DNA from: Selenomonas bovis DSM 23594 | GTDB taxonomy: Bacteria > Bacillota > Negativicutes > Selenomonadales > Selenomonadaceae | Assembly (NCBI RefSeq): GCF_000381005.1 | Contig: NZ_KB908400.1 | Span: forward strand, 1 to 35,671 | DNA: 35,671 bases | Direction of reading: 5' to 3' | Shown here: positions 1 through 35,671 of the stretch, piece after piece | How positions within the stretch are numbered: the stretch's first letter is position 1 | How the letters are laid out: the number at the start of each line of letters is the position of its first letter | Translations under genes and position numbers: made by a program | The notes under the pieces: generated by a model | Seen by the model: only the letters and a program-made list of their open reading frames with translations | Told to the model about the DNA's origin: nothing | The model's database searches: none

Positions 1-72
1 TCATGGTCTTATTTTACCATTCGTTTATAGTGTCCATCAAACGGGGTATAGGCCACTTTCCTGAGCGCATCA

Positions 73-108
73 AAAAAGGTCTCTCGGCAGTTGCCGAAAG
101 ACCTTTTT
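73..108 (-). terminator. Rho-independent terminator of the heat-shock operon
   Basis: Read on the minus strand after the dnaJ stop, a long stem (GGTCT..TCGGCA pairing with TGCCGA..AGACC, one mismatch, tiny loop) runs straight into a run of T. It closes the hrcA-grpE-dnaK-dnaJ transcript. The A-rich opposite side could also let it work on the plus strand. Confidence 0.85.
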
Positions 109-131
109 GCTGCTGCCCGCATGGGACAGGC

Positions 132-1307
<1,176 letters not shown>

Positions 1308-1366
1308 CTACCACCTTGTTTTCATCGTGCCGGATGCGCTGCGTCCGAGCGTCATAGATTGTCTCT

Positions 1367-1391
1367 GGGAAGCGCCGACCGGGCGCTTCCC
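1367..1391 (-). other. Hairpin in the dnaK-dnaJ spacer (proximal to dnaJ)
   Basis: A perfect 10-bp stem (GGGAAGCGCC with GGCGCTTCCC) around a 5-base loop. No T run follows on the minus strand, so it is less likely a terminator than an RNA processing or stabilising structure between dnaK and dnaJ. The function is inferred only from position. Confidence 0.55.
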
Positions 1392-1404
1392 ATGCTCTGA
1401 TATG

Positions 1405-1456
1405 AAGAAGTGGTTAGCGGCAAGCGCGCCCGTGCGCGCACCACTAACCACCTCTT
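1405..1456 (-). other. Long hairpin immediately after dnaK
   Basis: A 13-bp outer stem with one non-Watson-Crick pair (AAGAAGTGGTTAG with CTAACCACCTCTT) encloses a second GCGCGC/GCGCGC hairpin. It starts 12 bases past the dnaK stop. On the minus strand it is followed by a mixed TTCTTCATA tract, so it could be a leaky terminator or a 3'-end stabiliser that sets the dnaK:dnaJ ratio. Confidence 0.55.
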
Positions 1457-1467
1457 ACTGATAGACC

Positions 1468-3333
<1,866 letters not shown>

Positions 3334-3382
3334 GGTTCTTCCTCCCTGGTTCTCTTTATTTCATAAAGTCATTACTAACTAA

Positions 3383-4039
3383 TCAATTGCTGACGACCTG
3401 CACCATGCTCGGGCGGATGACTCTGCCCTTGACGATGTAGCCCTTCTGGAGCTCCTGCGCGATCGTGTCGTCCTCGAGGTCGGGGTTCTCGACGCGCATG
3501 ACCGCCTGGTGGAAGTTCGGGTCGAACTTCTGCCCCGCCGTGTCGATGAGCTCGAGGCCGGCATTCTTGAGCGTCTCGTGGAGCTGCGTGTAAATCATCT
3601 CCACGCCCTTCTGGAAGGACTCGTTATCCTTCTGCTCGGCGGCCATCGCGCGGTCGAAGTTGTCGAGGATCGGCAGCATGCTCTTCAGGAGATCCTGCGT
3701 GACGACATTCGCGAGTTCCTCGCGCTCCTTGCTCGTGCGGCGGCGGAAATTCTCGAAGTCAGCCTGCAGGCGCTTCACGCGGTTATCCTTTTCCTCAAGG
3801 GCCGCCTTGAGGCTCTCGACCTGCGCCTTGAGCGCCGCGGCGTCCTCATCAGGTGCCGCAGCCTCCGTGGCCGCATCGGCCTCAGGCGCTGCTGCGTCCG
3901 CGGCCTCTGCCGTCTCCGGCGCCTCATCCGCGGCCGTCTCCTCGGCCTCCGCCTCGTCGATTTCCTGCTGCATTTCCTTCATCTTCTGTTCGTCTTTCTT
4001 GCTCATTGCATCTTTCATAAAGGATGGCAATGGATTCAC
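3383..4039 (-). CDS. grpE: Nucleotide exchange factor GrpE
   Basis: Releases ADP from DnaK and acts as a dimer. The 218-residue frame has a low-complexity Ala/Glu-rich N-terminus (about 15-70), a long coiled coil (LKAQVESLKAALEEKDNRVKRLQADFENFRRRT) and the conserved beta domain ending QKGYIVKGRVIRPSMVQVV. The frame opens with GTG, 14 bases after the hrcA stop, with GGCGG and AAAGAG just upstream. In-frame ATG codons at residues 8 and 12 are alternative starts but have weaker ribosome sites, so the first residues are uncertain. Confidence 0.95.
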   Translation of the reverse strand: MNPLPSFMKDAMSKKDEQKMKEMQQEIDEAEAEETAADEAPETAEAADAAAPEADAATEAAAPDEDAAALKAQVESLKAALEEKDNRVKRLQADFENFRRRTSKEREELANVVTQDLLKSMLPILDNFDRAMAAEQKDNESFQKGVEMIYTQLHETLKNAGLELIDTAGQKFDPNFHQAVMRVENPDLEDDTIAQELQKGYIVKGRVIRPSMVQVVSN

Positions 4040-4053
4040 CTCTTTCCGCCTCG

Positions 4054-5088
4054 CTACCAGTCGAAGCGCTTGATGATATTGGTCAGATTGGCATTCATGT
4101 ACTCGAGCAGGCTCATCGCCTTCGCGTACTCCATGCGCGTCGGGCCGAGCACCGCGATGGTGCCGAGGAGCTCGCCGTTCAGATGGTACGTCGCCGTGAT
4201 GATGCTGCTGTCCTTGAAATGGCTGTCCTCGTTCTCCTGCCCGATCGTGACCTCGAGCCCATCGCCCATGTGGGCGTGCAGGAGGTCTTTCATGAGCTCC
4301 TCCTCCTCGAGCACGAGCAGCGTATCCTTTACCTTTTCCACATCGTGGAACTCCGGCTGCTCGAGCATCTCGGTCGTGCCGCCGAGGTAGAGGCGCTCCT
4401 CCTTGCTCGACTCGAGCGCTCGGTGGATGATGGAGAGCGCCGCCTCGTAGAGCGGCTCGTCCTGGATCTCATCCTTGATCTCTGCGAGCGAGTGATGCTC
4501 GATGGTCGCGAGCGTATGACCGGCGAGGTTCTTGTTGATGACCGCCGCCATGCGCTGGAAGTCCTCGAACGTCGCGCCGTCCGGCATCCGCATGATCTTG
4601 TTCTCGATGAAGCCCGCGTCCGTCATGAGGACGGTGATGACGCGCCGATCGTCGAGCGGCAGGAACTGCAGGCAGCGGAACTGCGCCTGCGTGAGCTGCG
4701 GCGCGAGCACGAGGGAAACGTTGTGCGTCACCTGCGAGATGATGCGCGCCGTCTCTTGGAATACCTCCTCGATGCGCTTCACGCGCTTCTCGTACCAGCG
4801 GTTGATGAGGCGTTTTTCCTCATCGCTGACCGGCTCGGGCGGGATGAGCCCGTCGACATAGAACCGGTAGCCCTTCGAGGAGGGGATGCGTCCCGACGAG
4901 GTGTGCAGCTGCTCGAGATAGCCGAGCATCTCGAGATCCGCCATCTCGTTGCGGATGGTCGCAGGACTCACGCCGAGGTCATATTTCCGCGCGAGCGTGC
5001 GGGAGCCGACCGGCTCCGCGGACTCTACGTAGTCGCGGATGATGGCCTTGAGCACTCGCTGCTTGCGCGCGTCGAGCGAATCCTGCAT
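4054..5088 (-). CDS. hrcA: Heat-inducible transcription repressor HrcA
   Basis: Repressor that binds CIRCE and shuts off class I heat-shock genes; its folding depends on GroEL, which couples it to chaperone load. The 344 residues show the N-terminal winged helix (QRVLKAIIRDYVESAEPVGSRTLARKYDLGVSPATIRNEMADLEMLGYLEQLHTSSGRIPS, about 10-70), then the GAF-like and insert domains. The ATG follows a GAGGAGGGGGAG site. It is first in the operon, 32 bases from a perfect CIRCE, so it represses itself together with grpE, dnaK and dnaJ. Confidence 0.97.
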   Translation of the reverse strand: MQDSLDARKQRVLKAIIRDYVESAEPVGSRTLARKYDLGVSPATIRNEMADLEMLGYLEQLHTSSGRIPSSKGYRFYVDGLIPPEPVSDEEKRLINRWYEKRVKRIEEVFQETARIISQVTHNVSLVLAPQLTQAQFRCLQFLPLDDRRVITVLMTDAGFIENKIMRMPDGATFEDFQRMAAVINKNLAGHTLATIEHHSLAEIKDEIQDEPLYEAALSIIHRALESSKEERLYLGGTTEMLEQPEFHDVEKVKDTLLVLEEEELMKDLLHAHMGDGLEVTIGQENEDSHFKDSSIITATYHLNGELLGTIAVLGPTRMEYAKAMSLLEYMNANLTNIIKRFDW

Positions 5089-5120
5089 CCTCTCCCCCTC
5101 CTCTCAGCGGATTCTCTCTG

Positions 5121-5147
5121 TTAGCACTCGCCTTGCCTGAGTGCTAA
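5121..5147 (-). promoter_or_regulatory. CIRCE operator (HrcA binding site)
   Basis: A perfect inverted repeat, TTAGCACTC, nine bases, GAGTGCTAA, which is the textbook CIRCE form. It lies between the promoter at 5164-5192 and hrcA, starting about 17 bases downstream of the -10 box, where bound HrcA would block initiation or early elongation. Confidence 0.97.
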
Positions 5148-5163
5148 CCTTGAATCTAATAAG

Positions 5164-5192
5164 AATATACACCGAATAAAACAAAAAGTCAA
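5164..5192 (-). promoter_or_regulatory. Sigma-A promoter of the hrcA operon
   Basis: On the minus strand TTGACT and TATATT are separated by exactly 17 bases, and CIRCE follows. This is the expected arrangement for an HrcA-controlled vegetative promoter. Confidence 0.85.
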
Positions 5193-5240
5193 CGCTTAAA
5201 TGTCAAAAAGTCAAAATTATTTGCCGCGAGGAGCAACAAC

Positions 5241-5570
5241 TTACCTCAGAAAGCAGAGATACCCCGTCGTAACAGCGGCGAGAATCCAGCTCACGCGGCT
5301 GACCTGCGCACCATCCATGAGCGCCCGGATGGTGAAGCGCTCGCCGAGAAAGACCAGCGCGCGGCTGAAAAGCCACTTCAGGAAGAGCGCGACGAGCACG
5401 GCGATGGCGAGCCGGAACATGATGACGAACGCCGCGCCCAGGAACATGCAGATGCCTGCGAGCACGACGCAGACAATCGCGATGACTGCGAAGATGGATG
5501 CCACGACGCCTGTCGCAGCCAGTGCCACGATCACGCCTGCCAAGAGAATGGCGCCTAAGATTTCAAACAT
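5241..5570 (-). CDS. Small multi-pass membrane protein of unknown function
   Basis: A 109-residue, strongly hydrophobic protein. Residues about 3-70 form two or three transmembrane helices rich in Ala, Val and Ile (ILGAILLAGVIVALAATGVV, IAIVCVVLAGICMFLGAAFV, RLAIAVLVALFLKWLF), followed by a short basic segment and another weakly hydrophobic stretch. The ATG has a convincing GGGAGG site eight bases upstream. It stands alone between the heat-shock operon and a repeat-rich stretch, reading in the same direction as hrcA. I do not recognise a family. The start and composition support a real gene; no function can be given. Confidence 0.7.
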   Translation of the reverse strand: MFEILGAILLAGVIVALAATGVVASIFAVIAIVCVVLAGICMFLGAAFVIMFRLAIAVLVALFLKWLFSRALVFLGERFTIRALMDGAQVSRVSWILAAVTTGYLCFLR

Positions 5571-5587
5571 GAAGATTCCTCCCTTGC

Positions 5588-5615
5588 GGAACCACTGATG
5601 CGTTCAGCGCTTCCG
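5588..5615 (-). repeat. Solitary end of the MITE family
   Basis: Begins GGAACCACTGAT and continues TTCAGC, matching the reverse complement of the right end of the element at 5918-6075 over about 28 bases with a few mismatches. No second end is found at the expected distance, so this is a decayed or solo terminus. It sits just upstream of the ribosome site of the small membrane protein. Confidence 0.55.
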
Positions 5616-5761
5616 GCTAGATGCCATGTATGGATTTCTCATTTCTTATATTATATCCTATCTGCCGCCAACGGAAAAGCCTCTCCCGTCGCTCGTCTTA
5701 CGGAGGATCAAGCGCTCTCCGATAGCTGTATCCATGCACCGGTTGTCCTCTATCAGAAATA

Positions 5762-5777
5762 TATGACAGATGTCACA
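5762..5777. promoter_or_regulatory. CRP/FNR-like 16-bp palindrome
   Basis: Read on the minus strand this is TGTGA, six bases, TCATA: one base away from the TGTGA-N6-TCACA consensus of the CRP/FNR superfamily. A TATACT box lies about 55 bases downstream on the plus strand, without a convincing -35, which would suit an activator-dependent promoter. The PTS genes begin about 500 bases further on. The link is inference. Confidence 0.35.
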
Positions 5778-5904
5778 TACTTCTCTCTTATTCGATGACG
5801 TATATCAGCTGATTTTGAATTATTTAAGCGGTATACTAAGCACAGAAACAAGCAATACCGGTCAAAGTCAGGAAACCTCAGGTTCCGCCGCACCGTATCG
5901 CAAA

Positions 5905-6168
5905 CTACATGCATAAAGGAACCGCTGATTAAATGAAGTGCTCCGGATTTACGTGGATGCGCTGTACTCTTCGGAGACAAGCCGCAGGCGTAGCCGAAGC
6001 TGCGCTGAGGATGGTCGAGGGCGAGAGGACAGCACAGACGCGTGAAGACGGAGTGCTGAATGAATCAGTGGTTCCTAAACGTCCACTTCATGGACATTGT
6101 GCATCGCCCTTTCCGTAAATCCAGTCAATCGCACTGCGCCTTCGGCTTGCGTTCTTGAGGATTTACAT
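5905..6168 (+). repeat. Palindromic intergenic repeat, copy A, split by a MITE
   Basis: The sequence CTACATGCA at 5905-5913 continues, after the inserted 158-bp element, as TAAACGTCCACTTCATGGAC and on to GGATTTACAT near 6168. Without the insertion it aligns with copy B at 19030-19132 at roughly 85% identity. It holds a GTCCA/TGGAC hairpin and a second segment bounded by the inverted pair GTAAATCC and GGATTTAC. It is non-coding and resembles REP/BIME-type dispersed palindromes. Confidence 0.75.
5918..6075 (+). mobile_element. 158-bp MITE, copy A
   Basis: The ends are inverted: GGAACCGCTGATT on the left and AATCAGTGGTTCC on the right (12 of 13 pair, with weaker similarity inward to about 28 bp). 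Both flanks carry the same 4 bases, TAAA (5914-5917 and 6076-6079), as expected for a target-site duplication. There is no transposase frame, so it would move only with help from a related insertion sequence. It is 147/158 identical, with no gaps, to copy B at 26766-26923. Four-base duplications would suit an IS5-type enzyme, but that is inference. Confidence 0.85.
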
Positions 6169-6275
6169 CGCGAGAGATGCTTGCCAGCGGCCTGCTGGAT
6201 ACCTCGAGCGCGTTCTTCCTGACACGGCACTGATTCCTTCAGGATTTTCCGAAGAAAAGAAAGGATTGATTTTTC

Positions 6276-6767
6276 ATGGAGATCGCATTTTGCCGCATCG
6301 ATGACCGCCTGATCCACGGGCAAGTCGCTACCGTCTGGACAAAGGTCACCGGCTGCAACCGCATCATCTGCGTGAACGACGAAGTCGCGCAGGATACCTT
6401 GCGGAAAAAGCTGCTGCTGCAGGTCGCGCCGCCGGGCATCAAGGCCTATGTCGTTCCCGTCGAGAAAGCCGTCGCCGCCTACAAGAATCCGAAGTTCGCG
6501 CCTTTTAAGACGCTCTTCCTCTTCACGAACCCGCGCGATGTCGTGCGCGCCGTAAAGGGCGGCATCCCGTTCACGTCCGTCAACCTCGGCGGCATGACGT
6601 ACAAGGAGGGCGACACCCTGATCTCGCAGGCCGTCGCCGTGAACCAGGACGATGTCGCCGCCATCAAGGAACTCGTCGCCATGGGCATCGAGGTGGAGAT
6701 CCGCAAGCTGGCGAGCGAGACAAAGACCGACGCAATGAGCGCGCTGCGCGCCAAGGGCCTTGCGTAA
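6276..6767 (+). CDS. PTS mannose/sorbose-family EIIB component
   Basis: Cytoplasmic phosphocarrier that takes phosphate from EIIA and passes it to the sugar entering through EIIC/EIID. The 163 residues start with the family signature MEIAFCRIDDRLIHGQVATVW; His14 in LIHGQV is the expected phosphorylation site. The fold continues to the end (GIEVEIRKLASETKTDAMSALRAKG), normal for this family. The ATG follows an AAAGGA site at slightly long spacing. It opens the EIIB-EIIC-EIID cluster. Sugar specificity cannot be read from sequence: mannose, N-acetylgalactosamine, sorbose and fructose types all fit. No EIIA is encoded in the window. Confidence 0.93.
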   Translation: MEIAFCRIDDRLIHGQVATVWTKVTGCNRIICVNDEVAQDTLRKKLLLQVAPPGIKAYVVPVEKAVAAYKNPKFAPFKTLFLFTNPRDVVRAVKGGIPFTSVNLGGMTYKEGDTLISQAVAVNQDDVAAIKELVAMGIEVEIRKLASETKTDAMSALRAKGLA

Positions 6768-6845
6768 AGAAATGCAGCTGCCGTCCGGACGACCTCATAG
6801 AGAGAGGCGACATTCCTGGTGGCGGCGTGAAAGGAGACTGCTATC

Positions 6846-7652
6846 ATGACAACGATCCAATTCATCCTGCTCATCCTCGTCGCGGCCATCGCGGGCATGG
6901 GCTCCGTACTCGATGAGGCACAGTTCCATCGCCCGCTCGTCGCCTGCACACTCGTCGGGCTCGTCCTCGGCGACGTCACCACCGGCATCATCCTCGGCGG
7001 CACACTCGAGATGCTCGCCCTCGGCTGGATGAACGTCGGCGCCGCCATGGCGCCGGACGCCGCACTGGCTTCCGTGATTTCCTCCATCCTCGTCATCGTC
7101 GGCCATCAGAGCATCGGCGCCGGCATCGCCATCGCCGTCCCGCTCGCGGCCGCAGGCCAGGTGCTCACCATCTTCGTCCGCACGATCACCGTATTCTTCC
7201 AGCACCTCGCTGATAAGTTCGCGCTCGACGCCAACGGCTTCGGCATCGAGCTCTGCCACCTCGGCGGCCTCGCGCTGCAGGGCATCCGCGTCGCGGTTCC
7301 CGCCGCGCTCGTCGCCGCCATCGCCGGCACGGACACGGTCAACGCCCTGCTCGCCTCCATCCCGGAGGTCATCACGCGCGGCCTCCAGGTCTCCGGCGGC
7401 TTCATCGTCGTCGTCGGCTACGCGATGGTCATCAACATGATGAACGCGAAAGCCCTCATGCCGTATTTCTTCCTGGGCTTCCTCATCGCCGTCTTCACGA
7501 ACGTCAACCTGATCGGCTTCGGCGCCATCGGCCTCATCGCCGCCTATTTCCACATCAAGGGACTGCAGCGCGACCTCGCCGCGGAGGCGAGCAGCACCTC
7601 GGCTGCCGCCGCTGACCCGCTCGCCGATATCGATGATTCCGAGCTTATGTGA
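6846..7652 (+). CDS. PTS mannose/sorbose-family EIIC permease
   Basis: Membrane subunit that forms the sugar pathway together with EIID. The 268 residues carry multiple hydrophobic helices, with the family patterns LGDVTTGIILGGTLEMLALGWMNVGAAMAPD (about 40-70) and FFLGFLIAVFTNVNLIGFGAIG near the end. The tail after about 245 is soluble and rich in Ala, Ser and Asp. The start ATG is preceded by AAAGGAG. It lies 78 bases after EIIB, and its stop almost touches the ribosome site of EIID, indicating one transcript. Confidence 0.94.
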   Translation: MTTIQFILLILVAAIAGMGSVLDEAQFHRPLVACTLVGLVLGDVTTGIILGGTLEMLALGWMNVGAAMAPDAALASVISSILVIVGHQSIGAGIAIAVPLAAAGQVLTIFVRTITVFFQHLADKFALDANGFGIELCHLGGLALQGIRVAVPAALVAAIAGTDTVNALLASIPEVITRGLQVSGGFIVVVGYAMVINMMNAKALMPYFFLGFLIAVFTNVNLIGFGAIGLIAAYFHIKGLQRDLAAEASSTSAAAADPLADIDDSELM

Positions 7653-7663
7653 GGAGGACCGTC

Positions 7664-8488
7664 ATGGAAAAGACACTCAGCAAAAAAGACCTCGTAAACA
7701 TCTTCATCCGCTCGAACTTCCTTCTGGGCTCTTTCAACTTCGAGCGCATGCAGTCCATCGGCTTCTGCGTAGCTCTGCTGCCGGCGCTCCGCAAGCTCTA
7801 CCATGGTGATAAGGCGGCACTGGCCGCCGCGATGAAACGCCACCTGGAGTTCTTCAACACCCAGCCGTTCCTCGCCTCGCCCATCATGGGCATCACGGCC
7901 GCTATGGAGGAGAAGAAAGCGAACGGCGCTGACATCAGCGACCAGACGATCTCCGGCGTCAAGGTCGGCCTCATGGGGCCGCTCGCCGGCGTCGGCGACC
8001 CGATCTTCTGGGGCACGCTGCGCCCCGTGCTCGCCGCGCTCGGCGCGGGCATCGCCATCACGGGCAGCATCGTCGGCCCGCTGATCTTCTTCCTCGTCTT
8101 CAACGCGATCCGCCTCGCCACGAACTGGTACGGCGTCATGTACGGCTACGAGAGAGGCACGAAGCTCGTCGACGAGATGGGCGGCAACAAGATGCGCTAC
8201 CTCACGGAGGGCTCTTCCGTCCTCGGACTGCTCGTCATGGGCGCTCTCGTCGCGAAATGGACGACCGTCAATATGCCGCTCGTGCTCTCTTCCTATACGA
8301 ACAGCGCCGGCGAGCAGGTCACGACGACCGTGCAGTCCATCCTCGACAGCCTCATGCCCGGCATCGTGCCGCTGCTCATGACGTTCGCCTGCATGTACCT
8401 GCTCAGGAAGAACATCAACCCGCTCGTCATCATCCTCGGGCTCTTCGCGCTCGGCATCATCGGCTACGCAATCGGCCTGTTCGCTTGA
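7664..8488 (+). CDS. PTS mannose/sorbose-family EIID component
   Basis: Second membrane subunit of mannose-family PTS permeases. The 274-residue protein begins MEKTLSKKDLVNIFIRSNFLLGSFNFERMQSIGF, a typical EIID start. It contains the hallmark GPLAGVGDPIFWGTLRPVLAALGAGIA (about 110-136) and ends in a single hydrophobic helix. I chose the ATG at 7664, not an upstream in-frame codon, because GAGGAGG lies just before it and the upstream codons overlap the EIIC stop. It is the last PTS gene; hairpins follow before the sensory genes. Confidence 0.94.
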   Translation: MEKTLSKKDLVNIFIRSNFLLGSFNFERMQSIGFCVALLPALRKLYHGDKAALAAAMKRHLEFFNTQPFLASPIMGITAAMEEKKANGADISDQTISGVKVGLMGPLAGVGDPIFWGTLRPVLAALGAGIAITGSIVGPLIFFLVFNAIRLATNWYGVMYGYERGTKLVDEMGGNKMRYLTEGSSVLGLLVMGALVAKWTTVNMPLVLSSYTNSAGEQVTTTVQSILDSLMPGIVPLLMTFACMYLLRKNINPLVIILGLFALGIIGYAIGLFA

Positions 8489-8517
8489 TTCTTCCTATCA
8501 CCATCGCCCTTCCTTGA

Positions 8518-8597
8518 GGCAGCGCCGATCCATGCGGCGATGCCTTGAAATAAGATAAATCCCTTCGCGGCGCCCCGGAGCACAGCTCCAGGGCGCC
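8518..8597 (+). other. Two hairpins between the PTS and sensory genes
   Basis: The first stem pairs GGCAGCGCCG with CGGCGATGCC (8518-8544, one mismatch). The second pairs GGCGCC..GGAGC with GCTCC..GGCGCC (8569-8597). Neither is followed by a T run, so they may slow or partially end transcription, or protect the PTS mRNA. Their position between two functional blocks is the main evidence. Confidence 0.45.
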
Positions 8598-8711
8598 GTG
8601 CCGTATGATGCAGTTGACAAGCCCGCAGGCAATTTATAAGATGGAGGCAGCACCTGCGCCCGCCGCCCGCAGTCCGCAGACCGACGCTATGATCACGAAG
8701 AGGAGGCCATC

Positions 8712-9674
8712 ATGTACCGTCACACACTATTGCTCATCTCCCTCGCCGCGCTCCTCATGGTCTGCGGCCTGCTCAGCCTCCTCCGCTGGGGGCCGCAGGA
8801 TCTCAGCCTGCGCCACGACGAGCACCGCCACCGCTTCGGCGCCGTCTACATGACGCTGAACAATCCTTTCTATAAAATCATCGACGAGGAGATCCGCACC
8901 TGTGTCGAGAACCACGGCGACGTGCTCCTCACCCGCGACCCCGCGCTCTCCGTCGAACGCCAGACAGAGGCGGTCCGCGCCCTCATCGACGAGGGCGTCG
9001 AGGTGCTGTTCCTCACACCCGTCGACTACCAACAGATGGGGCCTGCGCTCGAGGCGGCGCGGGCGGCGGGCGTTCCCGTCATCGCCATCGACACGGAGCT
9101 CGCAGACACGGCGCCGGTCGCCGCGACCATCACCTCGGACAACTACCAGGCCGGCGTGGCCTGCGCGCGCCATCTGCTCGCGCACAGGCAAGCGGCGCGC
9201 ATCGTACTGCTCGATCATACGGCGACGCGCTCAGGCTCCGACCGCATCCGCGGCTTCCGCGATACCATCGCCGCGCACCCGGGCTTCGAGATTCTCGGCG
9301 AGGAGGAGTGCGAGGGGCAGCTCGAGCGCGCCATGCCCGCGATGCAGCACCTGCTCGCACAGCACCCGACGCTCGATACCGTCATGGCACTCAACGATCC
9401 CGCCGCGCTCGGCGCGCTCGCGGCCCTCGCCACAGCCGGGCGCACGGACGTCAGCGTCTACGGCGTCGACGGCGTCCCCGAGAGCAAGGAACTCATCCTG
9501 AGCGGCCGCATGACCGCGACCGCGGGCCAGTCGCCGCGCAGCATCGGACGCGCCGCGGCGCAGACCGCCTATGCGTTGCTCGCGGGCAGCAGCTACGAGG
9601 CACACCAGGTACTGCCGATCACGCTGTTCACACAGGAGAATCTCTCCGCCGCACAGGCAAAGGAGTGGGATTGA
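8712..9674 (+). CDS. Membrane-anchored periplasmic sugar-binding protein (RbsB/LacI-type fold)
   Basis: The 320 residues start with a hydrophobic segment (about 5-25, LLLISLAALLMVCGLLSLL), a signal anchor or signal peptide without a clear lipobox. A type I periplasmic binding domain follows: FGAVYMTLNNPFYKIIDEEI, VEVLFLTPVDYQQMGPALEAARAAGVPVIAIDTE, TSDNYQAGVACARHLL and VYGVDGVPESKELILSGRMTATAGQSP. Such proteins bind pentoses, hexoses or galactosides. The ATG follows GAGGAGG. No ABC permease is nearby; a histidine kinase starts two bases after its stop. I infer that it senses sugar for the kinase rather than feeding a transporter. Confidence 0.88.
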   Translation: MYRHTLLLISLAALLMVCGLLSLLRWGPQDLSLRHDEHRHRFGAVYMTLNNPFYKIIDEEIRTCVENHGDVLLTRDPALSVERQTEAVRALIDEGVEVLFLTPVDYQQMGPALEAARAAGVPVIAIDTELADTAPVAATITSDNYQAGVACARHLLAHRQAARIVLLDHTATRSGSDRIRGFRDTIAAHPGFEILGEEECEGQLERAMPAMQHLLAQHPTLDTVMALNDPAALGALAALATAGRTDVSVYGVDGVPESKELILSGRMTATAGQSPRSIGRAAAQTAYALLAGSSYEAHQVLPITLFTQENLSAAQAKEWD

Positions 9675-9675
9675 T

Positions 9676-11013
9676 ATGAAGCTGCCCTCGCTTTTCGCGC
9701 GGGAGACGGGCACAGACCGCCTCGCGCGCCTGCACGCGCTTTTCATCATCTACAACGGCGCGGTCGTCCTGCTGCTCGCCGGCTTCCTCTCGATCACGCA
9801 GATGAAGATCATCGAGACGAGGAACGCCCGCGCGTTCCTCTCCCATCTGCCGAGCCTCCCGCTGCCGCCCCTCGAGGGTTTCTGCCTCGCGGCGCTGTCG
9901 TTCGCCGCCCTCGCGCTCCTCAGCAGGCTCTATCGCAGCGAGCTGCCGGCACCGCTGCTGCGCTATGCCTGCCTCGCGCTCGAGATCGCCGCCTGCGTGC
10001 TCACGATGCGCAGCCTGAGCCTCGCCTACGACGGCATCGTCCTGCTCGTCGTCGTCGACCTCATGCACCGCTACTCCGGCCGCCACCAGGTCATCCTGCT
10101 CGCGGCGGCCATGCTGGGGCTCTATGCCATCTTTGGCTACAACCTCGCGCTTTCCTCGCGCTCCATCGTTCCCTTCGACGCTTACGTCGCCTATTACGCG
10201 CCCTGGGCACGCAGCCTGTTCTCCTCGCTGCACCACGGCTTCACCTCGCTGAACCTCGTGTTCTTCGTGCTCTATCTCGTGCTCTTCGTACGGCAGAAGC
10301 ACCAGGAGAAGGAGCGCATCGCCAGCCTCAACAGGCAGCTCGCCGAGGCCAACGAGCGCCTGCGCGCCTACGCGGTCGAGGCGGAGCACCTGGCGGAGAC
10401 GCGGGAGCGGAACCGGCTCGCGCGCGAGATCCACGATACCCTCGGCCACGCGCTCACGGGCATCGCTGCCGGCATCGACGCCGTCTCCATCCTCATCGAC
10501 ATCGCGCCCGCGAAGGCCAAGTCACAGCTCGCCGTCATCAAGGACACCGCCATGCGCGGCCTGAAGGATGTGCGCCGCAGCGTCAAGAAGCTGCGCCCGG
10601 ACGACCTCGAGCATCTCTCGCTGCGGCAGGCCATCGAGCAGATGGTCGCCTCCTTCTCCTCCTCGACGGGCATGACGGTCGATTTCTCCGTTCTCACCTA
10701 TCCACCGCATCTGCGGCAGGACCAGGAGGAAGTGCTCTACCGCGTCGTCCAGGAAGGACTCACCAACGCGCAGCGCCACGGGCGCGCCACCCATGTGAGC
10801 ATCGCGCTCGGCATGGAGCTCGGCACCATCTTCCTCTGCATCTCAGACAACGGCCGCGGCGCGGACACCGAAAAGCTCACGCCCGGCTTCGGCCTGCGCC
10901 ACATGGAGGAGCGGCTCGCGCTGCTCAAGGGGCGCGTGCGCTACTGGAGCGACCAGGGATTCACGCTCGAGGTACTCTTGCCAGCCAATGAGGAGGCATC
11001 GAAATTCTTATGA
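9676..11013 (+). CDS. NarL-type sensor histidine kinase with a multi-helix membrane domain
   Basis: The 445-residue protein has about six N-terminal hydrophobic helices (residues 15-220), a coiled linker (KHQEKERIASLNRQLAEANERLRAYAVEAEHLAETRERN), then a HisKA_3 dimerisation domain with ARLEIHD-like LAREIHDTLGHALTG. His253 is the predicted phosphorylated residue. The ATPase domain shows VVQEGLTNAQRHG (N box) and ISDNGRGAD (G1). The ATG at 9676 has an AGGAGTGGG site and directly follows the binding-protein stop. The frame is open further upstream, but only inside the preceding gene. Its stop overlaps the response regulator start by four bases. Probable stimulus: the flanking binding proteins with ligand (inference). 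Confidence 0.92.
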   Translation: MKLPSLFARETGTDRLARLHALFIIYNGAVVLLLAGFLSITQMKIIETRNARAFLSHLPSLPLPPLEGFCLAALSFAALALLSRLYRSELPAPLLRYACLALEIAACVLTMRSLSLAYDGIVLLVVVDLMHRYSGRHQVILLAAAMLGLYAIFGYNLALSSRSIVPFDAYVAYYAPWARSLFSSLHHGFTSLNLVFFVLYLVLFVRQKHQEKERIASLNRQLAEANERLRAYAVEAEHLAETRERNRLAREIHDTLGHALTGIAAGIDAVSILIDIAPAKAKSQLAVIKDTAMRGLKDVRRSVKKLRPDDLEHLSLRQAIEQMVASFSSSTGMTVDFSVLTYPPHLRQDQEEVLYRVVQEGLTNAQRHGRATHVSIALGMELGTIFLCISDNGRGADTEKLTPGFGLRHMEERLALLKGRVRYWSDQGFTLEVLLPANEEASKFL

Positions 11014-11693
11014 CACAGCAGAAACTACGCATCATGATCGCCGACGACCAGGAGCTCATCCGCGAGAGCCTCAGCATCATCCTCAGCCAGAACGCCGATA
11101 TGGAGGTCACGGGCCTCGCGGAGAACGGCGCCGAGCTCCTCTCCCTCATCAAGAAGGCGCCGCCTGACATCGTGCTCATGGACATCCGCATGCCGGAGCT
11201 CGACGGCGTGGCGGCAACACACGCCATAAAGGAGCAGTGGCCGCAGGTCCGCATCATCATCCTCACGACGTTCGACGATGACGAGTACGTGTTCAACGCG
11301 CTGAAATACGGCGCCTCCGGCTACCTGCTCAAGGGCGTCTCCGTCGCGGAGCTCAGCAACGCCATCCGCACCGTCGCGCACGGCGGCGCCATGATCAACC
11401 CGGGCATCGTCACGAAGGTCGTCCATTTCTTCAACCAGATGGCGCAGTCGAGTGTCCAGCAGGACGACGCCGCCATCGATGCCGGCAGCCTCAGCCGCAC
11501 GGAACGCAACATCGCGCTGCTCGTAGGTCACGGCCTCTCCAACAAGGAGATTGCCGCCCGCCTCTCCCTCTCGGAAGTTACCGTGCGCAACGGCCTCTCC
11601 TCCGCGCTCTCCAAGCTGGGCCTGCGCGACCGCACGCAGCTCGCCATCTGGGCGGTGCAGACAGGCCTCGCAAACGCCGAGGTCCTGCCATGA
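11010..11693 (+). CDS. NarL/FixJ-family response regulator
   Basis: The 227 residues contain a receiver domain (1-125) with the acidic pair D12/D13, phospho-acceptor D58 in VLMDIRMPELDG, the switch Thr in IIILTTFDDDE and a Lys in GYLLKG. A LuxR-type helix-turn-helix follows (LSRTERNIALLVGHGLSNKEIAARLSLSEVTVRNGLSSALSKLGLRDRTQLAIWAVQ, about 160-217). It overlaps the kinase by ATGA and the next binding protein by ATGA, so all are translationally coupled. Likely targets are the PTS genes and this operon, but no recognition site could be identified. Confidence 0.94.
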   Translation: MTQQKLRIMIADDQELIRESLSIILSQNADMEVTGLAENGAELLSLIKKAPPDIVLMDIRMPELDGVAATHAIKEQWPQVRIIILTTFDDDEYVFNALKYGASGYLLKGVSVAELSNAIRTVAHGGAMINPGIVTKVVHFFNQMAQSSVQQDDAAIDAGSLSRTERNIALLVGHGLSNKEIAARLSLSEVTVRNGLSSALSKLGLRDRTQLAIWAVQTGLANAEVLP

Positions 11694-13000
11694 AGCGAAA
11701 AACCGCCCTGCTCTGCGCGTTCCTCGCCTGCGCCTATCTCTGGGTGTTCCTCGTGCTCCAGTACGCCCAGCCGCGCACCATCACCCTGCGCATCGGGCTT
11801 TTCGCCGGCAGCAACTGGAACGTCCCGCAGGGCGACAGCTACGCCTTCCTCGATACCGTCGCCGCCCGCTTCGAGGCGACGCATCCGGGCGTGAAGATCC
11901 GCTACGTCAGCGGCATCCTGCAGGAAGACTACAGCGAGTGGCTGGCCGAGCAGGAACTCTCCGGCACGATGCCCGACCTCTTTTTCCTCCCGTCGGAGGA
12001 CTTCGCGCTCTACGCGGGCCTCGACGCGCTCAGAGATCTCACGCCCTTCATCGAGGCAGATCCCGCGTGCGACCTCGCGGGCTTCTACCCCGCGCCGCTC
12101 GCCGACGGCATCGAGGATGGCAAATACTACGCGCTCCCCGTCGAGTGCGTGCCGCGCCTCATGTTCGTCAACAAGACGCTCCTCTCGCGGGAGGGCATCC
12201 CCCTCCCGCACGACGGCTGGACCTGGGAGGATTTCCTCGCCATCTGCCGCCGCGTCACGCGCGATACCGACGGCGACGGCCGCGTCGACCAGTTCGGCGT
12301 CTACGGCTACACCTGGGAGGATGCCGTCGTGACGAGCGGCGCGACGCTCTTCTGGGATCAGGGGCGCACCTCCCGCTTCGCCGACGCGCGCGTCGAGGAC
12401 GCGCTCCGTTTCCTCATCGATCTGCATCAGCTCCCTGAGATCCGGGAAGCCAGGGAACGCGATTTCGACCTGGGGCGCGTCGCCTTCCGTCCGTTCAATT
12501 TCGCCGCCTACCGGGCCTATCGCCCCTATCCGTGGCGCATCAAGAAAGCCACCGACTTCGAATGGGAATGCGTGCGCCTGCCCAAGGGCCCGGCGGGCGC
12601 GAACACCTCCCCCATCCAGACGCTCCTCATGGCGATGAGCGCCCAGACCTCCCACGAGGATCTCGCCTGGGAATTCCTGAAAGCCATCTCGATGGAAAAG
12701 GAGAACCAGCACCTCGTACTCGAAAAGACCGCCGCGCTCCCCGTCCGGCGCGACGTGCTCGAGGCGGCAACGCCCGAGGAGATCTTCGGCGCGGGCACCG
12801 GGGAGAGCGACCGCAGCCCGCACGCCATCAGCGCCGTCCTCGACGACGGCAAATCCCCGGACCGCTTCCAGGGCTACGCGGCCGTCATGCGGCTGGCCGA
12901 CCAGAGAATCCAGGAAATCGTCGACGGCGTCCGCCCCTTCGACAACGCGCTCAACCAGCTGCAGAAGGAAGTCAACGCCCTCCTCCAGGAAACGCCGTAA
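11690..13000 (+). CDS. Extracellular solute-binding protein, family 1 (sugar type)
   Basis: A 436-residue protein with an N-terminal hydrophobic segment (about 5-25). It contains the family 1 binding-protein pattern FAGSNWNVPQGDSYAFLDTVAARFEATHPGVKIRYVSG, LFFLPSEDFALYA, YALPVECVPRLMFVNKTLLSREGIPLPHDGWTWEDFLAICRRVT, and a DTDGDGRVDQFG loop that looks calcium-binding. A Cys at position 14 gives a poor lipobox (FLAC), so an uncleaved anchor is as likely as a lipoprotein. It is translationally coupled to the response regulator. With no ABC permease in the cluster, a sensory role is likelier than uptake. A strong terminator follows. Confidence 0.88.
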   Translation: MKRKTALLCAFLACAYLWVFLVLQYAQPRTITLRIGLFAGSNWNVPQGDSYAFLDTVAARFEATHPGVKIRYVSGILQEDYSEWLAEQELSGTMPDLFFLPSEDFALYAGLDALRDLTPFIEADPACDLAGFYPAPLADGIEDGKYYALPVECVPRLMFVNKTLLSREGIPLPHDGWTWEDFLAICRRVTRDTDGDGRVDQFGVYGYTWEDAVVTSGATLFWDQGRTSRFADARVEDALRFLIDLHQLPEIREARERDFDLGRVAFRPFNFAAYRAYRPYPWRIKKATDFEWECVRLPKGPAGANTSPIQTLLMAMSAQTSHEDLAWEFLKAISMEKENQHLVLEKTAALPVRRDVLEAATPEEIFGAGTGESDRSPHAISAVLDDGKSPDRFQGYAAVMRLADQRIQEIVDGVRPFDNALNQLQKEVNALLQETP

Positions 13001-13036
13001 ACCGCTTCCAGGCGTCCTCGTAAACACGCGATGCAC

Positions 13037-13088
13037 AAACGTCCGCTGCCCTATGCCATCTCCGGCCATAGAGCAGCGGACGTTTTTT
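13037..13088 (+). terminator. Rho-independent terminator after the sensory operon
   Basis: The stem AAACGTCCGCTG pairs with CAGCGGACGTTT, with a further CTATG/CATAG pairing inside, and a run of T follows. The left arm begins within ATGCACAAACGTCC, also found at the start of the dispersed repeat copy B (near 19034), so the terminator may derive from that repeat. Confidence 0.88.
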
Positions 13089-13187
13089 ATCTGCGCCCCA
13101 GCGCACCTGTCCCTGATACATCGCACCATCGGCGCATACAAGGCGCGGAGGGCTCTCTGCCAAAGGATGCCTCTGCCTCGCCCGTTC

Positions 13188-13994
13188 CTAGCGGATGAGC
13201 CCCTGCCGCTTCAGATACGCCGCGATGCCGTCCTCCGTATTGGCGAGCGTCACAGCGCTCGCGGCCTGCCGGACCGCCTCCGGCGCGTTCCCCATCGCGA
13301 CGCCCTCGCCCGTGTAGGAGAGCATCGGGATATCGTTGTAATTATCGCCGAAGGAGATCGCCTGCGCCGGCGTGAGCGAGAAGGCGCGGAGCATCGCCTC
13401 GATGCCGGCGGCCTTCGTGACCTCGCGGCTCATGATCTCGAGCAGGATCGGCGACGAGCGCACGACATTGCACGCGGGCAGCCGCGCGGCAAGCGCCTGC
13501 TCCGCCGCCGCGATCTCCGCCTCCTCGCCCATGAGCAAGAGCTTGTGCGGCTGCTCCGCGCGGCCGAGGACGCGCGCGAAGGGAACGACCTCCGCCGCAG
13601 CGCTCGTGATCTCCTCCTCATGCTGGACGCGCGCGTCCCTTGCCTCGACGTACCAATGATGCCCCGCGTAATAATTCACCGTCAGCGCCGGGAACGCCTC
13701 GGCGATGATGCCGAGCGCCTCCCGGACGGCGGGAAGCGGCATGCGGCGGCTCAAGAGCTCCTCCCCCGCCGCCGTGAGCGCGAGCGCGCCGCTGTAGCAC
13801 ACCAGCGGGATATCGATGCCGAGCGCCCGCGTGATCGGCAGGATGGCCTCCGGCATGCGGGCCGAGACCAGCACGAACGGGATGCCGCGCGCGAGCAGCT
13901 GGCGCACCGCGTCCGCCGTCGCCGCCGTCACCTGATGCTCCGGCGTGAGAAATGTTCCATCGATGTCTGAAAAAACGATCCGATCTGCCCCCAT
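13188..13994 (-). CDS. Cof-type HAD-superfamily phosphatase
   Basis: Predicted cytoplasmic sugar-phosphate or nucleotide phosphatase of the Cof/YidA class. The 268-residue protein starts MGADRIVFSDIDGTFLTPEH, with the catalytic Asp pair in DIDGT. It has the motif II segment FVLVSARMPEA, a C2-type cap, the motif III Lys region (SREVTKAAGIEAML) and motif IV GDNYNDIPML. I moved the start to the ATG at 13994 because AAGGAGG lies directly upstream and the 25 extra upstream codons do not resemble the family. It is monocistronic; the substrate is not readable. Confidence 0.9.
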   Translation of the reverse strand: MGADRIVFSDIDGTFLTPEHQVTAATADAVRQLLARGIPFVLVSARMPEAILPITRALGIDIPLVCYSGALALTAAGEELLSRRMPLPAVREALGIIAEAFPALTVNYYAGHHWYVEARDARVQHEEEITSAAAEVVPFARVLGRAEQPHKLLLMGEEAEIAAAEQALAARLPACNVVRSSPILLEIMSREVTKAAGIEAMLRAFSLTPAQAISFGDNYNDIPMLSYTGEGVAMGNAPEAVRQAASAVTLANTEDGIAAYLKRQGLIR

Positions 13995-14156
13995 ATTTTT
14001 TCCTCCTTCAAGACCACATGAAAGCGCCAAGACGCGCGGCGCAAACGCCGCAGCAGAGCGCTCGTCCACGCACAGGCGTCACGCAGCCTGCGGCCGATCC
14101 GCCTGGACAGCATGCTTTTCCTCGGCAAACGGTCTGCCTGACGCTTTCCCTCTCCA

Positions 14157-15026
14157 TTATACCCCAGCCGTCCCCTCCGGCAAAGCCGCCACAACGGGCA
14201 CGAGGATGCGCGTGAGGTAGTCGCGCACGTCGCGCGAGCTCATCTCCTCGAGGATGCTCTCCTCATAGGAATAGCCCGCGGCGCGCAGGTGATGCGCGCG
14301 CAGGTAGTCGCGCAGGAGCGCGTAGGGGCGCGCGGTGTCCTCATAGTCGCCGGCGAAATAGGTGACGAGGTAGCGTCCCGCGGGGCGCTCGTAGCGGTAG
14401 GGACGCTCGATGGCGCGCAGCGGCCGCTCGGTGACGGTGAAGTAGTAGCTCTCGAAGTTCTCCCGGCCAGGCGTCAGATACTCCTCCGGCGAGAGCATGA
14501 AGCCCATGCCGTAGCCCGCGTCCGCCTTGTGCTCGAAGACGTAGCGCAGGTGCTCGGTCATCGCGCGCTCGAGCGTCGGGCTGTCGCCCTGCAGCGCAAG
14601 CTTACGGACGTTGCGCGAGATGACGAGATGCGCCGCGGGGAGCACGACCTCCTCGACGCGGCCGCAGGTGACGTGCGCGGCCTGCGCGAGCAGCGCGCGC
14701 TGGTTGCGCACGATGCGCATCTGGTGCTGGAGGCGCGCGAGCTCGCCCGTGAGCCATGCCTGCTGCTCCGTGAGCAGCGCGTCGAGGCGCGCGGGGCTGC
14801 GATGTTCCATGTACTCCTTGATCTCCGCGAGGTCGAGCCCCATCGCGCGGAAATGGCGCAGCATGTAGAAGGGATAGAACTGCTGGAAGCTGTAGCTCCG
14901 GTAGCCGTTCGGCTCGACGCGCGCGGGGCGGAAGATGCCCTGCGCGTCATAGTAGTGCAGCGTGCGCTTGTTCACGCCGACGATGCGCGCGAACTCGCCC
15001 GTGTGGAAGGATCGCTTGCGTGCCAT
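14157..15026 (-). CDS. MerR-family transcription regulator with a GyrI-like effector domain
   Basis: The 289 residues have the MerR winged helix at the N-terminus (FHTGEFARIVGVNKRTLHYYDAQGIFRPARVEPNGYRSYSFQQF, about 7-52), a dimerisation coiled coil (about 75-115), and a C-terminal region like the GyrI/BmrR drug-binding fold (RPYRYERPAGRYLVTYFAGDYEDTARPYALLRDYLRAH). Regulators of this build sense hydrophobic or cationic compounds and switch on exporters. It is divergent from the MATE gene. The intervening promoter has the 19-base spacer typical of MerR targets, which strongly suggests that it controls the exporter and perhaps itself. Confidence 0.9.
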   Translation of the reverse strand: MARKRSFHTGEFARIVGVNKRTLHYYDAQGIFRPARVEPNGYRSYSFQQFYPFYMLRHFRAMGLDLAEIKEYMEHRSPARLDALLTEQQAWLTGELARLQHQMRIVRNQRALLAQAAHVTCGRVEEVVLPAAHLVISRNVRKLALQGDSPTLERAMTEHLRYVFEHKADAGYGMGFMLSPEEYLTPGRENFESYYFTVTERPLRAIERPYRYERPAGRYLVTYFAGDYEDTARPYALLRDYLRAHHLRAAGYSYEESILEEMSSRDVRDYLTRILVPVVAALPEGTAGV

Positions 15027-15142
15027 AGTCTGCTCCTCTCTCGTCTCGCGGCAGCGCCGCCCCCCCCATCTCGCGCCCGCACAGATTCGAAGGCATGACG
15101 CAGCCGCGCAAAGATGGGGCGTTTCCTTTCCTCAGCGCTCCC

Positions 15143-15173
15143 TTGACATTACAGTAACTGGATACTTTATGAT
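15143..15173 (+). promoter_or_regulatory. MATE promoter with a 19-bp spacer and internal dyad (MerR type)
   Basis: TTGACA (15143-15148) and TATGAT (15168-15173) are 19 bases apart, the over-long spacing that MerR-family activators correct by untwisting DNA. An imperfect dyad, AGTAACTGGATACT (15153-15166, AGTA with TACT), lies within the spacer as expected for the operator. The -10 box also falls in a palindrome TATGATAATCATA (15168-15180), identical to the core of a Fur box, so iron control is an alternative. Confidence 0.75.
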
Positions 15174-15214
15174 AATCATAGATCATTTCAGAAGGAAAGG
15201 AAAGGATGATTTCC

Positions 15215-16618
15215 ATGAAAGCAACCCAACACTGTACGACGCCGCTCGCGCAGAGATTCTCCGCGTCCGGCCTCCTGCGCTTCGCGGCCCCCTCCATCGG
15301 CATGATGCTCGTCATCGCGCTCTACACCGTCACGGACGGCATCTTCATCGGACGCTTCGCTGGCGCTGACGCGCTCGCGGCCTCGAACATCGTCTACCCC
15401 GTCATCAACCTGCTGCTCGGCCTCGCCATCATGCTCGCCTCAGGCGGCTCGGCGCTCGTCGCGAAGACGCTCGGCGAGGGCGAGGCGGCGCACGCGCGCG
15501 AATATTTCTCGCTCATCGTCTGCGCCGGCACGGTCATCGGCCTCGTCTTCGCCCTCGCGGCGTTCCTCCTGCGCGTGCCGCTCCTCACGGCGCTCGGCGC
15601 GAGCGCGCACCTCTGGGCGGACTGCGCCGGCTACCTGCTCGCGCTGCTGCCGTTCTTCCCGTTCGCCGCGGCGATGCTCATCTTCAACGCCTTCTACATC
15701 GCGGACGGGCGGCCGGCCTGCGGCTTCTTCGTCTCCATCGCGAGCGGGCTCGCGAACGCCCTCCTCGACTATATGTTCCTCGCGCAGCTCGGGCTCGGCA
15801 TCGCGGGCGCGGGGCTCGCGACGGGGCTCTCCTACCTGCTCGCCGCCGCCATCGGACTCGTCTATTTCGCGCGCTTTTCCCACACGCTACGGCTCGTGCG
15901 CACACCGCTGCGGCCGCGCGTGCTCCTCTGCGCCTCCTACAACGGGCTCTCCGAGATGGTCACGCAGCTCTCCGTCGGCGTCACGACGTTCCTCTTCAAC
16001 CTCATGACGTTCGCCTACATGGGGGAGGACGGCGTCGCCGCCATCTCCGTCATCCTCTACGCCGAGATGCTCCTGACCTCTCTTTTGCTCGGCTTCACGA
16101 ACGGCGTCGCGCCCGTCTTCTCCTACCACTACGGCGCGCGCCGCGGCGGCGAGCTGCTGCGGCTGCTGCGCCTCGCGCTCGTCATCATCGGCATCGCGGG
16201 CGTCATCGCCTACGGCATGGCGCGCGTGCTCGGCGCGCCGCTCACCGCGCTCTTCCTGCCGCAGGGCGGCCACGTCGCCGTACTCACGCTGGACGGCTTC
16301 TCCCTCTTCTCGCTGAGCTTCCTGCTCTGCGGTTTCAACATCTTCACGGCGGGCTTCTTCACCGCGCTCTCGAACGGGCGCACCTCCGCGCTCTGCTCGC
16401 TGCTGCGGAACCTCGTCGGCATCGCCATCTTCCTCTTCGCGCTGCCGCATTTCCTCGGCGCGCGCGGCATCTGGCTCGCCGTGCCCGCGAGCGATCTCGT
16501 CGCGCTCGCCGTCTCCCTCTCCTGCCTGCGCGGCGAGGCGATGAGCATCCTCGGCACCTACGCGCACCGCTACCCGCGTCTCTTCGCCCGCACGCGCGAA
16601 GGAAACGCCGAGACCTGA
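15215..16618 (+). CDS. MATE-family multidrug efflux protein
   Basis: Cation-coupled exporter, expected in the inner membrane with twelve helices. The 467 residues show two repeated MATE halves: FAAPSIGMMLVIALYTVTDGIFIGRFAGADALAASNIVYPVINLLLGLAIMLASGGSALVAKTLGEG in the first, and GLSEMVTQLSVGVTTFLFNLMTFAYMGEDGVAAISVI with GFTNGVAPVFSYHYGARR in the second. I prefer the ATG at 15215 (AAAGGA eight bases upstream); an ATG three codons earlier is also possible. It is divergent from the merR-type gene and is followed by a perfect terminator. The substrate is unknown. Confidence 0.93.
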   Translation: MKATQHCTTPLAQRFSASGLLRFAAPSIGMMLVIALYTVTDGIFIGRFAGADALAASNIVYPVINLLLGLAIMLASGGSALVAKTLGEGEAAHAREYFSLIVCAGTVIGLVFALAAFLLRVPLLTALGASAHLWADCAGYLLALLPFFPFAAAMLIFNAFYIADGRPACGFFVSIASGLANALLDYMFLAQLGLGIAGAGLATGLSYLLAAAIGLVYFARFSHTLRLVRTPLRPRVLLCASYNGLSEMVTQLSVGVTTFLFNLMTFAYMGEDGVAAISVILYAEMLLTSLLLGFTNGVAPVFSYHYGARRGGELLRLLRLALVIIGIAGVIAYGMARVLGAPLTALFLPQGGHVAVLTLDGFSLFSLSFLLCGFNIFTAGFFTALSNGRTSALCSLLRNLVGIAIFLFALPHFLGARGIWLAVPASDLVALAVSLSCLRGEAMSILGTYAHRYPRLFARTREGNAET

Positions 16619-16693
16619 CACAGCAGCGGCCCCCCCACACAGAAACGGCGCGGCACGGCTGCACGCAGTGCCAAGAGAAATCGCACCACATCC

Positions 16694-16736
16694 AAAAGCC
16701 ACAGGCGCACACATCGTATCCGCGCCTGTGGCTTTT
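16694..16736 (+). terminator. Terminator after the MATE gene
   Basis: A perfect 15-bp stem (AAAAGCCACAGGCGC with GCGCCTGTGGCTTTT) with the T run inside the right arm. Its symmetric A/T flanks would let it work in both directions. Confidence 0.9.
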
Positions 16737-16825
16737 CAGCGTGCGAGACGGGAGCCCCCGCCGCGGCGGCTCCCGTGCGCCCTGAGCGGCCACGAAGCCT
16801 CGCCGCCGCCCCGTGCTTACGCCTC

Positions 16826-16854
16826 TTGACATTTACCCCCACCTGGTATATAAA
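16826..16854 (+). promoter_or_regulatory. Promoter of the HMA-domain gene, with a possible metal-sensor operator
   Basis: TTGACA and TATAAA are 17 bases apart. The spacer holds TACCCCCACCTGGTA (16834-16848): a TACC/GGTA dyad with a run of C, reminiscent of CsoR/RcnR-class metal-sensor operators. Further down, 16876-16889 matches the inner Fur-box sequence at 12 of 14 positions and overlaps the region between the ribosome site and the start. The promoter call is firm; both operator calls are tentative. Confidence 0.7.
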
Positions 16855-16887
16855 AAAGGCGGGAAATAAAGGAGGATGATTCTCATT

Positions 16888-17250
16888 ATGGCAAATATCA
16901 TCGTCGGCCTCATCGTGCTCGCCTGCCTCGCCGTGGCCGCGCGGCACATCTACAAGCTGTTCAATGGCGAGACGAGCTGCTGCGGCGACAGCACCGCGCC
17001 GAAAGTTCCCGCGAAAAAACTCACCGGCCCCATCGTCGGGGAGAAACTCGTCAAGATCGACGGCATGACTTGCGCGAACTGCAAGAACCGCGTCGAGCTG
17101 CTGCTCGACGGCATCGACGGCGCCGCCGCCAAGGTCAATCTGCACCGGGGCTGCGCGACGGTCAGGATGACGCGCGACGTCAGCGACGAGGAGATCCGCC
17201 GCGCGCTCGCGGGCAGCGGCTACGCGGTGCAGGCCATCGAGCAGGGCTGA
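16888..17250 (+). CDS. Membrane-anchored HMA (heavy-metal-associated) protein
   Basis: A 120-residue protein in two parts. The N-terminus, MANIIVGLIVLACLAVAARHIYKLF with a CCGDS cluster, has the shape of the small FeoB-associated Cys-rich membrane proteins. From about residue 52 there is a complete HMA domain with the metal ligand motif GMTCANCKNRVE, as in copper chaperones and P-type ATPase N-termini. The ATG used lies 12 bases after AGGAGG; an ATG directly abutting that site is too close. No metal ATPase is adjacent. It probably binds Cu(I) or another soft metal at the membrane face; the fusion is unusual. Confidence 0.82.
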   Translation: MANIIVGLIVLACLAVAARHIYKLFNGETSCCGDSTAPKVPAKKLTGPIVGEKLVKIDGMTCANCKNRVELLLDGIDGAAAKVNLHRGCATVRMTRDVSDEEIRRALAGSGYAVQAIEQG

Positions 17251-17324
17251 GCGCACAAGTCACGCGCCACGCGCGCCTGCCGTCATAGCGAAGTTTCCAG
17301 CATCTCCGCCGGTATGCGTCCGCA

Positions 17325-17377
17325 TAGAGAAAAGGCGTCGTCAGATAAGCCTCTCATCTGACGACGCCTTTTCTCTA
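17325..17377. terminator. Bidirectional terminator between converging genes
   Basis: A perfect stem of about 21 bp (AGAGAAAAGGCGTCGTCAGAT with its complement), loop of about 11 bases, with A-rich and T-rich arms. It serves the HMA gene on the plus strand and the small genes on the minus strand. Confidence 0.88.
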
Positions 17378-17419
17378 TCCTGTCACGGGACGCAGCGCCC
17401 GCAACCAGGGCGCTGCATC

Positions 17420-17680
17420 TCAGGCATCTGCCGTATCCTGCTCTTCCTTTTTCTCCCGTGCCAGCGCGAGGATATCCGCCTGGAACTGCTTCCGGTCGCC
17501 CGCGATGCGCGCTGCGATCTCCTCGGCGCTGCCCGCCGCCTCCGGCGCTTCTTTTTCCTCCGGCCCCTCGCCCGGCTGATAGACGACGAAGGGCTTCGGC
17601 TCCTTCTCCACGACCTCGTTCTCGATCCGTTTCCCGCCGCGGAAGATATGATGTCCCGTCGGGACAAACTCCTCACTCAT
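17420..17680 (-). CDS. Small hypothetical hydrophilic protein
   Basis: An 86-residue protein, MSEEFVPTGHHIFRGGKRIENEVVEKEPKPFVVYQPGEG at the start, then a Glu/Ala-rich segment and a helical C-terminus (AARIAGDRKQFQADILALAREKKEEQD). There is no membrane segment or known motif. The ATG at 17680 has a GGGGAGGTG site; the frame runs further upstream, but without a better start. It lies about 160 bases downstream of the YjfB-like gene on the same strand. I do not recognise a family. Confidence 0.6.
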   Translation of the reverse strand: MSEEFVPTGHHIFRGGKRIENEVVEKEPKPFVVYQPGEGPEEKEAPEAAGSAEEIAARIAGDRKQFQADILALAREKKEEQDTADA

Positions 17681-17840
17681 CGCGCGGCACCTCCCCTCAG
17701 ATATTCTTCGCACAGCCCGCAACGCGGGCTGCTTTCCGCCGCTATGCGCCGCCTGTCCCAAGACTGCGGCTCTGCACCATTTCATCTAAAAAGGCCGCAC
17801 GGGATGCCCCATGCATCCGCGCACAGCCTCGCTGCGTATC

Positions 17841-18026
17841 TCACGCCAAGAGATCGACATTCGCCCCGAGGTTCGGGTCGAGGCTCTCCTGCATCTCGTC
17901 GAGCAGCTGCCCAACGTTTTCTGAGGAGCTCTCCATCGCCATCTTGAGGACGGCGACGCCCATGTCCTGCGTCGCGCGCTGCTGGCTCATGCCGACGGAG
18001 AGCGTCGCAATGCTCATCGTATCCAT
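17841..18026 (-). CDS. YjfB-like small putative motility protein
   Basis: The 61 residues MDTMSIATLSVGMSQQRATQDMGVAVLKMAMESSSENVGQLLDEM match the pattern of the YjfB family, short proteins named in Bacillus as putatively motility-linked. The biochemical role is unknown. The ATG has a strong AAGGAGGG site, and a promoter (TTCACG-17-TATAAT) lies in the 3' end of the upstream transporter gene. The sequence has the family's central QQ, VLKMAMES and final short acidic helix. It fits a flagellated host that also carries the chemoreceptor at 31557-32375. Confidence 0.8.
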   Translation of the reverse strand: MDTMSIATLSVGMSQQRATQDMGVAVLKMAMESSSENVGQLLDEMQESLDPNLGANVDLLA

Positions 18027-18066
18027 ACCATTCCCTCCTTGGAATCCTCTTCGCTATTTCGCTGAT

Positions 18067-18987
18067 TCAATTATACCGCATTTCGCAGGCTTCGTGAAGG
18101 TCTGCGCGCGATTTCTTCCGCGGCGCGGGCACGCGGTTGCCGACGAGGATGCCACCGAAGATCAGCGCGATGCCGAGCCACGCGAGTGGCGAGACCGCCT
18201 CGCCGAGCACGAAATGCGCGGAGAGCATGGCGATGACGAGTTCCGAGGTCGTGAGGATGCCGGCGAGCCCGAGGCCCGTATGAGGGATGCCGATGGCGAA
18301 GAGGAGCGGCGGCAGCGTCACGCCGAGCAGGCCGAGCGGCAGACCGTAGGGCAACACCGCGAGAAAGGCGTCCGCGCTCGTGAGGAACGTCGGCGGCAGC
18401 GCCGTGAACACGACAGCCGCGCCGCCGCAGGCCATGATGGCCGCCTTGCACACGGGCGGCACCTCGCGCGCCACCGTACCGCTCACGAGCAGCACGATGG
18501 CATAGCTGAGCGCGGCGAGCAGGCCGAGCACGACGCCCCGCACATCCGCCGTGAGGGGCGCGCCCGTGAGCACGCCGCTCGCGAGCAGCGACCCCGGCAG
18601 CAGCAGGATGAGCGCGGCGAGCTTTTGCCGCGCCGGCCACGCGCGTCGCAGGATCGCCTCGAGCACGAGCGCGATCACGATGTACTGGAAGAGCAGCACG
18701 ACCGCGAGCGAGGCGGAGACCGACACGAGCGCGTGGTAGTAAAAGAGCGTCGTGCCGCCCGTCGGCACGCCCGCCGCGAGCATCACGAGCACCTGCCGCG
18801 CCGTCAGCTGCCGCGGCCGCGCGCGCCACGCGGGAATCAGCAGAAGCAGCCCCCCGAAGAAAAACTGTCCGCTCGACACGCCGCTCCTGTCGATGCCCGC
18901 CGCGTAGGCCAGCTTGACGATGGTCGAAAGAATCCCATAACATGCCCCGCCGAGAAAGACGAGCAATGGATAACGATACCTTGACAA
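18067..18987 (-). CDS. DMT-superfamily (EamA) transporter
   Basis: A 306-residue inner-membrane protein with ten predicted helices in two EamA repeats (LLVFLGGACYGILSTIVKLAYAAG near the start; GLLAALSYAIVLLVSG at the second repeat; LGEAVSPLAWLGIALIFGGILVG at the end). Members export amino acids, metabolites or drugs; the substrate is not readable here. The start is TTG, chosen because GGGAGGG lies seven bases upstream and no ATG is near. Its leader contains copy B of the palindromic repeat. Confidence 0.88.
   Translation of the reverse strand: MSRYRYPLLVFLGGACYGILSTIVKLAYAAGIDRSGVSSGQFFFGGLLLLIPAWRARPRQLTARQVLVMLAAGVPTGGTTLFYYHALVSVSASLAVVLLFQYIVIALVLEAILRRAWPARQKLAALILLLPGSLLASGVLTGAPLTADVRGVVLGLLAALSYAIVLLVSGTVAREVPPVCKAAIMACGGAAVVFTALPPTFLTSADAFLAVLPYGLPLGLLGVTLPPLLFAIGIPHTGLGLAGILTTSELVIAMLSAHFVLGEAVSPLAWLGIALIFGGILVGNRVPAPRKKSRADLHEACEMRYN
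18070..18098 (-). promoter_or_regulatory. Promoter for the YjfB-like gene
   Basis: On the minus strand TTCACG and TATAAT are separated by 17 bases, within the final codons of the DMT gene and about 45 bases before the YjfB start. This would let the small gene be expressed independently. Confidence 0.5.
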
Positions 18988-19029
18988 ATGACTCCCTCCC
19001 TGATGCGCCAGCGCGGCGCAAACACAAAG

Positions 19030-19132
19030 CTACATGCACAAACGTCCACTTTGTGGACATTGTGCACCCGCCCTTACAGTAAATCCAGCCAATCGCGCTG
19101 CGCCTGCGGCTTGCGCTCTTGGGGATTTACAT
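19030..19132 (+). repeat. Palindromic intergenic repeat, copy B (uninterrupted)
   Basis: It starts CTACATGCACAAACGTCCAC. The first module is a hairpin with outer arms TGCACAA/TTGTGCA and inner arms GTCCAC/GTGGAC. The second is bounded by GTAAATCC and GGATTTAC, with GC-rich inner pairing. It matches copy A (5905-6168) once the MITE there is removed. It lies in the leader of the DMT gene. Confidence 0.75.
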
Positions 19133-19171
19133 AATAAAACGCCACACAGCCCTCATGAGTGCTGTGTGGCG
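19132..19171 (-). terminator. Terminator of the lepA-hemW transcript
   Basis: A perfect 11-bp stem (CGCCACACAGC with GCTGTGTGGCG) followed on the minus strand by TTTTATTA. It lies about 180 bases past the hemW stop; nothing else was seen in that gap. Confidence 0.8.
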
Positions 19172-19349
19172 AAACGGTCTGAACGACTAGACAGAAAAAT
19201 CCACATCCAAAATATGGTTTTCTATGAAATTGCACCTTCAGCGTAACAGGCGCGGCCGTTTTTGTCAAGGCAATACAGGTGCCAGCCTGCCTGCTGCCTC
19301 TGTCCGCGACCAAGATAAGACGTCTGCCGCAGGGCATCCCCTGCTCCCC

Positions 19350-20666
19350 TCACTCATCGAGCAGGAACGCCTCGAACACCCAGTTGCCGTACTTCATACC
19401 GAGCGGCGTGAGGCGTACGCCCTGCGCGTCCTCCTCGAGGAAGCCGCGCGCGCACATGCGCGCGATCGCGTCCGCGTAGACGCTCGCGAGCTCGCAGCCG
19501 AACCGCGCGGCGAACCGCGCGCGGTCGATGCCGCGTGCCGTGCGCAGCGCGAGGAACGCGAACTCCTCCATCGAGGTCGCGCGCGTCAGCGGCTCCTCCT
19601 CGCGGCGCGCGCGACCGCTCTCGCGCAGGGCCGCGAGATATTCCTCGATGCCGCGCGGATTCTCGTAGCGCTGACCATCGAGATACGAGTGCGCCGACGC
19701 GCCGACGCCGAGGTAGGGCACGTCCTGCCAGTAGCCGAGATTGTGGCGGCTCTCGAAGCCTGGCCGCGCGAAATTCGAGATCTCATAGCGCGCGTAGCCA
19801 GCCGCGGGGAGCGCCGTCGTCATGTAGTCGTACATGGCCTCGCTCTCCTCATCGGACGGCAGCGCGAGCCGCCCCGCCGCCTGCGCCCGCGCGAACGCCG
19901 TCCCCTCCTCGACCTGCAGGCCGTAGATGGAGATATGCTGCGGCGCGAGCGCGAGCGCCTGCCGCACGCTCGCCTCGAGCCCCGCGCGCGTCTGCCCCGG
20001 CAGGCCGTACATGAGATCGAGGCTGAGATTCCGGAAGCCCGCCGCGCGCGCCTGCCGCACCGCCACGCATGCCTCCGCCGCCGTATGGATGCGGCCGATG
20101 CGCCGGAGCAGCGCGTCGTCGAACGTCTGCACGCCAAACGACAGCCGGTTCACCCCGCCCGCGCGCAGGAGCGAGAGGTACGCGGCGTCCACCGTGCCGG
20201 GATTGCACTCACAGGTGAACTCGAGCGCGGCGGAGGCAGCAGCGTCCCGCGCGCGGTCTGACGATGCCGCCCCGCCACGTGCTCCTGGCGCTGCCGCCTG
20301 TCCCGCGGCCGCAGCAGCGCGCACCGCAGACACATCCTGCCGCGCCGCCTCCGCCCGCGGCCCGCCGTCCGCCGCGAGGAAATCCCGCAGCCCAGCGAGC
20401 AGCCGCTCCATCAGCGCGGGCGGCAGCGCCGTCGGCGTACCGCCGCCGAGGTAGACCGTGCGCGGCGGCCCCCATGCCGCGCGGAGCGGCGCGCCCTCGC
20501 GCGCGAGCTCTCCGAGCAGCGCCTCGACGTACGCCGCCATGCGCCCCGCCTGGCCCGCATACGATGGGAAGTCGCAGTAAAAGCATTTTTGCCGGCAGAA
20601 CGGCAGATGGACGTAGAGCCCCCAGCGGCGCGCGCCCGCCGCCCGCTCCTCCGCAGCCGCGCACAT
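19350..20666 (-). CDS. hemW: HemW-type radical SAM protein (heme chaperone, formerly HemN-like)
   Basis: Binds heme and a [4Fe-4S] cluster; it was long misannotated as the oxygen-independent coproporphyrinogen oxidase. The 438 residues show LYVHLPFCRQKCFYCDF with the CX3CX2C cluster motif (Cys24, 28, 31), VYLGGGTPTALP, ECNPGTVD, GVNRLSFGVQTFDDALLRRIGRIH and the HemW C-terminus. HemW lacks the extra N-terminal Cys of true HemN, as here. An Ala/Arg-rich insertion of about 45 residues (near 105-150) is unusual. The ATG lies one base after the lepA stop, so translation is probably coupled; a TTG three codons earlier is possible. Confidence 0.92.
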   Translation of the reverse strand: MCAAAEERAAGARRWGLYVHLPFCRQKCFYCDFPSYAGQAGRMAAYVEALLGELAREGAPLRAAWGPPRTVYLGGGTPTALPPALMERLLAGLRDFLAADGGPRAEAARQDVSAVRAAAAAGQAAAPGARGGAASSDRARDAAASAALEFTCECNPGTVDAAYLSLLRAGGVNRLSFGVQTFDDALLRRIGRIHTAAEACVAVRQARAAGFRNLSLDLMYGLPGQTRAGLEASVRQALALAPQHISIYGLQVEEGTAFARAQAAGRLALPSDEESEAMYDYMTTALPAAGYARYEISNFARPGFESRHNLGYWQDVPYLGVGASAHSYLDGQRYENPRGIEEYLAALRESGRARREEEPLTRATSMEEFAFLALRTARGIDRARFAARFGCELASVYADAIARMCARGFLEEDAQGVRLTPLGMKYGNWVFEAFLLDE

Positions 20667-20667
20667 C

Positions 20668-22464
<1,797 letters not shown>

Positions 22465-22680
22465 ATTTCCTCTCCTCAAAATCCTGCGGCTCCCCGCGGG
22501 ATGCAGCTTGCTGTCTTCCGTGTCCGTCGGCGCAGCCGCCGTACCGCCGCGCCGCCCTGGAAAAATTTCCTCCATTATATCATCCCTGCCGCGCCCGTGG
22601 CAAGAAAGCCGCGGCCGTGCGTCCCCCGCCGCGCTCCCTGCGCCGCACCTGCGAAAATCGCACGCGGCGAGAAATAAAGG

Positions 22681-22709
22681 TTGCTTTTTCCCCGGCGGCA
22701 TGCTATCAT
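22681..22709 (+). promoter_or_regulatory. Promoter of rpsT
   Basis: TTGCTT and TATCAT separated by 17 bases, about 38 bases before the TTG start codon of rpsT. Confidence 0.65.
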
Positions 22710-22746
22710 ATTCTAGTATTGTACGAAAGATAAGGGGGTGAATTAC

Positions 22747-23013
22747 TTGCCGAACATCAAAGCTTCGATCCTTAGTGTGAAATCCGACGCAAAGCGCCAC
22801 GCAAAGAACGCTGCTGAGAAGTCCCGTGTCCGCACGGCTTCCCGCCGCGTCCTCGATGCCGTTGAGGCTGGAAACGCTGATGAAGCGAAATCCCTCCTTA
22901 CGCTCGCTTGCAAGACGATCGACCAGGCGGCTGCGAACCACGTATACCACAAGAACTGCGCGGCCCGCAAGAAGTCCCGTCTGGCCCGCAAGGTCAACGC
23001 ACTTGCCAAATAA
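22747..23013 (+). CDS. rpsT: 30S ribosomal protein S20
   Basis: An 88-residue, Lys/Arg-rich small-subunit protein that binds 16S rRNA. It starts (M)[42 protein letters not shown] and ends [23 protein letters not shown], the S20 pattern throughout. I take the TTG at 22747 as start because it yields the conserved MPNIK terminus and AAGGGGGTG lies six bases upstream; the GTG nine bases earlier is part of that ribosome site. It is monocistronic, divergent from lepA, and ends at a clear terminator. Confidence 0.97.
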
Positions 23014-23057
23014 TCTTTGCGATAAGATACGGAAAGGGATGCCCCGGCATCCTTCAC

Positions 23058-23081
23058 GCCTCCCTTCGGGGAGGCTTTTTT
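23058..23081 (+). terminator. Terminator of rpsT
   Basis: Stem GCCTCCC/GGGAGGC with a TTCG tetraloop followed by six T. Confidence 0.93.
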
Positions 23082-23260
23082 CGTGCACGCACTCTGGCGC
23101 GACCGCGCTGCTGCGCCGTAAAATCTCCTCCCCATTCGCCGTGAAATCCGCTATAATAGACATATATCCTATTTATTTATGCATCCATAGCCGGTCCCGC
23201 GTCGCGCGGCTGACAGCCAGGTATCCGGCCCGGCATCCGTCTTTGATTGGAGGTATTGCC

Positions 23261-23755
23261 ATGATTTCTCCCCACGAGCAGCCGCTCACCGCGGAGCTGC
23301 AGGCGAAAATCGACCTCGTGCTCGAGTCGCACGACTACGACCCGACGCAGATCGTCGGCATCCTGCTCGAGGTGCAGGACCTCGAGCCGCTGCACTACGT
23401 CCCGCAGCCCGTCGCCTACTATATCGCACAGAAGCTCTCGATGCGCGTGACGAACATCTACGACATCCTTTGCTTCTACGATCAGCTCTCCGACCAACCG
23501 CGCGCCCGCTACCCCATCCAAGTCTGCAGCTCCATCGCCTGCCGCGTCAACGCGAGCGAGCAGCTCGCCGATACGCTGAAGCGGCTGCTCGGCATCGACT
23601 ACGGCGAGACGACGTACGACGGCCGCTTCACGCTCGAGCGCATCACCTGCTTCGGCGCCTGCGACCGCGCGCCCGCCGTGCGCATCAACGGCCACGTCTA
23701 CGACCACCTCGACTCCGAGGAGAAGATCCGCGCGCTCCTCGAGAGCCTGGACTAA
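23261..23755 (+). CDS. hydC: NAD-linked [FeFe] hydrogenase subunit, NuoE-like [2Fe-2S] protein
   Basis: A thioredoxin-fold electron-transfer subunit related to NuoE/HndA that links the diaphorase and catalytic subunits. The 164 residues have an N-terminal helical part and four cluster ligands in two pairs: VCSSIACRVN (CX4C) and ITCFGACDRAP (CX3C). The ATG follows TTGGAGG. A TATAAT box lies about 105 bases upstream, without a good -35. The hydB gene starts 12 bases after the stop. Length is normal for the family. Confidence 0.92.
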   Translation: MISPHEQPLTAELQAKIDLVLESHDYDPTQIVGILLEVQDLEPLHYVPQPVAYYIAQKLSMRVTNIYDILCFYDQLSDQPRARYPIQVCSSIACRVNASEQLADTLKRLLGIDYGETTYDGRFTLERITCFGACDRAPAVRINGHVYDHLDSEEKIRALLESLD

Positions 23756-23767
23756 GGAGGCTTTCCC

Positions 23768-25024
23768 ATGCAAGCAAGCAAATTCCTCACGGCGAACTTC
23801 GGCCGCTACGACACCTCCTCCATCGGCTCCTACATGAACATCGGCGGCTTCACGGCGCTCCGCAAGGCCGTCACGATGGACGGCGAGGACATCGCCGCCC
23901 TCATCGCCGCGAACAAGGTCAAGGGCCGCGGCGGCGCCGCCTACGACATGGGGCGCAAGTGGTCGCAGGCCCGCGCCGTCAAGGGCGAGAACAAGGTCAT
24001 CATCTGCAACGCCGACGAGGGCGAGACGACGACGTTCAAGGACCGCGAGCTCATCCGCCAGGATCCCTTCAACCTCATCGAGGCGATGATCATCGCGGGC
24101 TACGTCATGGGCGCGACGGACGGCTACATCTACATGCGCGCCGAGTACGCCTGCTTCCGCCCGCTGCTCCAAAACGCCATCCGCCAGGCGAAAAGCTACG
24201 GCTTCCTCGGCACGAACATCCTCGGCCGCGGCTTCGACTTCCGCCTGCATCTCTACTCCGGCGCGGGCGCCTACGTCTGCGGCGAAGGCACGGCGCTCAT
24301 CCGCTCCATCGAGGGCAAGGCGGGCCGCCCGCGCATGAAACCGCCGTTCATCAAGGTCAGCGGCCTTTTCGCGCGCCCGACCTGCCTCAACAACGTCGAG
24401 AGCCTCTCGCTCGTGCCGCATCTCCTGCTCGACGCGGAGAAGCGCTACGCCTCGCTCGGCACCGAGGAGTCGCGCGGCACGAAGATGGTGAGCGTCGCGG
24501 GCAACGTCAATCACCCGGGCGCTTTTGAAATCCCCTTCGGCACGAAGCTCCGCGACATCATCGCGCTCGCGGGCGGCGTGCAAGGCGGCCGCCGCATCTC
24601 CCTCTTGCAGCTCGGCGGCGCCTCCGGCAAGGTACAGGCGGGCACGGACGAAGTGCTCGATACGCCCTACACCTACGAGGATCTCGCCGCCATCGGCCTC
24701 ACGGTCGGCTCCGGCGGCATCCTCGTCATCGACGAGCGCACGAGCGTCATCGACTTTTTGCGCATGAACCAGGAATTCTTCTCCGAGGAATGCTGCGGCC
24801 AGTGTACGCCCTGCCGCGAGGGCAACGTGCACATCGCGCTCTTCCTCGAAAAGCTCAAGGCGGGCACCATCACGGCGGAGGAGATCGGCCTCATGGGCGG
24901 CATCGCCGAGGTCATGAGCCGCTCGTCGCTCTGCGGACTCGGCGAGACCGCGCAGAACAGTCTGCTCTCCGCCATGCACGTTTTCCCAGAAGTCTTCACC
25001 GCAGGAGGTGCGCATCATGAGTGA
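23768..25024 (+). CDS. hydB: NAD-linked [FeFe] hydrogenase diaphorase subunit, NuoF-like
   Basis: Binds FMN and NAD(H) and one [4Fe-4S] cluster. The 418 residues carry the NuoF core: GRGGAAYDMGRKW (about 56-68), NADEGETTTFKDRELI, YVCGEGTALIRSIEGKAGRPRMKPPF, the SLBB-like segment AGNVNHPGAFEIPFGTKLRDII, and the cluster ligands ECCGQCTPC with a distal Cys in SLCGLG. It lacks the thioredoxin-like N-terminus and ferredoxin C-terminus of large HydB proteins. Several glycine-loop residues differ from canonical NuoF (see findings). Its last eight bases overlap hydA. Confidence 0.92.
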   Translation: MQASKFLTANFGRYDTSSIGSYMNIGGFTALRKAVTMDGEDIAALIAANKVKGRGGAAYDMGRKWSQARAVKGENKVIICNADEGETTTFKDRELIRQDPFNLIEAMIIAGYVMGATDGYIYMRAEYACFRPLLQNAIRQAKSYGFLGTNILGRGFDFRLHLYSGAGAYVCGEGTALIRSIEGKAGRPRMKPPFIKVSGLFARPTCLNNVESLSLVPHLLLDAEKRYASLGTEESRGTKMVSVAGNVNHPGAFEIPFGTKLRDIIALAGGVQGGRRISLLQLGGASGKVQAGTDEVLDTPYTYEDLAAIGLTVGSGGILVIDERTSVIDFLRMNQEFFSEECCGQCTPCREGNVHIALFLEKLKAGTITAEEIGLMGGIAEVMSRSSLCGLGETAQNSLLSAMHVFPEVFTAGGAHHE

Positions 25025-26765
25025 ACCATCGACCGAGCTCGTCCATCTGACCATCAACCACATCCCCGTCGCCGTGCCGAAGGGCACGAAGATCATGCAG
25101 GCGGCGGCGAAAATCCACATCGACATCCCGCACCTCTGCTACCATGAGGATCAGCGCATCAAGGCGCACTGCCGCCTCTGCTCCGTCGAAGTCACGGGGC
25201 GCCGCCGCCTCTACGCGGCCTGCTCGACCGAGTGCTGGGAGGGCATGGAGGTGCACACGGACACGCCGATCGTGCGCAATACCCAGATTGCCATCCTCCA
25301 GCTCATGCTCGCGAACCACAACCGCGACTGCCTGAGCTGCCCGCGCAACCAGAACTGCGACCTCCAGCACCTCGTGAGCCGGTTCAACATCCTGCGCTCC
25401 CCGCTGCCCTCCGTCGTCCGCGACACGCAGCGCATCGTCACGAACCCCTCCATCGTGCGCGACCCGAGCAAGTGCATCCGCTGTGGCCGCTGCATCCGCG
25501 CCTGCAAGGACGTGCAGGGCATCGCGGCGCTGACCTACGCGCACAGGAGCAGCGACATCGTCGTCACGACGGCCTACGACAAACCCATGGAGGCGACGGA
25601 CTGCGTGCTCTGCGGCCAGTGCACCCTCGTCTGCCCGACGGGCGCCATCGTCGAGCGCGACGCGACGCAGCGCGTGCTGCGCGCGCTCCAGGATAAATCG
25701 AAGCACGTCATCGTCCAGGTCGCGCCCGCCGTGCGCGTCGCGCTCGGCGACGCCTTCGGCCTCGGCGCGGGCGCGATCGCGACGGGCCAGATGGTCACGG
25801 CGCTCAAGCTCCTCGGCTTCGACAAGGTCTTCGACACGAACTTCGGCGCCGACCTCACGATCATGGAGGAGGGCTACGAGTTCCTCGACCGCCTGCAGCA
25901 CGGCGGCGTCCTGCCGATGCTCACCTCCTGCTGCCCGGCCTGGGTGACCTACATGGAAAAGGAGTACGGCAGCTCCCTCGCCCACCTCTCGAGCGCGAAA
26001 TCCCCGATGGGCATGTTCGGCGCCGTCGCCAAGACCTACTACGCAGAAAAGGCGGACATCCCCGCCAAGGACATCGTGACCGTCGCCATCATGCCCTGCA
26101 CGGCGAAAAAGGCCGAGGCCCAGCGCCCCGGCCTCGGCCGCGGCGGCCAGCCAGACATCGACTACGTCCTCACGACGCGCGAGCTCATCAAGCTCATCAA
26201 ATACGTCGGCCTCACCTTCCGCGACCTGCCGGAGAGCCCGTTCGACAGCCCGCTCGGCGAGGCGACGGGCGCGGGCGCCATCTTCGGCGCGACGGGCGGC
26301 GTCATGGAGGCCGCGCTGCGCACCGTCGTCGAGAAGGCCACGGGGAAACCGCTCGACACCATCGAGTTCACCGCCGTGCGCGGCATGGAAGGCATCCGCG
26401 AGGCGAGCCTCGACATCGCGGGCCGCACCGTCCGCGTCGCCGTCTGCCATACGCTGAAGAATGCCGCGAAGCTCATGGCCGCCGTCAGGAGCGGCACGAG
26501 CCCCTACGACTTCATCGAAGTCATGGCCTGCCCCGGCGGCTGCGCGGGCGGCGGCGGCCAGCCCATCGGCACGCGGCGCGCCGTCACCGCGCAGCGCATC
26601 GCCTCCCTCTACGAGATCGACCGCAGCCTGCCCCGCAGGAAGTCGCACGAGAACCCCGAGATCCAGAAGCTCTACGCGGACGCCCTCGACGCCCCGCTGA
26701 GCTCCAAGGCGCACAACCTCCTGCACACGACCTACCAGGCCGTCCCACCCGCCTATACGTTCTAA
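25017..26765 (+). CDS. hydA: [FeFe] hydrogenase catalytic subunit
   Basis: Reversible H2 formation, here probably driven by NADH through HydB/HydC. The 582 residues contain, in order, a [2Fe-2S] domain (HLCYHEDQRIKAHCRLC), the His-ligated cluster HNRDCLSCPRNQNC, two [4Fe-4S] motifs (CIRCGRCIRACK, CVLCGQCTLVCPTG) and the H-cluster domain. L1 is TSCCPAW (Cys305/306), L2 is MPCTAKKAE (Cys361), and L3 is EVMACPGGCAGGGGQP (Cys505 and Cys509). All H-cluster ligands are present. The ATG at 25017 has AGGAGG upstream. The maturases HydE, HydF and HydG are not in the window. A MITE abuts the stop codon. Confidence 0.96.
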   Translation: MSEPSTELVHLTINHIPVAVPKGTKIMQAAAKIHIDIPHLCYHEDQRIKAHCRLCSVEVTGRRRLYAACSTECWEGMEVHTDTPIVRNTQIAILQLMLANHNRDCLSCPRNQNCDLQHLVSRFNILRSPLPSVVRDTQRIVTNPSIVRDPSKCIRCGRCIRACKDVQGIAALTYAHRSSDIVVTTAYDKPMEATDCVLCGQCTLVCPTGAIVERDATQRVLRALQDKSKHVIVQVAPAVRVALGDAFGLGAGAIATGQMVTALKLLGFDKVFDTNFGADLTIMEEGYEFLDRLQHGGVLPMLTSCCPAWVTYMEKEYGSSLAHLSSAKSPMGMFGAVAKTYYAEKADIPAKDIVTVAIMPCTAKKAEAQRPGLGRGGQPDIDYVLTTRELIKLIKYVGLTFRDLPESPFDSPLGEATGAGAIFGATGGVMEAALRTVVEKATGKPLDTIEFTAVRGMEGIREASLDIAGRTVRVAVCHTLKNAAKLMAAVRSGTSPYDFIEVMACPGGCAGGGGQPIGTRRAVTAQRIASLYEIDRSLPRRKSHENPEIQKLYADALDAPLSSKAHNLLHTTYQAVPPAYTF

Positions 26766-26923
26766 GGAACCGCTGATTAAATGAGGTGCTCCGGATTTAC
26801 GTGGATGCGCTGTACTCTTCGGAGACGAACCGCAGGCGTAGCCGAAGCTACGCTGAGGATGGTCGACGACGAGAGGACAGTGCAGACGCGTGAAGACGGA
26901 GTGCCGAATTCATCAGTGGTTCC
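26766..26923 (+). mobile_element. 158-bp MITE, copy B
   Basis: Same ends (GGAACCGCTGATT ... ATCAGTGGTTCC), length and orientation as copy A, with 11 substitutions and no gaps. It is flanked by CTAA on both sides (26762-26765 and 26924-26927), a 4-bp target duplication that includes the hydA stop codon. It has no coding capacity of its own. Confidence 0.87.
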
Positions 26924-27041
26924 CTAAGCCACAGCGGGCGCCTGCCATCCGCCGTCTGGTATGCCGCCCGCGCGCACCAGCCGCGCAGAAAGCGACAGCG
27001 CGCAAGGAAACGCGGCACCCTGCATCCATACATCAGCACAC

Positions 27042-27091
27042 AACGCAGCCCCTCGGCCGCGGCATCTCTGCCGCCGCCGAGGGGCTGCGTT
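27042..27091. terminator. Strong hairpin between converging hydA and hyuA
   Basis: A perfect 16-bp stem (AACGCAGCCCCTCGGC with its complement) and an 18-base loop. The downstream tract on the plus strand is only moderately T-rich (GTTTCTATC). It probably ends both the hydrogenase and the hydantoinase transcripts. The rest of the gap between 26924 and 27147 shows nothing recognisable. Confidence 0.7.
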
Positions 27092-27147
27092 TCTATCTGG
27101 CTTTTCCCGCCGCCAGATGGCTTTGTCCGCTCTGCCTTCCGCGCCGC

Positions 27148-29271
27148 TCACCGCTTCTTGAGCGTCTCCTTCTCGAGGCAGTAGCTGTTGTGCTGCGTGA
27201 CCTTCGCGCAGTAGCCCGGCAGCACGACGATGGTCGTCGTCGGCTCCTCGATGATGGCGGGGCCGTGGACGATATCACCGTAGACGAGGCGGTCGCCTGG
27301 GAAGACCGGCGTCATCTTGAGGTCGTCGAATTCCTTGAAGTAGATCTTGCGGAACGAGGAGCTCTTACCCTCCTCGTAGGCGAGGTCGCGGTTCGTCGGC
27401 AGTTTCGCCTCGGGGAGCTTCGCCTCGCGCTCATGCTTGCCGATGGCCTTGACGCGCCACGAGACGCACTCGATGTACGTATCGTCCTTGATGGAGAACG
27501 TACGCTCGTGTTCCTTGTGGAACGCCTGCTCCATCGCCTTGACGCCCGCCGGCGTGATCTCGAAGTCCTCGTTGAGATCCGCCGTGATGTTGACGGGCAG
27601 CTCGTAGACCTGGAACGGATAGTGCGCCTCCATGTAGAGCTCGATGCGCTGGTATTCCTTCTCGATGTGGTTGCGCGCGAAGAACTGCATCGCCTCGTCG
27701 CGCAGCGCCTTGAGGAGCGTGTTGACGCCCTTGTAGTCGAAATCCGCCGTCGTCGTGTAGTGGCTGCCGCTATACTCCGAGACGATATCGGAGAAGAGAC
27801 CGCCTGCCGCCGACAGGCCGCCCGCCGTGCGGGGGATCAGCAGGCGCTGCATCTCGAGGCCCTCGGCGAGCGCGATGGCGTGCAGGCCGCAGGCGCCGCC
27901 GCCCGCGACCATCGCATAGGCGCGCGGGTCGATGCCCTGCCAGATCGTGATGTCCTTGATCGCCGCGATCATGTTGACATTGACCGTCGCCCAGATGGAA
28001 TACGCCGCCTCCATGACCGTGATGCCGAGCGGCTCCGCGACGTGCTTCTTGATGGCTTCGCGCGCGAGTTCCGGGTAGAGCTTCATGCGACCGTCGTTGA
28101 AGAAGTCCGGGTTGAGGTAGCCGAGCACGCAGTTCGCGTCGGTGACCGTCGGCAGCGTGCCGCCGCGGTTGTAGCAGGCAGGCCCCGGCACCGAGCCGGC
28201 GCTCCTGGGACCGACGCGGATCATGCCGCCGTTGTCGACCCAGGCGATGGAGCCGCCGCCCGCACCGATGCTGTGGACGTTGACGCGCGAGATGCCCGGG
28301 ATCTCATCGCCGATGATGGCTTCTTTCGATACGGAGATTTCGCCGTCGATGACGCAGCTCACGTCGAACGTCGTGCCGCCCATGTCGAGCACGACGGCAT
28401 TCTTCTCATCGAGGTCGTCCATCGCGTACTTGCGCCCCGCGATTGGCGCCATCGACGGGCCGGAGTCGACGGAGTAGAGCGGCCGGTTCACGATCTCGTT
28501 CGTGCTCATGACGCCGCCCGCCGCGTTGAGCATGCCGACCTTGCCGATGAAGCCCGCGTCGTTGAGGCGGCTGTTGAGGTCGTTCGCGTAGCTCGAGATG
28601 AGCTTCCGCAGCGACGCGTCCATCGCCGCCGACACCCAGCGGCGGTACTCGCGGTTGCTCGGATTGACCTCCGAGCTCAGTACGACCGTGACCTCCGGCC
28701 AGACCTCGTGGATGATCTCGCGCGCCCGCCGCTCATGCGCGGGATTCACCGTAGACCAGAGGAAGCAGACCGCGATGGCCTCGACATTGTACCCTTTGAG
28801 CACGCGCGTCTGCTCGCGCACCGCCTCCTCGTCGAGCGGCGTATCAACGCCGCCCTCGGAGTTGATGCGCTCCTTGACCGGCAGCGTCAGATAGCGCGGC
28901 ACGAACGGCTCCGGATAGTCGAGGAACATATCGAACGGATTCTTGTTCGGCCCCTCGCGGAACAGGAACACATCGCGGAAGCCCTCCGTGCAGAGGATGC
29001 CGACCTTCCCGCACTTCTTCTCGACGACGGCGTTCGTCGCGATCGTCGAACCGTGCGTGAAGATGCCCGCGTTCACGACGCTGATGTCCTTGAGGAAATC
29101 GTCGAACGGCTCCTCATAGTGCTCGGCCGCGACCTTGAGCGCGCCGAGGATGCCCTCCGTCCAGTCATGCGGCGTCGTCGGAGACTTGAACACATTGACG
29201 CTGCCATTTTCATCTACCACAGCGGCATCCGTGAACGTGCCGCCGACATCAACACATGCATATTTCGACAT
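27148..29271 (-). CDS. Hydantoinase/oxoprolinase subunit A (ATP-dependent, HyuA type)
   Basis: ATP-binding subunit of the hydantoinase A/oxoprolinase/acetone-carboxylase-like superfamily; partners cleave or carboxylate cyclic amides or ketones using ATP. The 707 residues show the actin-like phosphate motifs VDVGGTFTDAAVVD (about 7-20) and VVLDMGGTTFDVS, then the conserved GAGGGSIAWVDNGGMIRVGPRSAGSVPGPACYNRGG and MVAGGGACGLHAIALAEGL. I use the second ATG (29271), because GGGAGG is eight bases before it and only two before the first. It follows hyuB by 15 bases. The exact substrate (5-oxoproline, N-methylhydantoin or other) cannot be decided. Confidence 0.9.
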   Translation of the reverse strand: MSKYACVDVGGTFTDAAVVDENGSVNVFKSPTTPHDWTEGILGALKVAAEHYEEPFDDFLKDISVVNAGIFTHGSTIATNAVVEKKCGKVGILCTEGFRDVFLFREGPNKNPFDMFLDYPEPFVPRYLTLPVKERINSEGGVDTPLDEEAVREQTRVLKGYNVEAIAVCFLWSTVNPAHERRAREIIHEVWPEVTVVLSSEVNPSNREYRRWVSAAMDASLRKLISSYANDLNSRLNDAGFIGKVGMLNAAGGVMSTNEIVNRPLYSVDSGPSMAPIAGRKYAMDDLDEKNAVVLDMGGTTFDVSCVIDGEISVSKEAIIGDEIPGISRVNVHSIGAGGGSIAWVDNGGMIRVGPRSAGSVPGPACYNRGGTLPTVTDANCVLGYLNPDFFNDGRMKLYPELAREAIKKHVAEPLGITVMEAAYSIWATVNVNMIAAIKDITIWQGIDPRAYAMVAGGGACGLHAIALAEGLEMQRLLIPRTAGGLSAAGGLFSDIVSEYSGSHYTTTADFDYKGVNTLLKALRDEAMQFFARNHIEKEYQRIELYMEAHYPFQVYELPVNITADLNEDFEITPAGVKAMEQAFHKEHERTFSIKDDTYIECVSWRVKAIGKHEREAKLPEAKLPTNRDLAYEEGKSSSFRKIYFKEFDDLKMTPVFPGDRLVYGDIVHGPAIIEEPTTTIVVLPGYCAKVTQHNSYCLEKETLKKR

Positions 29272-29286
29272 GGTCATACCCTCCCA

Positions 29287-31068
29287 TCAACGCGCAGCCT
29301 TCATCGAGGCGCGCAGCTTCTCGCTCGCCTCGACATCCGGCACGAACTTCTCCTTGGAATCATCGACGATGACGCCGTAGACCTCCTTCGCGAATTCCTT
29401 CGTGATCCAGCCCTCGCGCACGCGGTGGCACACGAGCTCCATATCGCGCTCGAGCGGATCGCCGTAGCCGCCGCCCGACGAGCTCTCCGAGACGATGGCC
29501 TCATCCTTCGAGATGGCCGGCTCCGCAAAGGGCGGCAGCTCCTCACGCGAGCCCTCGCCCTCGGCGAGCTTGTACTTCCAGGCCGCGGACTTGTGGCCGT
29601 CGCGGCCGCCCGCCGCGCCTTTCGGCGGATTGTCGATGCCGTCACAGCTGTACGCGCAGGTCACAGGGTCCTTGCGCGCCGTCATCACGAACTTGCACGA
29701 GGGCGCCGAATCGTATTTGCCCGCGCCGACGGAGTCCGGCAGCACCTCCTCCGAGATCACCTTGAACGGATACTGCTGCTCGAGCACCTCCGTCGAGTTC
29801 CAGTTCATCGCGCCGCCCGTCACGGGATACTGGTACGTCACCCAGCCGTCGTAGCCGTTGACCGCCGGGCCGCCCGTCATGCCGCAGAAGATCTGGTTGA
29901 CATACGGCGCGTTCCCCTTGCGCCAATCCTTGCCGGAGACGACCGCGACCGCCGGACACTGCGTCGCGCCGCCCTCCGCCATGCCTTTCTTGTCCGTGAT
30001 CTCGTTCATGAGCGCCTGCACGCCGGAGATCACGCGGTCCGCGAGGTTCGTTGTCGCCATCGAGGACGAGTACGGCGCCTTCGCCTTGCCGATGACGCAG
30101 CCCTCGCGCATCTTCACCTTGATCTGGCTCATCGCCCCGTCGTTGCAGGGGATGTCGCAGGGCATGCGGTTCAGCACGCCCGTCACGGCGCTCGCGAGCG
30201 TCGTCGCCTCGCACATATTAAGACCGCACGGCAGCGAGTCCGCGTTTTTCGTGAAATCAAACGCGATCGTCCCATCCTCAGGATGCGTATCGCACTCAAT
30301 GTGGATCGTGATCTCCGGTACGACGCCCTCGATGGCATCCGCTTTGATGTCGTACTCGTAATGGCCCTTCGGCAGCTGCTTGAGCTCCTCGCGCATGCGC
30401 TTCGCGCCGTACGCCTGATACGCCTCGCAGAAGTCCTTGATCTTCTCGTTGCCGTACTCCGCGCAGAGCGCCGCGAGCCGCTTCTCGCCGACGCGCGACG
30501 AGCCAACGCAGGCGAGATAGTCGCCGTACCACATCTCCGGCACGCGGTTGTGCATCTGCGCGATCTTGATGATGTCCGCGACATCCTTGTAATCGCGCTG
30601 GATCTTGATGCACGGCCAGTCGATCGCACCCTCCTCGAACATGTCGCGCGCCGTCGGCGCGTACGTGCTCGGAATGGCGTTGCCGATATCCGCCTGATGC
30701 CCCTTCGTGACTGCGAAGAACATCAGCTCCCCCTCGTTGAACACCGGCGCGATGTACGTGTAGTCCGCATGGTGCGTATTGCCATGATATGGCGAATTGT
30801 TGAGGAAGAGATCGCCCTGCTGGATGCCGTCCGGATGCGAAAAGCACGGGCTCACCGTGAGGCCCATATTCGCGCAGTGCACGGGGATGCTCTCCGCGAG
30901 CGCGATGACCTTGCCGTTGCGGTCGCAGATGGCGGTCGAGAGGTCGTGGCAGACGCTCATCAACTGTGAACGCGCCGTGCGCATCAGCGTGTTCGTCATC
31001 TCGAGCCCGATGCTGTAAAGCCGGCTCGAGAGCACCGACATCAGATACGGTTCCATTGTCTTGCTCAT
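29287..31068 (-). CDS. Hydantoinase/oxoprolinase subunit B (HyuB type)
   Basis: Catalytic partner of the A subunit. The 593-residue protein begins MSKTMEPYLMSVLSSRLYSIGLEMTNTLMRTARSQLMSVCHDLSTAICDRNGKVIAL. It carries the family patterns QQGDLFLNNSPYHGNTHHADYTYIAPVF, CGLNMCEATTLASAVTGVLN, and GGRDGHKSAAWKYKLAEGEGSREE followed by SSSGGGYGDPLERD. The ATG at 31068 has AAGGAGG upstream; the frame stays open back to 31230 through a leader hairpin, but that part is not homologous. It is first in the hyuB-hyuA operon, with a promoter at 31244-31272. Confidence 0.9.
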   Translation of the reverse strand: MSKTMEPYLMSVLSSRLYSIGLEMTNTLMRTARSQLMSVCHDLSTAICDRNGKVIALAESIPVHCANMGLTVSPCFSHPDGIQQGDLFLNNSPYHGNTHHADYTYIAPVFNEGELMFFAVTKGHQADIGNAIPSTYAPTARDMFEEGAIDWPCIKIQRDYKDVADIIKIAQMHNRVPEMWYGDYLACVGSSRVGEKRLAALCAEYGNEKIKDFCEAYQAYGAKRMREELKQLPKGHYEYDIKADAIEGVVPEITIHIECDTHPEDGTIAFDFTKNADSLPCGLNMCEATTLASAVTGVLNRMPCDIPCNDGAMSQIKVKMREGCVIGKAKAPYSSSMATTNLADRVISGVQALMNEITDKKGMAEGGATQCPAVAVVSGKDWRKGNAPYVNQIFCGMTGGPAVNGYDGWVTYQYPVTGGAMNWNSTEVLEQQYPFKVISEEVLPDSVGAGKYDSAPSCKFVMTARKDPVTCAYSCDGIDNPPKGAAGGRDGHKSAAWKYKLAEGEGSREELPPFAEPAISKDEAIVSESSSGGGYGDPLERDMELVCHRVREGWITKEFAKEVYGVIVDDSKEKFVPDVEASEKLRASMKAAR

Positions 31069-31171
31069 AGCAGATACCTCCTTGCTGAACGAGGCGCCAA
31101 AGCCCGCTGCCCGGCGCGAATCTACAAGACTTCGTAATCTTGATTCATCCACAGAAAAACATCCTGGTAAC

Positions 31172-31217
31172 ACAAAAGGACAACGATATCTTTCGTCAGA
31201 CATCGTTGTCCTTTTGT
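31172..31217 (-). other. Leader hairpin of the hyuBA operon (possible attenuator)
   Basis: A perfect 16-bp stem (ACAAAAGGACAACGAT with its complement) and a 14-base loop in the transcribed leader, about 20 bases after the predicted start. On the minus strand the stem ends CCTTTTGTGTT, a U-rich but broken tract. It may be a conditional terminator or a stabiliser. Confidence 0.55.
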
Positions 31218-31223
31218 TCCGTT

Positions 31224-31306
31224 TGTTCATCTATGTTGAACATAATATAACATAGATTCTCGCCCCTGTCAATCCGTTTTTAAAAATTGTTCATTTATAA
31301 TGAACC
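31224..31306 (-). promoter_or_regulatory. hyuBA promoter flanked by two identical-type operators
   Basis: The promoter TTGACA (31272-31267), 17 bases, TATATT (31249-31244) on the minus strand is near consensus. Operator 1 (31224-31242) is TGTTCA-N7-TGAACA just after the -10 box. Operator 2 (31288-31306) is TGTTCA-N7-TGAACC upstream of the -35 box. Their centres are 64 bp apart, about six helical turns. This suits repression by looping, or one protein acting at both places. No regulator gene is adjacent. Confidence 0.82.
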
Positions 31307-31323
31307 AGAGAGGCAGGCGCCTT

Positions 31324-31464
31324 TCATTTCTGCGCGATCGTCTGCGTCAGCACCTGGATGCTGTCGTTGAGCGCTCCAAGCCGTGCCTCGATGCGCACGA
31401 GCAGGAACGCCGTCACCGCCATCGGGAACCCGAGATTTCCGATCAACGTAAAAAAGTCCTGCAT
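31324..31464 (-). CDS. YvrJ-like small membrane protein
   Basis: The 46-residue peptide, MQDFFTLIGNLGFPMAVTAFLLVRIEARLGALNDSIQVLTQTIA, has one hydrophobic helix (about 5-22) and an amphipathic tail, the pattern of the YvrJ family of Firmicute small proteins with no established function. The ATG has a strong AAGGAGGTG site, which rules out the upstream in-frame start. It lies 92 bases after the chemoreceptor gene on the same strand. Confidence 0.8.
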   Translation of the reverse strand: MQDFFTLIGNLGFPMAVTAFLLVRIEARLGALNDSIQVLTQTIAQK

Positions 31465-31556
31465 GCTCTCACCTCCTTCTGAGATGATACATGCAGGAAC
31501 CTTTGCTTTTGACAACGATGTGACGGGCGCGCAGATGGACGCCCCCTAGGCGGGCT

Positions 31557-32375
31557 TTAGACCTCGCCCGCCATCTTCTCGATGCGCGCGGACGTCTGGT
31601 GCAGGGTGTTGCTCTCGTTAGAGATCTGGCGGATGAGCTCCGCCTGCGCGACGTTGACCTCCGTGAGCTGGGCGATTTCCCTGTTCAGCGCGTGAATGGA
31701 GTTGCGAATCTTCATGAGGATGTCCGTGATCTGCTGCGCGGAGTCCGAGCTGTTCTCCGCCAGCTTCCGAACCTCGTCGGCGACGACGGCGAAGCCGCGC
31801 CCCTGCTCGCCCGCGCGCGCCGCCTCGATGGCGGCGTTGAGCCCGAGCATGTTCGTCTGCGTCGCGACGGTCTTGATGAAGTCGATGACTTTGTCCGTCT
31901 CGACGACCTGCGCCGCCGCCTCACTCGTGAGCTTCTTGAGGCTCTTGCCGCTGTCAGCGAGCGTCTCCGCCTTCTCCGAGATCATGGCGAGCGCCTTCGC
32001 GAGCGCTTCCGTCGCCTGGCGCAGCTCCTCCGCCGTCTCGTGCATGGCGCGCTGATGCTCGAGCGACTGGTGCACGGCGACGGCGCCGACGACCTCGCCG
32101 CCCTCCTCGAGCGGGATGCTGACCGCCACGTAAGGCACGCCGTAGATTTCTTTCTTCACCTGCACGACGACGCGGCGACGCTCCCGCATCGCCACGGCGA
32201 CCGCCGCCTCCGGCTTCACCGCCTTACCGACGACGACCGTCGCGGCGAGCTCCTCGATGGAGTTCGCTGCGACCCATTTCTCGCGGTCGGCGACCACCAT
32301 GCCGACGCGCTGCGTCATGAGCTGCGGCAGCAGCGGCGTCACCGCACAGAATGCCTCCAGGATCGTACTTGCCAT
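31557..32375 (-). CDS. Soluble methyl-accepting chemotaxis-type receptor
   Basis: A 272-residue cytoplasmic signal transducer without transmembrane segments. Residues about 1-115 form a sensor region of unassigned fold ([34 protein letters not shown] resembles a PAS/Cache-like strand set). Residues about 120-272 are a short coiled coil with the receptor signalling tip: [51 protein letters not shown]. The ATG follows GAGGGGGAG. Such short receptors are common in clostridia and Negativicutes and are expected to contact CheA/CheW. The ligand is unknown. A terminator separates it from the recD2 remnant upstream. Confidence 0.88.
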
Positions 32376-32448
32376 TTCGACTCCCCCTCATCCAGTCTCC
32401 GCGCCTTCGCGCGTACTGATTTCTCTTGCTATATCTTTCGCCAGAAAA

Positions 32449-32493
32449 AGCGGATTCCCTGCCGGAACATCTTTTTCCCGCGGGAAATCCGCT
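32449..32493 (-). terminator. Terminator after the recD2 remnant
   Basis: On the minus strand AGCGGATTTCCC pairs with GGGAATCCGCT (one bulge), followed by TTTTTC. The original 3' end of the helicase gene is therefore intact. Confidence 0.8.
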
Positions 32494-32527
32494 GTCTTTT
32501 TGCAAAAAGGAAGTGCGCCGCGCGCCC

Positions 32528-33425
32528 CTACAGCGCCTGTGCGAGCCGCTCGGCGAGCAGCGTGTAGCGGCGCTTCGTGCGGTCATTCTCGACGGCGGTC
32601 TGGAGGGCGGCTTTGGAGCCGAGGAGGATGACGAGGGTTTTCGCGCGGGTGACGGCGGTGTAGAGGAGATTCCTTTGGAGCATGACGTGATGGCCGGGCA
32701 CGAGGGGCAGGAGGATGACGGGGTATTCGCTGCCCTGGCTCTTGTGGACGCTCATGGCGTAGGCGAGCGTGAGCTCGCCGATCTCGACGCGCTCGTAGTC
32801 GACGGTCGTCTCGGCGAAGCGGACGGTGAGGTGGTCGGACTCGAGCTCGCGGATGTAGCCGATGTCACCGTTGAAAACATGCTTTTGGTAGTTGTTCTTC
32901 GTCTGCATGACTTTGTCGCCGAGACGGAAGGTCACGACGCTGTTCGTGTACTCGGACTTCGCGGGGCTCGGCGGGTTGAGGGCGGCCTGGAGGCGGCGGT
33001 TGAGGCTGTCGACGCCGCAGTCCTGGCGGTGCATGGGCGAGAGCACCTGGATATCGCTGAGCGGCGAGTAGCCCTCGGCGGGGAGCTCACGCGCGCAGAG
33101 GTCGACGATGCGATTGGCTGTCGCCGCGGCGTCAGGCAGCTCGTAGAACCGGAAATCGCCGGCAGCGGAGCACTCCGGCAGCCGTCCCTGGTTGATGGCG
33201 TGTGCGTTGAGGACGATGCGGCTCGCCTCATCCTGGCGGAATACCTCGGTGAGACAGACGCTCGGGATGACGCCTGAGCGCAGGATGTCCTTGAGCACAG
33301 CCCCCGGGCCGACGGCGGGGAGCTGGTCGACGTCGCCGACGAGGATGAGGTGGCAGCCCGCAGGCACCGCCTCGAGGAAATGGCGCATGAGCACGATGTC
33401 CATCATCGAGACTTCATCGAGGATG
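32528..33425 (-). pseudogene. recD2: RecD2-type helicase, 3' part only
   Basis: About 300 residues remain, starting exactly at the Walker B motif (IILDEVSMMD) and running through GDVDQLPAVGPGAVLKDIL, VFRQDEASRIVLNAHAIN, a UvrD-like segment with AYAMSVHKSQGSEYPVILLPL, and LLYTAVTRAKTLVILLGS at the C-terminus. RecD2 proteins are usually over 700 residues. The N-terminal half, including Walker A, is absent. At about 33425 the sequence changes into the 3' end of a hydrogenase gene on the other strand. The frame continues 23 bases into that DNA to an ATG without a ribosome site. Not functional as a helicase. Confidence 0.85.
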
Positions 33426-33716
33426 ATGGCGGCCGTCAGGAGCGGCACGAGCCCCTACGACTTCATCGAGGTCATGGCGTGCCCCGGCGGCTGCGCGGGC
33501 GGCGGCGGCCAGCCGCTCGGCACGACGCGCGCCATCACGAAAGAACGCATCGCCTCCCTCTACGCGATCGACCGCAGTCTGCCGCACAGGAAGTCGCACG
33601 AGAACCCCGTGATCCAGAAGCTCTACGAGCGCGACCTCGGCGCCCCGCTGAGCCCGAAAGCGCACGACCTCCTGCACACGACCTACCACGAGATCCCGCC
33701 GGCGTGCACGTTCTGA
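33426..33716 (+). pseudogene. Second [FeFe] hydrogenase gene, last 96 codons only
   Basis: From the ATG at 33426 to the stop, the translation MAAVRSGTSPYDFIEVMACPGGCAGGGGQPLGTTRAITKERIASLY... matches HydA residues 487-582 without gaps, at about 81% identity. It keeps the L3 H-cluster motif but lacks L1, L2 and all accessory cluster domains. It has no ribosome site or promoter. The first 80 or so bases are nearly identical to hydA, including a shared AGG arginine codon; the remainder is more diverged. It is a remnant of a paralogue, and a terminator still follows it. Confidence 0.88.
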
Positions 33717-33743
33717 AGCCGCCGGTATCTACAAGCATAGAGA

Positions 33744-33776
33744 AGCCCCGGACACCTTCTATAGATGTCCGGGCTT
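33744..33776 (+). terminator. Terminator after the hydrogenase remnant
   Basis: AGCCCCGGACA pairs with TGTCCGGGCT (one bulged C), followed by TTTT. It is probably the native terminator of the lost second hydrogenase operon. Confidence 0.75.
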
Positions 33777-34034
33777 TTCCGCGCGGCGCGGCTTCCCCAG
33801 CGCGCCTTTCTCATCTCTCCCCTGTGCCCTGCTTGCGGAGCTTCGCCGCGAGTTTCGGCAGCGCCTTCTGTCGAAAGCAGGCGTAATAGCGGATGTTCGC
33901 CGCCGCATCCTCATCGGCAGGGACTGCTGCCGCCAGGTCAAAGACGACCTCAAGGCGCAGATCGCCGCCATCGAACGCTACGAAGCCGCCTCGGACACCG
34001 ATTTCACGGAATGAACGGATGTGAACAAGAGCTG
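33777..34034. other. Stretch without a convincing gene
   Basis: Between the hydA2 terminator and the AAA ATPase I see no start with a ribosome site. One plus-strand frame is open to a TGA at about 34013. Its last part reads LRREFRQRLLSKAGVIADVRRRILIGRDCCRQVKDDLKAQIAAIERYEAASDTDFTE, which has protein-like composition and could be the tail of a lost gene. I do not recognise it. A minus-strand frame (33811-34056, TTG start) looks less likely. Confidence 0.3.
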
Positions 34035-35462
34035 TTATTTTTCGTCGTTTCGCCAAGCGGCACTATCTAACGAATAAAGATCTGGTATCTGAAGCAGGAC
34101 TGCCCCTTCCCTCTGCGCGCGCTCCCTGACCGGCTGCGTATAACCACTCCTGCTGAAGAAGACATACCACCTCTTCTTCACCTGCGGAAATGCCATCGCC
34201 GCCGTGAGAAGGTCCTCATACTCTTCCATCGGCATGGGGCGGCTCTGGTATTTGCATTCGCAGAAAAGCCCCTGGGTCCCGCTTTCATCGAGCGCGAGCA
34301 CATCCACATCGTCCTGCTGCCGCAGCACCGGATTCGTCCCCCACCATTTGCCGATGTGCGCGGGAAGGAACGGCAGCGCGCTCAACTTTGCCATGCGCAG
34401 CAGATAGGAACAGCAGACCTGCTCGAAGACTGGCCCCATGTAATCGGCGATGCCCGCCATGATCCGCTTCGCCGTCTCCTCTTCCCCGAGCAGCGCATAG
34501 AAACTCCGCTTGGAGAAGACGTACCGATACCAGAATGTGTAATAGAAATCTGTCAGGATATAGATGCCCTTCTTGCTCGTCCGCGCCTCTCCGCAGGGAA
34601 CGATTTTCCTGACGAGACGGATATTCTGCAAGACCGAGAGATACTTGCTGCACTTGCCGGCGGGCTCGTGAATCCGGTCCGCAATCATTTGCACCTTATT
34701 GGCACCGGTAGCGATCGCCTCCAAGATGCTGTTGTATACCACCGGTTCGCGCAATTCCATCCGCAAGAGCATCTGCGGCTCATCGTTCAGGAACGTGCTC
34801 TCCGGCAAGACCTGATGCGCGAGGTTCTGCTCGATGCTTTCCTGCTCATCAAAGGCATTGAGATAGCGAGGAATCCCGCCGAGGATCCCGTATGCCAACA
34901 GCCGCTCCTCCTCGCTGTAATGTGGAAAAAAGGACGCGCTATCGAAGTAATCGAAAGGCAGGACTTCCATCTGCCCCGTGATCCTGCCGTAAAGCGGGCT
35001 CTTGTACCCCATGACATCATTGACCATGAAACTGACGCTGGAGCCACAGAGCACCAACATGATGTTCTGCTGCTGCCATGCGTGATCGATCGCGTGCTGC
35101 AAGATGCTCTTGATTGACGCGTTCTGAGCTGCCAGGAAGGGAAACTCATCGATGATCAGGATGGTCTTCTCCGGGCGCGGTGCCGCCTGCTTGCCAAAAT
35201 AGGCAAACGCCCGCTCCCAATCGGGAAACGGCGCTAAGAACGCATCGGCGAAATACTCCTGGAGCGACTGGGAAAAGTCCTGCAGGTTCAGAGCATCGTT
35301 CTTCTCCTGCGCCGGGAAGAAGATGACCGGCTGCCCCTTGGCAAATTCCTGCAAGATCGTCGTCTTGCCCACGCGTCTCCGCCCATACATGACGAGGAAC
35401 TCGAATCGCCGGGACCCCGCCATACGCTGCAAGACCGCGAGTTCTTTTTTCCGCCCAATCAT
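34035..35462 (-). CDS. AAA ATPase with C-terminal DUF234 nuclease-like domain
   Basis: The 475 residues belong to the archaeal-type ATPase_2/DUF234 group. The P-loop is GRRRVGKTT (27-35, Lys33) and Walker B is ILIIDEFPF (Asp105, Glu106), followed by a sensor-like VLCGSSVSFM. A winged-helix segment lies near 265-320, and a C-terminal domain has a PD-(D/E)XK-like pattern (DDVDVLALDESGTQGLFCECKYQSRP, about 395-420). The role is unknown; such genes are often accessory and sporadically distributed. The ATG has GGAGGAGGAG upstream. Base composition is visibly less GC-rich than in neighbouring genes, suggesting acquisition. It lies just behind a promoter embedded in 15-bp repeats. Confidence 0.88.
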   Translation of the reverse strand: MIGRKKELAVLQRMAGSRRFEFLVMYGRRRVGKTTILQEFAKGQPVIFFPAQEKNDALNLQDFSQSLQEYFADAFLAPFPDWERAFAYFGKQAAPRPEKTILIIDEFPFLAAQNASIKSILQHAIDHAWQQQNIMLVLCGSSVSFMVNDVMGYKSPLYGRITGQMEVLPFDYFDSASFFPHYSEEERLLAYGILGGIPRYLNAFDEQESIEQNLAHQVLPESTFLNDEPQMLLRMELREPVVYNSILEAIATGANKVQMIADRIHEPAGKCSKYLSVLQNIRLVRKIVPCGEARTSKKGIYILTDFYYTFWYRYVFSKRSFYALLGEEETAKRIMAGIADYMGPVFEQVCCSYLLRMAKLSALPFLPAHIGKWWGTNPVLRQQDDVDVLALDESGTQGLFCECKYQSRPMPMEEYEDLLTAAMAFPQVKKRWYVFFSRSGYTQPVRERAQREGAVLLQIPDLYSLDSAAWRNDEK

Positions 35463-35482
35463 GTCTTCTCCTCCTCCGGTAA

Positions 35483-35541
35483 AGTAATATACTCTAAAGT
35501 ATCATACTCTAGAGTATATTACTTTGGAGTATATTCTGCAA
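35483..35541 (-). promoter_or_regulatory. Promoter within tandem 15-bp palindromic iterons
   Basis: Three complete 15-bp units start at 35483, 35498 and 35513, each AGTA-N3-TACT followed by TYT and two purines; a partial fourth starts at 35528. Each unit is itself a palindrome. Together, the arms at 35481-35495 and 35511-35525 form a perfect 15-bp inverted repeat. On the minus strand TTGCAG (35541-35536), 17 bases, TATACT (35518-35513) makes a promoter whose -10 box lies inside the third unit. The layout predicts a repressor that binds cooperatively and controls the ATPase gene. Confidence 0.8.
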
Positions 35542-35563
35542 TCTCTGAAAAAGCCATTCTTCG

Positions 35564-35671
35564 GTTCATTGTAAAATGAACTTGAACAGTTAATCAAAAA
35601 CAAAAATCCATAGCGACTTCCTATGTTAAAATGGTTTTGAAAACAATCATCAACAAAGGAGCATCGCTATG
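35564..35671 (+). other. Leader and start codon of a gene running off the window
   Basis: AAAGGAG lies eight bases before an ATG at 35669, the last three bases, so a plus-strand gene probably begins here. Its leader is AT-rich and holds a palindrome GTTCATT-N4-AATGAAC (35564-35581) and an inverted pair CATAGCGA/TCGCTATG. An insertion-sequence transposase is one possibility, but no coding sequence is visible. Confidence 0.4.

Follow-up and report, generated by a model that had tools for sequence, protein, structure and literature searches.

Introduction

Homology-facilitated illegitimate recombination (HFIR), which has been documented in Streptococcus pneumoniae, Acinetobacter baylyi and Pseudomonas stutzeri, involves foreign DNA that is joined, in most cases, through 3–10 bp of microhomology at one end and through homology at the other. 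It generally leaves an insertion together with a deletion of similar size, about 1 kb each (PMC3240628). For spontaneous bacterial duplications, the confirmed junctions carry more than 10 bp of microhomology and lie within one Salmonella genome (PMC3411829). In B. subtilis, natural transformation between divergent genomes places several discontinuous donor segments close together (PMC13344027).

Here we describe a junction in a stretch of 35,671 bases (the window), which is the whole of contig C22 of G000, a genome of 2.69 Mb in 75 contigs that very likely belongs to a Selenomonas-type bacterium. At this junction the 3′ part of a RecD2 helicase gene (recD2′) meets the 3′ part of an [FeFe]-hydrogenase large subunit gene (hydA′), the latter of the allele carried by the sister species G001. 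HFIR is the closest described process. Like the cited examples of HFIR, the locus has presumably foreign DNA on one side, as judged from identity alone, and a 3-bp microhomology at the join; a homologous far end is proposed only, and the G001-like stretch ends at an IS30-type element beginning at 35563, at the contig end. Unlike those examples, duplicated gene parts remain here and the far end is hidden at the IS element. The locus also resembles the spontaneous duplications (PMC3411829) in that the end of one unit abuts the start of the following one at a new junction, but differs from those Salmonella cases in having 3 bp of microhomology and two haplotypes. G001-like stretches on both sides of recD2′ recall the transformation mosaics (PMC13344027), although one border here is non-homologous and transformation itself is only a possible route.

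Structure of the junction

The fragment recD2′ occupies 32528..33428 on the minus strand and hydA′ occupies 33426..33716 on the plus strand. When each was aligned to its intact relatives, recD2 could be followed through 33428 and hydA from 33426, and the bases shared by both parent genes are ATG only (33426..33428, assigned to neither strand). A 24-base overlap given by the first BLAST boundaries (33426-33449) was reduced to these 3 bp by base-by-base alignment. An earlier sequence-only reading, which had placed a broken minus-strand recD2 against a broken plus-strand hydA near 33425, is thereby confirmed; the microhomology that it suspected is also present, but as ATG rather than "ATGGC". On base composition alone, about 6% of random joins would show at least 3 bp of microhomology, and the 3 bp taken alone are therefore unremarkable.

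A 13-bp perfect direct repeat, GACTTCATCGAGG, is found on the plus strand at 33410-33422 and 33459-33471, with one copy on each side of the join. Among 20,000 random 60-bp pairs drawn from the intact recD2 on contig C50 of G000 and from G001 hydA, none reached 13 bp and 7 reached 12, a statistic chosen post hoc. Both copies of the repeat are kept, so the crossover did not fall inside it. The 32-mer spanning the junction was found in 5 of 170 loci, all five from the window itself, and in none of the viral contigs.

Of the 727 codons of recD2, the fragment has lost those up to about codon 428; as the earlier reading had described, it runs from what we take to be the Walker B motif onwards. It has no Walker A. 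Its AAA_30 match (Pfam) covers profile positions 92-174, compared with 2-173 in the intact protein, and the encoded fragment is 96% identical in amino acids to residues 426-726 of the 727 of the intact C50 RecD2. Beyond the shared ATG, 95 codons of a 585-codon gene remain in hydA′; these take in the last part of Fe_hyd_lg_C (profile positions 201-245 of 245) and almost all of Fe_hyd_SSU (3-55 of 56). With recD2′ lacking Walker A and hydA′ lacking most of its catalytic domain, both fragments are probably inert.

Intact counterparts of both genes are present in the assembly. The native hydA lies on the plus strand of the window at 25008..26765 (Pfam and whole-genome protein search), and a search with the full HydA protein matched five places: this gene, hydA′ and three more distant homologues at 53, 28 and 36% identity. 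The full-length RecD2 query (727 residues) matched two places, the intact C50 gene and recD2′; a query with the 3′ part alone, which cannot reveal an orphan 5′ half, gave the same two. No orphan 5′ half of either gene was found by the full-length protein searches across the whole assembly of 75 contigs, nor was the reciprocal junction that had been predicted, a recD2 5′ half joined to a hydA 5′ part. Intact recD2 and hydA genes elsewhere on the same chromosome had been named as evidence against the earlier proposal; both are in the assembly, and would presumably share a chromosome.

A terminator scan gave 3 sites against 1.2 expected. On the minus strand it scored a terminator-like hairpin across the recD2′ end (32536-32515) and another at 33747-33773, some 30 bases beyond the hydA′ stop and likewise scored on that strand only; no plus-strand terminator was scored after hydA′. 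The view that both native terminators remain is thus only weakly supported.

The surrounding gene layout was assigned largely from Pfam matches, and the names hydB, hydC, ABC-F, ogt, apbE and dnaB were read off translations. Directly 3′ of the native hydA stop is a MITE-like repeat of about 165 bp (26762..26926, no strand), 88% identical to C50:344-510, with further copies in G000 and G001. Its ends, GGAACC and GGTTCC, are inverted only imperfectly, and the repeat search reported no inverted pair at 26740-26950. A second copy in the window lies at 5914-6075. Between native hydA and recD2′ are the minus-strand hydantoinase/oxoprolinase genes hyuA/hyuB (27148..31230), and a minus-strand chemoreceptor gene with an MCP-signal domain (31557..32375) adjoins recD2′. 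On the other side of the join, a minus-strand DUF234-type AAA ATPase gene (34035-35462; ATPase_2 and DUF234) follows hydA′. Just upstream of it is a near-perfect palindrome (35481-35525; 22-nt arms, 95% complementary), possibly a candidate operator; a stretch matching it is present in G001.

Ancestry along the contig

Judged by nucleotide identity, the two halves of the join differ in ancestry: hydA′ and the ATPase gene are G001-like and most of recD2′ is of the genome's own type. The hydA fragment is 99.3% identical in nucleotides and 100% in amino acids to the G001 gene, with 2 differences in 96 codons (stop included), both silent, whereas its identity to native hydA is 86.8% in nucleotides. 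It had been read as the remnant of a second hydA, but is instead near-identical to the end of the sister-species gene. The similarity continues through the minus-strand ATPase gene and its flanks (33717..35562), and the whole of 33426-35562 is 97.9% identical to G001:C20, the ATPase gene alone reaching 99.2% in nucleotides. These values suggest a foreign origin for 33426-35562.

Comparison with G001 in 150-bp bins gave 96.7-100% across 33426-35562, except for one gapped bin at 82%, and 83-94% in the bins of 32606-33449. To the left of recD2′, the bins of 30956-32305 reach 96.7-99.3%; a 33-base gap lowers the bin at 32306-32455 to 78%, after which the following bin is back at 96.7%. This left-hand stretch includes the MCP-signal-domain gene, which is 98.5% identical in nucleotides to its G001 counterpart, and G001 recD2 has the same neighbour. 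Elsewhere in the window, gene-length matches are 70-95% identical (hydABC about 90% overall, hyuAB 93-95%, others 70-93%), and repeats of about 120 bases or less alone reach 96-98%.

Within recD2′ itself the ancestry also changes. Over 32612-33424 the fragment is 96.4% identical in nucleotides to the C50 gene and 90.0% to G001. The 26 codons at 32534-32611 are 94.9% identical to G001 and 84.6% to C50, and informative sites mark the extreme 3′ end of this minus-strand fragment (32528..32608) as mostly G001-like, with the switch falling between 32591 and 32624. The three recD2 alleles compared have only 17 bp in common at this switch (32592-32608). Nine sites between 32609 and 32669 are unlike both the C50 and the G001 alleles, so a third allele may be involved. 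The fragment differs from C50 recD2 at 29 positions, 23 of which are third codon positions (20 synonymous and 7 nonsynonymous codons). From this predominance of third-position changes, recD2′ was probably still a functional allele while it diverged, and was truncated later.

Gene order and contig connections

In two of six genus relatives (G002 and G006), hydA and recD2 lie next to each other in convergent orientation, with 1.1-1.2 kb between them. In three others (G001, G004 and G005) no recD2 was found in the examined stretch past hydA, and the contig of G003 ends too soon. Of 80 named recD2 loci, one (L062, the same contig as that of G006 judging by length and gene positions) has hydA at 50% identity or more in the examined flank, and the convergent order is therefore not general. 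A flagellin gene separates the two genes in G002 and G006 (open reading frames; Pfam on the G002 copy). Matches of G000 to this stretch are weak, at 68-90% over about 30-150 bases, which indicates that the flagellin spacer is not kept there; it may correspond to the deletion that HFIR generally leaves, depending on an ancestral order that is uncertain. In G001 (locus L117, G001:C20, 6937-18400), hydA and the ATPase gene adjoin a stretch (6937-14190) with a counterpart on contig C6 of G000, and gene order at the hydA end thus differs between the two genomes.

The right end of C22 consists of 109 bp of an element that we take to be of IS30 type (35563..35671, plus strand), starting where the G001 match stops (35562/35563). 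The same 109 bases recur, without a mismatch, at one end of C50. Contig C54 ends with bases 1-95 of the 109 and begins with bases 15-109, giving exact overlaps of 95 bp, and C22 breaks off at the very base from which the element sequences on C50 and C54 diverge. The element was matched in 19 places in the genome; in an exact-word comparison of loci L125-L173, which include all 19, the longest exact word shared with any copy outside C22, C50 and C54 was 32 bases. A single repeat node (two-in, two-out; word of about 95) would produce this pattern, and C22 would then continue to C50, either directly or via C54, although unbinned contigs could add partners.

The copy on C50 encodes a helix-turn-helix (HTH_38) protein; its transposase-like frame (L012 7093-7470) is open for 126 codons only, and the copy looks decayed. 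C54 (L149, 6658 bases) carries C5-cytosine methylase and DUF6339 genes and has both ends in the same IS30-type element; it could be circular, or else form an island lying between C22 and C50.

Given this link, the order would be hydABC, the MITE-like repeat, hyuAB, the MCP-signal-domain gene, recD2′, the join, hydA′, the ATPase gene, the IS30-type element, possibly C54, recD2 and ABC-F. Written with X1 for the sequence between hydA and recD2′ and X2 for that between hydA′ and recD2, this would read hydA - X1 - recD2′ | hydA′ - X2 - recD2, a layout of the tandem-duplication type. The downstream end of one unit is joined to the upstream start of the other, and hydA′ is oriented like hydA. Intact copies would flank the join, hydA to the left on the same contig and recD2 to the right on C50, the latter linked by the exact IS overlap only.

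Discussion

We put at about even the chance that the junction is a real illegitimate join of the duplication type involving sister-species DNA. In this scenario, DNA from a G001-like cell, carrying the hydA end and the adjoining ATPase gene, would have entered a cell of the species represented by G000. One of its ends would have been joined inside a copy of recD2 at the 3-bp microhomology, with the 13-bp direct repeat nearby, and the far end would have been tied in next to the intact recD2, either by homologous recombination or by later IS30 activity. The product would be a partial tandem-type duplication of mixed ancestry containing two dead gene fragments. We infer the transfer, its direction and its mechanism from the ancestry and layout described above.

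The most serious competitor, to which we assign around a third of our belief, is an assembly chimera, in which the assembler joined the recD2 of one strain to the hydA end of another within a multi-strain metagenome. A search that was positive in 9 of 14 control genomes detected no 16S rRNA gene in G000, a hint only that the genome may be a metagenome bin. Furthermore, G001-like and own-type stretches alternate along the contig, much as a strain chimera would mix ancestries, and 2.2 kb separate the join from a contig end lying within a repeat; the caution about chimeric assembly in the sequence-only reading was therefore justified. However, the parents have just 3 bp in common at the join itself and 13 bp close by, much less than the 95-109-bp overlaps at the contig ends. 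This overlap is too short for the assembler to have made the join unless real chimeric reads existed, and a k-mer assembler would be expected to break at the branch if both parent sequences were in the sample. The 17 bp common to the alleles at the recD2′ switch point the same way, although an unseen third strain could share more.

An ordinary tandem duplication within the genome, with endpoints in hydA and recD2 followed by deletions and gene conversion from other strains, is improbable. The proposed order, with recD2′ and hydA′ meeting between intact hydA and recD2, is that of such a join, but the near-identical unit copies that it should leave are not seen. The fragment of hydA is 87% identical to native hydA against 99.3% to G001, and that of recD2 is 96% identical to the C50 gene. 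These unequal identities contradict a simple within-genome duplication and require either a foreign donor or two or more events. Nor do the segments of X1 and X2 present on C22 match each other.

The meeting of two 5′-truncated genes at their broken ends had suggested an inversion or an ectopic joining. Of these, ectopic joining fits; one side of an inversion is very unlikely, given that both genes are intact elsewhere (unless the intact copies come from another strain in the bin) and that no reciprocal join was found. Insertion of the hydA′-ATPase stretch into recD2 by a transposon or phage is more improbable still, despite the IS30-type element that borders the G001-like stretch on its right (35562/35563), since no element end was noticed on the left of that stretch and a search of the plasmid collection with 32500-35671, at megablast sensitivity, gave no match.

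A narrower form of the preferred reading, an illegitimate join involving sister-species DNA, holds that one uptake of that DNA gave rise to a heterozygous tandem duplication in a single step, through an illegitimate join beside the 13-bp repeat. We consider this unlikely, at about one-fifth of our belief; if true, it would represent natural HFIR between species that yielded a duplication instead of an insertion with a deletion.

The locus looks like a leftover rearrangement scar, well resolved but ordinary, and not a new genetic system. If real, it would be a fresh scar of the capture of sister-species DNA with almost no homology, and would account for the two puzzling pseudogene fragments with no need of an inversion. 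It also cautions that, where truncated genes occur in pairs in a draft genome, their ancestry should be checked allele by allele before a rearrangement is inferred.
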